Assembly: GCA_019459485.1 (NCBI GenBank)
Contig: JAIBEZ010000069.1
Coordinates: forward strand, 1-61,503
Source: Prolixibacteraceae bacterium
GTDB taxonomy: Bacteria; Bacteroidota; Bacteroidia; Bacteroidales; Prolixibacteraceae
Reading direction: 5' to 3'
Length of the DNA stretch: 61,503 nucleotides
How positions within the stretch are numbered: the first letter of the stretch is position 1; every line of letters starts with the position of its first letter. Positions 1 through 61,503 of the stretch are shown here, one piece after another. Under the pieces are notes generated by a model. The model was given only the letters and a program-made list of their open reading frames with translations. It did no database searches and was not told where the DNA came from. The translations under genes were made by a program, and so were the position numbers.

Positions 1-1
1 C

Positions 2-217
2 CCTGATTTTTCGACTCCGGGACATGACCAGTTAACCGGAAAGCTCAAACAATTAACCCATGAATTCCCGCTTGCCTATATTTTTTATCATCCCGGTAGT
101 GTGACCAGCCCCGCACAGGTATTAATTATTACTGAAGAATCATCGCATGTTGAAATCATCGAATCACGGAAATGGATTCGCGCCAGCGGTGGTTTCATCA
201 CGATGTCTCAGGGTTAA
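2..217 (+). CDS. C-terminal fragment of an unrecognised protein (5' end outside window)
   Basis: Frame 2 is open from the window edge to a TAA at 215-217 and gives about 71 residues with natural-looking composition (…GHDQLTGKLKQLTHEFPLAY…, ending FITMSQG). No start codon is visible, so this is the 3' end of a longer gene. I do not recognise the family. The string of hydrophobic beta-like segments (LAYIFYH, QVLIITEE, HVEIIES) suggests a small alpha/beta fold. What follows is non-coding, so it is the last gene of its unit. The gene is either cut by the window edge or is itself a remnant. Confidence 0.45.
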   Translation, partial: PDFSTPGHDQLTGKLKQLTHEFPLAYIFYHPGSVTSPAQVLIITEESSHVEIIESRKWIRASGGFITMSQG

Positions 218-832
218 CCGAAAAGAAGCTGCTGATAGCAGTTGAAATTTTAAACACGCCGATACAGGAGCTAAAAAGGTTTTCCACCGTAAATATTCTT
301 TATTAAGACCCTTACCTTAATGATGTTCCGGATTTAAGTAATATCACGTATCGAAGATTTACAAATCAGGATTAAATAACAGCGGTTTAGACGGGACAAA
401 TAGATGTTTTGCAAACAAATCTGGCTCAGTATTCTGCCAATTCTTTGGGTAAGGTTAACGACAGTCTCAGATGCCAAATTACCATAACTACATAAGTAAA
501 ATCGTGCAAATTTCCAAATTTACTACTTAACAAATATTGAAATAATATAAAATGAAAGTTTTTTATTGCGATGTTATTTTCACGAATGGTTATGTTTTTA
601 ATGCGAACTACCCGATTTGACTGTCGAATGGTAAAAAAAAACATGCTGTTAAAAATACTTACATAATCAATGTTTCACAACAGCCGATTCAATGGGTATC
701 CTTTTCGTCTATTTCAGAATAAACTACTGTAAGCCAGAGTATCATCACAACGGTCGTTCGATGCCTGTTGCTTAAAATCTACTAACTTATTCACCCAAAA
801 CGGAACAATCCGTTGAAAAAAAGGCAAAAATT
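218..832. other. Gene-poor stretch
   Basis: AT-rich sequence with frequent stops in all frames. The only sizeable open frame, on the minus strand around 426-644, has low-complexity composition and no recognisable domain, so I do not call it. The 11-mer GACTGTCGAAT at 619-629 recurs at 13912-13922. No convincing promoter or terminator was seen. It separates the truncated CDS at the window edge from a DUF4469-family pseudogene and is probably decayed DNA. Confidence 0.5.
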
Positions 833-1296
833 ATGGCGCTAAAATTTGCTTTGTTTGAAAACCATCTGACCAGCGATCCCAAAGATTAAACGGCCGTGTT
901 GGAGGACGTACCCAGTAAAACGGTGGAAGAGGTCATCGACCTGATGATTGATCGCGGTTCGACCGTGACCAAGGCCACATTAAATATTTCCACGATCTGG
1001 GCAGCGATAGCCGCAACGGGCAGTTCACCCCGGGAAACATTGCCCAAATTCGCGGCAGCCGCCTGAAATTCGACATTTTCGATCCGACCCAGGGAATTTA
1101 CCTGATTGCAGCCGATGGTGTTGAAACCAAAGTTACCACCATTGCCCGCAATATGCCGGCTCAGCTCGATTTTCTGGTTCCTGTATTAACCCCCGGTGAA
1201 TACCGGCTCGAAGTAAGGGCGATTCTTTACAAAGGCAAAGACCTTAAAAAGAGTGTTTTACAGGGCGTTTTAACAGTGCTTGAAACACAAAAGTAA
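833..1296 (+). pseudogene. HU-like DNA-binding / DUF4469-family protein, broken
   Basis: The start MALKFALFENHLTSDPKD is typical of the Bacteroidota HU-like proteins that carry a C-terminal DUF4469 Ig-like domain, but a TAA follows at 887-889. The frame resumes as TAVLEDVPSKTVEEVIDLMI, then shifts near 980-1000 into HDLGSDSRNGQFTPGNIAQI, and ends with the typical tail (IYLIAADGVETKV…, GEYRLEVRAILY…) at TAA 1294-1296. Family members are usually around 220-250 aa. Here the middle of the protein, roughly 80 residues including most of the HU fold, is missing. The gene therefore has a nonsense codon, a frameshift and an internal deletion. The identification rests on motif memory rather than a search, but the N- and C-terminal patterns agree. 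Confidence 0.75.
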
Positions 1297-1307
1297 ATAG
1301 CAATGCT

Positions 1308-1417
1308 TTCCGGTGTGTGTGGAAAAGGCTTCCACTTTATGTGGAAGCACTCTCCAGTGTGTATGGAAAGCCTCTCCAGGATGTGTGAAAACACTTTCCA
1401 GCGTGTGTGGAAAGCAA
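1308..1417. repeat. Tandem repeat, five 22-bp units
   Basis: Five head-to-tail units of exactly 22 bp (1308-1329, 1330-1351, 1352-1373, 1374-1395, 1396-1417) follow the approximate pattern YTCCRNNNTGTGTGGAAARC. Units are diverged from each other. Since 22 is not a multiple of 3, the array does not encode a peptide repeat. It begins 11 bp after the DUF4469 pseudogene and lies upstream of the secreted-protein operon. Confidence 0.8.
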
Positions 1418-1486
1418 GGATATCGGCTTTATCAAATCCTGACAGTTTAAAACCTGTCGGGATTAATGGAACAAACAAAACTAAAA

Positions 1487-1515
1487 CCCCGTTCTGCGTA
1501 GCAGGCAGAACGGGG
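1487..1515. terminator. GC-rich hairpin
   Basis: Perfect 11-bp arms (CCCCGTTCTGC / GCAGAACGGGG) enclose a 7-nt loop (GTAGCAG). There is no T-tract after it. It could be a transcription boundary between the decayed upstream region and the operon that starts at 1576, or a dispersed palindrome. A second, imperfect palindrome with CTGACAG/CTGTCGG arms lies just upstream near 1438-1461. Confidence 0.5.
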
Positions 1516-1575
1516 CAATTAATACAAATAATTATTTATAAACCGGGGCTAAGTCCCCAAAAAACAACCAAAGGT

Positions 1576-1908
1576 ATGAAAAAGTTAGTTATTATTTTCT
1601 TGTTGGGTTTTATGACCCTTTCGTTTGGTGCGTTTGCGCGTATGAGAATTAATTCCAATGGAAAGATTAGTGTTGATGCTGATAGCCCGGAGAGCAGTTT
1701 CAGATTCGAGATTATTGGCGATCACATTAGTAAAATCTATGTTTTCAACTCAACTGTAAGTTCAAGCCAAAATATACTGGAGGCTTGCCAGACTCATCTT
1801 GACAAAATGTTGAGTATTGACAATGTAACGCTAATTCCGGTTCTTGTACAAGCCATTAAAGAGCAGCAGGCTCAGATCGATGAATTGAAAAAACGAATCA
1901 ATAAATAA
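1576..1908 (+). CDS. Small exported protein with C-terminal coiled coil
   Basis: 110 aa. The ATG at 1576 is chosen because it begins a clear signal peptide (MKKLVIIFLLGFMTLSFGAF, cleavage probably after AFA). The longer upstream frame runs through the 22-bp repeats and a hairpin and is not credible. The mature part is short and beta-rich, and ends in a heptad-like tail (LVQAIKEQQAQIDELKKRI) resembling the closing helix of Bacteroidota tail-fibre/S74-like secreted proteins. The next gene, a T9SS cargo protein, starts 9 bp after its stop, so the two are probably co-transcribed. Function unknown. A role as partner or assembly aid for the neighbouring secreted proteins is an inference. Confidence 0.7.
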   Translation: MKKLVIIFLLGFMTLSFGAFARMRINSNGKISVDADSPESSFRFEIIGDHISKIYVFNSTVSSSQNILEACQTHLDKMLSIDNVTLIPVLVQAIKEQQAQIDELKKRINK

Positions 1909-1917
1909 TTGTCTGCC

Positions 1918-3396
1918 ATGAAAAAACGAAACAATTATATCATGCTGGCAATATTGCTACTAATGTTGCCAATCTTTCACGGATACGGACAGGTAAATAA
2001 GGTTTACAAATACACTTACGATTCTTCGGGGAATAGAAAAACGAGGATGCCAGTTTTAACCACCCAAAGTATAAACCTGTCAAATGGATGGAATATCATC
2101 TCGGCCAATGTACTCCCTGAAGTTAGGAGCATGATGCCAGTGGTGCAACCCTTAATAAACACAGGGCAGTTGGTAAAGGTGACGGATGAAGCAGGTCATA
2201 CAATTGAAAATTGGGGTGTTTTCGGAGGTTGGGTGAATGCTATTGGCGACATACAAGCTACAGAAGGTTATAAAGTTAATGTAAATGCAAATTGTGTTCT
2301 TGGAATTACAGGTGATCAAATTGCATTACCCCTTAGCATAAGCCTTACATCAGGGTGGAATATCATCTCGTTTCCACAAACCATGGAGGTTAATGGAATG
2401 GAGGTTATTCAACCTTTGCTCAATGAAGGTTCGCTTATGAAGGTGACGGATGAAGCAGGCAATTCAATTGAGAATTGGGGTGTGTTTGGAGGCTGGGTAA
2501 ATAATATAGGCAACTTTAAGGCTGGAGAAGGTTACAACGTTCGGGTTAGTTTTGCCACAGAATTAACAATTAATGACAGTTACACCAAGTCAACTGTTAT
2601 CCCTTTAGTCTCCGAAAAAACCGAGCATTTTAGTCCTGCATATAAAGGCAAAGGTGTCGACCATATGAATATAAATATCGTTGATATATTGCCTGGAATA
2701 GTAGAGGAGGGTGATGAAATATCGGGATACGACGGTAAGCTTTGTGTTGGTACTGTGAAGATAACACAACAACAGCTCAAAAATAACCGGATTGAATTGA
2801 TCGTATCTGCCAGTGATGATATCGGAGGCTTGGGTTTTGCGAAAGGAAACCATATTAAATTAAAACTATGGAAGAAGGCGGCCAATGCCGACTATGCACT
2901 AAGGTTTGAGACAGTAAAAGGAGGACTAAAATTTGAAAAATTCGAGAGTAGTTTCATTAGGCTGAAGGCTTTGGAAAAATCAGATTTGGAATCAGATTTG
3001 AATGAAAATATGACTGCTTCCAAAACGGAAGAATCGCAACAGAATCCGGAAATACAACCTGATATTGTTCCAAATCTGAAAGTTCAGACAATTTCAGACA
3101 ATGTTGATCCGATTACGGAAAACCTTGAAACTTCATTAAAATGTTACCCCAATCCGTTAACTGATGACGTAGCCATAGAGTTCTTTTTGCCAACGGATGC
3201 CCGCGTAAATATTTCGATTTACAACAGTGCCGGAAAATTAATCCGGACAATCACTGATGGAAAATTGGAAAGGGGAACAAAGCGTTTTAATTGGAACAGA
3301 ACCGACGAAACAGAACGGAAGGTAGCTTCCGGGCTCTATCTGTGCAAACTAATGGTTGATAACCATTCCTACGATAATAAATTAATTGTGAGGTAA
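1918..3396 (+). CDS. T9SS-sorted secreted protein with duplicated repeat
   Basis: 492 aa from the ATG at 1918; the TTG at 1909 is in frame but the ATG directly begins the signal peptide (MKKRNNYIMLAILLLMLPIF). After the signal comes a single YD/RHS-like motif (YKYTYDSSGNRKTR). Two tandem copies of a domain of about 85-90 residues follow, each containing SGWNIIS or NGWNIIS, KVTDEAG and ENWGVFGGWVN. A beta-rich region and an acidic linker lead to a C-terminal type A sorting domain of the type IX secretion system (YPNPLTDDVAIEF … GKLIRTI … ASGLYLCKL … KLIVR). It is therefore exported by Sec, moved across the outer membrane by T9SS and anchored or released at the surface. It lies upstream of the giant RHS gene and may act with it. 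Substrate unknown. Confidence 0.85.
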   Translation: MKKRNNYIMLAILLLMLPIFHGYGQVNKVYKYTYDSSGNRKTRMPVLTTQSINLSNGWNIISANVLPEVRSMMPVVQPLINTGQLVKVTDEAGHTIENWGVFGGWVNAIGDIQATEGYKVNVNANCVLGITGDQIALPLSISLTSGWNIISFPQTMEVNGMEVIQPLLNEGSLMKVTDEAGNSIENWGVFGGWVNNIGNFKAGEGYNVRVSFATELTINDSYTKSTVIPLVSEKTEHFSPAYKGKGVDHMNINIVDILPGIVEEGDEISGYDGKLCVGTVKITQQQLKNNRIELIVSASDDIGGLGFAKGNHIKLKLWKKAANADYALRFETVKGGLKFEKFESSFIRLKALEKSDLESDLNENMTASKTEESQQNPEIQPDIVPNLKVQTISDNVDPITENLETSLKCYPNPLTDDVAIEFFLPTDARVNISIYNSAGKLIRTITDGKLERGTKRFNWNRTDETERKVASGLYLCKLMVDNHSYDNKLIVR

Positions 3397-3503
3397 AACT
3401 GATTTGTCGGTTCATCAATTTCAATTGATTGAATTGAAACAATCGACAGATTTTTTCTCAGATCATATTTAATTATTCAGCCTTTTTATTAAAAATACAA
3501 CAC

Positions 3504-6500
3504 ATGAAAAAAATCATATATACATTCTTAATGGGGTTGATCTGTGCGTTTACGGCTATCGGCCATCCTTTCGATTTGACAATGAAAACCGTAGACAGCG
3601 ACACCCAACTACACCAGACCAGCAATAGCATCACTCTTTCCCCCGGATATTCCTATGAATCAAATAGTGGTACCATGCTGGCCGAGGCTGTAAGTCCTTA
3701 TGTTACTGACATCATTTCTTACAATTCACCACCGGTTGATCCAGTCAGCCGACCACTTAATACCTCCTCCTATTTGGTAGGTACCACGAAAGGGACCTTT
3801 AATGTTAATGCGTTAGGCGGTGCTGTTTATACGATTCCGCTTCAGGTACCTGATGGAGTTGGCGGCATGACTCCTTCCATTTCATTGACATATTCAAGCA
3901 ACGGAGGAAATGGCATTGCGGGTTATGGGTGGAATATTGGTGGACTGTCAGCAATCACGCGCAGTCCGCAAACCTATTACCACGATGGAACAAGCGTTGG
4001 GGTCAATTTAACTTCCACCGACAGGTTTTCTCTCGACGGGCAACGCCTGATTTGCGTTTCCGGTTCTTATGGCGATAATAACTCAGAGTACCGTACAGAA
4101 ATCGACAACTTTTCGAAAATTACCTTCTTTACGGGTGGAACTTCCACTCCCAAATGGTTCCTTGTAAAAACCAAAGGAGGTGAAACCATCGAATATGGCT
4201 ACGAAGGCGATTCCGACCAGACCATTGACGGGCTAACCGAAGAGCTAAGTTGGTATGCTGATAAAAGGATTGACCTTTATGGCGATACCATATCGTATAA
4301 ATATCTAAAGCAGTTTGGGCATAACTATATCGAAGAAATAAAGTACGGCCCCAATACGGTTACATTTTATTACAAAGACCGCATCGACACCGAAACATCA
4401 TTTTTCATGGGAGCGACATTGCAGCAAAACCTGATCCTGGAGAAGGTTGAAATGAAGTATAACTCGACCCTCGTAAAGAAATATGAACTAATTTACAACT
4501 ATAGTAACTCAGTTTATGGCGGCGCTTCTGTATTGAACGAAGTAGTTGAATATGGAATAAGTGGCAGTAGGTACAATTCAACCGCTTTTTCCTATGAATA
4601 TCCAACCGGAGACTGTAACAACTATCCTTCTACGGAATATAATAATTACATCTCAACAAACTACACCCAATATACTGGAGATTTTAACGGAGATGGAAGG
4701 GATGATATTTTTACAGTCAGGAAGTCGAATCAGAAAGAATGGAGACTTTTTCTTGGAACAGAATATGGTGGTTTTACCTATAAAACGTCAGGAATCAATA
4801 CATACGACATAAGTTCAGCCGTTTGGGTTGACCTTAATGGGGACAATTGCGATGATCTTATTCTCAAAAGACACGTTGGAGTGAGTATTGACATTCATGG
4901 CAATCTTTCAGATACCTATGCTTATTATTATGCTTTAAATATAGGGACTGCATTCTCAACCCCGACATTTTTTATTAATGCGCATTATGATTTATTCAAT
5001 GTCACCGGAGCGACAGTTAGAGATCCCAATATGGCTGATGGCATGAATGACATGGATGGTGATGGCTTGGCCGATATTTTGGTTGTTTCACAAAGCGGAT
5101 GGAGAATTTTTGGCTTTACGTATAGTAGTGGTACACTATCTCAGTGGGGACTTAAAAATTCTGGTTCAAGTTTAAATGTTGGAGATAAATATCAACTTGG
5201 AGATTTTAACGGTGACGGCAAGTCTGAAGTTTGGGCAATTGATTCAAATGGCATAAAAGTTTACTCCCTCGATGGAGCAAGTTTTCAAATGATTTATTCA
5301 GGTAGTTACCCCGATAAAGACCACCTTTTTAAATTAGGCGATTTCAATGGCGATGGCAAAACCGATATTTTTATTTATGGCTATAAAACATACGAATGGT
5401 CTGAGTGGCAGTTCCGACTATCTACCGGAACAGGTTTCGTTGCCAATTATTTTCCAAAAAAGAAAAGTGATCTTAAAAGCGATGTTGTTCATACAGGGGA
5501 TTTTAACGGTGATGGACGAACAGATATTCTAGCTTTGAGTAAAAACACGAGCAATAATCCTCGCCAGTATTATTTTGTTACCAAACCCAACGCTACCGAT
5601 GTGAACAGCGAATATTACGAGCGTTCGGAGTACAATAAAGATTACCAATTCACATTAGGCGATTATGATGGAAATGGTAAAACTGATATTATTGTTGCAT
5701 CGGCGACTAATGGTTATCGGCGCGGAAAAATAACTGGTACTACAAGTATTCTGCTTTCAAGATTTGCCGACGGATTAAACAACAACGGGGCATTTTCATA
5801 CCGCAAACTTTCAGGTGAGTATAGTAATTATGAAAAAGGAACAGCAACTGTGAACTTCCCTGTTTATACTTATATGGGGTCGTTAAATGTTGTAAGCGAG
5901 TACTGGACAAATGACGGCTATTCATTGAATCAGGATTATAGCTACAAAGGCTTAAAGATACACCGTCAGGGGAAAGGCGTTTTGGGTTATGAACAAATTG
6001 TGGTTGAGGATTCACAATCGGGAAATAAAACTGAAACAAATTCGGGATATAATACTACCTATTTTTATCCCACGGTATTATCAGTAGAAAACTATGTTGA
6101 CGGGGAAAAGGCCAGCGAAACAAAGAATACCTGGAATGAACAAGAAACAGTATCTGTTACAGGGCTTGATCCGATTTTTCCATACGCTGACTATCATTTA
6201 AATAAGAATGTGTTTAGAGGGCAGCAGGACTCCACAACCTTTACCTACGACCCAACTATTAAGGGCAGTTTAAAAGAGGCCAAACAAAGGTTCGACAACG
6301 GGATTACCAAAACAACCACCAATGCTTATTACAGTAATGATGAATCCAACTGGTACATAGGCCGGATTCAGGAGTCAACCGTGAAGTTTGAAAAAAGCGG
6401 TGAAACAACACAATCCAACAAAACGACTTTCACATATTCTACCGATGGAATACTAAAACCCGATTTCATCACGTATAATGTCGGAACCAATTGGGAATAC

Positions 6501-9434
6501 TCGGTAAACCACGATTATTACAGCGATGGAAACCTCAAACAAACCTACCAGCAGGCTGTAGGACTTGAAGACCGCGACACTGATTACGAATATGAAACCA
6601 ACGGAATCCGTTTGAAAAAGGTAACCGATCCTCTAAGGTTTGAAACCAATTATATCTACGATACCTATGGTAGATTGCAAAAAGAGACAGACCACCGCGG
6701 TAATGAAACCACTTTTACCTACGACAGCATGAGCAGACTGGCTAAGCGCACGCAGCCTGACGGACTGGAAATCACTACAACCTATGGCTGGGGGCTTACC
6801 GGCGGACTAACCTTACCTGCTTATTCTATCCTTACTTCGGTGAACGACGGCTCGCAGTCAAAAGTCTGGTATGACAGAGAAGGAATGGAACTGCGTAGCG
6901 ATGTTAAGACTTTTGGTGGCTCGTGGGTATATAACATTACGGAATACGACAACAAGAGAAGGCTTAGCAAAAAGTATGAGCCGTCTTTTTCAACCATATC
7001 TTCCCGCTACACTTTATATGAATACGATACGAAAAACCGGTTAAACAAAATCACAACAGCAGGAGGAAAGGTTACAAATATTGATTACGCTGGCAATCGG
7101 GTAACCGAAATCTCGGAAGGAATGACAAGCTGGAAAGAAACCAACAGCCAAGGTATGGTTTCCACCGCTTCCGACTTTGGGGGAGATATGACCTATAGCT
7201 ATTACCCTAACGGGCAAGTGAAGAACATCAACCACCCTGGTGGCGTAACAAAAATGAAGTATGATGCAGCCGGGAACCAGACCGAGCTAGACGACCCTAG
7301 CGCCGGAATTACCAGGTATTACCAGAATGCTTACGGGCGAATGACTGCGCAGGTAAACAATTTGGGCGACAGCACTATATACCGGTACTCCTCAGACGGG
7401 TTACTCGATTATCACACCACCGGAAACGAAACAACTGACTATACCTATGACGGCTATAAGCAGTTGACCACTGTAACTTCTCCCGGGCCGGTAACCCGTA
7501 CGCACAGCTATGCCACAACCGGGGTAAAAGGTCGCATTACAGGTATTTTGGAAAACATTGCCGGTCAGAATTTTTCCACTACTTTTGAGTACGATGGAGT
7601 TGGGCGCTTATGGAAACGCAACCATCCGTCGGGGGTAGTTGAAGAAAATGTGTATGATCCCAACTCCGGCTTGCTGGAAAAGGTAAAAGATGGCACTACT
7701 GTAGTTTGGGATATTGATGCTACGAATGAATACGGACAAATAACCAGCGCCAAATATGGCACAAACCTTACGGCTACAATGACTTATGACCAAGGGTTAC
7801 CACTGACGGCCTCAATAGACAGCCTGTACCAGTACAGTTATGGTTTCGACCAGAAATTTGGCTGGCCCAACTCTCGTACCAATAACAAACATACCCTGAC
7901 CGAAAATTTCGGGTACGAAAACCTCCGGTTAGATAGTATCTGGGGCAGCACAAGCAACGGTTTTGCCTACGCAAACACGGGGAATATTACCCGCAAAGGC
8001 GATCTGGGCCAGATGGAATACGACGGCTACCAGATAACCGACCTTTATACAAAAAATGTCAGTTTGATTCCGGTTGATACCCAGAAAGTCAATTATACAT
8101 GGTTCCAGCAGATAAAAGATATTACCGAGGGAAATTACTCGGCGGCATTTACTTATAACAGCGACCAACAGCGCAGCAAAATGGTAGTTAGCCAGAATGG
8201 AACTATGATTTATACCCGATGGTATCCCGGTAGCAGTTATATGAAAGAGTTAAACGGCAGTACCGAAACCCAATACACCTGGTTGGGTGGCAATGCCTAT
8301 TCTGCCCCAGCCGTAAGTGTAAAAGTGGGAACAGGAACTCCGGTTATTTACTACGTTTTGCGCGACTACCTGGGCAGTATAACCCACGCTGTGAAATCGA
8401 CAGATTTGACCTACCGTGAATACAGCTTTGATGCTTGGGGCCGCCGCCGCAGCGCTGACGACTGGAACTATACGCTCGACGCCAGCGACCAAACCTTGTT
8501 TGCAGGGCGTGGCTTTACCGGGCACGAGCATTTGCCCGAGTTTGGGCTGATAAATATGAACGGTCGTTTGTACGACCCTCTTTTAGGAAGACTTTTATCT
8601 CCCGACAACTATGTGCAATTGCCCGACTTTAGCCAGAATTTTAATAGGTATTCATATGCGCTAAATAACCCGCTGTTATATACCGATCCTGATGGAGATA
8701 TAGCCTTTCTGGTAATTGCAGCTTATTTTGCTGCAAATGCGGCAATTGATTATGGGATACAAGTGGCAATGAATTATGCGGTTGCAAAGAAGATGGGCTA
8801 CTCAACAAAAGACATCTGGCTCAACAAAATTGACTTTTTTGATGTTGGTATATCCGGCACAATTGGCGCTATCACAGGGGGTGCGAGTACTGCTTTGAAA
8901 GCGGGCGAAAAAGTAGGCAAAGTCGGGATGTTTGTGTTAAAGCACCCCGAGCTGGTTAAACTTGGGGAGATTGCGGTGACTTCCGGTATTGACATAACCG
9001 GAGAAGGCTGGCAGCCTGTTGAGTTTGATGATTTTAGCAAACGTATGATTGTTGGGGCCGGTACATATTACGGGACAAAAGCGTTGGGTGAGGCGTTTAG
9101 TAAAAAAAATCCCAGCCCAAGTTACAATAATGCTTCTGATGATCTACCTTTGCAGCAACATCATTTTGCTACCAATAAAAATAAAACATATACTCCTCAG
9201 ATGATGGGAATCGCGAGAAGTTATGGTTTAGACCTTGATGGTGATTGGAATAAGGATATAATGAATCATTTAGGGCGCCATCCAAATGAATATCATGAAT
9301 TCGTTCTTGCAGGGATGAAGAAAGCCGCATTTGAAGCAGGCGGGGATCAAGCAAGGTTCATTCAGCTGTTTGACCAGTATATAAAACAGACAATTATTAG
9401 CAATCCATTATTATTAAGAAAATCAGGATGGTAG
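3504..9434 (+). CDS. Giant SpvB/FG-GAP/RHS polymorphic toxin with C-terminal AHH-like nuclease domain
   Basis: 1976 aa with an N-terminal signal peptide. Order of parts: SpvB-like N-terminal domain (about 95-150, VPDGVGGMTPSISLTYSS); seven FG-GAP/VCBS calcium-type motifs such as DFNGDGRDDIF (about 390-735); a long run of YD/RHS repeats forming the expected cocoon; the RHS core box RLYDPLLGRLLSPD with NRYSYALNNPL and the DPDGD boundary near residue 1729. A variable tail follows. It starts with a hydrophobic AAYFAANAAIDY/GAITGG region and ends in a nuclease-like domain with HHFATNK (HH near residue 1886) and NHLGRHPNEYHEFV, matching the AHH group of the HNH/Endo VII superfamily. The tail is predicted to be released and to cut nucleic acid in a rival cell. 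No T9SS C-terminal domain is visible. The downstream gene overlaps by 7 bp and is the natural candidate for immunity. Confidence 0.92.
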   Translation: MKKIIYTFLMGLICAFTAIGHPFDLTMKTVDSDTQLHQTSNSITLSPGYSYESNSGTMLAEAVSPYVTDIISYNSPPVDPVSRPLNTSSYLVGTTKGTFNVNALGGAVYTIPLQVPDGVGGMTPSISLTYSSNGGNGIAGYGWNIGGLSAITRSPQTYYHDGTSVGVNLTSTDRFSLDGQRLICVSGSYGDNNSEYRTEIDNFSKITFFTGGTSTPKWFLVKTKGGETIEYGYEGDSDQTIDGLTEELSWYADKRIDLYGDTISYKYLKQFGHNYIEEIKYGPNTVTFYYKDRIDTETSFFMGATLQQNLILEKVEMKYNSTLVKKYELIYNYSNSVYGGASVLNEVVEYGISGSRYNSTAFSYEYPTGDCNNYPSTEYNNYISTNYTQYTGDFNGDGRDDIFTVRKSNQKEWRLFLGTEYGGFTYKTSGINTYDISSAVWVDLNGDNCDDLILKRHVGVSIDIHGNLSDTYAYYYALNIGTAFSTPTFFINAHYDLFNVTGATVRDPNMADGMNDMDGDGLADILVVSQSGWRIFGFTYSSGTLSQWGLKNSGSSLNVGDKYQLGDFNGDGKSEVWAIDSNGIKVYSLDGASFQMIYSGSYPDKDHLFKLGDFNGDGKTDIFIYGYKTYEWSEWQFRLSTGTGFVANYFPKKKSDLKSDVVHTGDFNGDGRTDILALSKNTSNNPRQYYFVTKPNATDVNSEYYERSEYNKDYQFTLGDYDGNGKTDIIVASATNGYRRGKITGTTSILLSRFADGLNNNGAFSYRKLSGEYSNYEKGTATVNFPVYTYMGSLNVVSEYWTNDGYSLNQDYSYKGLKIHRQGKGVLGYEQIVVEDSQSGNKTETNSGYNTTYFYPTVLSVENYVDGEKASETKNTWNEQETVSVTGLDPIFPYADYHLNKNVFRGQQDSTTFTYDPTIKGSLKEAKQRFDNGITKTTTNAYYSNDESNWYIGRIQESTVKFEKSGETTQSNKTTFTYSTDGILKPDFITYNVGTNWEYSVNHDYYSDGNLKQTYQQAVGLEDRDTDYEYETNGIRLKKVTDPLRFETNYIYDTYGRLQKETDHRGNETTFTYDSMSRLAKRTQPDGLEITTTYGWGLTGGLTLPAYSILTSVNDGSQSKVWYDREGMELRSDVKTFGGSWVYNITEYDNKRRLSKKYEPSFSTISSRYTLYEYDTKNRLNKITTAGGKVTNIDYAGNRVTEISEGMTSWKETNSQGMVSTASDFGGDMTYSYYPNGQVKNINHPGGVTKMKYDAAGNQTELDDPSAGITRYYQNAYGRMTAQVNNLGDSTIYRYSSDGLLDYHTTGNETTDYTYDGYKQLTTVTSPGPVTRTHSYATTGVKGRITGILENIAGQNFSTTFEYDGVGRLWKRNHPSGVVEENVYDPNSGLLEKVKDGTTVVWDIDATNEYGQITSAKYGTNLTATMTYDQGLPLTASIDSLYQYSYGFDQKFGWPNSRTNNKHTLTENFGYENLRLDSIWGSTSNGFAYANTGNITRKGDLGQMEYDGYQITDLYTKNVSLIPVDTQKVNYTWFQQIKDITEGNYSAAFTYNSDQQRSKMVVSQNGTMIYTRWYPGSSYMKELNGSTETQYTWLGGNAYSAPAVSVKVGTGTPVIYYVLRDYLGSITHAVKSTDLTYREYSFDAWGRRRSADDWNYTLDASDQTLFAGRGFTGHEHLPEFGLINMNGRLYDPLLGRLLSPDNYVQLPDFSQNFNRYSYALNNPLLYTDPDGDIAFLVIAAYFAANAAIDYGIQVAMNYAVAKKMGYSTKDIWLNKIDFFDVGISGTIGAITGGASTALKAGEKVGKVGMFVLKHPELVKLGEIAVTSGIDITGEGWQPVEFDDFSKRMIVGAGTYYGTKALGEAFSKKNPSPSYNNASDDLPLQQHHFATNKNKTYTPQMMGIARSYGLDLDGDWNKDIMNHLGRHPNEYHEFVLAGMKKAAFEAGGDQARFIQLFDQYIKQTIISNPLLLRKSGW

Positions 9435-10036
9435 AAAGGCAAAAAGAATATTATTGGCTAACTTGGTCAACAGGTTATGATGACACTACTCCTGTTGCAT
9501 ATGCAGAGGAAGATATTCCGTTAGCCCACGAATTAACTCCTCAAATAACAGGGCTTAAAGAATTACCTTATAGCCTAGAGCTAGAATCAGTAAGTATCAG
9601 CGATAAAGGGCTTAAGCGACTTGGGTATTTAAATTTTGGTTGTTTGCCAGTGGATTACCAGCCCAATAGTTTAGCATGGCCTATGATGTCATTAAAAATG
9701 AAGGAAATAATTGATAAGTTGCTTATTGGCAATGAAGGGTTAAAATGGATTGAAGCCAAAGTGAAAGGAGGAGAAATGGGTTACCCCTATTTTATTCCGG
9801 TTTTTTCGAAGAAGCTTGAAACTTTGGATTATGAAAAAACTTCATTTGTGCCGAATACTGACCTTATAATTAAACCGGTATTTGATTATAATAAAATTTG
9901 CTGTTACGAGATCTTTCATGGGCATTCTTCATTCTGGCAAATAACAACGCAAATATATGTGAGTAAAACAATAAAAAACGAGTTAGTTAAAAATTTAATA
10001 TCAGGGATAAAATTTGAACCAGCGAAGGTATCCTGA
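9428..10036 (+). CDS. Candidate immunity protein, imm11/DUF1629-like
   Basis: 202 aa. Its ATG lies inside the end of the RHS gene (7-bp overlap), the usual arrangement of a toxin and its immunity gene. No signal peptide, so it should act in the cytoplasm. The segment LNFGCLPVDYQPNSLAWPMM with the following KMKEIIDKLLIG resembles the imm11/DUF1629 group of polymorphic-toxin immunity proteins, where a conserved piece with 'piSekmk' precedes the beta-rich C-terminal part. That resemblance is by eye only. It should bind and block the AHH-like nuclease domain. The gene ends at TGA 10034-10036, where a strong hairpin begins. Confidence 0.65.
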   Translation: MVERQKEYYWLTWSTGYDDTTPVAYAEEDIPLAHELTPQITGLKELPYSLELESVSISDKGLKRLGYLNFGCLPVDYQPNSLAWPMMSLKMKEIIDKLLIGNEGLKWIEAKVKGGEMGYPYFIPVFSKKLETLDYEKTSFVPNTDLIIKPVFDYNKICCYEIFHGHSSFWQITTQIYVSKTIKNELVKNLISGIKFEPAKVS

Positions 10037-10112
10037 GGAACTTTCAAAAGCCCGGATTTGCTGGGCTTTTGAAAGTTCCTAACACACCCCTCGTTTGAGC
10101 GTTAGCGAGGGG
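10036..10112 (+). terminator. Strong hairpin(s) ending the RHS operon
   Basis: Perfect 18-bp arms at 10036-10053 and 10063-10080 enclose a 9-nt loop, beginning at the last base of the immunity stop codon. A second, shorter stem (CCCCTCG / CGAGGGG, about 10086-10112) follows. No T-tract follows the first stem. The most likely role is transcription termination and mRNA 3'-end protection. Confidence 0.75.
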
Positions 10113-10154
10113 TTGTTGATTTTGCATTTTTAACGCAATAATTATAAAAAACTT

Positions 10155-10200
10155 AACGCAGTAAAATACAGGATGAAAATCTTGTATTTTACTGCGTTTT
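10155..10200. terminator. Bidirectional-looking terminator hairpin
   Basis: Sixteen-bp perfect arms (AACGCAGTAAAATACA at 10155-10170 and its complement at 10183-10198) are followed by T residues on the plus strand. It lies just before the IS1182-type transposase start at 10234. It may be the IS's own end structure blocking read-in transcription, or a terminator for the RHS operon. Confidence 0.7.
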
Positions 10201-10311
10201 TAGTATCTTAATGCCTGAAATAAAGACACTTAAATGTTAGTACAACAACAAAAGCTCCAGCTAGGTACCTACTCAGATTTATATGACCTTATTGTACCCA
10301 AGGATAATCAT

Positions 10312-11970
10312 CCATAGCCGTCAGGTTTAAAGCATATAACATGCTGTTAAATAACTATTTACGCTATACATTTCTTTTTTTACCCCATTTCTTTGGGAAA
10401 CGGGGCTTGATTTTGTAATTTTCACCATTTCAAATAACTTTTTTAGTTAATAATTGATTAGGGGGAAGAGTTCGGACTTTGTCCCCTTTTTGATGTCTTC
10501 AATGTACGCATAATCTTTTGATTTACAAATAAATAACTCTATTATTTCAATAAAATTCATTTTATTCTTTCGTTTTTCTTTCCAATGATTTGACGAGAAC
10601 TGGCTGGCCAAATCCTTCATTTTTTTCTCCGATCTCTTTCTTCGCTCTTTCCATATACTCCTTAGAATGCTGAATGATCCCCGGAGCGTTTTAAAACATT
10701 TATTCTCACTCAGAATCTGCCTTCGTTTTTTAAAGTAATACACTTGAAGATTACAGATGATCTGCATGTTCAACAGGATCAGAATCAGCTTTGCAAACAG
10801 TAAACATGTAAAACGTTTATATTTCATCGGATGTATTTTATCAATCTTACATACCGATTTCCAGTTCTTAAACATCAATTCAACCTGCCAGCGTAACCGG
10901 TAAATCAGCATGGTTTCTTCAACGGAAAGCTCCTGGGTTGGAACATTGGTGATAAACATGTTGAAACGGCAACGTGCCTTGTATTCCTCTGAAGTTGTCC
11001 ATCCATGATCCTTGTTGTATTTGTTCACTTTTCTTATCCGCTCTTGATAAACCTGTTCAGGGACAATTTCAACAATCAAACGTAGTTGCTCCAGTTTGCC
11101 TTTTCCTACCAGAACCTGTTTATCACAACGTGTTACCTTGCTTTTGCACATCTGATTGTACAAATCTTTAAACACAATTTTCTCTGTTGTGTCAGGTTCG
11201 AAAACAAGAATGGAAGTATTCAGCCGACTGATAAATGATGCTCCCTGGCCTGCAAATCCAGTCAATACCGATAGGTTAAAATAGCCAAGGTCACGAAGGA
11301 CTAAATCGCCTTGGTTAATTTTCGTCCTTGTTTCACTGGCATCGGTCGCATCATTCCGTGTTCCCGCCGTTACATTCAGATCAAGTATTTTGCCACTGCG
11401 TGCATCGTATTCAAACTGGATAGAGATACAGGCATGTGATGCCCACTGGTTCCCCCCGCTACCTTCAAAATGTTCCCTGAGTTTATCCGGAACAGTAAAC
11501 CGTGTTGAATCCTTGATGCGGACATGGGTAAACTGCGATAAAAATTCAGGGCAAAATACTTTGCTCAATTGCCTTTCCAACAATTCCTTCAAGATGTCCT
11601 TGACAAAAGCAACAGCTCGTTCAGTGAAACGACCATCAATGGATTGCTTCGTAATTTTAAGGCCATGCATGGTCTTAACCTTGGCCGAAGTTTGGGACAA
11701 ACTAATCGTTTGTGGAACAGAAGCACGATAAAGTAATAAATCAAAGAACTTGGTTGGTGTGAAATCACACTTACGCTTATAAAAACCACTGGACACTGCT
11801 TTCTTTTGAAGTTCCTTTTCCGAGAAAACCTCTCGCAGCATGGCAGAAAATGAACCCGTAAACTCTGAAAGGATACTCCCTTCTTTTTTATAACTTAAAA
11901 TAGATCCAACTCAAACAGCCACAATCTGCTGCAATCAAGTCAATTATGCAATATAGCCTGACGGCTATGG
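10312..11970 (-). mobile_element. IS4-family insertion sequence, complete, with 9-bp target duplication
   Basis: Terminal inverted repeats CCATAGCCGTCAGG (10312-10325) and CCTGACGGCTATGG (11957-11970) enclose one transposase gene on the minus strand. GATAATCAT occurs directly outside both ends (10303-10311 and 11971-11979) and is the target-site duplication; 9-10 bp is normal for this family. Total length 1659 bp. The host frame, an IS1182 transposase, is restored exactly when the element and one duplicate are removed, which confirms both borders. Intact ends and an intact gene suggest a recent and possibly still mobile insertion. Confidence 0.93.
10447..11841 (-). CDS. IS4-family DDE transposase
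   Basis: 464 aa, full length for the family. It catalyses cut-and-paste movement of the surrounding IS. The three catalytic acids are visible: D111 in RIKDSTRF, D184 in LVLRDLGYF, and E321 in the YRLRWQVELMFKNWKS signature, a YREK-type box characteristic of IS4. The C-terminal region is Lys/Arg-rich, as expected for DNA contact. The reading frame is unbroken and the gene is the only one in the element. The start at 11841 leaves about 115 bp to the right terminal repeat for the promoter. Confidence 0.93.
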   Translation of the reverse strand: MLREVFSEKELQKKAVSSGFYKRKCDFTPTKFFDLLLYRASVPQTISLSQTSAKVKTMHGLKITKQSIDGRFTERAVAFVKDILKELLERQLSKVFCPEFLSQFTHVRIKDSTRFTVPDKLREHFEGSGGNQWASHACISIQFEYDARSGKILDLNVTAGTRNDATDASETRTKINQGDLVLRDLGYFNLSVLTGFAGQGASFISRLNTSILVFEPDTTEKIVFKDLYNQMCKSKVTRCDKQVLVGKGKLEQLRLIVEIVPEQVYQERIRKVNKYNKDHGWTTSEEYKARCRFNMFITNVPTQELSVEETMLIYRLRWQVELMFKNWKSVCKIDKIHPMKYKRFTCLLFAKLILILLNMQIICNLQVYYFKKRRQILSENKCFKTLRGSFSILRSIWKERRKRSEKKMKDLASQFSSNHWKEKRKNKMNFIEIIELFICKSKDYAYIEDIKKGTKSELFPLINY

Positions 11971-12807
11971 GATAATCATCTGAGAAAGATTAACGAGCTA
12001 ATCGATTTTTCGTTCATTTATGATGATCTGGTAAATAAATACTGCCCAAACAATGGGCGCAATGCTGAAAGCCCCATCCTCATGTTCAAATACCTGTTGC
12101 TCAAAACCATATATGATGTTTCTGATGTGAATATAGTAGAGAGTTCCCGTTTTGATATTTCTTTCAAGTACTTTTTGGAAATGACAATGAAGAAGGTGTG
12201 ATAAATCCGAGTTCGCTTACCAGATTCAGGAAACTGCGGTTGAAGTTGAAGGATACAGATTTGTTGAACCTTCTGATAGGAAAGACCGTTTCTATTGCCA
12301 TAGAAAAGGGCATCATCAGATCGAAGTCCATTATTGTTGACGCCACTCATTCATTATCCAGGTCGAACCCATTTTCACCCATCGAAGTGTTGAAGGAACG
12401 TGCCCGGCAACTTCGCAAGGCGGTTTATTCTACCGACGAGAACTGGAAAGAGAGAATGCCTCAAAAGAACGAAGACAATGATCTGGAACATGAGTTATTT
12501 TATTGCGGCAAACTTGAAAAGGAGATAGAATCAGACGAAGTGCTACGGTCGATGCCCAAGGTAAAAGAAAAGCTAAACATGTTGATGGAAACCATGGAAG
12601 ATACCCGGGATCATTATACGCTCTCAAAAGATCCCGATGCCAGGACAGGCCATAAGACAGCGGATACTTCATTCTTATGGCTTCAAAACCCATATCGCCA
12701 TGATAGAAGACGTATTATTACAGCGGCTGTAGTAACATCCGGGGAAAAGGGTGACGGGTGGGGTGAATTAAAAATTGACTAATTCATTGCATTGAAACAA
12801 TCGACAA

Positions 12808-13680
12808 GTTGCATCTGGTTTAATTAAATTAAATCTTCCGACCCTTCAACCAATTCAAAGAAATATGCAACCTATGTTCCATTCCGGGCTTAGTCTTATT
12901 TCATTCAGAAATCACTCTCTAATAAGTATATCCTTCAAAATACTGACATTCAACTACATCTTATTTCATTCGGAAATCACTTCTATCGGTTCGCGATCAG
13001 TATCTTTCTATTCTGCATAGTCGCCGGGAAAAACCACAAGGTCACCCACCACCCGGCTATGGTGCAGTGCATGAGTTGTTTGTCAGACCAAAGCCTGCGG
13101 CAGGTGGCTTCCGCTTCTCTCCATTACACTCCAGGGCTGCACTTCGTTCCGCCACCTTCCGATCCATTCCGTTCATTGTCAGCCCCCAGCCTCGGCTACC
13201 CACGCAAGAGTGCTTCCTTCATTCCATTGCGCTCATGCCAACCCTCCGTTCATTCCGCTCCCCTTTGGTTTTACCACCCCACATCCCAGATCTCAAAGCC
13301 AAAACGGGAAGCTGCATTCCACCCACCCCAATTCGCTACATTGCATTCAGTCACCACCCTTGCTTTTCCCAACCCAATCAGCGGTATGTCTTGCGAAGTG
13401 TTTACCCCTGAAGACCAAAAGCCACAAAAGCCCCACCGCCCTTTAAAGGTGCAGGTAAAAATAAAGGATCTTTCTCGCAAGACCTTATGCTTGCAGCCGG
13501 TTCGTCTCACTCATTCAACTGTTCCGTTCGTACCTCACTACACTATTTCATTCGTACACCTCGCCAGCTTCAGCACCCCACGTGTAAGTATTTCGTGCCT
13601 CAACACCCACACCTTCCCCCCCACGCCAACATCATTCCCGCTTATTTTTACCTGCGAATTTTTTGCCCTAGAAAACTGGT
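12808..13680. repeat. Dispersed C/T-rich repeat family, copy 1
   Basis: It starts at GTTGCATCTGGTTTAAT and has two blocks. The first (12808-about 12980) is nearly identical to 30321-30489. The second (about 13010-13680) is closely similar to 30540-31100 and to 60720-61400. The plus strand is strongly C/T-rich and G-poor, with many TTCATTC/CATTCCATT/TTCCGTTC-type words. Open frames across it in several phases are side effects of the composition and do not look like proteins. The left border abuts the decayed IS1182 transposase. Confidence 0.85.
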
Positions 13681-13937
13681 TCCCGATCATTTTCGCTTTA
13701 ACCAACCTGTATTAATCGTTCCATCATGCTATTGTAATGAGAATAACTGTCCAGCACTTCCCGATGCCAGTTATTTCCCATTTCAACAGCACATCATCAT
13801 CATACCTGAAATTTGACATTTCCGTTTTTTATAAAAATTTGTGTCATAGAATAAATATCACTTACCAGATGAAATCAATGAAATAATAATTGAGTAGGTT
13901 GGGTAAAAATAGACTGTCGAATAGGGTAACTAAAAAA

Positions 13938-13975
13938 ACACCCAACTTTACATTTGTGGGTGTAAAATTGGGTGT
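13938..13975. terminator. Inverted repeat, possible terminator or recombination site
   Basis: Fifteen-bp arms (ACACCCAACTTTACA / TGTAAAATTGGGTGT, one mismatch) surround an 8-nt loop. There is a run of A before the left arm, so it would work as a terminator for leftward transcription. It lies in the gap between repeat copy 1 and the small membrane protein at 14038. Bacteroidota attachment sites can have similar dyads, so that alternative stays open. Confidence 0.45.
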
Positions 13976-14037
13976 ATACTTCATAACATGCTAATTATCA
14001 GATATGCTTGTGAAGCTGGCGGCTTACAATAATCTCG

Positions 14038-14310
14038 ATGGTATTAGTTATTTTACTTTCTTTTGGAGCGAACGTTTGGCAATTGAACAGGAATAGCCAA
14101 CTTAAGGATAATGACCTGAAATACCGCTATATTAAATCGACCAATGGGATTAATCCCGAGAACTTGTACAAACTTGAAGACATTTTTCAATATAATCGGG
14201 ATAAGAAACTGGTCAAAGAGATTCGCGGAAACGTGGAGGAATATGAAAGAAAATTAATAGAAATTGTCAAGGAGATTGAACGTAACCGAATTAAAAATGA
14301 GCAAAAATAA
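14038..14310 (+). CDS. Small membrane-anchored coiled-coil protein, function unknown
   Basis: 90 aa. The N-terminus is a short hydrophobic segment (VLVILLSFGANVW) that could be a membrane anchor, followed by a charged, helix-forming stretch ending in KLIEIVKEIERNRIKNEQK. The layout recalls small bitopic proteins of phage or mobile-element origin, but I recognise no family. It stands alone between the inverted repeat at 13938 and the ArsR operon. The start at 14038 is the only ATG in frame after an upstream TGA at 14011. Modest confidence that it is expressed. Confidence 0.45.
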   Translation: MVLVILLSFGANVWQLNRNSQLKDNDLKYRYIKSTNGINPENLYKLEDIFQYNRDKKLVKEIRGNVEEYERKLIEIVKEIERNRIKNEQK

Positions 14311-14517
14311 AAGGTAAAATTATCTGAGTTTATACCAATCTATTTAGTTCTGCGGTGGGTTTTTGAATTGTAAATGTGCTTGCTTGTAATCAATTTTGCA
14401 AGCTTTTTTACTTTTTTATTTACTGTGTCGAATCTAGTAGTAAGGATTTCAATCCAAAAATTACTCAATAACATTAACCATCGTTAACAAAACAAATTTA
14501 CCAACCCGAAATATTTC

Positions 14518-14533
14518 GATGTATGTTTACATC
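14518..14533. promoter_or_regulatory. Candidate ArsR-family operator
   Basis: GATGTATGTTTACATC is a perfect 6-4-6 palindrome ending 19 bp before the ArsR start codon. ArsR/SmtB repressors bind such dyads over their own promoters and release them when metal or metalloid binds. The position is right for autorepression of the three-gene operon; binding itself is inferred. Confidence 0.5.
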
Positions 14534-14552
14534 AAAACTAAAATTCACTTAA

Positions 14553-14900
14553 ATGGTAGTCCCCAAAACAGAACTTTTCGAAAAAGAACTTCAGCAACGA
14601 GCCAATCTGTTCAAAGCGCTTTCGCATCCTGCCCGAATACAAATTCTGCAATATTTAGCACAAACAAGGACTTGTCTGACAGGCGATTTTTCCGACAATT
14701 TCCCTCTGACCCGTGCAACAGTTAATCAACATATGAGGGAATTAAAGAATGCCGGATTGATTTTTGGGCGCCTGGAAGGTGCTAAAATTGTCTATTGCCT
14801 CGACATTGAAAAAATAAAGGAAATGGAATTCCTTCTGGCTGGATTTTTGAAAATTATGCACCTGCCCGAGGATTTTTGTTGTAGTTTAAAAATAGCATAG
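14553..14900 (+). CDS. ArsR/SmtB-family transcriptional regulator
   Basis: 115 aa, normal family length. The winged-helix core is clear: RANLFKALSHPARIQILQYL, then TRATVNQHMRELKNAGLI as helix-turn-helix and FGRLEGAKIVYCLD as the wing. Possible metal or metalloid ligands are C near residue 31 (RTCLTGDF) and a C-terminal Cys pair (DFCCSL), but the classic ArsR CVC box is absent, so the inducer cannot be named. It leads an operon with an aquaporin-type channel and a COG0523 GTPase. A palindrome just upstream is its likely operator. Confidence 0.88.
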   Translation: MVVPKTELFEKELQQRANLFKALSHPARIQILQYLAQTRTCLTGDFSDNFPLTRATVNQHMRELKNAGLIFGRLEGAKIVYCLDIEKIKEMEFLLAGFLKIMHLPEDFCCSLKIA

Positions 14901-14930
14901 AATGACCAAAAATAATTAAACAACTAGTCG

Positions 14931-15764
14931 ATGCGACACTCCAAAGAATTTATTGGCGAAGCTCTTGGTACTTTTTTATTGGTTCTATTCGGATGTGGAT
15001 CGGTTGCAGTATCCATATTATTCTATGCGTATCAGGGAATCATGCAGATTGCACTGGCCTGGGGAATTGGTGTTACCTTAGCAATTTATCTCACACGTCA
15101 TTTATCTTGTGCTCACCTGAATCCGGCAGTTACATTGGCTATGGTTATCAGCAAACGTATGTCTGCCCGGAAATTACCTGTGTATCTATTCGCTCAATTC
15201 GCCGGAGCTTTTTTGGCAGGATTAGCTATCTATATCTTGTTCTCACCGTCAATCTCGGCTTTCGAAACTACGCACAACATTATTCGCGGTACAGCGGAAT
15301 CGGTTCAAACGGCCAAAATGTTTGGCGAATATTATGCGGTCTCCGGAAGTAGCGCGGTGGTTTCATTACCACTTGCCATTGGTGCGGAAGCTTTTGGCAC
15401 TTTTCTGCTGCTAATTATGATTTTCGCCCTAACTGAAGGTTGTAATATTGGCCGACCACACGATGCAATGGCTCCATTGTTCATCGGATTGACTGTAAGT
15501 TCAATTATTTGCCTCATTGCTCCATTGACTCAGGCCGGACTGAATCCTGCACGTGATTTTGCACCAAGGATGGTTGCATGGATGGCTGGGTGGGGAGCCG
15601 CTGCTTTTCCCGATCAAAGCGGAGGATTTTTCTTCGTTTACATTTTAGGCCCAATAATAGGCGGAATACTCGCCGCACTATTTTTTGTATATGTGCTCGA
15701 ACCTGCCATGAAACGTTCATCGATTCGATGCGATTGTGAAAATGACAAATCAATAAAAAAGTAA
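14931..15764 (+). CDS. MIP-family channel (aquaporin/glycerol facilitator-like)
   Basis: 277 aa with six hydrophobic segments plus two half-helices that carry the NPA boxes: HLNPAVTLA (N64-A66) and AGLNPARDFAPR (N205-A207, R208 selectivity filter). It should sit in the inner membrane and pass small neutral solutes. ArsR-linked MIP channels in other bacteria carry arsenite or similar metalloid hydroxides, so metalloid efflux or uptake is plausible here. The C-terminus ends in a short Cys-containing tail (SSIRCDCENDKS) that could bind metal, which is unusual for a MIP. The next gene begins 2 bp after its stop. Confidence 0.9.
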   Translation: MRHSKEFIGEALGTFLLVLFGCGSVAVSILFYAYQGIMQIALAWGIGVTLAIYLTRHLSCAHLNPAVTLAMVISKRMSARKLPVYLFAQFAGAFLAGLAIYILFSPSISAFETTHNIIRGTAESVQTAKMFGEYYAVSGSSAVVSLPLAIGAEAFGTFLLLIMIFALTEGCNIGRPHDAMAPLFIGLTVSSIICLIAPLTQAGLNPARDFAPRMVAWMAGWGAAAFPDQSGGFFFVYILGPIIGGILAALFFVYVLEPAMKRSSIRCDCENDKSIKK

Positions 15765-15766
15765 AA

Positions 15767-16879
15767 ATGGAAGATATGAAAACCACACGACTTATTCTGG
15801 TTGGAGGATTCCTCGGAGCCGGAAAAACAACTATGTTATGGGAAGCTGCCAGCCGAATTATGAATGACGGCAAACGGGTAGGACTAATTACAAACGATCA
15901 GGCTTCTGAACTGGTTGATACTGCATTACTTTTACGCAACGAGGTAAAAGTTGCTGAAGTAAGCGGAAGTTGTTTCTGCTGTAATTTCAATGGATTGATT
16001 AGCGCGATGAAACAAGTTCGCGAAGAAGCCAATGCAGATGTAATTATTGCTGAACCGGTTGGAAGCTGTACCGACCTGTCGGCGACCATTGTCCAGCCAC
16101 TCAAAGAAAATATGAAAAACGAGCTTTTAATCAGTCCGCTTTCGGTAATGGCCGATCCTGCTCATCTCACTGATATTTTGAATGGCGGAACTGCCGGATT
16201 ACATCCCAGCGCAGCTTATATTTTCAGAAAACAATTGGAAGAAAGCGATATTATCCTGATTAGCAAAGCTGACCTGATTGAAACTGATGAAATGGCTTTG
16301 CTGAAAGAAAAGGTAAAACTGAATTATCCGGATGCCGATGTAATGAAAGTAAGCGCAATTACCGGCGAAGGAATTGAAGAGTGGTTGAAGGAAGTGATGA
16401 ACCGTACCGATGCTGGTCAGCGATTGGCAGAAGTTGATTATGATATTTATGCTGAAGGTGAAGCCGTTTTGGGTTGGTTGAACTGCAATGTTGAATTGAG
16501 TGGAGAGACGACAAATTGGGATGATTTTGCCACAAATCTCCTGAAGGATTTGAGTCAGCAGTTCGACCGTCTCAAGGCATCAGTTGGCCATGTCAAACTT
16601 ATTCTTGAAGCTGGTGAAAATTACCTGACGGGAAATCTGACAGGGCGGGGCGAAACGCTGAATTTCCGTGGATCGGCCGGAACAAGCGCAAAAGCCCGTC
16701 TGACCTTGAATGCCCGTGTTGAGATGAGTCCTGAAGCTTTGGAACAAATCGTTCGCCAAACGCTCAGCTCCGTTTCAAAAGGAAACCTAAAGTTTAAAAT
16801 TGTCGCCTTGCGATCGTTGAGTCCCGGACGGCCAAATCCAACTTTCCGTTTCGACCGCATTGTCTCAATCGGCTACTAA
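15767..16879 (+). CDS. COG0523 (CobW/G3E) P-loop GTPase
   Basis: 370 aa. Walker A GGFLGAGKTT (13-22), the metal-binding CxCC box CFCC (69-72), AEPVGS switch region, and the SKADL guanine-specificity motif (166-170) are all present. G3E GTPases of this group act as metallochaperones that insert zinc, cobalt or nickel, or as activators of metalloenzymes. It differs from CobW proper in its C-terminal half, which has a beta-rich region ending FRFDRIVSIGY. It is the third gene after ArsR and MIP and almost touches the channel gene, so one metal- or metalloid-regulated operon is likely. The client enzyme is not in the window. Confidence 0.88.
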   Translation: MEDMKTTRLILVGGFLGAGKTTMLWEAASRIMNDGKRVGLITNDQASELVDTALLLRNEVKVAEVSGSCFCCNFNGLISAMKQVREEANADVIIAEPVGSCTDLSATIVQPLKENMKNELLISPLSVMADPAHLTDILNGGTAGLHPSAAYIFRKQLEESDIILISKADLIETDEMALLKEKVKLNYPDADVMKVSAITGEGIEEWLKEVMNRTDAGQRLAEVDYDIYAEGEAVLGWLNCNVELSGETTNWDDFATNLLKDLSQQFDRLKASVGHVKLILEAGENYLTGNLTGRGETLNFRGSAGTSAKARLTLNARVEMSPEALEQIVRQTLSSVSKGNLKFKIVALRSLSPGRPNPTFRFDRIVSIGY

Positions 16880-16904
16880 ATGATTACAAGAATTCCGTCA
16901 ATTT

Positions 16905-16938
16905 TTTAGGGTGGTATGTCAAAATGAGCAGCCCTAAA
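16905..16938. terminator. Weak hairpin between convergent genes
   Basis: TTTAGGG (16905-16911) and CCCTAAA (16932-16938) can pair around a 20-nt loop, between the ends of the plus-strand GTPase operon and the minus-strand WG-repeat gene. The stem is short, so the call is based mostly on position. Confidence 0.3.
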
Positions 16939-16967
16939 TGATTAACGACCATTCTCATTTCCATTTT

Positions 16968-17693
16968 TCAAATCCTTTCAAGACCATGGTGATGCGTCCA
17001 TCTGAATTTATTGCCATCAAAATCGGTAGCAAAAATTACATCATCCAATAAGGCTGAAGTTCTTTCGTGACCATTTTTTAAAGAATAGTATTTTGATTTT
17101 ATTTCTATCTCTTTATAAATTGGTTCGAGTGCTAATATTCCTGTAAAAGTGAAAAGTCCCAGTTTTACATGAACACCTTCACGTTTTGATTCCATTCGTA
17201 CAATCTCGTATATCGAACTGAGGTTAATCCATTCATAATCCATTCCACACCAATCAAAGCGGAAATCTGTAACCGATCTTCCACTTTTATCAATATAACC
17301 CCATTTCCCGTTTCGTTCCACTGATATGTATGTATTGTCTATCCACCCTTCATCAATACTATCAAAAAAGTCAGTAAGGATGTTGCCGTAGAAATCCATT
17401 AATGCATATTTCCTGTCATTGTATTCTATTGTGGGATCATTAACTACAAACGAAACCCCATTATCAAAGGGTTTGTTGGTGATTATACAGCAGTTATCAA
17501 TAGAATAATCAAATTTTCGGACAAGCCTACCCCTAAAATCAAAAATATAATTCTCGTGACATAGCCAACCGCCCGGATCGACAAAGTTGATTATCTTTCG
17601 GTCAAAGCCCAGATTTTCAAGTTCTGACATTTCTTCATTGTTATAGTTGATATCGTCATCCTGTCCATCCATATTTTTAAATATTTTTTCCAA
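16968..17693 (-). CDS. WG-repeat-like protein
   Basis: 241 aa, cytoplasmic by composition. One clear WG/KWGYID motif (NGKWGYIDKSGRSVTDFRFD) and weaker related strands (YIFDFRGRLVRKF, YALMDFYGNILTDFF) suggest a small beta-propeller-like or WG-repeat protein. Proteins of this type are common in Bacteroidota and usually of unknown role; some accompany toxins as immunity or scaffold proteins. It is the last of a run of minus-strand genes that follow the type IIG enzyme, but gaps are large enough that a separate transcript is possible. Confidence 0.6.
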   Translation of the reverse strand: MEKIFKNMDGQDDDINYNNEEMSELENLGFDRKIINFVDPGGWLCHENYIFDFRGRLVRKFDYSIDNCCIITNKPFDNGVSFVVNDPTIEYNDRKYALMDFYGNILTDFFDSIDEGWIDNTYISVERNGKWGYIDKSGRSVTDFRFDWCGMDYEWINLSSIYEIVRMESKREGVHVKLGLFTFTGILALEPIYKEIEIKSKYYSLKNGHERTSALLDDVIFATDFDGNKFRWTHHHGLERI

Positions 17694-17738
17694 ATTCTGC
17701 TATTCGAAAATTCTCATATCAAAGCTGGTTACTTATTT

Positions 17739-18377
17739 TCAGAATGAAGTATTGAGAATACTTTGACCAAATACAAACTTATCAACGAAAGTGGTTTTAA
17801 AATTGGCTTTCAGTCTATCAAGGGCTTCCTGGCTCCAACAATCTTTATAATAATCTCCGCCCACACATTCGTATGCCAGATCAAAATCTTTCTTTTCACC
17901 CCATAAAAAAATGTTTGTCCTAAATGTATCATAAAAGAGTTTGTTCATTCCTTGTCGTTGACATCCAACTTCATCGTAGTAAAATCCTTTCTTTATTACC
18001 CGTTCGCCAAACGACAACTCACTATATTTAATGCCATTAGACTCAACCGTAAATCCGGATTTTTCAAGTTTATCTAACTTTTCGTTTTTAATGAAAGTGG
18101 CAAGATCAGTTCGCAATTTATTGTCGATAGTGCCAATAAAGACGGCCATGTAATCCATTTCAGAAAATGTTTCATCCATCTTTAGCTTCTCTAAAGTTTG
18201 TTCGTCTTTTACAATTGCGATGGTTTTGTCAAAATCATATTCCCAGATATCGTTGATGTACTTTGAAAAATGCTCCAATGGCACATTGCAAATTGAATCC
18301 CAATCCTCAACTGTCAACTGGTTGCCTTCATCGTTTGGAGAATGACTTAATTTATAGTGCGTAATATCTAATCCCAT
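17739..18377 (-). CDS. Conserved hypothetical protein starting MGLDITHYK
   Basis: 212 aa from the ATG at 18377. An in-frame ATG eight codons upstream (18401) would add MIFLILPF; MGLDIT is preferred because many unrelated-looking bacterial proteins of this type start with exactly MGLDITxY. No membrane segment or signal. Contains a Cys-rich end (YECVGGDYYKDCWSQEALDRL). No catalytic motif recognised. It follows the 120-aa gene at 18422 in the same direction. Confidence 0.6.
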   Translation of the reverse strand: MGLDITHYKLSHSPNDEGNQLTVEDWDSICNVPLEHFSKYINDIWEYDFDKTIAIVKDEQTLEKLKMDETFSEMDYMAVFIGTIDNKLRTDLATFIKNEKLDKLEKSGFTVESNGIKYSELSFGERVIKKGFYYDEVGCQRQGMNKLFYDTFRTNIFLWGEKKDFDLAYECVGGDYYKDCWSQEALDRLKANFKTTFVDKFVFGQSILNTSF

Positions 18378-18421
18378 GAATGGTAGTATTAAAAAAATCA
18401 CTCAATTTCACCAAAGTGACA

Positions 18422-18784
18422 TTATTTTAGAGGATCTGATTCATAATTATGAAGCGATAGTTTATCTTCCAGAAAATTTAAAGCACAAATGAATGTCTCC
18501 TTTTCAGCTTTTTCACGTGACTTAAATTTTTTATAATCTTCAATTATTACGCGATCTTCAACGTCGAGATTAAACGAATTCGTGGGATATATCTTAATTT
18601 TTGAATTATAGCCCAATACTTTTTCCAATGTTTCATGATAAATAGGAAACACTAAAAATCCCAGACCAAAATGGCATAAGAGGGCATCAATAGCACTGTT
18701 GATACTGGGGTATTCCATACCGAGAGATGCATAAGCCTTATACGATTTTGGATATTCTGCCATGAATTTTTTAATTGTGATCAT
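18422..18784 (-). CDS. Hypothetical protein, 120 aa
   Basis: A soluble protein with a central hydrophobic stretch (ALLCHFGLGFLVFPIY) and a charged C-terminal half (KSREKAEKETFICALNFLEDKL). No family recognised. It starts about 28 bp downstream of the leftover 3' end of a second type IIG-like gene, so in an earlier arrangement it may have been the gene following that enzyme. Confidence 0.5.
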   Translation of the reverse strand: MITIKKFMAEYPKSYKAYASLGMEYPSINSAIDALLCHFGLGFLVFPIYHETLEKVLGYNSKIKIYPTNSFNLDVEDRVIIEDYKKFKSREKAEKETFICALNFLEDKLSLHNYESDPLK

Positions 18785-18811
18785 ATCTTTCAGTTTTAGT
18801 TGTTCTCTACA

Positions 18812-18880
18812 ATCTTAATTTCTTTTCAGTCAGTTGATCAATCTCTTTGCCGGTAGTGTCGATCTGTTGTTTGATGACAA
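18812..18880 (-). pseudogene. Leftover 3' end of a second type IIG (Eco57I-like) gene
   Basis: On the minus strand this reads IKQQIDTTGKEIDQLTEKK and then LRL and TAG. The real type IIG gene ends with the matching HQIDTTDKEIDQMVYGLYRL. At nucleotide level 18835-18876 matches 20624-20665 at 38 of 42 positions. No start or upstream part of such a gene remains. It is therefore an orphan tail, left by insertion or recombination at the 3' end of the restriction gene. Confidence 0.8.
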
Positions 18881-18895
18881 GGTTTCATTGACCTT

Positions 18896-19558
18896 TTATA
18901 CTTTAAGAATCTTTCGACCTTGGGTAATAAAGTTTTGATAAACTTCAGTGAAGATGTCTTCTTGCTTTTTAATTTCAATTTCTGCCTTTAGCATCCGTTC
19001 TCGTTGAGAATATTCCCATTCACTTGGAATTGACAGCCATCCATTATGATCTCCATAAATATTTCCAAGTAAAACTGAATCAAGGTTTTCAAATTCGATT
19101 AAAAGCCTGGTTTTAATTTTATTTAGCACGGGATTAAAAAAATGAAAGTCCGGCTTTTCGCTTTCTTTCCGAATACTAGTCATGGTCTCGATTCTTTCAA
19201 ATTTTACTGGCCTACTTGAAAATCCATTGGTTTTGATTTCCAGAACTAAATCAAGCATCCCTTCCCAATTTCTTATTTTATTAAAAAAGGCTCTGTCTAA
19301 ATCTAAAGTCTCTTCATCGTAATTGAATTTTGATTTGATAAGGCTATAAAGAACTATAATTGTTAAAATGAACAACAAAACAATCCACAAGTCTATTTGA
19401 TATGTCCAGAAATCAATAAAAACTTCTTTAAATGAAATGCTTTTATAACGAGATACAATATAATTATAGAGCAATGTCAATATTGCTATTAATACTGTTG
19501 CAATAAGATTACCCCCAACTGAGTCTTTCCATATATTTTTTATAACTCGTTTTAACAT
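18896..19558 (-). CDS. Membrane protein of unknown function
   Basis: 220 aa. Two N-terminal transmembrane segments (LIATVLIAILTLLYNYIV and DLWIVLLFILTIIVLYSLI) are followed by a soluble, charged domain of about 150 residues (KIRNWEGMLDLVLEIKTNG … LIEFENLDSVLLGN). The topology fits a membrane anchor with a cytoplasmic domain. It lies between the unknown 254-aa gene and the orphan IIG tail. No recognised domain. Proteins with two N-terminal helices are frequent among defence-linked membrane effectors, but nothing specific supports that here. Confidence 0.6.
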   Translation of the reverse strand: MLKRVIKNIWKDSVGGNLIATVLIAILTLLYNYIVSRYKSISFKEVFIDFWTYQIDLWIVLLFILTIIVLYSLIKSKFNYDEETLDLDRAFFNKIRNWEGMLDLVLEIKTNGFSSRPVKFERIETMTSIRKESEKPDFHFFNPVLNKIKTRLLIEFENLDSVLLGNIYGDHNGWLSIPSEWEYSQRERMLKAEIEIKKQEDIFTEVYQNFITQGRKILKV

Positions 19559-19594
19559 TCTATATGAATTTTGTTGACAAAATAAATTTAATCT

Positions 19595-20359
19595 CTATTC
19601 AAGCGTCTTGATCAAATCTACATCAGTTTGCAGATCAAAAGCTATTTTAATCAATTCACACTTTTTGGCTTTCTTATTAAAGAATTCTTTTTGAGATTTT
19701 GCATGTACTTTGTGTAAATCGAAATCAGTGCCAATAACTTTTCCTCCATGAAATGGATTATTAATAACCAAGAAATAACCACGGTCGGATTGCTTATAAA
19801 ACAAAGGACCACTAAGATTTAATGTTTTCAATTCATCGTTGAATTCAATAAACTTTTCTTGTTTAAGAAATTCTAGCATTTCGTTTCGAAAAAAATGTCT
19901 TCGATATTTTTCATTAATCGCAAGACGAATAATGTGCTTGTTATAATCTGAAAGTTCAAAATCTTCAGCTAAGTACTCTCTTGCATAATTACCATCCTTA
20001 ATTGGTGCTTTTTTGTAATATTCATTCATGAAATCATCGAGTCTTATTTCCTTTGAAGCCTCCAGTTCTTCAAAATTATCGGAAATGTAATTTCTGAAAT
20101 CGTCTCTCAATTCATGGAAATTTACAATTCTATAAACACCATTTTCTGCTTTCAGATAATTGCCTTTACCGTCAAATTTGGCATATCTAAATCCCAATTG
20201 GGTTTTGAGTAAATCGTAAATACCTAATAGGAAAAAATCAACTTTTGGTTTTCCATTACGGCTGGGGTAGATGTCTGCTAATTTTATCATACAATTTGCG
20301 CTAATAAAAGAATTATATCTATTGATCTGGCCAAATTCGTTTTCTGATTCTAGTTTCAA
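19595..20359 (-). CDS. Hypothetical protein with a primase-associated-like segment
   Basis: 254 aa if the ATG at 20359 is used, which overlaps the upstream gene by 41 bp. The second ATG at 20290 (MIKLADIYPSRNGK) leaves a 28-bp gap and is equally plausible. The part GFRYAKFDGKGNYLKAENGV followed by YRIVNFHELRDDFRNYI resembles the short pre-helicase region of D5/DUF5906 phage-plasmid primase-helicases, but no Walker motifs follow, so it would be only that binding or adaptor piece. Basic C-terminal part. Function unknown. Confidence 0.55.
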   Translation of the reverse strand: MKLESENEFGQINRYNSFISANCMIKLADIYPSRNGKPKVDFFLLGIYDLLKTQLGFRYAKFDGKGNYLKAENGVYRIVNFHELRDDFRNYISDNFEELEASKEIRLDDFMNEYYKKAPIKDGNYAREYLAEDFELSDYNKHIIRLAINEKYRRHFFRNEMLEFLKQEKFIEFNDELKTLNLSGPLFYKQSDRGYFLVINNPFHGGKVIGTDFDLHKVHAKSQKEFFNKKAKKCELIKIAFDLQTDVDLIKTLE

Positions 20360-20546
20360 ATTCAGAGCAACATGCGCTAATTTTCGGTTTTAAATGACCA
20401 TAGCCATCAGCAACAAAAAGTATGTTGGTGTCTTGTTTGCATTTACTACAGTGCATCCCCGATAATTGCGGCTTTATAGCATCTCTTAAATCGCGGCCTT
20501 CCATGTTTTCATACTGAGTTCCAACTTGTGTTTTGTACTTTATCAT
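20319..20546 (-). CDS. Small Cys-rich protein, possible zinc ribbon
   Basis: 75 aa from the ATG at 20546 (MIKYKTQVGTQYENMEGRD). An upstream in-frame ATG at 20597 would run into the IIG gene's 3' end by 35 bp and is less likely. A HCSKC pair and a later CC pair (ACCSEF) could make a zinc ribbon. Its start lies 17 bp after the stop of the type IIG gene, so it is likely co-transcribed with it. Function unknown. Confidence 0.5.
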   Translation of the reverse strand: MIKYKTQVGTQYENMEGRDLRDAIKPQLSGMHCSKCKQDTNILFVADGYGHLKPKISACCSEFETRIRKRIWPDQ

Positions 20547-20562
20547 AGCTGCTATTTTAGGA

Positions 20563-23500
20563 TTACGGATTTTCGACAATCGCAATTTCTTCCTCACTCA
20601 GCCGATACAAGCCGTACACCATCTGGTCAATCTCTTTGTCGGTGGTGTCGATCTGGTGTTTGATGTCCAACGCCTTTTTCGATTCCTGAAGGAAATAATC
20701 TTCCCATTCGGCTTTTTGCGATAGGGTGAGTTTTACTTTGCTCTTTTCAAGCTCCTTTAAAAACTCATTAAACGGTATTTGAAACCAATTTTCAAGTTTG
20801 GCCGATAGCTTTACCAAATTGTATTCGCGCTGAATGTTGCGGGTAAATTTCGAGCAAAGGGTTTGCAGGTCGGCGGTTAATTGGGTTCGTTCTGTTGCAT
20901 ATTGAGCAAGCGTTGCCATCTGTTCTTCGTTTGCTTGTGGAACCGGAAAATGCTCGAAATAAACTTTACGTATTTCGCGTGTACCACCCTGAAGTTCGGG
21001 ACAGTTGTGCCAAATCCAAAGTTTTGTCAACGAAGAATTGAATAACGCAGTTAAGAATAGTAACGAAATAGAATCATCTTTTGCAGTAAGAATAAAACAT
21101 TTCTGATTCGTTAGAATTCCATTGTTATCGTACATAAACGGGAAAAAAGCTGTTATTTCCGGATAGATGATTTTTGGCTTGGCAAATTCCTCATGATAGC
21201 TAATGCTATCTTGTGTTTCGAACCATTTGCCGCTTGTCTTTTTGCGTGCGCCGCTGTTGCCAGTTTGTTTCAGTCGGTCATAACCAAATGAAAGCAAATG
21301 TTCTTTGATGGCTGGATAATTCTCAATATCCAGTTTTAAGGTTGGAAATGTGCTTATCAGATATTCATAACCAGTAATTTCATAAGCCGAAATATCTCTC
21401 CCTCGCACCATAGGCTTGATGAGTTCTGAACTTCTGACATCGACAGCAATTAGTTTTTGGCGTGTTTTTTCATCAATATAAAATGCATCATTGTAGCCTG
21501 TAAGTATTCCTCTGTAAATATTTATCGGCAAATCCTTCAGTTCAGTGCTGTTCAACTTCATCTGCTCCAACTTCCGTGAATCGTTGTATGGTTGAATGCT
21601 CCATTCCGCTTCACCAAACTTTGAGGTTGGATAGTTGTAGAGATTGCCTTCTACCTCTGTCATAAAATCACCATGATAGGTTTTCTGGTTGAGCGATAAG
21701 ACTTTTACGTTATCGTTTGGTTCACTTTTTTGAGTAACAAAAATGCAGACATAGGTAGTGGCTTCCTGAAAAAACTGGATGTCTCCAAAGTTCAAAACCT
21801 GACGCAAGCCAGTTTTCGACAGGAATTTCCGAAGCGGCTTGCCATACGCAACCAACATCCATTTGTTGGGCATAATGAACGATTGAATGCCACCATTTTT
21901 TAGCAATTTATATCCACGCTCGGTAAAAATGCAATACAGGTCGGCTCCCTTATCGAATGTTTCGTAACCGCAATTCTGAAGAATTTCACTCATTTCGCCC
22001 ATGCTTTGGAGCTGAACGTAAGGCGGATTCCCAATCACTACATCGAATCCTCCATTTTCAAAAATCTGAGGAAAAGCTTCATGCCAGTTAAATGCTTTTT
22101 CGCCTGCCACAGCGGGATCGTTAATTAACGAGTTGCCACATTTAATGTTGTTGTTTAGGTCGTTTAGCTTGCGATTGGGTTGTGCGGTGCGCAACCACAA
22201 CGAAAGTTTGGCAATCTCAACGCTCTCTTCGTTCAAATCGACTCCAAAGAGATTGTTTTCCAAAATGCTTTTTTCAATGTCGCTGAAGATGATCGGAACG
22301 CCCAGCAGTTTGGCTTGTAATTCGTCGATGTAGCGGTGTTCGGTAATTAAAAAGTCAAGCGACTGATTCAGGAAAGCCCCCGAACCACAAGCCGGGTCGC
22401 AAATGGTGAGTTTCAACAACCAGTTTTGATAGGTTTTTAACTTGTTAAGCAACGCCTGTTTGGTTTTCAGATGCCGCTTTTTGTCGGTGGCATACTCTTC
22501 TTCAACGATCTGAAGTTCGGCTTTCTTTTCGATGCAAAGTTTTCCAACGGAATTTTCAACAATGTATTTGGTAATGTATTTCGGCGTATAAAATACCCCG
22601 TCTTTTTTGCGTCTGGTCTTTGTTTTGTCAATTTCCTCTCCGGTCAATTGCGCATTGATTTCGTCGAGTTCGTTCATCGAATTTTCAAAAATATGCCCGA
22701 GGATATTGACATCTACCTCGCTAACAAAATCGTATTCCGAAAGTTTATAGGTGTGTTTGAATAGCAATTCATCGTCTATGAGGATGGTGTCAAGTACCTC
22801 GTCGGGTTTAAATAAACCTCCATTGTAGGCAAACACATCGTAACGTTTCCCCTTGAAACCAGTGTTAAGGTATTCGAAATATTTTTTAAAGCGTTGGTAA
22901 AGTGGTATTTCAACTTCACGTTCCTGTAAGTCTCGCCAATCGTTTAAGATTAAACGCACCGAATTTGGCGGCAGCAAATGACGGTCTTCGGCAAAAAACA
23001 GGAACAGAAACCGGTCTAATAACTTTTGCGATTTCTTGAATAGTGTCAGCGAATCGAATTGCGGATTGAGGGAAACAAGGTTTTGGTGCAACTCGCGTTT
23101 AAAGAGAGAATAATCCTGATACAATTTCTTGGTAATAACATCTTCCTGACTTAACGATTCCTCTTTTACCTTTTTCGGCAGTCCATTTTTAATTGACTCG
23201 AACGAAAGACATAAGTAGAGGATTTCGAAATCGGCTTTCGACAGCGTAAACAAGTTGAACTCGATGTGTTCAATGGCATTGTCAATATAGAAACGAAGTT
23301 TCTCGAAGTTGGATGTCACTACATACACACAACCAGCCTGATTGTTTTTGTAGCCAAAAGCCTGTGTTTCAATCTTGCTTAAATCGGTGGTGTTGGTTCC
23401 CTTTAACTCAATAACCGCGTTAACGCTGTCGTTAATGATGATGGCACCATCGGCCTTTTTACTGTCTTTGACGTTTTTGTACTCGGTGGTGAGGTTAAAA

Positions 23501-23712
23501 TCTGGATTTGGATTTTTGACATAGCCAAGAATTTTAACAAACAAATCGATTAAGAATTCTCCCTGATATTGCTCCTCCTTGCTGTTTCGGATATTCTCCT
23601 GAATGTCGGTATTTCCGAAATGGGTTTTAAACTCTTGATATTTCGCATTGATCAACGCAGAGTCAAGCTGTTTTATATATTTCTTTTCAACGGTTTTTTG
23701 AAAAAGGGCCAT
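20563..23712 (-). CDS. Type IIG (Eco57I-like) restriction-modification enzyme
   Basis: 1049 aa, a single chain that both methylates and cuts DNA. The N-terminal nuclease domain has the PD-(D/E)XK residues D88 and E102-x-K104 (KKADGAI … VIELKG). A helical linker leads to the methylase: GVFYTPKYITKYIV (motif X, about 372-385), DPACGSGAFL (motif I, SAM binding, 439-448) and GNPPYVQLQ (motif IV, adenine-N6 type, 561-569). The C-terminal third is a target-recognition domain ending in a coiled coil. All expected residues are present and the frame is intact. The following small genes and the orphan second 3' end at 18812-18880 suggest that this locus is a site of repeated exchange. Confidence 0.92.
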   Translation of the reverse strand: MALFQKTVEKKYIKQLDSALINAKYQEFKTHFGNTDIQENIRNSKEEQYQGEFLIDLFVKILGYVKNPNPDFNLTTEYKNVKDSKKADGAIIINDSVNAVIELKGTNTTDLSKIETQAFGYKNNQAGCVYVVTSNFEKLRFYIDNAIEHIEFNLFTLSKADFEILYLCLSFESIKNGLPKKVKEESLSQEDVITKKLYQDYSLFKRELHQNLVSLNPQFDSLTLFKKSQKLLDRFLFLFFAEDRHLLPPNSVRLILNDWRDLQEREVEIPLYQRFKKYFEYLNTGFKGKRYDVFAYNGGLFKPDEVLDTILIDDELLFKHTYKLSEYDFVSEVDVNILGHIFENSMNELDEINAQLTGEEIDKTKTRRKKDGVFYTPKYITKYIVENSVGKLCIEKKAELQIVEEEYATDKKRHLKTKQALLNKLKTYQNWLLKLTICDPACGSGAFLNQSLDFLITEHRYIDELQAKLLGVPIIFSDIEKSILENNLFGVDLNEESVEIAKLSLWLRTAQPNRKLNDLNNNIKCGNSLINDPAVAGEKAFNWHEAFPQIFENGGFDVVIGNPPYVQLQSMGEMSEILQNCGYETFDKGADLYCIFTERGYKLLKNGGIQSFIMPNKWMLVAYGKPLRKFLSKTGLRQVLNFGDIQFFQEATTYVCIFVTQKSEPNDNVKVLSLNQKTYHGDFMTEVEGNLYNYPTSKFGEAEWSIQPYNDSRKLEQMKLNSTELKDLPINIYRGILTGYNDAFYIDEKTRQKLIAVDVRSSELIKPMVRGRDISAYEITGYEYLISTFPTLKLDIENYPAIKEHLLSFGYDRLKQTGNSGARKKTSGKWFETQDSISYHEEFAKPKIIYPEITAFFPFMYDNNGILTNQKCFILTAKDDSISLLFLTALFNSSLTKLWIWHNCPELQGGTREIRKVYFEHFPVPQANEEQMATLAQYATERTQLTADLQTLCSKFTRNIQREYNLVKLSAKLENWFQIPFNEFLKELEKSKVKLTLSQKAEWEDYFLQESKKALDIKHQIDTTDKEIDQMVYGLYRLSEEEIAIVENP

Positions 23713-23886
23713 TGTTTGTTAGGTTTTTCAGTAAAGCCCAAACTTACATAAAAAAAGGAATGGTGCGAAGGTAAAATTGCAGCTCTTTTGAAAACGTTGG
23801 TTGTGGGTCAGTTCCTATCTACAAGTACATGGCAAGTTAGCGGTTTGCAAATGTTTTGGCTTTTTTTTTCGGTTCTTGAATGGCTT

Positions 23887-24114
23887 TCATTTGATTTTGT
23901 AGACAACCCATATCGCCATAAACCGTAAAGTGTATGTCCCGTTCCGGATCGTTTTTTCTTCGAATTTCAAAGCATCCTTCCCATTATCGGGAAAAATTGC
24001 CAAAGGCGTTCCGGAGCCCGAACCCCGATAGTGTAGACGAACTCCGTCGCTTGTCGTGAAAAACTTATTTTGCTCCTTGGCAAATGTGACATTATGATGC
24101 TTCAGTCTCGTCAA
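23887..24114 (-). pseudogene. N-terminal fragment of an alpha/beta hydrolase fused to unrelated tail
   Basis: The first 45 residues (FFTTSDGVRLHYRGSGSG, TPLAIFPDNG) match the start of alpha/beta-hydrolase-fold esterases, just before the oxyanion region. The sequence then changes into an unrelated tail (TYTLRFMAIWVVYKIK). The nucleophile elbow and all catalytic residues are missing. The fusion point near 23985 looks like a deletion junction. Non-functional remnant. Confidence 0.65.
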
Positions 24115-24150
24115 GATTCAGTTTATAAGTTCACTTATTCTTAATTCGGA

Positions 24151-24300
24151 TTAAAATACTTCAACGATTGGTTTCCCTGCAAGAAGTGGCGTAATGTTGG
24201 AGAAAAACTGTTTTAAATATTCCGATTTATTGTGGTATTCCAAAGCAGCCTGATCTTTATATTCTTCATAAAATATAAATTCCGCGTCCTGTCCAAAAAT
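24151..24300 (-). pseudogene. C-terminal remnant of an antibiotic-biosynthesis-monooxygenase (ABM) domain protein
   Basis: The frame encodes AEFIFYEEYKDQAALEYHNK and then SEYLKQFFSNI, the second half of a dimeric ABM ferredoxin-like fold. The frame extends upstream only into the antisense/alternate frame of the tautomerase gene, so the first half is gone. Together with the hydrolase fragment this indicates a deletion event around 24300. Confidence 0.65.
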
Positions 24301-24304
24301 GGGT

Positions 24305-24526
24305 TTAATATCCTGGTTTTTTGTACAGTTTTTCAAGGTTCGGACGAATTTCAGTCTCATAGACTTTTTCCATCCATTCGTTTTCGGCTACCTCTTCAAT
24401 AGCTACAGAAACAGCAGCTTCGGGTTTGCTGGTGCTGTTCATTATCACTTTTGTTATTTCTTCGCTGAGTTTGCTTTTTTGTTCTTCCGAGCTTCCCGGA
24501 TACATTTTTACGATTACATGTGGCAT
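24305..24526 (-). CDS. 4-oxalocrotonate tautomerase-family protein
   Basis: 73 aa, full family length. Begins MPHVIVKMYPG, so Pro is residue 2, the catalytic N-terminal proline after Met removal. The beta-alpha-beta fold is visible (HVIVKMYP … SKLSEEITKVIMN … AVSVAIEEV), followed by the typical ending LYKKPGY. It probably acts as a small homomultimeric keto-enol tautomerase on an aromatic or oxo-acid substrate. It is intact although genes on both sides are broken. Confidence 0.85.
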   Translation of the reverse strand: MPHVIVKMYPGSSEEQKSKLSEEITKVIMNSTSKPEAAVSVAIEEVAENEWMEKVYETEIRPNLEKLYKKPGY

Positions 24527-24565
24527 AATTTAAATTTTTGAGTGTTTAATTGTTATTAAAATTTC

Positions 24566-25660
24566 TTATTGATTGAATAGTCCTGCTTTTAGATCGGCTC
24601 CGGGTGTCCCCGAAACTAGATGGAGATAGTTCCGCTTGGTGGGGTCTTCTTCAATTTGCAAATTGCCATCTTTTTTCAGGATGACATCTTTGCCAAGTTT
24701 CAATTTAGAGGGGTCGGCTTTTTCTCCAAAACCAGCAGGTCCTCCGCCTTTGTTAACCAAATCGTTATAGCCTGTAATCAGAGAGTTTGAAAGGGAAAAC
24801 GATGCTTTTTCATCTCTGTTTAAAATCCAGAAAACATTGGTGCCCGTTGCAACATTGTTTTAAAATTTTAAATCTTCGGCAGCAGACCATGACCAAATAT
24901 TTGCACCATAATTGTCAATAAAAAGATTGTGATGTATTTCACAATTACTGGCTGGTTCGTCCGAATTCCATAAAACAACGGCATCTTTACATTGATAGAA
25001 GACACAGTGATCAACGACCACTCCTTGTCCGCTTGCCAGTATGGCCACATGGTTGGGAATGGCATGTTGGTCGCCCAAGAACAAACACTGGGTAATACGC
25101 AAGTCGTCGAGATTTCTACCTTCCCGCACAATTGGATAATTTCTTCTGACCAAACCGTTCCTGGGGCGTTCATGTACAGGTGTTCCTAAAACCCTTAATC
25201 CCCGGATAGTAACATGGTTGGTTTCAATCTGAATCCCGTAGGAGGTTCCTCCCAGCGGATCATTATTTCCATTCGGTTTAAAATCAAGGGGCATTGTTGA
25301 CACAATAACCGGCATTTTTCCGGGATCCCAATCAGCATCATCCGGTAAAACTTCTGCCCTGATGGTCAGTCGCTGCTCCTTGGTAAAATGCCAGTTCACA
25401 GGATGGAAGGTAGCAGTTGCGTCCAAACCATAAATACCTTCAGAAAGATATACCGTAATAGCACCTTTACCATTTGCCAGATTGACCAGATCGGCAGCTT
25501 TATTCAATGTTTTTAGTGGTTGTTCTTTTGTGCCGGAGTTTTGATCATTGCCATTGATCTCATTAATATAGAATTCCTTGGCACTCTGTGAAAAGGCAAT
25601 TGTATGGATTGCCGTTAGAATAACGAATACAACTGTTTTGAGTAAAATGTTTGTTCTCAT
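24566..25660 (-). pseudogene. Exported right-handed beta-helix protein with in-frame stop
   Basis: The first part (25660-24860) encodes a signal peptide (MRTNILLKTVVFVILTAIHT) and a parallel beta-helix typical of DUF1565/pectate-lyase-like proteins (FYINEINGNDQNSGTKEQPL, ITVYLSEGIYGL, HVTIRGLRVLG, VVVDHCVFYQC, CEIHHNLFIDNYG). A TAA at 24860-24862 interrupts it. The same frame continues without shift as NNVATGTNVFWILNRDEKAS and on to GTPGADLKAGLFNQ at 24566. Total would be 364 residues, normal for the family. A single nonsense change (probably from AAA, GAA or CAA) made the pseudogene, so it is recent. Short sense fragments may still be secreted. Confidence 0.85.
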
Positions 25661-25681
25661 ATGACTTGAAGTTTATGTAAC

Positions 25682-26506
25682 TTAATGATAGGATTCATTT
25701 TCATTTGGAAAATCTGCGGATTTTATGTCCTTAATATAACTTGAGACAGCATCAAAAATGGTGGTGTGTAAATCCGCATATCGCCTTAAAAATTTAGGTG
25801 AAAAACCTTTGGTTAAGCCCAACATATCGTGCATAACCAAAACCTGTCCGTCAACATTGGGACCCGCACCAATTCCAATTGTCGGGATTGTCAACTTTGA
25901 AGTTATTTCACCTGCTAATTTTGCTGGTATTTTTTCAAAAGTTATAGCATAGCAACCCACTTTCTCCAACAATAAAGCATCATTGATCAACTTTTCGGCT
26001 TCCGCCTGTTCTTTTGCTCTTACGGTATAAGTACCGTATTTGTTAATCGATTGTGGCATTAATCCCAAGTGACCCATAACGGGGATGCCGGCATCAATGA
26101 TCATTTTAATGTCGGTAATGATCTCTTCGCCACCTTCAATCTTTAAGGTGTCAGCCCCGGTTTCCCTCATGATCCGTATAGCCGCCTCCAACGATTTATA
26201 TGGATTACCCGAACAGGTTCCGAATGGCATATCAACAACTACCAGCGCATGTTTGACTGCTTTCATTACTGAACTCCCGTGATAAATGATCTGATCAAGT
26301 GTCATTGGAAGGGTTGTTGTGTTTCCGGCCATCACATTTGATGCAGAATCACCAACCAATATGACATCCATGCCAGCCTGATCTATTATCGATGCCATTG
26401 AATAATCATAGGCGGTGAGCATGGATATTTTTTCTCCACGCTCTTTCATTTCTTTTAAACGATAGGTGGTAACTTTTCTTTTATCGTTTTCTACTGTTGC
26501 TGACAT
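25682..26506 (-). CDS. panB: 3-methyl-2-oxobutanoate hydroxymethyltransferase
   Basis: 274 aa from the ATG at 26506 ([20 protein letters not shown]); an upstream in-frame ATG (26539) adds an uncharged leader not seen in the family. It transfers a hydroxymethyl group from methylene-tetrahydrofolate to 2-oxoisovalerate, making ketopantoate, the first committed step to pantothenate and CoA. Family signatures: [19 protein letters not shown], the metal-ligand [39 protein letters not shown] and [15 protein letters not shown]. Intact TIM barrel. No panC or panD nearby, which is common in this phylum. Confidence 0.95.
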
Positions 26507-26712
26507 AATTCCTGCGTTATTTATTGCTAATATATACAACTACTGTGTGAAACTTTCTTTTATTATTTTCTAAAACGAATGTGTCCTAACCCTAAAGGAA
26601 TTACAGCTACATCAGATTTGCTTGCCCAAACAATATGTGCACGTATGTTTTTATACAAAGGGGCCAATAGCAAAATTTATTGGCCCATTATTTTACTTAA
26701 ATTTTCTGAATA

Positions 26713-27363
26713 TTAAAGTCTGGCTTTTGCTTCGGCAACTGTAACGGTTTTGCCTAATGCCCCGAATTCGTGCAGGTCACCAAATACTTCTATTCTAATA
26801 GATTGGTCTAACCCTCCTATCCGTAAAGGCTCAAAGCCGTTATCGCGAATGAGTTGATCAATGTCTGCGTTAATGCTTGAATCGTCAGTTGCATAGAATA
26901 ATACGGCGGCTTCGGGTTTTTGAAACGCTGCGTTTGCAAGTGAAGCAGCACCCAATGTTCCCAATACTTTTGCCAATTTTGCACCATCGGGAAGTGCTGC
27001 GGCATTAAGCTGACCTGCGGATTCTTGTTCGCCAATGATTTTTTTGAACCCGCCTTTGTCATCAGGTGCAATCGGGTTGGACGGGTCAACGATAATCTTC
27101 CCCTGCAATTCAGAAGCATATTTTGACAAAAATTCTTTGATCGTATCAAACCAAACTGACAATACAATAATGTCGGCATCCTTAATGGCAACCAATGTTT
27201 CAGCAGGAGTTGCCAAATCGCCCAATTTTTGAGCCAATGATTTTGCGTCTTCTAATTTTCTACTGGCAAGGATAACAGGACGGTTTCCTTTTACAAGATT
27301 TGTAGCAACTGCTTTTCCGATGTTGCCCAAGCCTATTACGGCTACTTTTTTTGTTATTGACAT
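26713..27363 (-). CDS. NADPH-dependent F420 reductase-like / NAD(P)-binding oxidoreductase
   Basis: 216 aa. Rossmann motif VAVIGLGNIGKAVATNLVKG at the N-terminus, then ASRKLEDAKSLAQKLG (phosphate-binding Arg-Lys after strand 2 favours NADP) and VDPSNPIAPDD. The shape fits the F420H2:NADP oxidoreductase-like family widespread in Bacteroidota, where the organism lacks F420 and the true hydride partner is unknown. Ends with a short helix (KTVTVAEAKARL). Located next to a divergent-function Crp/Fnr regulator in the same direction, which may control it. Confidence 0.85.
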   Translation of the reverse strand: MSITKKVAVIGLGNIGKAVATNLVKGNRPVILASRKLEDAKSLAQKLGDLATPAETLVAIKDADIIVLSVWFDTIKEFLSKYASELQGKIIVDPSNPIAPDDKGGFKKIIGEQESAGQLNAAALPDGAKLAKVLGTLGAASLANAAFQKPEAAVLFYATDDSSINADIDQLIRDNGFEPLRIGGLDQSIRIEVFGDLHEFGALGKTVTVAEAKARL

Positions 27364-27465
27364 ACTTTTTCTGTTTTTTGTTTATGAATATTTTGACTAT
27401 GCAAATATCCTTTGGAAAGGGTACGTTTTCCAATAAACTTTATCAAGAAATAGTATTGATGTAGT

Positions 27466-28074
27466 TTAAGCCTTTGGTTTGGCGCTGTTGTTTCGTATGC
27501 GGCTTAAAAATTCGGGGGAAATGCCTAAAAATGCGGCTATCTGGGTTTGCGGAAGTCGGTTTGAAAGGTGTGAATACATTTGCACAAAGGAAAGGTAACG
27601 TTCTTCTGCTGTTGAGCTGATGTTTTGCAATAAACGTTCCTGAAGTGCTATAAAACTGTTTTCTATCATCACTCTGAAAATACGGTCAAACTTTGGTGCT
27701 TGTTTGTATAATGCAATGAGATTATCGTAACTGATTTGCAGGATCATTGTATCTTCTATCGCATCAATGTTTAGTTTTGAAACGTTTTTTCCGTAAAAAC
27801 TGCCAAGGTCAGTAAGCCATCTATTTTCAGCAGTAAATTGTAAAATATGCATATTGCCTTTGTCGTCTATTTTATACATACGCAGGCAACCCCGAACTAC
27901 AAAATTGAATTTTGTACAAATATCGCCCTCTTGGAGTACAAATTGTCTTCTGCGGTAAAGACGTGGCTGAAAATATTCTGTAACAAGTTGTTTTTCTTCC
28001 TTGTTTAATGGAATACACCCATTAAAGTATTCGAGTAGGGGTTCTATGGAAGCCTCCAATAAATCTGCTTTCAT
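27466..28074 (-). CDS. Crp/Fnr-family transcriptional regulator
   Basis: 202 aa. The N-terminal cyclic-nucleotide-binding-like beta-roll is present (RRRQFVLQEGDICTKFNFVV, then RGCLRMYKI), with no Fe-S cysteine set, followed by a dimer helix and an HTH (LPQTQIAAFLGISPEFLSRI). The C-terminus stops soon after the recognition helix (RIRNNSAKPKA), about where many Bacteroidota members of this group end. Usually acts as an activator or repressor of a nearby enzyme; the reductase gene 100 bp downstream on the same strand is the obvious candidate. Confidence 0.9.
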   Translation of the reverse strand: MKADLLEASIEPLLEYFNGCIPLNKEEKQLVTEYFQPRLYRRRQFVLQEGDICTKFNFVVRGCLRMYKIDDKGNMHILQFTAENRWLTDLGSFYGKNVSKLNIDAIEDTMILQISYDNLIALYKQAPKFDRIFRVMIENSFIALQERLLQNISSTAEERYLSFVQMYSHLSNRLPQTQIAAFLGISPEFLSRIRNNSAKPKA

Positions 28075-28150
28075 CTTGCTGCATTATTTTTTTTCAAATT
28101 TATAATTATTTAATTGAAAGCGATGTTACGTTACGGTTGTCACAAAAATA

Positions 28151-28330
28151 ATGCTTGAAACTATCACCAAATATACCGTACCTTTTTCTAGTATTATTGA
28201 TAGCCAATATTTGATTTTTAAGCATCCAGGAACCTGCACTTCAACCGGCGGACCAATTACTTCGCTCTTCCGGACAGGTAACGAGATTGAGAGTTACTCA
28301 GCAGAAAATTTGGAGTTAACTTTTAAGTAA
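28151..28330 (+). CDS. Possible small protein or fragment, 59 aa
   Basis: ATG at 28151 to TAA 28328-28330 gives MLETITKYTVPFSSIIDSQY… with natural composition. No family recognised. It is on the opposite strand from its neighbours and its stop lies 9 bp from the stop of the DUF3037 gene. It may be the remains of a longer gene in this decaying region. Confidence 0.3.
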   Translation: MLETITKYTVPFSSIIDSQYLIFKHPGTCTSTGGPITSLFRTGNEIESYSAENLELTFK

Positions 28331-28338
28331 AGAGAAAG

Positions 28339-28722
28339 TTACACTACCATTTCATTAAACAGGGTATTGAATGTTTTTTCCAAGTCATCGCTAAGTCCCG
28401 TGTGGGGCCTTGAAGTTTGGATCGTTGCGCTACGCACCGCGCTGAGCCATCGAAAACGTTCGGCCGGTTCCATAGATGCAATCGGTCCGCCCTCTTTTTC
28501 TCCGTCGGCGATGATGCGGAAAGCCTCCAGGTTTTTGCGGATCTCCTCCATTTCAGCGTCAGGCTTCAATATCAGTATCTTATCGTGATAAAGATGGTAT
28601 TTCATCCGAATGAATTTTTCCTTTTTACAGCATAAGATCACCCCGGCATTGACAAATTCTTCACGTTCGACTGCCGGAACAACCCTTACAATGGCATATT
28701 CATATTGATGTTTCTGATGCAT
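28339..28722 (-). CDS. DUF3037 family protein
   Basis: 127 aa. The beginning (YEYAIVRVVPAVEREEFVNA, then GVILCC) is diagnostic of DUF3037, a small family of unknown biochemistry almost always encoded directly after a HipA-like kinase. Its start lies inside the end of that kinase gene (23-bp overlap), so the two are translated together and probably interact. No toxin or DNA-binding motif is seen. Confidence 0.88.
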   Translation of the reverse strand: MHQKHQYEYAIVRVVPAVEREEFVNAGVILCCKKEKFIRMKYHLYHDKILILKPDAEMEEIRKNLEAFRIIADGEKEGGPIASMEPAERFRWLSAVRSATIQTSRPHTGLSDDLEKTFNTLFNEMVV

Positions 28723-29485
28723 CCTGAGCGGTTTGAATAAACTGGTTAGAATAATTGAGACGGTTACTTAAAAAAGTGAAATATACGGTTCTTAATTGCT
28801 CCGGAGTTTCGTCCTGTAATTCCCATTGAAGCCATTCGTCGGGGATCAGTTGAACGATTTCCCTGATTTTGTTTTCAGTAATCAGTTCCCTGCAAATCCG
28901 GTCTGCCTCGTCCATTTGTGTAGCCTGTGGAAGCAAAACATGATCTTTAATATACAGAAATGGGCTTGTTGCTTTATTCTCCCAACCCTCCCAGGTATAT
29001 TGAAAATACAGGCACGACCCATGATCGATCAGCCATAATTCTTTGTGCCAGATGAGCATATTTGTATTGCGGAACGATCGGTCAACATTGGTAATCAGAC
29101 TATCAAGCCATACGATTTTGGAGGCCAGAAGCGGGTCTACTTTAGTCACAACCGGATCGTAGGTGAAAGCGCCTGATAAAAAATGCAATCCCAGGTTTAA
29201 TCCTTGACTTGCCTTTAACAGATCCTGAATCTCTTCATCTCCCTCTGAACGGCCAAAGCATTCATCCAACTCGGCAAAAACAAGCTCAGGCACTTTTAGA
29301 CCCAGCGCTCTGGCAATCTCGCCTCCGATCAATTCAGCAATAAGCGTTTTTACCCCATGTCCTCCGCCTTTGAACTTGATCACATACTTGAAGTCATCAT
29401 CGGCTTCGGCCAATGCGGGTAATGAACCACCTTCCCTCAGGGGTTGCATGTAACGTGTGACTGTAACTGTTCGAAGTGTATCCAT
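28700..29485 (-). CDS. HipA-like kinase-fold protein paired with DUF3037
   Basis: 261 aa. A compact HipA/PI4K-like fold: YVIKFKGGGHGVKTLIAELI (ATP-binding strand and Gly-rich loop), WLDSLITNVDRSFRNTNMLI (catalytic loop D-x4-N) and LWLIDHGSCLYF (metal-binding DHG in place of DFG). The active-site residues look complete, so kinase activity is possible. It is shorter than true HipA and lacks the HipA N-terminal subdomain. Substrate unknown. It differs from the hipBA-type pair further right in being paired with DUF3037 rather than an HTH protein. Confidence 0.82.
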   Translation of the reverse strand: MDTLRTVTVTRYMQPLREGGSLPALAEADDDFKYVIKFKGGGHGVKTLIAELIGGEIARALGLKVPELVFAELDECFGRSEGDEEIQDLLKASQGLNLGLHFLSGAFTYDPVVTKVDPLLASKIVWLDSLITNVDRSFRNTNMLIWHKELWLIDHGSCLYFQYTWEGWENKATSPFLYIKDHVLLPQATQMDEADRICRELITENKIREIVQLIPDEWLQWELQDETPEQLRTVYFTFLSNRLNYSNQFIQTAQDASETSI

Positions 29486-29668
29486 TGTGAAGGGTAAAAG
29501 TAATTATTATCGACTGGTAAAAAGAATGAAAATTGTCAAAATTTTAATTCTTCGGAATTGGAAGTTAGAAATAAGAAAAGGAAAAGAGTAAAACCCAAAG
29601 AGTTGCCCCAGCCCACAAACAAAACACCCGCTGAAAAATTCAACCTCAAAGCTGTTAATTCATAAAGC

Positions 29669-29803
29669 GTTATTCGTTAAGCTTATGCTGAAATACCCCC
29701 ACGGGCAGAATATTCGCTGACCGAAATGGCTAAAAGCTTGATGCCAGTATTAAATACAATGATTGATTGGTCGTTGGTTCATTTTGAGGAGGTTACGAAA
29801 TAA
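29669..29803 (+). pseudogene. C-terminal remnant of an HxlR-family regulator
   Basis: One frame gives AYAEIPPR and, after a one-base shift near 29703, EYSLTEMAKSLMPVLNTMID, ending TAA at 29801-29803. The pattern 'Y-x-E-(V/I)-P-P-R-(V/A)-E-Y-S-L-T-E' is the hallmark of the HxlR wing. Everything upstream, including the recognition helix, is unreadable. Dead. Confidence 0.75.
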
Positions 29804-29852
29804 ATATTTGGGGGTAATCTGATTTCAGGATTAAGGATTTATAATCAAATCC

Positions 29853-30319
29853 TTAGTTCTGAAACCGGTATTCATTAGGGGTGCATCCTACTTTCTGTTT
29901 AAAGAGCCTCGTGAAGTGCTGCCGATATTTGAACCCCAGCTCGTAGGCAATTTCATTCACAGTTTTATCAGAATCGAATGTCTTGGTTTTGGCCACGTCA
30001 ATAGTTTTGTCCTGAATGTATTCTTTTGCTGATTTCCCGGTTTCTTTCTTAATCAAATCACCAAAGTAGTTGGCCGACAAGTTTAGTTCTTCCGCAAAAT
30101 AGGCAACAGAAGGCAACCCGATTTCCTGTGGTTTGTCTGATGAAAAATAGCTGTTCAATAATTCTTCAAATTTTTCCAGAATACCTTTGTTAACGTTGTC
30201 TTTTGTAATGAATTGGCGGTCATAAAAACGGTCACAGTAATTCAGGAATCAATCGGTAAGAAAGCGTTTTAAGATTGGAGCGAATAATTCTTCATTTGCT
30301 TCAAAATTATTTCTGAAAC
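29853..30319 (-). pseudogene. AraC-family regulator, truncated by repeat copy 2 and with a nonsense codon
   Basis: The C-terminal AraC DNA-binding domain is intact (YFAEELNLSANYFGDLIKKE … VNEIAYELGFKYRQHFTRLF). Going upstream, the frame reads through to FLNYCDRFYDRQFITKD, meets a TGA near 30249-30251, and continues as NNFEANEELFAPILKRFLTD before stopping abruptly at 30320, the exact left border of the dispersed repeat. The sensor domain is gone. An internal ATG at 30158 could still produce a lone 101-aa DNA-binding domain. Confidence 0.82.
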
Positions 30320-30320
30320 G

Positions 30321-31100
30321 GTTGCATCTGGTTTAATCAAATCTTCCGACCCTTCAACCAATTCAAAGAAATATGCAACCTATGTTCCATTCTGGGCTTA
30401 GTCTTATTTCATTCAGAAATCACTCATAAATACGTTTATCCTCCAAAATACTGACATTCAACTACATCTTATTTCATTCGGAAATCACTTTTGTCATTTT
30501 TAATGCTGTCAGCTCAGGATTTTGATGGGTACGATCGATTAAAAGGTGCATTCCATGAAGTGTTTTACGGCCAAAGCCTGCGGCAGGTGGCTTCCGCTTC
30601 TCTCCATTACACTGCAGGGCTGCACTTCGTTCCGCCACCTTCCGTTACCTTCCGTTCATTGTCAGTCCCCAGCCTCGGCTACCCACGCAAGAGTGCTTCC
30701 ATTCATTCCATTTCGCTCACGCCTCCCCGCCGTTTCATTCCGCCCCCTTTGGCTTTCCTATCCCACATTCCGGAACTCAAAGCCAAAACGGGAAGCTGCA
30801 TTCCACCCAATCCCATTCGCTCCATTGCATTCAGTCACCACCCTTGCTTTTCCTGTCCCAGTTAGCGGTATGTCCTGCGAAGTGTTCACCCCTGAAGAGC
30901 AAAAGCCACAAAAGCCCCACCGCCCTTTAATGGTGCAGGTAAAAATAAAGGATCATTCGCGCATGGCCTTGGTGCTTGCAGCCGGTTCTTCTCACTCACT
31001 CATTCAGCCGTTCCATTCGTACCTCATTTCACCATTTCATTCGTTCACCTCACCAGCTTCAGCACCCCGCGTGTAAGTGTTTCGTGCCTCTCACCCACCC
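30321..31100. repeat. Dispersed C/T-rich repeat family, copy 2
   Basis: The left border GTTGCATCTGGTTTAAT is identical in position to that of copy 1. The first block (30321-30489) matches 12808-12980 nearly base for base apart from a short AT-repeat difference. The second block (about 30540-31100) matches the 13060-13620 and 60790-61350 segments. It interrupts an AraC gene, so this copy arrived by insertion. Strong C/T bias on the plus strand. Shared phrases include GCCTGCGGCAGGTGGCTTCC and CTCGGCTACCCACGCAAGAG. Confidence 0.85.
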
Positions 31101-31180
31101 TCTCCCTAATCACGGTAATCCCTTTTCTGATTAATTTTACGAAAAAAGAAATGCTTAATAAATTAAATATCATCAATAAC

Positions 31181-31331
31181 GAATGATTTATCATTCATTA
31201 AGTATATAAAATAAGGTTTACGAATGATATTTCATTCAACTATTCTATTAATAATAAATAAATTTTTTATATTTGAATCAAAATTCATACACAAATGTTT
31301 TAAAATGTGATTTATGAATGATAATTCGTAC
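31181..31331 (+). promoter_or_regulatory. Operator cluster of the hipBA-type operon
   Basis: GAATGATTTATCATTC (31181-31196) and GAATGATATTTCATTC (31222-31237) are perfect 6-4-6 palindromes with centres 41 bp apart, about four helical turns. A half-conserved GAATCAAAATTC lies at 31275-31286 and GAATGATAATTCGTAC at 31316-31331 overlaps the start codon of the HTH gene. Multiple spaced palindromes upstream of hipB are the usual arrangement for cooperative autorepression by HipB or HipBA. Confidence 0.7.
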
Positions 31332-31667
31332 AATGATTGGGTCTCCATGAGCGATAAAGCGCTAGGTGCGACCATTGGAAATTTCATCAAACACCATCGT
31401 TTGAATCAAAATAAAACGCAGGATGAAGTGTCGGTTGCTGCGGGTATAAGCCGATCCACCTTGAGTTTGTTGGAGCGAGGAGAAAAAGTAACTTTGAGTA
31501 GTTTAATTCAGGTTTTGCGAGTACTTGAATTGTTGTATATTATGGATATTTTTAAAATAAGCAATGAAATAAGCCCCATTGAGTATGCGAAGTTGCAAAA
31601 GAACAAAAGGCAAAGGGCAAGAAATCAAAATGAGGTAGAAAACACAAATGAAGATACAGGATGGTAG
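31314..31667 (+). CDS. HipB-like XRE-family antitoxin/repressor
   Basis: 117 aa. The helix-turn-helix is clear (LGATIGNFIKHHRLNQNKTQ followed by DEVSVAAGISRSTLSLLERG). Expected role: bind the palindromic operators upstream and, as a complex, neutralise the HipA-like kinase encoded by the next gene. Its stop overlaps the hipA-type start by 7 bp, so translation is coupled. The C-terminal tail is long and charged (KLQKNKRQRARNQNEVENTN). Confidence 0.88.
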   Translation: MNDNSYNDWVSMSDKALGATIGNFIKHHRLNQNKTQDEVSVAAGISRSTLSLLERGEKVTLSSLIQVLRVLELLYIMDIFKISNEISPIEYAKLQKNKRQRARNQNEVENTNEDTGW

Positions 31668-32971
31668 ATTTTGCTGAAGTAAGAATTTGGGGAGAATTAG
31701 TTGGTGCTGTCCGTTGGGACTCTGATACACGATTGGCCAGTTTTCAGTACGACACCAAATTCCTTTCAATAGGTTGGGACATTTCACCAATTAAAATGCC
31801 ATTAAAAAATGGGTCACGAATTTATTCTTTTCCAGAACTGCGTCAAACACGGGGTGAAAATATAGATACTTTCAAAGGATTGCCAGGTTTGTTGGCTGAT
31901 GCATTACCCGATAAGTATGGTAATCAATTAATCAATGTCTGGCTAGCTCAACACGGTCGTACGGCAGACAGTATGAATCCGGTAGAACAATTGTGCTTTA
32001 TTGGGTCAAGAGGAATGGGTGCATTAGAGTTCGAACTGGCACTATTTAAAGCTGGCAAACAGGCCTTAACTATTGAAATAAAAAGTTTAGTTGAAACGGC
32101 GCAACGAATTCTTGATCAACGATTAGTCTTTGAAACCAATCTGAAAGAAGATGAGCAGAAAGCCATGAGCGATATTCTGAAAATAGGAACTTCGGCTGGA
32201 GGTGCCAGGGCCAAAGCGGTGATAGCCTTTAACAGCAAAACTGGCGAGGTGAAATCCGGACAGGCAAATGCGCCCAATGGCTTTGAGCATTGGTTGATTA
32301 AATTGGATGGAGTTCATGATTCACAATTTGGAGAAAGCAAAGGTTTTGGAAGAGTGGAATATGCTTACCACTTAATGGCAAAAGATTGCGGCATCAACAT
32401 GATGGATTGTCATTTGCTGGAGGAAGATAACGGACGTGCACATTTTATGACCAAACGTTTTGACCGGGAAGGACATGATATCAAACATCACATTCAAACT
32501 TTTTGCGGTATTCAGCACTTTGATTACAATAACTTGTATGGATACAGTTACGAACAACTGTTCCAAACCATGCGGGTACTGAAGCTTACCTATCCTGAAG
32601 CCGAACAAATGTTTCGAAGAATGGTGTTTAACGTCATGGCAACAAACTATGATGACCACACCAAAAACTTTTCATTCCGTCTTAAAAAAGATGGCAAATG
32701 GGAACTATCTCCGGCTTATGATGTCTGTTATTCCTATGATCCCAATAACATTTGGGTAAGTCAGCATACTCTGAGCATAAATGGAAAACACAAGGATATA
32801 ACCAAAGCCGATTTAATAACCATTGCCTCTGCTAACAATATTAAAAAGGGAGAAAAAATTATTGATGAAATAAAATTGGTGGTAAGTAATTGGCAACAAT
32901 ACGCTGAAGAAGTGAAAGTTGCACAAAATTTAAGAGATTCAATTACTAAAACACTCATCGCATTGAAATAA
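31661..32971 (+). CDS. HipA-family serine/threonine kinase toxin
   Basis: 436 aa, normal length for HipA. The N-terminal subdomain (FAEVRIWGELVGAVRWDSDT) is followed by the kinase core: SGQANAPNGFEHWLIKLDG, MAKDCGINMMDCHLLEED, the catalytic loop ATNYDDHTKNFSF and the metal-binding LSPAYDVCYSY. HipA kinases phosphorylate a translation-linked target (glutamyl-tRNA synthetase in E. coli) and slow growth. Whether the target is the same here cannot be seen. Catalytic residues look intact. The 3' end ATTGAAATAATCGACAAGT is shared with 12791-12809. Confidence 0.9.
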   Translation: MVDFAEVRIWGELVGAVRWDSDTRLASFQYDTKFLSIGWDISPIKMPLKNGSRIYSFPELRQTRGENIDTFKGLPGLLADALPDKYGNQLINVWLAQHGRTADSMNPVEQLCFIGSRGMGALEFELALFKAGKQALTIEIKSLVETAQRILDQRLVFETNLKEDEQKAMSDILKIGTSAGGARAKAVIAFNSKTGEVKSGQANAPNGFEHWLIKLDGVHDSQFGESKGFGRVEYAYHLMAKDCGINMMDCHLLEEDNGRAHFMTKRFDREGHDIKHHIQTFCGIQHFDYNNLYGYSYEQLFQTMRVLKLTYPEAEQMFRRMVFNVMATNYDDHTKNFSFRLKKDGKWELSPAYDVCYSYDPNNIWVSQHTLSINGKHKDITKADLITIASANNIKKGEKIIDEIKLVVSNWQQYAEEVKVAQNLRDSITKTLIALK

Positions 32972-33039
32972 TCGACAAGTATAAGATACCGCCGAATTTC
33001 CAAAACGACACATATTGGCGAGAAAACAGAAAATCTGAA

Positions 33040-33061
33040 TTATTTGTACCTTATTTGTACC
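33040..33061. repeat. Tandem 11-bp direct repeat
   Basis: TTATTTGTACC occurs twice back to back (33040-33050 and 33051-33061), about 70 bp after the hipA-type stop and about 270 bp before the integrase operon. Short direct repeats beside a tyrosine recombinase operon are possible arm-type integrase sites or part of an attachment site. No matching copy was found at the right end of the island. Confidence 0.5.
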
Positions 33062-33179
33062 GTCAATCTATCAGTTAATTGATTTTAAGATATTTATATT
33101 TTCTGCATCGGCAAATAGCTACCCTTCCTTTTTTTGCTTTTAGCTTCATTTTTAGCACTTTAAGTGAATTTATTTTCTC

Positions 33180-33264
33180 TTATTTGTTGCCTGTTTGCGC
33201 TTTTTTCACTATCTTTCGTTGGTTATTTGTTGCCCAACTTCGATTTTTTGTTGCCCGCAACAAA
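33180..33264. repeat. Three TTTGTTGCC boxes, the last a palindrome
   Basis: TTATTTGTTGCC at 33180-33191 and 33223-33234, and TTTGTTGCCCGCAACAAA at 33247-33264 (8-bp arms, 2-bp centre). They lie directly upstream of the phased repeats and the integrase operon. Likely binding sites of the HTH regulator or integrase; inferred from spacing only. Confidence 0.5.
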
Positions 33265-33280
33265 TTTGGCGAAATGATGG

Positions 33281-33330
33281 CAGTAATTGACAGTTCCTGA
33301 CAGTGTATGACAGCTAAAGACAGTTAAGGA
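33281..33330 (+). promoter_or_regulatory. Five phased 10-bp repeats ending at the start codon
   Basis: Units CAGTAATTGA, CAGTTCCTGA, CAGTGTATGA, CAGCTAAAGA and CAGTTAAGGA start at 33281, 33291, 33301, 33311 and 33321 with exact 10-bp spacing (consensus CAGNNNNNGA). The next base but one is the A of the ATG at 33332. One helical turn per unit would place every box on the same DNA face. The last unit also contains the AAGGA ribosome-binding site, so a protein bound here would block translation initiation or transcription. Confidence 0.75.
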
Positions 33331-33331
33331 C

Positions 33332-33694
33332 ATGAGTACAACAATTGCAATACCTAAAATATGTGAGTTCTGCGGTCTGGAATTTACCGCTCAAACCACT
33401 GTGACCCGATTCTGCGGTCACAAATGTGCTGCAAGGTCATACAAGCAACGAAAAAAGGAAAATAAGATTGGTTGGGCCATTGAAGAAACCAACAAGCAAA
33501 AAGTACTCTCCGCATCCGATATTCAAATCGAAATTATCAAACAAAAAGATTTTCTGTCCATCAAAGAAGCCCAGGCATTGATTGGAGTAAGCGAACGTAC
33601 TTTTTTCAGGCTCCTGAAATCAGGCACCATACCCGCCACAAAGTTAGGTGGCCGAACAATCATCAAAAGATCCAAAATCGATAAATTATTCTAA
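33332..33694 (+). CDS. Zinc-finger plus helix-turn-helix DNA-binding protein
   Basis: 120 aa. N-terminal CEFCGLEF … FCGHKC pairs form a small zinc finger of the kind found in Bacteroidota integrase-linked regulators. The C-terminal half is a MerR/excisionase-type HTH (LSIKEAQALIGVSERTFFRL, then LLKSGTIPATKLGGRTIIKR). Ends 2 bp before the tyrosine recombinase start, so it is the first gene of the integration operon. It probably acts as recombination directionality factor or operon regulator, with the phased repeats just upstream as possible target. Confidence 0.82.
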   Translation: MSTTIAIPKICEFCGLEFTAQTTVTRFCGHKCAARSYKQRKKENKIGWAIEETNKQKVLSASDIQIEIIKQKDFLSIKEAQALIGVSERTFFRLLKSGTIPATKLGGRTIIKRSKIDKLF

Positions 33695-33696
33695 TC

Positions 33697-34785
33697 ATGA
33701 CTGTTACACTACGTCAACGAAACAAGAACGGTAAAATCAGCCTTTACCTCGATTTTTACCACAAGGGAAAACGCAAGCTCGAATATTTAAGTCTGTACTT
33801 GACAGAAAAACCAAGCACCACGGAAGAACGTGCATTAAACAAAAAGACCCAGCAGCTGGCGGAAAACATTCGGGCAAAGCGTCTTTTGGAGTTGCAGAAT
33901 GCAAAATTTGGATTTAGTGATTCAGAAAAGATGAACTCCAAATTCCTGGCCTATTATGAGTTGATGGCAGAAAAGCGGTGTGATAGTGATGGAAATTACG
34001 GCAACTGGCTGGGCGCCTTAAAACACCTGAAAAAATGGAAAAGATCAGATGTCCGTTTTTCAGATATCGACAACATTTGGTTGGAGGACCTGAAAGAATA
34101 TTTTCTGAACGAGGTAAAATCCAAGAATGGGAACAAGCTTTCACAAAACACCTGTGTTTCCTACTACAATAAAGTGCTTGCAGTATTAAAACAAGCATTG
34201 AAAGACGGAATAATTGCCCGCAACCCTGCCACCACAGTTACAGGTATCAAAGAAGCCGAAACCAAGAGAGAATTTTTGACTTTGGAGGAACTAAAAAGCG
34301 CAGTCAAGAAACCATGTGAAATTGAAGTTCTAAAGAATGCCTTCATTTTTAGCGCCATGTCTGGCCTTCGCTTTTCTGATATTCAGAAACTCACATGGTC
34401 CGAGATTCAATATTCCGAAGAAAATGGGTATTACATCCGTTTCAGGCAAAAGAAAACCAAAGGACAGGAAACCCTGCCCATCTCAGAAGATGCAATTGAC
34501 TTTATAGGTGAGCGAAAAGAGGATAATGAAGTTGTATTTAAAGATCTGTTTTACAGCGACTATAACAATGAGAGGTTAAGAGATTGGATGCAGTTGGCTG
34601 GGATTAAGAAGCACATCACTTTTCACAGTGCCCGGCATACTTATGCCACCCTTCAAATTACCCTGGGCACAGACATTTACACCGTTTCCAAATTACTCGG
34701 ACACAAGAGCCTGAAAACGACCGAAGTATATGCCCGCATTGTTGATCAGAAGAAAATTGATGCAGCCAACCGAATTAAACTGTAG
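33697..34785 (+). CDS. Tyrosine recombinase (phage/ICE-type integrase)
   Basis: 362 aa. Order: N-terminal arm-binding domain (LYLDFYHKGKRKLEYLSLYL), core-binding SAM-like domain (about 80-180), catalytic domain. The full catalytic set is visible: R225 (SGLRFSDI), K253 (QKKTKG), H310 and R313 (FHSARHTYAT), H336 (LLGHKS) and the nucleophile Y345 (TTEVYARI). It should insert and excise the surrounding element by strand exchange at an attachment site. It belongs to the Bacteroidota integrase type with a short arm domain. Downstream gene starts 6 bp after its stop. Confidence 0.95.
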   Translation: MTVTLRQRNKNGKISLYLDFYHKGKRKLEYLSLYLTEKPSTTEERALNKKTQQLAENIRAKRLLELQNAKFGFSDSEKMNSKFLAYYELMAEKRCDSDGNYGNWLGALKHLKKWKRSDVRFSDIDNIWLEDLKEYFLNEVKSKNGNKLSQNTCVSYYNKVLAVLKQALKDGIIARNPATTVTGIKEAETKREFLTLEELKSAVKKPCEIEVLKNAFIFSAMSGLRFSDIQKLTWSEIQYSEENGYYIRFRQKKTKGQETLPISEDAIDFIGERKEDNEVVFKDLFYSDYNNERLRDWMQLAGIKKHITFHSARHTYATLQITLGTDIYTVSKLLGHKSLKTTEVYARIVDQKKIDAANRIKL

Positions 34786-34791
34786 TCCCAT

Positions 34792-36882
34792 ATGAAAAAC
34801 AATTTTGCCATCGTTGAAGATCACATTCAGCAATTAGTTGACAAGTCGGCAACTGAAAGTGAAGAACTCATTTCAAAATTTGTACAATCATTAAAATTGG
34901 AATCTTTATCGCCCGAAGATCTGGTTCTACTCCTTCATTCTTCCCTCCTGAAAGTGAAGGAAGAAATCGATTCATTTGAAAACAAAGAGTATATCCTGTT
35001 GTCCAATTATCAGGAAACAATTACCAAAATATTCTACCACCGATTGTTGTTTTTTAGCTCAAATGATAGCCCATCCATACAGAAAGCAATTCTCATTAAT
35101 AAAAAGGAAGATAAGCTCTTCCGGCTTTTATTTGAAGCAAAATCCAAACTGCCAATTTTCCAGTACAATGACTTTATTCAAGGTCAAAAGAACGTGGTAT
35201 TTTATGAATTAAAAGAGAGACCATTTTCAACTCCGGAAGAAGAATATTATAAAATGAGAACCTGGCAAAACAATCATTTGATGAAGGCAATTGAGTTGGA
35301 GGCCAATCATTTTGCAAAAACATTTCACCAATCTTTGGCTTCTGACGAACCATTCTTGGCACGGGTTGAGCAGGAAATTCAGAATTTGCAGCATATATTT
35401 AAAAGTAGCCGGGACGATTCCGAAGAACAATTGAATGCTGACTTTTTAAAATTGAAATCATTTAGCAAATCTGAGATCCCTGTTAACATCAAATCATTTC
35501 AGATAGCACTAAATCGATTCTTGAAGGGTGAGATTGATTATTCGTTTTTCACTCCGGAAAATCTTGAAAACATCATTTCTGACTATTCAAAAAATTCCCG
35601 GAAGCGGCTACTCTCCTATCCACCGGTTCTTTGTTATAGCCTGATGATATACGGCGACTGGCTGGACACCCTGAAGATCGCTGAAAACAAAACATTTAAA
35701 CCCATCAATCTCAATTATCAACTACTCTTTGCCAAAACATACAATGATGCCTGTGATCAAAGCGAAACGAACATTGAAATATTCAAAGCAAAGGAATCAA
35801 TTGTGAATGTGGCAGACGAATACAAAGATTTGTTGTTGTATGAGCTTGAGGGGTTGCGCAACCATTACAACGAATTAGAAAACAAACAATATTTCGATTT
35901 GATGGAAGATGATAACGCTTTGGAATCATGCTTCCTTTCAAGTTGCCTCTTTTCTGGGAAGCCGAACATTCAGGCAAAAGAATTAAGGCAATCCCTCATG
36001 ATAAATAATGAGTCTGATTTCTATTTCCGTGAATTGGTTAACAAGTACTTCGATCCAGTTTTGAAAAAGTCACTTCATTCATTGCCAACCGTTGAATTTC
36101 AGTTAATCAACCTCATCAATTCAATGGTTCCTGATTCCTCTACCATCCATAAAATGCTTACCCTTTGTTCAAACACCATCGGTTCACTTACCAATGGTCG
36201 AAAACCATATCTGTTTATCACGACAGATTTGAAAGATGGACTCTTGGAGCTATTCGATATTACTTCTGACAAACTATATTACCAACTCCGAAGATTAGAC
36301 GATAATGCTGTTTATGAATATACCTCGGATCAAATCAGTGAGTTGAAAAGAAAGTCTATTGAAGCGAAGAAGAACATTACCGGATATCATCCTCATATAG
36401 ATCTTCTCACTGAACTTTTGGAAACTCAATTTAATCTGATTAAAACCACCGTTTCTCCTGTCAATATTGAAAGCTTGCTGAAGACCATTCCAGAAGAGGA
36501 AAAACTCTTTTCTTTTGGTTACAAAAAATCAACTGAAAAACCACTCGAATCAATTATAACAAGCCTAATCCTAAATCCTGAAATTGAACTTCTGGATGGT
36601 AAAACAACCAAGGATGATTTGATGAAAGTACTAACAGCAAAGGACCTTAACCTTCTACCCAATAAACCAATATACATTAATTGCAGAACGAACCAATTTA
36701 GTTACATCATTGAAAAACTGAATTTTCTTTTTGACCATTTTGATCCAGCTACAATCGAAAAGACAAGCCGTTTCTATTCGAAAAAAGGAAAGTTATTAAA
36801 AGCTGGCAATCTTTATCGTTCAGTAGTTAATGTTCCCAAAGGAAAGAACGCTATTGACCAAATTTTCAAACAACTGCAATAA
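34792..36882 (+). CDS. Large protein of unknown function in the integrase operon
   Basis: 696 aa, soluble, mostly alpha-helical by composition. Starts MKNNFAIVEDHIQQLVDKSA. No P-loop or nuclease motif was found. The last 100 residues (FSYIIEKLNFLFDHFDPATI, then FYSKKGKLLKAGNLYRSVVN) resemble the C-terminal signature of RteC/DUF6617-like proteins, which in Bacteroidota conjugative elements regulate excision or transfer. It lies directly between integrase and the excisionase-type HTH genes, which agrees with a regulatory or accessory role in element mobility. Resemblance is weak; treat the function as unknown. Confidence 0.65.
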   Translation: MKNNFAIVEDHIQQLVDKSATESEELISKFVQSLKLESLSPEDLVLLLHSSLLKVKEEIDSFENKEYILLSNYQETITKIFYHRLLFFSSNDSPSIQKAILINKKEDKLFRLLFEAKSKLPIFQYNDFIQGQKNVVFYELKERPFSTPEEEYYKMRTWQNNHLMKAIELEANHFAKTFHQSLASDEPFLARVEQEIQNLQHIFKSSRDDSEEQLNADFLKLKSFSKSEIPVNIKSFQIALNRFLKGEIDYSFFTPENLENIISDYSKNSRKRLLSYPPVLCYSLMIYGDWLDTLKIAENKTFKPINLNYQLLFAKTYNDACDQSETNIEIFKAKESIVNVADEYKDLLLYELEGLRNHYNELENKQYFDLMEDDNALESCFLSSCLFSGKPNIQAKELRQSLMINNESDFYFRELVNKYFDPVLKKSLHSLPTVEFQLINLINSMVPDSSTIHKMLTLCSNTIGSLTNGRKPYLFITTDLKDGLLELFDITSDKLYYQLRRLDDNAVYEYTSDQISELKRKSIEAKKNITGYHPHIDLLTELLETQFNLIKTTVSPVNIESLLKTIPEEEKLFSFGYKKSTEKPLESIITSLILNPEIELLDGKTTKDDLMKVLTAKDLNLLPNKPIYINCRTNQFSYIIEKLNFLFDHFDPATIEKTSRFYSKKGKLLKAGNLYRSVVNVPKGKNAIDQIFKQLQ

Positions 36883-36887
36883 AAAAG

Positions 36888-36914
36888 TGTAAGAAGTGTA
36901 AGGTTTCTTACACC
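36888..36914. terminator. Inverted/direct repeat GTGTAAG downstream of the 696-aa gene
   Basis: GTGTAAG occurs twice in direct orientation and once inverted (CTTACAC at 36908-36914), followed by a further AGCTTACAG. The region up to 37023 has no gene. It can form a stem that would end the integrase transcript, but the repeated direct copies also fit a regulator-binding site for the HTH genes that follow. Confidence 0.4.
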
Positions 36915-37023
36915 CTCCCATAAGCTTACAGTTTTCCGGTTTGCAAGGCTCTACCTTCGGGTATCGATTCGAAGATAAAGTCTTGGCCAAGGCTCATTTA
37001 TTAACTTTTTAATACAAGTTATC

Positions 37024-37329
37024 ATGAGTGAGTCCTTAATCATTCAAAAACTGGAAAGCATCGAAAAAATGCTGTCCGAGCAGAACATGCTCAAAAAAGA
37101 CGTGTTGAATTTTACTGAAACGGCCATTTATCTGGAAGTTTCACATTCACACCTGTACAAATTGACCAGCAATGGAGTAATCCCGTGCTACAAACCCAAC
37201 GGGAAGAAGCTCTATTTCAAAAGGTCAGAGTTGGACACCTGGTTACTTTCAAACCGGCAGACAACAGCCGAAGAGTTAGAAACAGAAGCAGCAAACTACC
37301 TCATGAGGAAAGGGAGGATCAGGCTATGA
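37024..37329 (+). CDS. Helix-turn-helix protein, excisionase family
   Basis: 101 aa. An N-terminal short coiled coil (IIQKLESIEKMLSEQNMLKK) precedes the DNA-binding domain (LNFTETAIYLEVSHSHLYKL … GVIPCYKPNGKKLYFKRSEL … LDTWLL), the HTH_17/excisionase pattern. The stop codon overlaps the next start (ATGA), so it is co-translated with a second, similar HTH protein. Probable role: recombination direction or regulation of replication genes of the element. Confidence 0.87.
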   Translation: MSESLIIQKLESIEKMLSEQNMLKKDVLNFTETAIYLEVSHSHLYKLTSNGVIPCYKPNGKKLYFKRSELDTWLLSNRQTTAEELETEAANYLMRKGRIRL

Positions 37330-37619
37330 ACGAGATACTTCAAGGCTTATTCTCGCTTTCAGGAGAATTAAAGGAAATAAAGGCACACCTTCATTACCTC
37401 AAGAAAACACGTGCCGAAATATTTAACGAATCCTGGATTGATGGGCAAGATGTTTTACTTGCCCTCAACATCAGCCAGCGCACTTTACAAACTTTGCGGG
37501 ATTCAGGAACCCTCCCGTTCTCAAAGCTCAATGGCAAGTTTTACTACAAGGTTTCCGATTTGGAAGCATTACTCGAAAGCAATTACTCCGGAAACCTTAA
37601 ACGCCAGAGCTATGATTGA
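37326..37619 (+). CDS. Second helix-turn-helix protein, excisionase family
   Basis: 97 aa from the ATG at 37326, which overlaps the previous stop by four bases. Domain: DGQDVLLALNISQRTLQTLR, then DSGTLPFSKLNGKFYYKVSD, a MerR/excisionase-type fold preceded by a coiled coil (LSGELKEIKAHLHYLKKT). Two adjacent paralogous HTH genes before the VirE_N gene is the usual order in Bacteroidota integrative elements. Its end overlaps the next start by 8 bp. A longer open frame beginning at 37185 in this phase is not used. Confidence 0.87.
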   Translation: MNEILQGLFSLSGELKEIKAHLHYLKKTRAEIFNESWIDGQDVLLALNISQRTLQTLRDSGTLPFSKLNGKFYYKVSDLEALLESNYSGNLKRQSYD

Positions 37620-38568
37620 GGAAAATCAAATTTTGCACGACACGCATTACGGCCTGAATATTTACGCACACATTCTGCGAAAATATTATCCCGATGATAT
37701 TGTACTTGAACTATCAGGCAAAAAGTGTAAGCCAACCCGGAATCCATTCAATGCAAACAAAGTAACATTGAATATCTTCAATCAGGATTGGATATTCTAT
37801 TTCGAAGATACTGAATTGTCGGATTTCAAAGGCAATCCATTCGATTTTGCAGCCCTTTACTACCAGTTAAACGGGCAGGAATTATTGCTAAAGATCAACG
37901 AAGAAATGAATTTGCATATCGGTGAACAGACAGGTTTTTACACAAATAAAAAAAGCAAAGTTCAGGTACCCGAAGTTGCCGCCAATCTTCCAAAATTCAG
38001 TTATTTCCGGTGTCCGGTGACCAACACCCAGCCCAATGCTGAAATGACCATTCCCGATGTTTATGCTGCCATAAAAGGCAACAAATACAAACGACAAACG
38101 GAAGAGTTGCGGAGAATCAGCGAACCCGAAACCGCTCGAAAATACAAGGCCAAACATTTCGATTACGTGACATTCTCCGGAACATTTTCAAAACGAAATG
38201 ATGTTGCATTAATCCAACATTCCGGCCTGATAACACTCGATTTCGACCATGTTTCAAGCCTTCAGGAACTAAAGGAAACATTACTCCTGGACAGGTATTT
38301 TGAAACGGAATTGATGTTTGTTTCGCCTTCAGGTGACGGATTGAAATGGATCATTTCAATAGATTTAAAGAAATGTAATCATCAGGATTGGTTCCAGGCG
38401 ATTGCTGCCTATATCAAAGCCATCTATCAGTTGGAAGTTGACAAATCCGGGAAAGACATTTCCCGGGCTTGTTTCCTGCCATACGACCCGAAAGTTTACA
38501 TCAATCTTAAATATTTAAACTGTCCTTCTTCACAATTTTCAAAATCCAACAATCATGAAACCATATAA
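37612..38568 (+). CDS. BT4734/VirE N-terminal domain protein, primase-like
   Basis: 318 aa from the ATG at 37612, inside the end of the HTH gene. The first part (about 1-110) has the toprim/zinc-less CHC2-like pattern with NPFNANKVTLNIFNQDWIFY and NPFDFAALYYQ. The second is the VirE_N / BT4734-like domain (VTFSGTFSKRNDVALIQHSG, LITLDFDHV, FVSPSGDGLKWIISIDL, SRACFLPYDP), related to archaeo-eukaryotic-type primases. The acid pair in LDFDH is in place. Together with the following DUF3987 protein it is expected to prime and drive replication of the mobile element. Confidence 0.85.
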   Translation: MIEENQILHDTHYGLNIYAHILRKYYPDDIVLELSGKKCKPTRNPFNANKVTLNIFNQDWIFYFEDTELSDFKGNPFDFAALYYQLNGQELLLKINEEMNLHIGEQTGFYTNKKSKVQVPEVAANLPKFSYFRCPVTNTQPNAEMTIPDVYAAIKGNKYKRQTEELRRISEPETARKYKAKHFDYVTFSGTFSKRNDVALIQHSGLITLDFDHVSSLQELKETLLLDRYFETELMFVSPSGDGLKWIISIDLKKCNHQDWFQAIAAYIKAIYQLEVDKSGKDISRACFLPYDPKVYINLKYLNCPSSQFSKSNNHETI

Positions 38569-38707
38569 ATACAATTTATTTTTGCTGAAGATGCTCTTTA
38601 AACCGGCATCCTCTAACTGGCCACTTTGGTGGACCGTCCTCCCCTTCCTCTCTTTCTATGCGGATATCCTGCTGAAATTCTCCATGTTATGCATGATTAT
38701 CTTTTAA
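38555..38707 (+). CDS. Small hydrophobic protein between VirE_N and DUF3987 genes
   Basis: 50 aa from ATG 38555 to TAA 38705-38707, overlapping the end of the VirE_N gene by 14 bases. MKPYKYNLFLLKMLFKPASS is followed by a hydrophobic, Trp-rich stretch (WPLWWTVLPFLSFYADILL), which looks like one membrane segment. Tight spacing and overlap on both sides favour a real gene. No family is known to me. Confidence 0.4.
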   Translation: MKPYKYNLFLLKMLFKPASSNWPLWWTVLPFLSFYADILLKFSMLCMIIF

Positions 38708-38718
38708 ATCCAACGGAA

Positions 38719-40554
38719 ATGAAGGAAAAATTTAATCCAAATGATTGGCTGACAATCGCCACCCATACGGACGCAACATGTTGCGTCCCAATTCAACAGC
38801 AAAATGTACGGGCAATCCCTTGTGGTTGCCCTAATCCTAACGATGACATTGAAACGATCATATCCCGGCTCGAAACCGCTCAAACCGACATAACCGCCAA
38901 TTATTCCGATTGGCGGGACATCGGTTTTGCAATTGCCGATGAATTTGGAGAAGTTGGACGTGACTATTTCCACCGGATCAGCCGGTTCCATTCCGGTTAT
39001 TCGCTAACCGATTGCAACAAACAATACGACAACTGCCTGAAAGCAAAAGGACACGGTATAACCCTGAAAACCTTTTTCCATCTGGCCAAACAAGCCGGAA
39101 TTGACATCTCTTGTAGAGACGCAATAAATTGCGTCTCCAATTGCGTCTCCTATACCCAACAATTACCCAACCTGTCAGCGTCCGCTAGACCTGACAGCGT
39201 TGAAGAAGCAATAAACACCATCTTCAACACCCCTCAACTTCCTCCTGAAATCTATTCCAATCTTCCTGAAATCCTTCGGGAAAGTGCCGATTTGTTTCTG
39301 GATTCGGTGGAGAAAGATGTTTTTCTGATCGGTTCAATTGCTGTATTAAGCGGATGTTTGCCAAATATCTCAGGTATATACTTTGACGAACCTCATACAG
39401 CTCATTTATATGCTTTCATAACAGCTCCGGCAGGTTCTGGAAAAGGAAAAATGAAATGGTCCAAATACTTTGGTCAGGCCATACACGACCACATGACTGA
39501 ACAATCCCGAAATGAAAGGGCAGCTTATGAATCAGAATTGGAGCAGTACAACAACTTAACCAAAGCCCAGCGGCAAGGTGCGCAAAGACCGGAAGAACCG
39601 CCCCGAAAGATGTTCTTCATTCCGGCAAACAGCAGTTCATCCGCTTTTATCCAGGCATTGTCAGATAATAATTTCAGCGGAGTATTATTTGAAACCGAGG
39701 CTGATACGCTGGCCGACACGTTCAAACAGGAATGGGGTAATTTTAGTGATGTATTGCGGAAAGCGTTTCACCACGAAAGCACAAGCATGTTTCGCCGGAA
39801 AGACAACGAGTTTATTGAAATCCGTGATCCGCACATTTCCATTGCGTTATCCGGCACCCCAAAGCAAGTTCACAACATGATGCCCGATGTCGAGAACGGT
39901 TTATTCAGCCGTTTTCTATTCTATGCTTTTGAGGACAACAGCGATTTTAAAAATCCGTTTGTTTCTCATCGTCCGGTAAACTATACCGACTTCTTTAAAG
40001 AGAAAGCAATCATCATTTTCGAATTACATCAGCAATTAAACAACCTTCGGGAGCCAGTTTCTTTTCAATTGAACGACGAACAAGGACTGCAATTCACCGA
40101 ACTTTTTAACACCATGCTTTCGCGCAATAAACTATTGCTGGGACGCGATTTTGATGCCAATATCAAGCGACTGGGCTTGATAACGTTTCGGGTGGCGTCG
40201 ATTTTATCTGCGCTAAGAATTTTAGAAACAGGAGAACTCCCGAATCCGATGATTTGCAGCGATCTTGATTTCAGAACTGCCATGACCATTGCCGCGACCT
40301 TGGAGAAACATGCGATTGCCGTTTTCCAGAACTTGCCAAACAACGATTTAAAAGGAGCAAAACTCAAATTCTTTGAAAAGCTTCCTCCGCAATTCGACAG
40401 GCAAGGCTACCTGAAAGTGGCTGAAGAATTGGGTATTCATCCGAAAACCGCTGAAAAGTACATCAGCCAATTCAAGCCCAAACTCCTTCACCACGAACAC
40501 AATCAATACATCAAAATTGTCAACAGCACGAGTAACAGCACGAGTAGCAGCTAG
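38719..40554 (+). CDS. DUF3987 helicase-like replication protein carrying palindrome insertions
   Basis: 611 aa from the ATG at 38719 (MKEKFNPNDWLTIATHTDAT); the frame stays open upstream to 38626 but that part is the small hydrophobic gene's region. Contains an N-terminal PriCT-like region (DWRDIGFAIADEFGEVGRDY), then the DUF3987 ATPase-like core with P-loop APAGSGKGK near residue 237, FFIPANSSSSAFIQ, and LSGTPKQVHNMM. This family pairs with VirE_N proteins in mobile elements and is probably their replicative helicase/ATPase. Four dispersed palindromes lie inside the coding frame without breaking it, and the last codons are part of a 12-bp tandem repeat. Confidence 0.85.
   Translation: MKEKFNPNDWLTIATHTDATCCVPIQQQNVRAIPCGCPNPNDDIETIISRLETAQTDITANYSDWRDIGFAIADEFGEVGRDYFHRISRFHSGYSLTDCNKQYDNCLKAKGHGITLKTFFHLAKQAGIDISCRDAINCVSNCVSYTQQLPNLSASARPDSVEEAINTIFNTPQLPPEIYSNLPEILRESADLFLDSVEKDVFLIGSIAVLSGCLPNISGIYFDEPHTAHLYAFITAPAGSGKGKMKWSKYFGQAIHDHMTEQSRNERAAYESELEQYNNLTKAQRQGAQRPEEPPRKMFFIPANSSSSAFIQALSDNNFSGVLFETEADTLADTFKQEWGNFSDVLRKAFHHESTSMFRRKDNEFIEIRDPHISIALSGTPKQVHNMMPDVENGLFSRFLFYAFEDNSDFKNPFVSHRPVNYTDFFKEKAIIIFELHQQLNNLREPVSFQLNDEQGLQFTELFNTMLSRNKLLLGRDFDANIKRLGLITFRVASILSALRILETGELPNPMICSDLDFRTAMTIAATLEKHAIAVFQNLPNNDLKGAKLKFFEKLPPQFDRQGYLKVAEELGIHPKTAEKYISQFKPKLLHHEHNQYIKIVNSTSNSTSSS
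38769..38788. repeat. 20-bp perfect palindrome inside the DUF3987 gene
   Basis: GGACGCAACATGTTGCGTCC is perfectly self-complementary and encodes DATCCV in frame. It is closely related to the palindrome at 39116-39137 in the same gene. Codon positions carry no sign of protein conservation, so it is best seen as a small mobile palindrome. Confidence 0.8.
38810..38831. repeat. GGGCAA/TTGCCC stem inside the DUF3987 gene
   Basis: Six-bp arms enclose TCCCTTGTGG. The phrase TACGGGCAATCCCTTGTGG followed by TTGCCC is of the dispersed-repeat type common in Bacteroidota and cyanobacterial genomes. Lies 22 bp after the first palindrome and encodes RAIPCGCP. Confidence 0.65.
39116..39137. repeat. GAGACGCAAT palindrome inside the DUF3987 gene
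   Basis: Ten-bp arms GAGACGCAAT / ATTGCGTCTC with a 2-bp centre, followed at once by a partial third copy (CAATTGCGTCTCC). Same word (ACGCAA/TTGCGT) as at 38769. Encodes RDAINCVSNCVS in frame. Confidence 0.8.
39171..39198. repeat. CCTGTCAG…CCTGACAG palindrome inside the DUF3987 gene
   Basis: CTGTCAG (39172-39178) and CTGACAG (39191-39197) pair around a 12-nt spacer. A sister copy with the same spacer words (GTC…CAGACCTG) lies in the non-coding DNA at 41069-41096, and a looser relative near 1438-1461. This shows that the unit is a dispersed family, here captured in a coding frame (PNLSASARPDSV). Confidence 0.75.
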
Positions 40555-40640
40555 AGTTACAGCCAAAGTACAGCCAGAGTTGCAGCAGGAGTTATAGCAG
40601 GAGTTATAGCAGGAGTTACAGCAGGAGTTACAGCAGGAGT
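40522..40640. repeat. 12-bp tandem repeat across the DUF3987 stop codon
   Basis: Ten units related to TACAGCAGGAGT, from AACAGCACGAGT at 40522 to the last unit at 40629-40640. One unit (40570-40580) is 11 bp. The first two and a half units are coding (NSTSNSTSSS); the third unit contains the TAG stop at 40552-40554. The right-hand units are nearly identical (freshly amplified) and the left ones diverged. Confidence 0.85.
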
Positions 40641-41259
40641 ATGATTTGGAACCAATTTGCAAGAGATCGGGACTAAGCTGGCACCAAGTCGGCACTAGGT
40701 TGAAAAGTTGACAATAGTGCCGATGATGTGTGCCTCGAAAAGGCATACGAGGGTGTTGACTATTACATTCCGATTTTCATTCAAACTACATCGAAGCGAG
40801 TGCGATGGCCGTCAAAACGCCCGGCGGAGGGTTCGTTTTGACAGTCATCCCGATGAATATCGGGATCTCTTCCTTATCAGTTTGGTGAACCTGCAGAACC
40901 AATCGATTGGAAAAGGAAGAGCCAGTCCGGCTTAAGGACAAAAAAGTATTAATACTGATCAATCATCTTTGTTTCTCCACAAAAATTAGAATTGGTCACT
41001 ATTCGTGCCTTTGTGTTTAAAATTTAAAATAGTACTTCGGAAACGTAGGATTCATAGGAATCTCCAACCTGTCAGTGTCGACCAGACCTGTCAGGTTTCA
41101 TTTTCCCCGCGAACCCCGCATTAACTGATCACTAAAAACTGTGACTGTCAACTACATTTCCTCCATTTCCTACAAATCCTCCCTCCTACTTTATAAAAAA
41201 TATTGTATATTTATCAATTTAATTCTTTTTGCAACTAACTTGAAAACCAAAACCTAACC
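40641..41259. other. Non-coding spacer rich in palindromes before the defence island
   Basis: No credible gene. Holds GTCAAAACG/CGTTTTGAC arms (40811-40819, 40834-40842), an ATCCCGAT-GAAT-ATCGGGAT hairpin (40847-40866), and CCTGTCAG repeats with AACCTG/CAGGTT arms (41066-41097) related to the palindrome in the DUF3987 gene. An AT-rich segment (about 41195-41225) just before the 41260 start probably holds its promoter, but no clear Bacteroidota -33/-7 pair can be named. This is the join between element core and defence cargo. Confidence 0.6.
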
Positions 41260-42486
41260 ATGTTCGATCCCGAATACAAAACCATCCCGGTTGAATTGAT
41301 TGGTGAGTTGACCACCGTTCTCGAATCTTCAGTAAAAAAAATCATTAATGCCCGGATTGATCAATCAGTCACCGGAGTCAATTACCTCGTAATTCCATTC
41401 GCTCCTCCAAATGAAAGATTCGCCATTCTGGTTGAAATTAGTGAAGAAAGAATGGATGTAATTAAGAACAGGGCAATGAAGCTCATATATCCGTTTAAGC
41501 ATCCGGAGAAAAAACTATTCTATCTGGCAGAAATAGACGGAAAAGATCAGATTATAAAACTGGCGTACATTTTCCCTGGGCTGGAAAAACTGGATTGGCC
41601 TTATTTCGATAACCTCGACTACGACTTTCAATTCATTGAGAAGCCGAAACCCTTTAGCTTATTCGAATATTCCATTGAGCGTAATCGGGTTGCAATTGAA
41701 GTAATATTTGAATCTGAAGACCTGATGGATAACATGAAAATCTGGTCCTTCAAAAATTTCCTGATGCCGTTCACTGAATTACTTAAAACGGCAATCTTAG
41801 CCAACAGCCTGGGTATCAATCCCAACAATTTGGAGCAAAAATTGAAGCTTGGATTCAGTAAAATTGAGCACAAATGCCTGAGAGCCATTCTTGAATTTGA
41901 TTACAATCCAAAACTGCACGAAGAAAGCCGTATTTTGGAAAATCTCAAAAATCTGTACTTATTGTTGGATGCCGATGATAAAGAAGGAGTTGTAAAGTAT
42001 GTGGAAAGCTTTAATAACAAGAAAATTGTTCCCGACCTCATTAAAATTCTCCGGGCAATTATTGCAAATACGGCAACATTTAAAACAAAACTGGCCACTC
42101 CGGATGAAGAATTAAAGGAGATCATTTTAAACCGGTCGAAATCAATCAAAAAGAAATCCATCATGGAATCAGCGGTAAAAAATGATCCATTCGTTCAAAC
42201 GATAATTGGTATTTTGACAAAACTAGACTTTGATCCACAGAAAGCCCCGCTTTTTTCACTTTACTCTACTGCCACTGAAGAAAAAATTTGCGGGAAAATT
42301 ATTTCTGAATTGGCGAAAAGAATGGATGATCAGGAATTTAACTTCAAAAATCGGGAATACAAATGCGAGCTCGAAGTGGTTTACACCCCGGAATCTCCTT
42401 TAAACAAGCCCAATTTCGAATATACCTTACTGGAAATTACGGATACAGCACCTGAAATTCAAGTTGAAATTATTCCTGAAAACTAA
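41260..42486 (+). CDS. Protein of unknown function upstream of hsdR
   Basis: 408 aa, soluble. Begins MFDPEYKTIPVELIGELTTV. The N-terminal 170 residues look alpha/beta with many beta strands (RFAILVEISEERMDVI, KLFYLAEIDGKDQIIKLAYI); the rest is helical with charged segments. No Walker, nuclease or DNA-binding motif identified. It is on the same strand as hsdR with a 70-bp gap that appears to hold its own promoter. It may be a defence component of a kind not described, or a regulator of the type I system. Function unknown. Confidence 0.7.
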   Translation: MFDPEYKTIPVELIGELTTVLESSVKKIINARIDQSVTGVNYLVIPFAPPNERFAILVEISEERMDVIKNRAMKLIYPFKHPEKKLFYLAEIDGKDQIIKLAYIFPGLEKLDWPYFDNLDYDFQFIEKPKPFSLFEYSIERNRVAIEVIFESEDLMDNMKIWSFKNFLMPFTELLKTAILANSLGINPNNLEQKLKLGFSKIEHKCLRAILEFDYNPKLHEESRILENLKNLYLLLDADDKEGVVKYVESFNNKKIVPDLIKILRAIIANTATFKTKLATPDEELKEIILNRSKSIKKKSIMESAVKNDPFVQTIIGILTKLDFDPQKAPLFSLYSTATEEKICGKIISELAKRMDDQEFNFKNREYKCELEVVYTPESPLNKPNFEYTLLEITDTAPEIQVEIIPEN

Positions 42487-42508
42487 CCCTTTGTTAACTG
42501 TAATTTCA

Positions 42509-42516
42509 TAGTTTTG
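42509..42516 (+). promoter_or_regulatory. Candidate -7 element for hsdRMS
   Basis: TAGTTTTG fits the Bacteroidota -7 consensus TAnnTTTG. A TTTG lies 15 bp upstream (42490-42493), closer than the preferred 19-21 bp. Transcription would begin roughly 35 bp before the hsdR start at 42557. Confidence 0.35.
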
Positions 42517-42556
42517 GTCTTTTAAACTAAGACCAATCTTAACCTAGGAATATATT

Positions 42557-45500
42557 ATGGCCTTTAACGAAAACTCCCGCGTAAAACTTCCAGCATTGGT
42601 GCATTTGTGCAAATTGGGTTATAATTATATTTCTGAAAAGAAACTTAAACAAGCTTGCGACCCGGATACCAATATCAATATCGATGTTTTGAAAAGCAAA
42701 CTTCATCAGTTTAACCCTTTGCTCAAACCAATAGAAATCGACCAATTTTTTGACAAACTCAAAATTGTGTTGGATAACGATGACCTGGGCAGGGAATTCT
42801 ACAACATTGTATCGGCAAATTCAGGAATTAAGCTGATTGATTTTGAACACATTGCAAATAACGACTTTGATTGTACTACTGAATTGACCTGTAAGAATGG
42901 TGAAGATGAATTTCGCCCTGATATAACGCTGTATGTAAATGGGTTACCATTAGCTATTATTGAAGTAAAAAAGCCGAATAACAAAGAAGGTGTGCTTAAA
43001 GAACGTGACCGCATCAACGTTCGTTTTAAAAACAGGAAGTTCCGGCGTTTCCTCAATCTGTCTCAGGTTATGCTTTTCTCAAACAATATGGAATACGATC
43101 ATGATTCAATCGTTCCAATTCAAGGTGCATTCTATAGTACAAATGCAAAGGATAAAGCCACATTCAATTGTTTTAGAGAGAAGACAGCTAAAAATGAGGA
43201 AGGAAAGCCCAATTTTTACAAGGATTTCACCTATCTCACCGTACCAGATTCAACCGAGAATTTTATTCTAACTGATAATAATTCAACAGTTATAAAGCAC
43301 ACACCCGAATACAAAACAAATAAAAGTGTAAATACGCCAACTAATCGTGTAATAACTTCTTTATTCAGTAAAGAGCGTTTCCTTTTCGCATTACGTTATG
43401 CTATTGCTTATGTGGACACCAAAAAGGAAATCGATGATGTTGAGGTTCAGGAGTTGCAAAAGCATATCATGCGCTATCAGCAAATGTTTGCCACGTTTGC
43501 CATCAAGCAAAAGTTGTCGGAAGGGGTTAAATCAGGTATTATTTGGCACACACAAGGCAGTGGAAAAACCGCTCTGGCTTTTTATAATGTAAAACATCTG
43601 ACCGATTATTATGCCTCTTTACCTAACCCGGTAGTTCCCAAATTTTACTTCATTGTCGACCGCATTGACTTGCTGACCCAAGCTAAAATTGAATTTGAAG
43701 AACGTGGGCTAACAGTGAATACGGTGAGCGATCGAGATGAATTGATGAAACAGTTTCGCTCACAAACTTCCATTTTTAACCAGCAGGGAAAGTTGGAAAT
43801 TACTGTAGTCAATATCCAGAAGTTCAAGGAAGATCAGCACAAAGTGAAAATGGATGAATATGCCATTAATCTTCAACGAATCTATTTTCTGGACGAAGCG
43901 CACCGTGGCTATAAACCCGATGGTTGTTTCCTGGCTAATTTGTTCGATTCTGATCGCGATGCCATAAAAATTGCCTTAACAGGTACGCCCCTCATTGGGG
44001 AAGAGAAAAACTCATGCAAAGTATTCGGCGATTACATCGATACGTATTATTACAACCAATCTATTGCAGATGGTTACACCCTGAAATTAATGCGCGAAGA
44101 CATTGAAAGCAATTATCGGATGGAGATTGAAAAGGTGCTGGAAGAGGTTCAGTTGAAGCGAAGTGACATCAAGAAAGAACGCATTATTGCCGATCCTCGT
44201 TATGTTGAAGCCCTGCTTAATTATATCACAGCTGACTTGATAAAAAGCCGCACATATTTTGGCGATCAGTCCATGGCTGGGATGATTGTATGTGATTCAA
44301 ACCCACAGGCAAGGGTTATGTTTCAAATTTTCAACGAGAAACAGAGCGAACACCATCTACAAGGAGCGTTGATTTTGCACGACGAAGACGATAAAGAGAC
44401 CCGCAAAGGTTACATTGAAGATTTCAAGAAAAAAGCTTCAGTTGACTTACTTATTGTAAATATCATGCTTCTTACAGGTTTTGATGCTCCAAGGCTGAAA
44501 AAGCTTTACCTGGGCCGGACCTTAAGAGATCACAATCTTTTACAGGCTCTTACCCGTGTCAATCGCCCATATAATAAATTCAAATACGGTTACATTGTCG
44601 ATTTTGCAGATATAAAAGATGCTTTTGATGCCACCAACGAAGCCTATTTAAAAGAATTGAAAAAAGAAGTTGGCGAAGAAAATATAGATACCTATTCTTG
44701 TTTATTCGAAAGTAACGAAGAAATTATAGAACAAATGAAGGACATAAAAGAAGTTCTTTTTGGCTATAATTGCACCAACGCAGAAGAGTTTTCACTGCAA
44801 ATGAATGAGATTGATGATCGGGAAAAACTCTTAACTATTAAAAAATCACTGGAACAGGCTAAAAGTCTGGCGAACGTAGTGCGTACTTTTGGAGACCCGG
44901 AATTGAAGGAACAATTTGCAAAGTTGGCAATTACCAAAGTAAATGACCTCTTTAGTGAAGTTTCGCATAGGCTTGATACAGTGAATCTTAAAAGTTCATT
45001 GCAAAACCAGGATGCAGTAAATGGAATAATCAACGAAGCGATGGCAACGATTACTTTCTCTTTCACCAAAGTAAAGGAGGAGGAATTGCGGATGCTAAGC
45101 GATGATTATACCGAAGCTTGGCAACGTACATGGGGCGAGTTCAACAAAAACTTTGATCAAACCGCGGAAGAATTTATTTCTTTGGCAAAAGTTTTTCGCG
45201 AATATTTCAAGGATAAAAACATTGAACCGGCATCTGCTGCCGAAGCCCGGGAACGTATTGGATATATGGATAGCGTGATGGAAAAAATACGTGAAATAAA
45301 CAAACGGAATAGCCAGTTGAAGCAAATGTATAATAACGATGAGAAATTTGCCCGTGCACACAAACGTGTGGTACAACGAGGATTAATTTCAAAACGGGAG
45401 TCTGAAGTTTGCGACAACTTAAATTCGATTAAACAAAAGATTGACGAAAAAGTACTACTTCGAAGAGATGTACTTCGAAACGACCCTTATTTCGAACAAA

Positions 45501-45700
45501 CAGTTCTTCAGTTAATTAGCATCGCTCTATCGAGTATTAATATTAAGGCAACTGTAGAAGAAAAACAATTTATAACAGCTCAGATTTCAAATGAATACCT
45601 TACACAATACCACAATCAGCAAATGGGACACGAGTATATTTTGCCTGGAATGAAACTCGATTTTGCCGCTGAACCTCAAAAGAATTTAGGACTTGCTTAA
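42557..45700 (+). CDS. hsdR: Type I restriction enzyme, R (motor/nuclease) subunit
   Basis: 1047 aa. N-terminal PD-(D/E)XK nuclease (PDITLY with D122; IIEVKK with E136 and K138), SF2 translocase with Walker A GSGKT (334-338), DEAH (446-449), GTPL, and the motif VI region LTGFDAPRLKKLYLGR … LLQALTRVNRPY. The C-terminal helical domain binds the methylase complex. It translocates DNA from an unmethylated target and cuts at a distance. Complete and in frame; hsdM starts 15 bp downstream. Confidence 0.96.
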   Translation: MAFNENSRVKLPALVHLCKLGYNYISEKKLKQACDPDTNINIDVLKSKLHQFNPLLKPIEIDQFFDKLKIVLDNDDLGREFYNIVSANSGIKLIDFEHIANNDFDCTTELTCKNGEDEFRPDITLYVNGLPLAIIEVKKPNNKEGVLKERDRINVRFKNRKFRRFLNLSQVMLFSNNMEYDHDSIVPIQGAFYSTNAKDKATFNCFREKTAKNEEGKPNFYKDFTYLTVPDSTENFILTDNNSTVIKHTPEYKTNKSVNTPTNRVITSLFSKERFLFALRYAIAYVDTKKEIDDVEVQELQKHIMRYQQMFATFAIKQKLSEGVKSGIIWHTQGSGKTALAFYNVKHLTDYYASLPNPVVPKFYFIVDRIDLLTQAKIEFEERGLTVNTVSDRDELMKQFRSQTSIFNQQGKLEITVVNIQKFKEDQHKVKMDEYAINLQRIYFLDEAHRGYKPDGCFLANLFDSDRDAIKIALTGTPLIGEEKNSCKVFGDYIDTYYYNQSIADGYTLKLMREDIESNYRMEIEKVLEEVQLKRSDIKKERIIADPRYVEALLNYITADLIKSRTYFGDQSMAGMIVCDSNPQARVMFQIFNEKQSEHHLQGALILHDEDDKETRKGYIEDFKKKASVDLLIVNIMLLTGFDAPRLKKLYLGRTLRDHNLLQALTRVNRPYNKFKYGYIVDFADIKDAFDATNEAYLKELKKEVGEENIDTYSCLFESNEEIIEQMKDIKEVLFGYNCTNAEEFSLQMNEIDDREKLLTIKKSLEQAKSLANVVRTFGDPELKEQFAKLAITKVNDLFSEVSHRLDTVNLKSSLQNQDAVNGIINEAMATITFSFTKVKEEELRMLSDDYTEAWQRTWGEFNKNFDQTAEEFISLAKVFREYFKDKNIEPASAAEARERIGYMDSVMEKIREINKRNSQLKQMYNNDEKFARAHKRVVQRGLISKRESEVCDNLNSIKQKIDEKVLLRRDVLRNDPYFEQTVLQLISIALSSINIKATVEEKQFITAQISNEYLTQYHNQQMGHEYILPGMKLDFAAEPQKNLGLA

Positions 45701-45715
45701 TATTTTAGATATAAT

Positions 45716-47359
45716 ATGACGACTTCATCAATTGAAATTCAAACAAAAACACTGATTGACGACCTAAAAGCAACATGCGCTTCTTATGGTCTTGGAAATG
45801 ATGGAAATGAGTACAAAATTATTACCCAGATATTTCTCTATAAATTCCTGAACGATAAATTCGGCTACGAAGTAAAAAATGTGGAACAAACGAATTATCG
45901 GACGCGACTGAAATCATCAGAAAAATGGGAAGATGCCCTCAAAGATTTCACCGACGAAGAATACAAAGATTTGCTTTCATTTTTACCTGCCGATAGCCCG
46001 AAACTCAGACGCGAGCATTTCATCAGCAATATGTGGAATCAACAGACAAAAGGTGATTTCTCAACCCTTTTTGATGCAACAATGGTCGATATTGCTAATT
46101 ACAATGCTGCAATCTTTTCCATGAAAACCGAGAGCGAAACCAAGCTTACCTTGTTCGAAAACATTACCATTCATATACCTGACAGCGGGAAACGGGATGA
46201 TTTTGCACGGGCTTTGATTGCAAAACTGGTAAACTTCAATTTTGAAAAGGTTTTCTCTCAGAAATACGATTTCTTCTCCACCATTTTTGAATACTTGATT
46301 AAAGATTACAATAAAGATGGCGGTGGTAAGTATGCTGAATATTTCACGCCTCATTCAGTAGCTTCCATTATGGCCCAACTTCTTGTGAAAGAAGGTGAAG
46401 ATATTTCTGATGTGTCTTGTTATGACCCATCTGCCGGTTCAGGTACGTTATTGATGGCTATTGCCCATGCCATTGGCGAGGAACGATGTACCATTTTCAG
46501 TCAGGATATTTCACAGAAATCGAGTAAAATGCTTCGGTTGAACCTGATTTTAAATAACCTGGTGCATTCCATACCAAATATCATTCAGGGTGACACGCTG
46601 GTATCTCCGTATCATAAAACACTTGAAGGAAGGCTGCAAAAGTTCGATTACATCGTAAGTAATCCTCCTTTTAAACTAGATTTTTCGGATACTCAACCCA
46701 AACTGATTGACCAAAAATCTCGCTTTTTTGCTGGAGTACCCGCCATTGCCAAAGCAAAGAAAGAGAGCATGGGCATCTACCTATGCTTTTTACAACACAT
46801 TATCAACTCGCTTTCGGCAAAAGGGAAAGCAGCAGTGGTCGTACCTAGTGGCTTTGTTACAGCTGGTAATGGCATTGAAAAGAAAATCCGAGAACACTTG
46901 GTAAACGAAAAAATGATCCGTGGTGTGGTTTCTATGCCCTCCAATATATTTGCAACCACCGGTACTAATGTATCGGTGCTGTTTCTCGACAAACAAAATG
47001 CAGACGGAAAAGTGGTATTGATTGATGCTTCAAAATTGGGAGCTACGGTGAAAGAAGACGGGACACAACGCACCAAATTAAGTAGCGATGACATTGATCA
47101 GATTGTAAATACATTTCACAATCGTCTTTCGGTCGAAGATTTCGCTGTAGCGGTTTCATACAACGAGATTAAAGAAAAAAATTACTCTTTCAGTGCCGGA
47201 CAATATATGGATGTTAAGATTGAATATACTGATATTACTCCGAGAGAATTTGTACTGAAAATGAATGGGTTTAGAGCAAATCTGAAAAGTCTTTTTACGG
47301 AATCGCAGGGACTGGAAATGGAGATTCAAAATCAACTGGAGGGATTAGAGTATGAGTAA
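45716..47359 (+). CDS. hsdM: Type I restriction-modification, M (methylase) subunit
   Basis: 547 aa. N-terminal helical domain, then the SAM-binding motif I DPSAGSGTL (237-245) and the catalytic NPPF (316-319) of adenine-N6 methyltransferases, with FSQDIS in motif II. With HsdS it methylates host target sites, and with HsdR it forms the cutting complex. The stop codon overlaps the hsdS start by 8 bp, so the subunits are translated in a coupled way. Confidence 0.96.
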   Translation: MTTSSIEIQTKTLIDDLKATCASYGLGNDGNEYKIITQIFLYKFLNDKFGYEVKNVEQTNYRTRLKSSEKWEDALKDFTDEEYKDLLSFLPADSPKLRREHFISNMWNQQTKGDFSTLFDATMVDIANYNAAIFSMKTESETKLTLFENITIHIPDSGKRDDFARALIAKLVNFNFEKVFSQKYDFFSTIFEYLIKDYNKDGGGKYAEYFTPHSVASIMAQLLVKEGEDISDVSCYDPSAGSGTLLMAIAHAIGEERCTIFSQDISQKSSKMLRLNLILNNLVHSIPNIIQGDTLVSPYHKTLEGRLQKFDYIVSNPPFKLDFSDTQPKLIDQKSRFFAGVPAIAKAKKESMGIYLCFLQHIINSLSAKGKAAVVVPSGFVTAGNGIEKKIREHLVNEKMIRGVVSMPSNIFATTGTNVSVLFLDKQNADGKVVLIDASKLGATVKEDGTQRTKLSSDDIDQIVNTFHNRLSVEDFAVAVSYNEIKEKNYSFSAGQYMDVKIEYTDITPREFVLKMNGFRANLKSLFTESQGLEMEIQNQLEGLEYE

Positions 47360-48689
47360 AATGTTGTTTGAAGATCTTCTATATGAGAAAGATGGATTAA
47401 TAAAAGGTCCATTTGGTGGAGATATTAAAAAATCAATATTTGTTTCAAAATCAGAAAATACCTATAAGGTCTATGAACAGGGTATTGTACTTAAAAAGGA
47501 TATAGATTATGGTGATTATTATGTGTCAAAAGAGTATTTTGAAAGAAAACTTAAACGGTTTGAAGTAAATGCTAATGATATACTTTTAACTGGCGCTGGA
47601 ACTCTTGGAGAACTTTTTATTGTGCCGCAAAATGCTCCAAAAGGAATTATAAATCAAGCTCTTTTACGTGTTCGATTAAATGGAAATATTGTAACTCGGG
47701 ATTTTTTCGTTTACTATTTTAAGTACTATATTAAATCCATAATAAGCAATATTAATGGTGATTCTGTAATACCTAATTTGCCTCCGTTGTCAATAATTAA
47801 ATCTACTATTATTGACATTCCGGATATTCCAAATCAGCAAAAAATTGCATCTGTCCTTTCTTCGTTAGATTCCAAAATCGAGCTCAACAACCGCATAAAT
47901 GCTGAGTTGGAAGCTATGGCTAAAACGCTTTATGACTATTGGTTTGTGCAGTTTGACTTTCCAGATACAAACGGCAAGCCCTACAAAACCAGCGGTGGCA
48001 AAATGGTTTGGAATGAGAAGTTGAAACGGGAGATACCGGAGGGATGGGAAATGAAAGATTTGGCTGATGTTGCTACCACTATCATGCGTGGTATTTCCCC
48101 AAGTTATAGAGAAGAAGGAGGAATATGTGTATTAAATCAAAAGTGCATTAGAGATCAGTCAATCAGCTTTGCACCTAGCCGAAGGCACGATAATGAATTA
48201 AAAGATGCAAGTTCAAGGTTAATTGAATATGGTGATGTTCTTGTTAATTCCACTGGCTTTGGAACACTTGGTCGCGTTGCAATTGTCAAACGACTAAAGG
48301 AACCAATCACTGTTGTTGATTCACATATCACGATTGTAAGAAGTGAAAGTGAAAATATCAGAAAGCTTTTTCTGGGATATTCGATGCTGATTAGGCAAAG
48401 TGAAATAGAGGGATTGGCAGAAGGATCTACAGGACAAACAGAATTGAGCAGAGTCAACTTAGGAAAATTAAAAATGGTCATTCCACCCATTGAGCTACAA
48501 TCCGTTTTTGAAAACTTCATAAATCCGCAATTCCAAAAAATGGCGAATAATGAGGCGGAGAATGAACAACTCTCCGAACTCCGCGACTGGCTGTTGCCCA
48601 TGCTGATGAACGGACAGGTAACGGTTGGCGAGACCAAGGAGAATCTGGACATGGCCGCCGAGCCTAAAGTGGAATATAATAAGCAATAG
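47352..48689 (+). CDS. hsdS: Type I restriction-modification, S (specificity) subunit
   Basis: 445 aa with two target-recognition domains. The first (about 1-170) has a weak GxxG-type start (KDGLIKGPFGGDI) and the second (about 225-400) begins PEGWEMKDLADVATTIMRG. Each is followed by a spacer helix: IPNQQKIASVLSSLDSKIEL and the C-terminal EAENEQLSELRDWLLPMLMN, as in functional HsdS. The target sequence cannot be predicted. No inverted repeats or spare TRD genes were seen next to it, so phase variation by shuffling is not indicated. Confidence 0.93.
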   Translation: MSKMLFEDLLYEKDGLIKGPFGGDIKKSIFVSKSENTYKVYEQGIVLKKDIDYGDYYVSKEYFERKLKRFEVNANDILLTGAGTLGELFIVPQNAPKGIINQALLRVRLNGNIVTRDFFVYYFKYYIKSIISNINGDSVIPNLPPLSIIKSTIIDIPDIPNQQKIASVLSSLDSKIELNNRINAELEAMAKTLYDYWFVQFDFPDTNGKPYKTSGGKMVWNEKLKREIPEGWEMKDLADVATTIMRGISPSYREEGGICVLNQKCIRDQSISFAPSRRHDNELKDASSRLIEYGDVLVNSTGFGTLGRVAIVKRLKEPITVVDSHITIVRSESENIRKLFLGYSMLIRQSEIEGLAEGSTGQTELSRVNLGKLKMVIPPIELQSVFENFINPQFQKMANNEAENEQLSELRDWLLPMLMNGQVTVGETKENLDMAAEPKVEYNKQ

Positions 48690-48694
48690 AACCT

Positions 48695-49486
48695 ATGTAT
48701 AAAGATGATTTGGTACATGAACTTATTCGATCAGCCAAAAGTTATGGATTAGCAAATTTTGGAGTCAGTTATATTCATCCATTGGAAAATACAAACAGCT
48801 CTATCATTTTTAACGAGTTAGAATATAGTTTTCAACCAAAATCGTGGCAAGCCACACAAGCAAATCCTGTTTATAGCTTACGAACAAAAAAGATACATTC
48901 CAACACGGTAACATCAGGCATTTACGAAATGCAATCATCCAACAGCTCCGATGCTTTAGCCATGAATATTTTTTGTTTTCCCGATTTTGCAAAATGGAAT
49001 GGCGTAAAAAATCTATTTGGGGTAGATACTTTTTCATCCATCCAATTCGGATTTAATCCACAAGTAGCTAAAAACGGTTCGAGTGATTCTACAGAAGTGG
49101 ATGTTTTTATTAACAAATCCATTATATGTGAATGCAAGCTAACTGAAGAAGGGTTTACTCAAAAAGAGAAACAAAACGTTGAACAGTACGATAATTTTAA
49201 AAAAGTCTTTCATGCTGATAAATTAATCCAAAATGGAAACACCTATCTTAATTATCAGCTCATTCGAAATATACTAGCAGCCTATCAACACAAGTGTCAC
49301 TTTGTGCTCATTTGCGATATGCGCCGCCCCGATTTAGTTAAGAGTTTTTATCAAACCATAAGGTGCATTAAAGACGATTTCATTGATTTAAGAACCAATT
49401 GTGAAATAATTTATTGGCAAGATATTGCCAAGGCGTGTGGAGCTGAATTGCAGCAGTTTCTTAAAGAGAAATATGGTATTTATTAA
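48695..49486 (+). CDS. PGN_0703-family putative restriction endonuclease
   Basis: 263 aa, starting 5 bp after hsdS. Core motif STEVDVFINKSIICECKL provides D136 and E146-x-K148 of a PD-(D/E)XK nuclease. The remaining layout (HKCHFVLICDMRRPDLV, CEIIYWQDIA) agrees with the PGN_0703 group found beside restriction systems in Bacteroidota. Probably an accessory nuclease of the type I locus or an independent defence enzyme. The target is unknown. Confidence 0.75.
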   Translation: MYKDDLVHELIRSAKSYGLANFGVSYIHPLENTNSSIIFNELEYSFQPKSWQATQANPVYSLRTKKIHSNTVTSGIYEMQSSNSSDALAMNIFCFPDFAKWNGVKNLFGVDTFSSIQFGFNPQVAKNGSSDSTEVDVFINKSIICECKLTEEGFTQKEKQNVEQYDNFKKVFHADKLIQNGNTYLNYQLIRNILAAYQHKCHFVLICDMRRPDLVKSFYQTIRCIKDDFIDLRTNCEIIYWQDIAKACGAELQQFLKEKYGIY

Positions 49487-49606
49487 GAATGTATAGTCAA
49501 TTTTGGCAATGGTTTGACCAAAATACAGAAATGAAATAGAAGTGAAAATTAGGAAGGCAAAGCAGCCGGAATAGAGAGAAGAAAAGCCAATATTAAACGT
49601 AGGAAT

Positions 49607-52450
49607 ATGAAACCATGGTACGAGGTTTATGACTTAATTTCAGAAGCTCTAAATAGATTCATAGAAAGTTCTGATGCAATCAAAATGAATCCTGGCAAGG
49701 CATTATATAATCGTTTTATTAATGATCCCCAATTTGTTGAAAACAACAACTGGATAAAGAAGTTTGATGAAAAGTTTAACGTTCGCAGCGTCGATCCAAT
49801 GCATATATTTGCTTCAATCAGTGCCAATAATCTCACCTTTAAAAGTCGTACTGCAAGAATTAATAAAATTTTAGAAACACTAAGTAGTGAGCCAATATCA
49901 GGTGAGATAAACTTTGACGGATGTCCTTCACTGGCTTTAATTCATATTTTATCAGCAAGGAATGAGACTTCTCAAGTAGAGGTGTGGGAATTATTTAACA
50001 GAATCCGTTCTAACAATACTAAAGGATTATTAAAAAAGGATTTTGATAGAATTAAAAGTTGGTATGGTGTTGCCTTTGGTTCATTTACAATTCTATTGTT
50101 TTGGATTAAATCAGATTGCTTTATTCCTTTTGATAAGAACACCAGGACATTTTTAATATCTGGGGGTATTATTGATCAAGAACCCAGAAGCTATGGTAGT
50201 TATATCAAACTTATAGAACGCATTGAGAAATATAATTACGAAAATGACCCTATTTATGGTTCTTCGGGCATATTTCGTGAAATTTCATTAATTGCTTATC
50301 AAACAATTGCTAAAAACGATAAGGATGTAAAACTGACAATTAATTTTCAAAAGCTTTTAGAAGAAGACAATGATAAAAATTTGGTTGAAAAAGGGAAAAA
50401 GGAACCTTCGGATGATCAAAAATCTAGACCTGCATTTAAACTTAAAAATGAGAGTAAAGAAAGACTAAAAAGTCTGGCGGAAGGTGCCAGTTTAGGATTT
50501 AAATTAGTTGCAATTAGACCATTGGAGGGTTGTAAGCAAGAATTTTTAAATGTGCTTAAAGCAAATGTGGTCTATAATTTTGATAAATCAATTTTCATAG
50601 ATAGTGATGATATTGTATATTTTTCTGATAAGAATCTAAAGCTGTATGATTTAAAAATAAAATCAGAACGAGCTTTACGAATTAATCTAAGTGCTATTGT
50701 AGGTAAAAATGGGTCAGGAAAAAGTAGTTTGATTGAATTGTTTTTTCGAATTGTAAACAATATAGCTTTTTCACGAAAAACGACTTTACAAACAGGTAAA
50801 CTTCAGCTCATTAAGGGTCTTTCTGTTGAGCTTTATTATACTCAGGGAGGGTTACTATACAAGCTAATTGTAATTGACAGTGAGGTTACAATTCAAACGT
50901 TTGAATTGCATGAAAATAAATATTTTAGACCAGTTGGTATTCCCCGAAAATTTCTAAAGCAAGATTTCAATATTTTTTTCTATACGGTTGCCGTAAACTA
51001 TTCGCATTATGCTTTGAATAGTATCTATATTGGTGATTGGGCTAGAATGCTCTTTCACAAGAACGATGCATACCAAACGCCATTGGTTGTTAATCCAATG
51101 AGAACAGATGGAAATATTAATATTAATTCCGAAAATGCGTTGGTTAAATCTCGACTGCTTGCAAATTTAATTGCTCCAATAGCGGATGAAGAAGATATTG
51201 GCTTGAGGCAATTAACTGAAAACCAGAAAGTAATTAAAATCACATTTGAACAAATTAATGACAAAAATCGAGTACTTTTTTATAGAAATACCAACGAAGA
51301 TGATGATGTTGAAGTTTTAGGAAACGCTTTAAAAACTAATTATTCGGATATATATAACCTGATTAAAGAGGTTTTTGAGTTTTCCCCAGACCACACAGAT
51401 GAGAATAATAATTTAGTAAATGAGTCGAAGAGATATATTGTAAAGAAACTTGTACGCATTTCATTAACTTATAAACACTATTCAAAATATTTCAATCAAT
51501 ATAAGATTGATTTTATTTCTACGAAAAGTTTAAAGGAATACCTTTCTCTTTTAAAGGAAGATAGGAGTCATATTGTTTACAAACTAAAGCAAGCAATCAA
51601 CTATTGGAAATATTCAGAATTGTGGCCTAGAGCAAATAAATTTGAACTACATATTGAAGATGCCGCTGATAAACTTCAGAAATTTCAGATGGAAACTGGA
51701 GAAAAACAAATAATTGAACTATTACCTCCTCCTATTTTTCGATTTGAAATCACCTTAATTGATTCATTGAAAAACGAAAGTGATTTTAACTCATTAAGTT
51801 CTGGTGAAAAACAACTAATTTATTCCACCGCCTCAATACTTTACCATCTTAAAAATCTTGACTCTGTTGCAGGAGAAAGGGGTTTAATAAAATATGATTG
51901 CATAAACCTTATCCTCGACGAAATAGAATTATATTATCATCCAGAACTGCAGAGGAGATTCGTTGGATACCTGCTTTCAATGATTGGGAAAATTGATTTT
52001 GAATATATTACGGCTCTTAATATTTGCCTTGTTACTCATTCACCCTATATTTTATCAGACATTCCAGATACTTATACCTTGAGATTAGAAGACGGTCGTC
52101 CGTCAAAAATGGAATACAAAACTTTTGGCGCTAATATACATGATCTCTTAGCCAATGAATTTTTTATGAAAAATGGGTATATGGGAGCGTTTGCGAAAGA
52201 TAAAATAAAAGAGGTAATAAAATATTTAGAAACTAAACTAAAGGATAGGTTAAATTCAAAATCGCTAGAACAAAAAACTGATGAATTTATTTGGGATAAA
52301 AATTCAGTGAAAATATTTATTGACTTTGTTGGAGAGCCACTTATTAGAAACAGTCTTCTAGATTTATACGATAAGGTATTTTTTAATAACCAAGAACAAA
52401 TCGATTTTGAAATAGCTCGTTTACTAAAACGGAAAGAACAACTTAATTAA
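49607..52450 (+). CDS. SMC/Rad50-like ATPase of a Septu-like system, with N-terminal extension
   Basis: 947 aa, with an AGGAA ribosome site just before the ATG. The ATPase part has Walker A GKNGSGKS (366-373), the ABC signature LSSGEKQ (about 730-736), Walker B NLILDEIE (D771, E772) and the H-loop LVTHSPYILSD. A coiled insertion lies between. Residues 1-280 are an extra domain not seen in classical PtuA, with the line LLFWIKSDCFIPFDKNTRTF resembling the N-terminal binding domains of McrB-like or homing-type proteins. The HNH gene starts 6 bp downstream, the standard PtuA/PtuB order. PtuA-type ATPases sense phage nucleic acid or ATP state and license the nuclease partner. Confidence 0.82.
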   Translation: MKPWYEVYDLISEALNRFIESSDAIKMNPGKALYNRFINDPQFVENNNWIKKFDEKFNVRSVDPMHIFASISANNLTFKSRTARINKILETLSSEPISGEINFDGCPSLALIHILSARNETSQVEVWELFNRIRSNNTKGLLKKDFDRIKSWYGVAFGSFTILLFWIKSDCFIPFDKNTRTFLISGGIIDQEPRSYGSYIKLIERIEKYNYENDPIYGSSGIFREISLIAYQTIAKNDKDVKLTINFQKLLEEDNDKNLVEKGKKEPSDDQKSRPAFKLKNESKERLKSLAEGASLGFKLVAIRPLEGCKQEFLNVLKANVVYNFDKSIFIDSDDIVYFSDKNLKLYDLKIKSERALRINLSAIVGKNGSGKSSLIELFFRIVNNIAFSRKTTLQTGKLQLIKGLSVELYYTQGGLLYKLIVIDSEVTIQTFELHENKYFRPVGIPRKFLKQDFNIFFYTVAVNYSHYALNSIYIGDWARMLFHKNDAYQTPLVVNPMRTDGNININSENALVKSRLLANLIAPIADEEDIGLRQLTENQKVIKITFEQINDKNRVLFYRNTNEDDDVEVLGNALKTNYSDIYNLIKEVFEFSPDHTDENNNLVNESKRYIVKKLVRISLTYKHYSKYFNQYKIDFISTKSLKEYLSLLKEDRSHIVYKLKQAINYWKYSELWPRANKFELHIEDAADKLQKFQMETGEKQIIELLPPPIFRFEITLIDSLKNESDFNSLSSGEKQLIYSTASILYHLKNLDSVAGERGLIKYDCINLILDEIELYYHPELQRRFVGYLLSMIGKIDFEYITALNICLVTHSPYILSDIPDTYTLRLEDGRPSKMEYKTFGANIHDLLANEFFMKNGYMGAFAKDKIKEVIKYLETKLKDRLNSKSLEQKTDEFIWDKNSVKIFIDFVGEPLIRNSLLDLYDKVFFNNQEQIDFEIARLLKRKEQLN

Positions 52451-52456
52451 TTATAA

Positions 52457-53410
52457 ATGATTGCAATTTCAACAGAAACCGTAAAGCAGGTATTCTTACT
52501 TTATAAAACAGAAATAGATAATATTATCGCTGAAAAACGTCAAGCTGTTGATGACTTTTTAAATGACCGTAGTAAAAGCCATAACAGTAAACAAAAACAA
52601 TATCTTACGAAAATAATTAATGACTTTGAAAAGATTGTTTTAGCTACACCTGCTGAAATTGAGGTGTATAGTAATAATAGTCTTAAGGCAATCCCAAAAC
52701 TATGGAAAAACGGGGTAAATAAACAAATTAGCTTTAAAGATGGTTTACTGAAAGCATTAAATTACAATGATTTACGCTCCAGTTTCTATCCAAAATATTT
52801 TCATAAAATTGGAATTAAAGCATGTGTCTATTGCAATTCTCAGTTGACTGTAAGTACAGAAAATGATGGAAATGTTTCCGCTAAATTTCAGGTTGATCAC
52901 TATCTTGATAAAGCAAGTTTTCCTTGTTTTAGCATTTCTTTTTTCAATTTGTATCCGACATGTGCATCATGCAACAACATAAAAAGAAATAAAGCAGTTA
53001 ATTTTTTCTTGTATTCAGAAGATTCAACTTCAACGGCAAAGTCGGAATTTAACTTTTGTTTTAAACCTGGTAGTGTAGCAAAATATTTAGCTAGTCATAG
53101 CATTGAAGATATTGAACTAGTATTTACAGAACCAAATGGAGACTTTCAAAAAACATTTGATATAGAGGGTATATACAACACACAAAAAGATATTGCAGAA
53201 GAATTAATTTTAAAATCAAAAGTCTATTCTAAAGCATATCAAAACTCTCTTATTAAAAGTTTCCCAGCAATTTTCACAAATGCCAGTTTGAGCAACCGTA
53301 TTTTAATCGGTACTTATTGCGAAGAAAATGAGATTCATAAAAGACCCATGTCAAAGTTTATGCAGGATATTGCAGAAGATCTAGGAATGATTCAAAAGTC
53401 CAAAAAATAA
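52457..53410 (+). CDS. HNH endonuclease, PtuB/TIGR02646-like
   Basis: 317 aa. HNH domain with zinc CxxC (C123, C126), the catalytic DH (D147, H148), N164 in FNLYPTC and the second zinc CxxC (C169, C172), then NNIKRNK. This is the PtuB or TIGR02646 pattern, the nuclease found with SMC-like ATPases in Septu and in retron systems. No reverse transcriptase or msr/msd is present, so Septu-like is preferred. Residues around the zinc site are complete, so the enzyme is probably active. Confidence 0.85.
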   Translation: MIAISTETVKQVFLLYKTEIDNIIAEKRQAVDDFLNDRSKSHNSKQKQYLTKIINDFEKIVLATPAEIEVYSNNSLKAIPKLWKNGVNKQISFKDGLLKALNYNDLRSSFYPKYFHKIGIKACVYCNSQLTVSTENDGNVSAKFQVDHYLDKASFPCFSISFFNLYPTCASCNNIKRNKAVNFFLYSEDSTSTAKSEFNFCFKPGSVAKYLASHSIEDIELVFTEPNGDFQKTFDIEGIYNTQKDIAEELILKSKVYSKAYQNSLIKSFPAIFTNASLSNRILIGTYCEENEIHKRPMSKFMQDIAEDLGMIQKSKK

Positions 53411-53438
53411 TTTTCAACCAAAGGATACAACAATTTAT

Positions 53439-55511
53439 ATGAAAGGACAAGATAGATTTTTATCGGAGTTTATTGATGGTGCCAGAAATAGGTTCATCAT
53501 TCCAGTTTATCAACGGAATTACGATTGGAAAAAAGATAATTGCGTTCAACTATTTAACGATTTGGTAAAAACTGCAAAATACAACAAGTCAAGTCATTTT
53601 TTCGGTAGTGTGGTATATGGCTCCGCCAATAATGGAAACAGAAATGACTACCTAATAATCGATGGTCAGCAGCGACTTACCAGTGTCATGCTGATACTTG
53701 CAGCAATAGTTAATCTGATTAAAGAAGGAATTATTAAGCCAGAAAAGCAAAATCTTTGCGATTACATTGAAGAGACTTTTTTAATGGATAAGTATAATCC
53801 TGGAGAGCGTAAAATGCGATTGAAACCGATAAAAAATGACTGTCACGCCTTTGATAATATCATTGTGGGAAATAAAGACAATTACGATCACAAATCTAAT
53901 GTAACAACGAATTACCTTTATTTCTATGAGCGAATACAGTTGAAGGAAATTCCATTAGATGATTTATGTGAAGCTATTGAGAAGTTGAAAATAATCGACA
54001 TCTACCTCGAGAAAGACGATGAGCCACAGTCAATTTTCGAAAGTTTGAACTCGACTGGTCTTGACCTTGAAGAAAGCGATAAGATCCGCAATTATGTATT
54101 AATGGGCCTGAATGCTGATCGCCAGGAAGAATACTATGAAAACTATTGGAATCCAATTGAAAAACTGACCAGTTTTAAAGTTAGTACATTTGTTCGGGAT
54201 TATTTATCCTTAAAACAAGGTCGAATTCCGGTAATCGACAATGTTCATCCAACCTTTAAAGATTTTATTGAGAATCCAAAAGCTCCTATGGTAGTTCCTG
54301 AAGTTTTAGCAGAAATGGTAACTTTTGCTAGAATAAATCATGAATTTAATCAGGCAACCAAATACTCTCCTAAGATTTGTACGATATTGAAACGATTAGC
54401 ACAAATGGATATGAGTGTTATAAATTCATATCTGATGGCCTTTTTCAAATATGCAGAAGAAAACACTGAACAGGAAGATACCTACCTCAAGGTACTTTCA
54501 ACGATAGAATCATTTATATTTCGTCGGTTGGTCTGTAGCTATGGTACAAATGCTTTGAATAAAATATTCTGCACTCTTCACAAGGATGTATTGAAGCTAA
54601 AATCAGAATATGACAATTACTCCGATGTATTTATATACATTTTATTGAACAAGAAAAGTTCATCTAAATATCCTGATGATGTTGAGTTCAAACAAGCTTT
54701 ACTGACCCGCAATATTTATTCGATGAATTCGAAAAACAAAATGTATTTGTTTAATCGCCTCGAAAACAGAGATAGTAAAGAAAAGGTTGAAGTAATTAAA
54801 GCAATGACGGAAGGCACCTTCTCAGTGGAACATATCATGCCACAAACACTTACTGAACAGTGGAAAAAAGATTTAGGTGAAGAACATGATCGTATTTACA
54901 ATGAGTGGCTGAATACACTTGGTAATCTGACGTTAACCGGATACAACAGTAAATACAAGAATCGTCCCTTTGGTGAAAAACGAGATATTAAAGACGGATT
55001 TAAAGACAGTAATTTACGCTTAAACAGTTATTTGTCTCTTTGCGATAAATGGGGCGAAGCTGAAATGACAACACGCCGAAATCAATTATGGCAGTTGTCC
55101 AATGACTTATGGAAATATCCAGCAACCTCCTTTGAGCCAGTTGTTCAATTTCCAGAAATGCGCAGCCTCGACGAAGACTTTGTCTTTAAAGGAAATAAGA
55201 TTAATTCATTTACATTTTTAGGAACTCAATACAAAGTATCAGCTTGGTCAGAAATGATAATTGAAGTTACAAAATTGATTTATGAAATAGATTCGGCGCC
55301 ATTGTATCAACTTATAGATGATGCTTCATTAGATTTCTTACCCAAGCAAGAAAGTTGGAATACTAAAATTGGAGAAGGTCTCTATCTTAACATAGCGAAT
55401 AGTACAATGGCTAAAATACGTATATTGAAAAAAGTATTCTCAAAATACGAATTGGACGAAAGTGAGCTAGAATTTGGTATTCCAATACAGTCTGAACCAG
55501 TTGAAATTTAG
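53439..55511 (+). CDS. GmrSD-type modification-dependent nuclease (DUF262-DUF1524)
   Basis: 690 aa. N-terminal DUF262 domain (IPVYQRNYDWKKDNCVQLFN and nucleotide-binding IDGQQRLTS, D75-R79) and C-terminal DUF1524 HNH-like domain (FSVEHIMPQTL with H465 … LGNLTLTGYNSKYKNRPF). Fused GmrS-GmrD-like enzymes cut DNA with sugar-modified cytosines, as made by T-even-type phages, or other modified DNA. Residues of both active sites look in place. The upstream 28-bp gap suggests transcription with the Septu-like pair. An EVE-domain gene lies downstream, another modified-base module. Confidence 0.9.
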   Translation: MKGQDRFLSEFIDGARNRFIIPVYQRNYDWKKDNCVQLFNDLVKTAKYNKSSHFFGSVVYGSANNGNRNDYLIIDGQQRLTSVMLILAAIVNLIKEGIIKPEKQNLCDYIEETFLMDKYNPGERKMRLKPIKNDCHAFDNIIVGNKDNYDHKSNVTTNYLYFYERIQLKEIPLDDLCEAIEKLKIIDIYLEKDDEPQSIFESLNSTGLDLEESDKIRNYVLMGLNADRQEEYYENYWNPIEKLTSFKVSTFVRDYLSLKQGRIPVIDNVHPTFKDFIENPKAPMVVPEVLAEMVTFARINHEFNQATKYSPKICTILKRLAQMDMSVINSYLMAFFKYAEENTEQEDTYLKVLSTIESFIFRRLVCSYGTNALNKIFCTLHKDVLKLKSEYDNYSDVFIYILLNKKSSSKYPDDVEFKQALLTRNIYSMNSKNKMYLFNRLENRDSKEKVEVIKAMTEGTFSVEHIMPQTLTEQWKKDLGEEHDRIYNEWLNTLGNLTLTGYNSKYKNRPFGEKRDIKDGFKDSNLRLNSYLSLCDKWGEAEMTTRRNQLWQLSNDLWKYPATSFEPVVQFPEMRSLDEDFVFKGNKINSFTFLGTQYKVSAWSEMIIEVTKLIYEIDSAPLYQLIDDASLDFLPKQESWNTKIGEGLYLNIANSTMAKIRILKKVFSKYELDESELEFGIPIQSEPVEI

Positions 55512-55521
55512 ATTTTCATAA

Positions 55522-55765
55522 ATGATCGAGACTTATAAAAATGAGATACCCAATTGGGTACTAGAAGACGATACTTTCGTTTTTCATGGCACAAGTAATT
55601 TAAGTGAAAAATATTTAGATAACGGCTTAACAGCTCTAAACACTCCTGTTTCTTTTGAAATTGTAGATAACATTGTTTCAATTTTATAATGAAATGCCAT
55701 GGTGGAGCAAAGATTCTAAAGAAAGCCTTAATCAAAATACCTTTAATCTATGTATATGCATATAA
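55522..55765 (+). pseudogene. Short broken ORF with an ART-like N-terminus
   Basis: ATG at 55522 starts MIETYKNEIPNWVLEDDTFV, then FHGTSNLSEKYLDNGL; the HGTS piece resembles the first motif of ADP-ribosyltransferase-fold proteins. The frame ends at TAA 55687-55689. A one-base shift at about 55685 gives YNEMPWWSKDSKESLNQNTF and then TAA at 55763-55765, which suggests a frameshifted short or truncated gene. Family assignment is weak. Confidence 0.4.
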
Positions 55766-55775
55766 ATTTCATAAG

Positions 55776-56285
55776 ATGGCAAAAATAAAAGTAACCGGCT
55801 ATTGGACTTTCTTTTGTAATCCAAAGTATTGGGCTATTGATGAGTTCCTTTCTAATATTGAACAGGATTATGAAAGTGAATACAGAATCACATCTTGGCA
55901 AAAGGATTTTTTTTTTAAGGGACAGCTTGGTGTCATAAGAGTTGGGAATGATGCTCGTACCAAACTACAACTTGGCGGAAGGGAAAAACTTAAAAAGGGA
56001 ATATATGCCATTGTTGAGATCTTGGGGACACCATATCTGCAAATTGAATCCGAATCTAATTTCAAAATCAATCATCAAAAAGGAGAAACATCTAGGTATA
56101 TCGTTCCAATAAAGTATCAAAGGAATTACATTCTAAATCCGATACTTCTTGAAAGCATTCAATATGATTACGTTATAAAATCTGATCCTTATTTATTGAA
56201 AGGTATCCAAGCAGCTTCTATGCCATTGTCAGAAGATGCACTAAATCGAATATTGCTATATGGAGAAAAGGATAATGTTGAATAA
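55776..56285 (+). CDS. EVE-domain protein
   Basis: 169 aa from the ATG at 55776 (MAKIKVTGYWTFFCNPKYWA); the frame is open further upstream but that part overlaps the broken ART-like fragment. The N-terminal 100 residues have the EVE/PUA-like pattern: YWTFFCNPKYWAIDEFL, then ITSWQKDFFFKGQLGVIRVG and GIYAIVEIL. EVE domains read modified bases such as 5-methyl- or hydroxymethyl-cytosine and are often fused to or encoded near modification-dependent restriction enzymes. Here it follows a GmrSD-type gene. No nuclease is fused. Confidence 0.75.
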   Translation: MAKIKVTGYWTFFCNPKYWAIDEFLSNIEQDYESEYRITSWQKDFFFKGQLGVIRVGNDARTKLQLGGREKLKKGIYAIVEILGTPYLQIESESNFKINHQKGETSRYIVPIKYQRNYILNPILLESIQYDYVIKSDPYLLKGIQAASMPLSEDALNRILLYGEKDNVE

Positions 56286-56290
56286 ATTTT

Positions 56291-56863
56291 TTAATTTATC
56301 AGAATATATCTACCACCCTTATCTGAAAAATTTTGACAATTATCTTTATTGTCATCAATAAGTAAACAGTTTTGAAAATTATTAAGTCCTAAATCATTTT
56401 GTATATGATCAAACAATGATATTGGTTTGTCATTTTTCAAAAGACTAATATCATGAGATAAATACATTTTATCAAAGTAGGAATTTAAGTAGTTATACTC
56501 ATTTAGAATGTATTTGAATAATGGCATATTGTCTGTCACAAGATATTTTTTTGCATTAGGGAACATTATGTCAATAGTATTAAGTATCTTACTATCTGGC
56601 TTGTAAAACCTGAGGTCTTCTAAAAACTTAGTAATAATGTAATCGGGACTTACCTTCACTCTAAATTCGGATAAATATTCCAAACTAAGTTTACCTCGCA
56701 TCCATTCATTTAATATATCTGCATCCTCAAAGACACAATTGCACCATTCCTTCAATAATTTATCTTTTTGAGATTGAACACACCAATAGAAGTTCGTTGA
56801 TAAAACACCAAACCAATCGACAAATACAATGTCTATTTTATTCCTGTTTAAAAAGGTCGTCAT
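56291..56863 (-). CDS. Small HAD-superfamily hydrolase
   Basis: 190 aa. Motif I FVDWFGVL gives the nucleophile D16; the usual second Asp is Phe18, so phosphatase chemistry with a general acid at that place is altered. Motif II T110 (KYLVTDNM), motif III Lys near 143-146 (LLKNDKP) and motif IV D170-D171 (CLLIDDNKDNC) are present. The cap is helical (class I-like). It is the third gene of a minus-strand operon; its start lies 26 bp inside the end of the TIM-barrel gene. In this setting it would dephosphorylate or otherwise process a sugar-phosphate or nucleotide-like product; inferred. Confidence 0.72.
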   Translation of the reverse strand: MTTFLNRNKIDIVFVDWFGVLSTNFYWCVQSQKDKLLKEWCNCVFEDADILNEWMRGKLSLEYLSEFRVKVSPDYIITKFLEDLRFYKPDSKILNTIDIMFPNAKKYLVTDNMPLFKYILNEYNYLNSYFDKMYLSHDISLLKNDKPISLFDHIQNDLGLNNFQNCLLIDDNKDNCQNFSDKGGRYILIN

Positions 56864-58112
56864 GGATATTATTTATTATGCTTAAGTCATTAATTACATG
56901 TTTCCCAATAATAAAATTGAAGTTATTACCCAAATGCTCTATAATCCAAATAATGTATTCCTTTTCAATATTTCTATCAAGCCAAATTTCTTTATTCTCA
57001 AAATATCTACGGTTAGAAGTAAATATATTTAGAAAATCCAACATATTTGCCTCATTTTCTGGATTTGGAATTACAATCGATAAAAATTGGGAATCGAATG
57101 ATTTGGAAATAAACGACAATAAATCCTTATAATAGACTGATGGGATAACTTTAATATCATTAGTAGTATTGAAAATTTTGTTCAGATTAATACCATCATA
57201 ATATTGAACAAAGATCCGGATAAGGTTTAGCGGGTGCTTATTTGATAAATTATTTATTTTATCTTCAATTTCTTTTTCATTCTTAATGAATAAGTGTATT
57301 GAATATGGTATCTGAGTTATAAAATTCTGTTTTTCAGTAATACTCTTATCAATAGTATTAAAGGAAGCATAAAGAGAACCATCTGAGAAATCTAAATGAT
57401 AATCTAAATTCGAATTTAAATAGTATGAGGAGGCTTGATAAATTTTTTCAAGTGGGATGTCAGTCAAACTAATTGAAAGTTTCTTTTTTCTTGGGTATTT
57501 TAATAAATCACAAACTTTATCTAAATTTCTATAATTCAATTCTGAATTAAATCTAAAGTAACTTTGAATATCATAACCACAAATATTTAATGAATGTAAC
57601 TCATTTATTCGCTCCAATGTAATACCACCAGCGAGTAAAGTTTTCTCTTTTAGTTTTTCTGGAAAATATTGAAGTAATGGGTAGCTATTTTTTTTATTGG
57701 TTCCACCCAAATAAGAAGTGTCATAAATCAAATAATCATGCAAATCATTGATTGATTCATAATCTAAATATTTTGAATGATTTGTGATGACACCAAATAA
57801 AATTAACTTCGGAAAAAGTTTTCTAATTGCATTTACAATTAAAGGATCAATTTCAAAATGAAACTGAATTCCTGAAGGCATATAAAATTCGATGAGCTTC
57901 TTTAGAATTTCTATTTCATGAATTTTTGTAACAATAATTGATTTGGCGTCACTTCGTTTTATAAAATTGTTAAGTTCAGAATATTCTCCAATATTCTCCG
58001 TTGATAGAATATGAATACCGAGAAAATCAACATTCTGCTTTATAGCAAAACTTGCAAATGAAAGTGAATCAATTTTGCAAACTTTAATAATATGATTCCT
58101 CTTGAATTTCAT
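56838..58112 (-). CDS. Fusion of TrpF-like and ribulose-phosphate-3-epimerase-like TIM barrels
   Basis: 424 aa. Residues 1-200 follow phosphoribosylanthranilate isomerase: VCKIDSLSFASFAIKQNVDF aligns with 'ICGITxxxDA', placing C12 at the catalytic Cys; YDTSYLGGTNKK puts D131 at the catalytic Asp; LAGGITLERINELHSLNI is the phosphate-binding end. Residues 210-424 recall ribulose-5-phosphate epimerase: YHLDFSDGSLYASFNT (DxxDG), SIHLFIKN and the final FIIGKHVIND. The protein is in no trp or pentose operon. It overlaps the upstream gene by 4 bp and the HAD gene by 26 bp. Most likely it isomerises or binds a phosphoribosyl intermediate; whether both barrels are active cannot be seen. Confidence 0.68.
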   Translation of the reverse strand: MKFKRNHIIKVCKIDSLSFASFAIKQNVDFLGIHILSTENIGEYSELNNFIKRSDAKSIIVTKIHEIEILKKLIEFYMPSGIQFHFEIDPLIVNAIRKLFPKLILFGVITNHSKYLDYESINDLHDYLIYDTSYLGGTNKKNSYPLLQYFPEKLKEKTLLAGGITLERINELHSLNICGYDIQSYFRFNSELNYRNLDKVCDLLKYPRKKKLSISLTDIPLEKIYQASSYYLNSNLDYHLDFSDGSLYASFNTIDKSITEKQNFITQIPYSIHLFIKNEKEIEDKINNLSNKHPLNLIRIFVQYYDGINLNKIFNTTNDIKVIPSVYYKDLLSFISKSFDSQFLSIVIPNPENEANMLDFLNIFTSNRRYFENKEIWLDRNIEKEYIIWIIEHLGNNFNFIIGKHVINDLSIINNIHDDLFKQE

Positions 58113-59788
58113 AAAATAAAGTTAGTCTTCATTTGTTTGATCTGTATTTGTTTAACGTTCTCAGAAATTTTAAAATCTTTTATGTCATCAATTCTTCGGT
58201 AAAAAATATAAATTTCCTTTTTTTTCATTGCAGATATCACAAAAAGAGAAGAGATATAAGCAGAGGGACCAGGACAAAACAATGCTACAATATGGGATCT
58301 GTCAATATCCTTAATGGCATCATGGAGAAAATTACGACCTGCAATTTCCTTGTATGTATGATTATTACCATCCTTTTCTATTCTATTAACAAGCCAATCA
58401 TCAACTATCTCATAATCAGGATGTAGTTGAAATTTATTACGTATGTAAATTAAGTAGTCATAGCTTTCTGAAATATAGGACAATGAACATGCGATAAATA
58501 CCTTTTTAGTATTTAAATCCTTGGGTTTTGGATTTACTGCAGGTATTTCAATATCAAAAAGCGTTTGCCCTAATTCAGTTTTTGCTTCGACTTTTGCTTT
58601 TGTTTTATCGAATTTTCCCTTTCGATTAGTGTAACTAGTTTTATTTGAAGAAGTTGTATAACTTGACTCTTTAAGTACGCAACATTTTTTTAGTTGTTCA
58701 AGATTTACACCACCATGAAGCTCCATTTGCATTTGTTTAATTCTTTTAGCTCCAGAATAATACAGACAAGCGAAATAAATGTTATTACATTTATTTTTAA
58801 GGATACTAATCAAGGATTGAAGGGTTCTTCCTGTTGTAATTCCATCGTCGACAATTAAGATATTTTTATTTTTAAAATCAGAAAAATTTATTTCGAGTTT
58901 GTCTGAACCTTTATCTGAATAATTCGATATTTTTTTGAGCAATATTTTTGCCTTAGGATAAACAAAATGTTTAACTATATATGGCAATTCTATTCCCCCA
59001 AATCGAATTCCAATAATGATATCAATGTTTTCTGAAGGAAGATTTCTCTTAAGCTTGTGAATAAATAAAAGGTTGTCACTTGGTATATCTCCTTCCTTGT
59101 AGCGTCTTATTGAACCCAAATCAGGGTTAAATATGTTTAGATATTCTGTGATGAACTCCCTAACCTCAATTGTAAAGCCAATTAGCTGAGAATAACTAAT
59201 AGTTGTTTGTGGCCGATCAAGGATATAAGAGTAATAAATTATTATTGCATTTTTAACTAGATCTTCTAAACTAACCTTATCAAGCGTAATTTCATGGTTC
59301 AAAACATCTTCAAAAAGCAAAATTAATTTATATCGAATATCATCAAGAACCGAAGCAATAATAAAACTTCCATGTATGAAATCCTTTTTGTCAATTTCTT
59401 GAATAAAATGAAGACTACTATCCAGATAAATAAAGGTTTTTATTGCTTGGTAAATTCTCGGTTCGTCTTTTAAAACGGAATAATAGACCTGTTGGCGATT
59501 GTAGATTTTATCTCCAATAATCTGAAGAAAGTTCTCATAGGAAAATTTTTTTGATAACCTATTCATCAATCTCTTATCTGCTTCAGTTAGAGAACTTATT
59601 AATACGTGACTTTCTCCTGAAGAATCAAAATTATAAGCATCAAAGATGAATTTATTAGCTTTATTAATTAAATCGAGCTCTTTATCGATTTGAGCCTTGT
59701 AATCCTCAAATTCCTTTACTATTTTTTTTAAATGTTTAGTGATATATTCAGGAGGGAGATTAATGTCAGCTGTTTGCAAATCTTCCAT
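58109..59788 (-). CDS. Phosphoribosyltransferase with C-terminal nucleoside-deoxyribosyltransferase-like domain
   Basis: 559 aa, three parts. Residues 1-220: alpha-helical, no family seen. Residues about 225-365: type I PRTase fold with the PRPP loop ILIVDDGITTGRT (310-322) and the early PPi-side loop IIIGIRFGGIELPY. A Ser/Lys-rich linker (372-425) follows. Residues 428-535: a Rossmann-like domain resembling nucleoside 2-deoxyribosyltransferases or related NAD-glycohydrolase folds (KKVFIACSL … EIVDDWLV … AIKDIDRSHIVALFCPGPSA … KKEIYIFYR). The usual catalytic Glu after the Gly-rich loop is not evident. Lead gene of a three-gene operon. Confidence 0.78.
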   Translation of the reverse strand: MEDLQTADINLPPEYITKHLKKIVKEFEDYKAQIDKELDLINKANKFIFDAYNFDSSGESHVLISSLTEADKRLMNRLSKKFSYENFLQIIGDKIYNRQQVYYSVLKDEPRIYQAIKTFIYLDSSLHFIQEIDKKDFIHGSFIIASVLDDIRYKLILLFEDVLNHEITLDKVSLEDLVKNAIIIYYSYILDRPQTTISYSQLIGFTIEVREFITEYLNIFNPDLGSIRRYKEGDIPSDNLLFIHKLKRNLPSENIDIIIGIRFGGIELPYIVKHFVYPKAKILLKKISNYSDKGSDKLEINFSDFKNKNILIVDDGITTGRTLQSLISILKNKCNNIYFACLYYSGAKRIKQMQMELHGGVNLEQLKKCCVLKESSYTTSSNKTSYTNRKGKFDKTKAKVEAKTELGQTLFDIEIPAVNPKPKDLNTKKVFIACSLSYISESYDYLIYIRNKFQLHPDYEIVDDWLVNRIEKDGNNHTYKEIAGRNFLHDAIKDIDRSHIVALFCPGPSAYISSLFVISAMKKKEIYIFYRRIDDIKDFKISENVKQIQIKQMKTNFIL

Positions 59789-60238
59789 AGAATTTATTGA
59801 CTTAACTTGTTAATGAATACGATTATTTTAGTCTAAAGTTTATAAGCATCTTAATATTTGAATGGCTTGATCCCTTATAATTATGGATTTATAGATTACA
59901 AATGAGTGATTTAATTTTTATCAGGGTTAATCTTTCTTCAAATTGAAATTCATCAAAAATCAAATATAGTAAATTATAGTAATATTGCGCAAAAAAAAAT
60001 CAATTGTTTTTACATTCAAAGACTTATGAATTTAGGTTTTATGCAAATGGGCAAAGTCAATAATTAGGATAATCGAGTAATCCACGTTGTAATTCCATAT
60101 CACTCCTACCCTTGGTCTCATTTTTTGTCACACTTTTTGCAACCCTACACACCAATAGCACAACTTGTCCCGATCCGTCGGGATTGGCTTTTCGTTTCTC
60201 AAAGCCAAAGAGCTATGCCAACCCACAAGGCAAAAAGA
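59789..60238. other. Intergenic DNA upstream of the PRTase operon
   Basis: AT-rich. The minus-strand promoter of the PRTase operon must lie in the left 100 bp, but no clear TAnnTTTG could be assigned. From about 60110 on, the composition changes to C-rich sequence with no credible gene; open frames there lack any domain. TCCCGATCCGTCGGGA (60167-60182) is a small hairpin. Confidence 0.5.
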
Positions 60239-60568
60239 CGCTTCACGGTATTTATCCCGATTTTAGATCGGGAACTATCTCCACCGTTCCGCTTGTGCCA
60301 ACCTGCCCGCACCTGACTTTGACACTTTTTTTTACTACATTTTTTAAATATCTGATATTTAGATACATGCAAGATCGTGCGAGATTTTTTGGGTGACGCA
60401 ACAAAATAGAATTCCTGTGGGGGGGTACAGAAACTTTTGAATTATTTGAATGTCAATTGCTTTTGGGTGACGCATTGTCAAAGTCAAGAAAAAAACGCTT
60501 CACGGTATTTATCCCGATTTTAGATCGGGAACTACCTCCACCGTTCCGCTTGTGCCAACCTGCCCGCA
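60239..60568. repeat. 73-bp direct repeat pair
   Basis: 60239-60311 and 60496-60568 are nearly identical (one T/C difference noted, near 60278/60535), 257 bp apart. Each contains the hairpin TCCCGAT-TTTAG-ATCGGGA. The pair encloses a shorter repeat. This looks like duplicated non-coding DNA or the scar of an insertion. Confidence 0.8.
60387..60474. repeat. Direct repeat TTTTGGGTGACGCA
   Basis: Exact 14-bp copies at 60387-60400 and 60461-60474, 74 bp apart and inside the larger 73-bp repeat pair. Could be a target duplication or recombinase core site. No matching gene between. Confidence 0.6.
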
Positions 60569-60719
60569 GAAGGCGGGAAAATTAAACCCCAAAGCTATTG
60601 ATACATAACGTGCTATTCTATAACAGAAACCCCCCAGCCGAACCCCGGAAAAACGGCTGGACTGCCATAGAATCACGCTATGTACAATAGCCGCACGAAC
60701 CCCGCCCACCCGGTTCGCG

Positions 60720-61503
60720 ATCAGTACTTTTCAATCAACACTATCGCCGGAAAAAACCACAAAGGCCCCACCACCCGTCTAAGGTGCAGGCCATGAATTG
60801 TTTTACGGCCAAAGCCTGCGGCAGGTGGCTTCCGCTTCTCTCCATTACACTCCAGGGCTGCATTTCGTTCCGCCACCTTACGTTCCATTCCGTTCATTGT
60901 CATCCCTCAGCCTCGGCTACCCACGCAAGAGTGCTTCCATTCATTCCATTGCGCTCAGGCCGCCCGCCGTTTCATTCCGCTCCCCTTTGGCTTTCCTTCC
61001 CACAGGCCAGTAGTCAAAGCCAAAACGGGAAGCTACATTCCACCCCTCCCAATTCGCTACATTGCATTCAGTCAACACCCTTGCTTTCCCCATGCCAACC
61101 AGAGGTATGCCCTGCGTAGTGTCCACCCCTGAACCCCAAAAGCCACAATAGCCCCACCGCCCTTTAATGGTGCAGGTAAAAATAAAGAGCTTTCGCGCAG
61201 GGCCTTCATGCTTGCAGCCGGTTCGTTTCACTCATTCAACCGTTACGTTCGTACCTCACTACACTATTTCATTCGCTCACCTCACCAGCTTCAGCACCGC
61301 ACGTGTAAGTGTTTCGTGCCTCAACACCCACACCTTTCCCCACCCACGCCAACAGCATTTCCACTTATTTTTCCTGCGAAGTGTTCACCCCTGAAAACCA
61401 AAAACCACAAAAGCCCCACCGCCCTTTAATTGTGCAGGTAAAAATAAAGAAGCATTCCCGCAAGGCCTTTGTGCTTGCAGCCGGTTAGTTTCACTCATTC
61501 AAC
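60720..61503. repeat. Dispersed C/T-rich repeat family, copy 3 (runs off the window)
   Basis: From GGTTCGCGATCAGTA (also at 12980-12995 of copy 1) it follows copies 1 and 2 through GCCTGCGGCAGGTGGCTTCC and CTCGGCTACCCACGCAAGAG. In this copy the block CCACAAAAGCCCCACCGCCC … GCAGCCGGTT … CACTCATTCAAC occurs twice (about 61130-61240 and 61395-61503), a tandem period of about 270 bp. The first 170-bp block of copies 1 and 2 is absent. The right end is outside the window. Confidence 0.85.

Follow-up and report, generated by a model that had tools for sequence, protein, structure and literature searches.

Three overlapping genes on the minus strand of a 61,503-nucleotide stretch of Prolixibacteraceae DNA (the window) form an intact but orphan operon, in which a PRTase domain and a TrpF-like domain, with their key residues, are encoded side by side. 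We tentatively favour reading it as a horizontally acquired metabolic cassette that an integrative element probably carries as cargo, near its phage-defence genes, and whose enzymes would turn PRPP into a nucleoside-like, ring-opened amino-pentulose. The open reading frames (ORFs) occupy positions 56291-59788 and encode proteins of 559 (gene 1), 424 (gene 2) and 190 (gene 3) residues, each from an ATG start. Genes 1 and 2 overlap by 4 bp (58109-58112) and genes 2 and 3 by 26 bp (56838-56863), in agreement with the first-pass annotation of this DNA. At the GC content of the operon (26-30%), the frequency of stop codons implies that ORFs of these lengths are not due to chance, and the three ORFs are real. 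AlphaFold with single-sequence input gave unusable models of both large proteins (pLDDT 41.6 and 35.7). The coupling of the three genes by overlaps of 4 and 26 bp counts for a joint pathway.

Gene 1 (58109-59788, minus strand) encodes the expected PRTase, with an N-terminal region (residues 1-244), a PRTase core (245-345) and a C-terminal region (421-559). Residues 252-351 match PF00156 well above the Pfam cut-off (E 5.7e-11, 42.4 bits against 26.3). The PRPP loop region, ILIVDDGITTGRT, was placed by its sequence and by the PRTase profile matches there (about residues 309-322; 58823-58864, minus strand), and its loop VDDGITTGRT keeps the Asp pair intact. The same protein had been credited with a nucleoside-processing (NDT) tail, which we discard as unsupported: PF05014 gave no Pfam match in the C-terminal tail, the hhalign probability was 0.6%, and 87 of 3000 shuffled sequences scored as well as the tail on a local NDT profile built from 5 of 8 loci.

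Gene 2 (56838-58112, minus strand) encodes a candidate double (beta/alpha) barrel. Its first half (residues 8-205; 57498-58091, minus strand) is TrpF-like by three measures: a match to PF00697 above the Pfam cut-off (E 8.7e-8, 32.5 bits against 22.7), an hhalign match to the TrpFs of relatives (E 7.5e-8), and 35.6 bits on a local TrpF profile built from 27 of 28 loci (L040-L067) and excluding L068, the copy in the window itself. In both hhalign and MAFFT alignments, residues C12 and D131, already singled out from the raw sequence, fall on the TrpF Cys and Asp. The Arg of the KSxR loop, which in TrpF binds the anthranilate carboxylate, is aligned to E39 by hhalign or to an Asn by MAFFT and is thus lost either way; this loss would fit a different amine substrate. 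Single-domain TrpF equivalog models reached at most 27.6 bits against cut-offs of at least 172. An ordinary TrpF is encoded elsewhere in the same genome (contig 11, 1.7e-38), so gene 2 is dispensable for tryptophan. In tryptophan synthesis, TrpD transfers the phosphoribosyl group of PRPP, and TrpF, which carries a Cys and an Asp, then acts as Amadori isomerase. The operon resembles this pair in joining a PRTase to an Amadori-type barrel with both residues, but gene 1 belongs to the common PRPP-loop family PF00156 instead of a TrpD family, and gene 2, with its TrpF Arg replaced, stands apart from the housekeeping TrpF of the genome.

The second half of gene 2 (residues 206-424; 56841-57497, minus strand) is weakly RPE-like, a resemblance that is suggestive only. 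It scored 9.3 bits on a local RPE profile (built from 22 of 27 loci, L077-L103; L104, scored separately, had -0.8 bits), which none of 5000 shuffled sequences reached (best 8.7); since RPE controls score up to 9.5 bits on the TrpF profile, 9.3 bits cannot tell an RPE from another barrel. The hhalign comparison with RPE was not significant (E 0.083, probability 0.7%). Residues S213, H239-x-D241 and H273 form an S...HxD...H pattern at RPE-like spacing, found in 21 of 22 RPEs, in none of 27 TrpFs and in 95 of 20000 shuffled sequences, figures to be read knowing that the pattern was picked after the sequence had been seen. The fourth RPE metal ligand could not be placed in this half by alignment.

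Gene 3 (56291-56863, minus strand) is HAD-like, as proposed, though the assignment is weakly supported and comes from motifs shared with relatives (DWFGVLS, TDNM, LLK and IDD, corresponding to the HAD nucleophile, T/S, K and DD motifs): no useful Pfam match was found, and the protein lies under every NCBIfam cut-off. It shares 24-27% identity, across about 90% of its length, with three proteins on records of the plasmid collection; T110, K143 and D170-D171 are aligned in all four relatives compared, and D16 in three of them. Gene 3 belongs to a small HAD subfamily that rhizobial and actinobacterial replicons also carry. In motif I, F18 replaces the second Asp of typical HAD phosphatases, so phosphatase activity is not assured.

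The chemistry that we tentatively propose for the cassette follows from these domains. With PRPP as donor, gene 1 would place a 5-phosphoribosyl group on an amine or base, yielding an N-glycoside, which the TrpF-like half would open by Amadori rearrangement into a 1-amino-1-deoxyribulose 5-phosphate derivative. The second half of gene 2, if RPE-like, could then epimerise C3 of this ketopentose phosphate, the type of substrate used by RPE, and the putative HAD phosphatase would remove the phosphate as a last step. We infer both this order of steps and the nature of the substrate. If the chemistry is right, this mobile cassette, located beside defence genes, would link PRPP transfer to Amadori and epimerase reactions that lie outside the Trp and His pathways. 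To our knowledge, no trp, pentose or purine operon has this set of a PRTase, a TrpF-like double barrel and a HAD, and none of the best literature matches listed names a published operon with this gene combination, which bears out the first-pass annotation on this point.

A close parallel is the Ter-associated module, for which passages of PMC7824862 and PMC5512222 describe PRTases and HAD proteins and propose a nucleoside-like metabolite. The operon shares with it the association of a PRTase and a HAD hydrolase near conflict genes and the proposal of a nucleoside-like product, but has a TrpF-like double barrel and no Ter protein. Gene 1 also falls under the Pfam cut-off of PRTase_2 (PF15609; E 0.0083), which we take to be the Ter-type PRTase. 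Neither Ter proteins nor ATP-grasp or PELOTA/TRSP genes were found by Pfam in 43 of the 45 ORFs of at least 120 residues in the window, which reaches the contig end, in keeping with what had been noticed initially. If true, our proposal would give a concrete chemical candidate for the unsettled product of PRTases in prokaryotic conflict systems.

The same domains also suit another account, which we consider somewhat unlikely: an ordinary metabolic or salvage cassette, serving to detoxify amines or sugars or to make a small natural product, whose place in a mobile region would be incidental. The domains that can be recognised are those of enzymes of small-molecule metabolism, with no sensor or killing domain among them, and relatives of gene 3 adjoin genes for sugar-nucleotide enzymes and glycosyltransferases in Nocardia and a formyltransferase gene in R. 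rhizogenes. Yet the visible side of the operon has no transporter, regulator or additional pathway gene attached; upstream of gene 1 the contig stops after 1.7 kb, at 61503. The operon is also absent from the sampled relatives.

This absence emerged from searches in which genome samples came from one phylum, the other phyla being reached by a single motif scan and through collections of plasmids, phages and viruses. Among 61 relatives, 395 genomes of the phylum and 393 of the order, no genome other than its own carried gene 1. Among 395 genomes of the class, a sample that like the others overlaps with the rest, one match besides its own copy was found (G1056, residues 294-343); we rejected it as a relative, the ORF being ComF-like by sequence. 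Gene 1 had no relatives in the plasmid and phage collections (tblastn) or in viral contigs. A broader pattern recovered at least eight loci in viral contigs, matching the PRTase core alone and showing no gene 2 or gene 3 match at E <= 1. Scanning 84,980 species for the PRPP-loop motif gave 84 stretches, of which 17 were confirmed, all of them only other PRTases: ORFs of 105-224 residues that matched residues 295-356 of gene 1 alone, in DNA where genes 2 and 3 had no match at E <= 0.1. Gene 2 had no match in plasmids and no relatives in viral collections; only its own copy was found among 134 genomes of the family (E <= 1e-8), and weak matches occurred in nine other genomes among 99 of the phylum (E <= 0.01), eight in the TrpF half and one at residues 305-378. 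Gene 3 matched four other genomes among 247, by its C-terminal half alone, and had no relatives in viral collections; one of its relatives, used as a query, found none in phages. PHROGs gave weak matches only. Within the samples searched there is thus no relative of the whole operon. The gene order is unique to this genome in these samples, as is full-length gene 2; such uniqueness had been named beforehand as evidence against a new system, and within these samples the check goes against it. The lack of an operon relative showing that the three genes travel together counts against our best explanation.

Such a single occurrence in the sampled genomes would also suit a chimeric operon that is solitary or in decay and has no current function, and the missing second HAD Asp of gene 3 and the ends of gene 1, which have no domain assignment, point the same way. 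But the three ORFs are intact and overlapping, with conserved catalytic-type residues, and we hold decay to be the least probable reading.

The genomic context makes a defence or signalling role possible. A run of plus-strand defence genes (42557-56285) ends next to the operon and comprises hsdR-M-S, REase-ARP, PDC-M62A/B, GmrSD and an EVE gene whose match is under its cut-off; the position at the edge of a defence island and the hsdRMS, Septu-like (the PDC-M62 pair), GmrSD and EVE neighbours had been correctly recognised. A sensor or effector part has been proposed for PRTases in systems linked to DprA and in type III retrons. Passages of PMC12548924 and PMC9122126 propose PRTases as defence effectors, and the newly cloned systems in a figure legend of PMC13092281 include a PRTase. 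Gene 1 could accordingly be the sensor or effector PRTase of an anti-phage system, with genes 2 and 3 making or removing its product. Its match to ShosT (E 3.4e-4, residues 300-346) is the only PADLOC match in the operon, genes 2 and 3 having none. Like ShosTA and the type III retrons, the operon places a PRTase in a defence context; however, the ShosT match is weak and confined to 47 residues around a loop common to PRTases, and no DprA or reverse transcriptase partner is seen by Pfam among the 43 ORFs scanned. The operon also lies on the strand opposite to the defence genes, and its recurrence with such genes cannot be shown. We thus find an anti-phage system unlikely. Quite improbable is a defence or signalling module making an undescribed messenger, an amine-linked 1-amino-1-deoxypentulose produced from PRPP by the PRTase and by TrpF-type Amadori and RPE-type epimerisation steps within a single double barrel, which the HAD would release or switch off.

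Returning to the cassette as cargo of an integrative element, the element core lies at 33332-40554 on the plus strand and was annotated by Pfam as an HTH protein, a tyrosine integrase, DUF6617, a BT4734-like protein and a DUF3987/PriCT_2 primase. The operon is downstream of this integrase and primase core, past the defence genes, and the BT4734-like and primase genes are present in relatives that lack it. Repeats that might mark attachment sites did not exceed in length those of a control stretch, and no tRNA was found; the ends of the element not having been found, the status of the operon as cargo is only inferred. Three measured core genes have a GC content of 0.36-0.44, against 0.26-0.30 in the operon. 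The neighbouring PDC-M62 genes (0.30-0.31) are also low in GC, so the operon is not singled out by its composition.

Three minus-strand ORFs, gene 1 (58109-59788, 559 aa), gene 2 (56838-58112, 424 aa) and gene 3 (56291-56863, 190 aa), overlap by 4 bp and 26 bp in the ORF listing. A gap of 5 bases lies between gene 3 and the end of a convergent gene with a weak EVE match (55689-56285). On the other side, 1.7 kb of contig remains upstream of gene 1, up to position 61503, and the ORF listing has no ORF of at least 120 aa in this stretch. An 80-bp direct repeat (97.5% identical, 60232-60311 and 60489-60568) also lies upstream of gene 1.

Gene 1 matches PF00156 at residues 252-351 (E 5.7e-11), and the surroundings of its PRPP loop, ILIVDDGITTGRT, are also matched by several PRTase families and by PRTases in the PDB. 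Its N-terminal part gave no useful match. The first-pass annotation took gene 1 for a PRTase-NDT fusion, and for the NDT part we found no support: PF05014 finds no match in the tail, hhalign gave 0.6%, and its 3.6 bits on a local NDT profile (5 sequences) were equalled or exceeded in 87 of 3000 shuffles. Judged by eye, this tail may have a Rossmann-like topology.

Gene 2 had been read as a TrpF-like/RPE-like barrel fusion. We confirmed that its first half is a relative of TrpF, since it scores 32.5 bits with PF00697 and keeps C12 and D131. It aligns with the TrpFs of relatives (hhalign E 7.5e-8, 24% identity) and reaches 35.6 bits on a profile of 27 TrpFs, on which the shuffled second half peaks at 4.8. 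The position of the KSxR-loop arginine is E39 by hhalign and an Asn in the MAFFT alignment. An ordinary TrpF is encoded separately in the same genome; among 41 genomes, no other has two matches. The second half (residues 206-424) scores 9.3 bits against 22 RPEs, a value reached in none of 5000 shuffles (best 8.7), and the RPE profile gave no other tested window protein more than 2.8 bits (26 proteins in the test). It carries S213, H239-x-D241 and H273, with RPE spacing to within about one residue. Yet its hhalign comparison with RPEs is below significance, the alignment assigns no position to the fourth RPE ligand, Pfam and PDB comparison gave no match, and RPEs themselves score up to 9.5 bits on the TrpF profile. 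Hence we go no further than to call this half a second barrel that binds phosphate and is perhaps RPE-like. An RPE-family match also occurs in a relative within a longer protein (L104:56-2058) which, by eye, has a CBS-like tail and a gene adjoining a DAHP-synthase-like gene.

Gene 3 has no useful Pfam match, and its HAD matches in NCBIfam are weak. Searching a plasmid collection with tblastn gave three near-full-length relatives, 24-27% identical. Aligned with these and a second Rhizobium protein, itself unaligned at its start, gene 3 shows invariant W27, WMRG 54-57, NM 112-113, LK 142-143, IDD 169-171, C176, F179 and GG 183-184. In motif I, D16 is paired with F18 in gene 3, with Y or H in the actinobacterial relatives and with D in R. 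rhizogenes. The neighbourhoods of these relatives differ from one another: the Nocardia gene adjoins genes for a sugar-nucleotide dehydrogenase, glycosyltransferases and a kinase, and the R. rhizogenes gene adjoins those of a formyltransferase and a RelA/SpoT-domain protein. The latter, on a plasmid (L003:3249-7735), has 1310 aa with RelA/SpoT and poly-gamma-glutamate hydrolase domains, and the beginning of its gene overlaps that of the formyltransferase gene, which runs on the opposite strand.

The enzymes suggest that PRPP transfer onto an amine would come first, that the TrpF half of gene 2 would carry out an Amadori opening, that its second half would epimerise the resulting ketopentose phosphate at C3, and that the product would be dephosphorylated. 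Significant domain matches suggest the first two steps and weak ones suggest epimerisation and dephosphorylation; the substrate and the role of the operon are inferred. As to a defence function, PRTases have been put forward as effectors in DprA-linked and retron systems, and PRTase and HAD sets of Ter systems as makers of a signal. However, neither DprA nor a reverse transcriptase nor a Ter protein turned up in a Pfam scan of 43 of the 45 window ORFs of at least 120 aa.

The first-pass annotation named uniqueness of the three-gene order to this genome as an outcome that would refute it, and within our sampling the order is unique to its own genome. Gene 1 was not found elsewhere among 61, 395 and 393 genomes (overlapping samples), nor in plasmid and phage collections; one further match in 395 more genomes, again overlapping, was a ComF-like ORF. 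A widened PRPP-loop pattern, which would miss an orthologue with a different loop, gave 84 stretches across 84,980 species, 17 of them small other PRTases. Whole gene 2 was absent beyond its own genome among 134 and 99 genomes. Because genomes beyond the phylum were sampled only by motif, we take this uniqueness as limiting, not final.

The operon adjoins type I RM genes, REase-ARP, a PDC-M62 pair and GmrSD. Upstream in the window, Pfam identifies an integrase, DUF6617, a BT4734-like protein and a primase (33332-40554, plus strand); 14 of 119 genomes, own genome counted, have a primase match at E <= 1e-100. We compared 13 such stretches from 10 genomes, including the own genome's second copy. 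The BT4734-like protein and primase are present in 10/10 genomes and the integrase in 4/10, some stretches stopping at contig ends; hsd-like matches occur in three genomes and a short GmrSD-like match in one. Genes 1-3 have no match in these stretches at E <= 1e-5. Core parts thus recur in relatives without genes 1-3, and the operon is probably cargo of a mobile element, whose ends we sought and did not locate. GC is 0.26-0.30 in genes 1-3, 0.30-0.31 in the PDC-M62 pair and 0.36-0.44 in the integrase, DUF6617 and primase. An intergenic repeat of ~570-700 bp, 87% alike, flanks the region holding core and operon, with copies at 12987-13676, 30543-31114 and, within the 1.7-kb stretch upstream of gene 1, 60711-61398. 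Two more copies, one partial at a contig start, lie in other parts of the genome. A search of 24 genomes gave matches in 9 others, every one of the same genus. The repeat is an argument for the contig belonging to its genus on either side of the operon.

Other features of the window include adjacent genes for a HipA_2 kinase and DUF3037 (28339-29485), a pair described as PDC-M66 and found replacing a retron PRTase effector (PMC12548924). A Por secretion tail is among the window's protein domains; domain content of this sort, together with the kinds of hits obtained, points to Bacteroidota as the phylum. At 3504-10036, a large protein of Rhs/SpvB type ends in an AHH nuclease, and an Imm11 immunity protein follows it.
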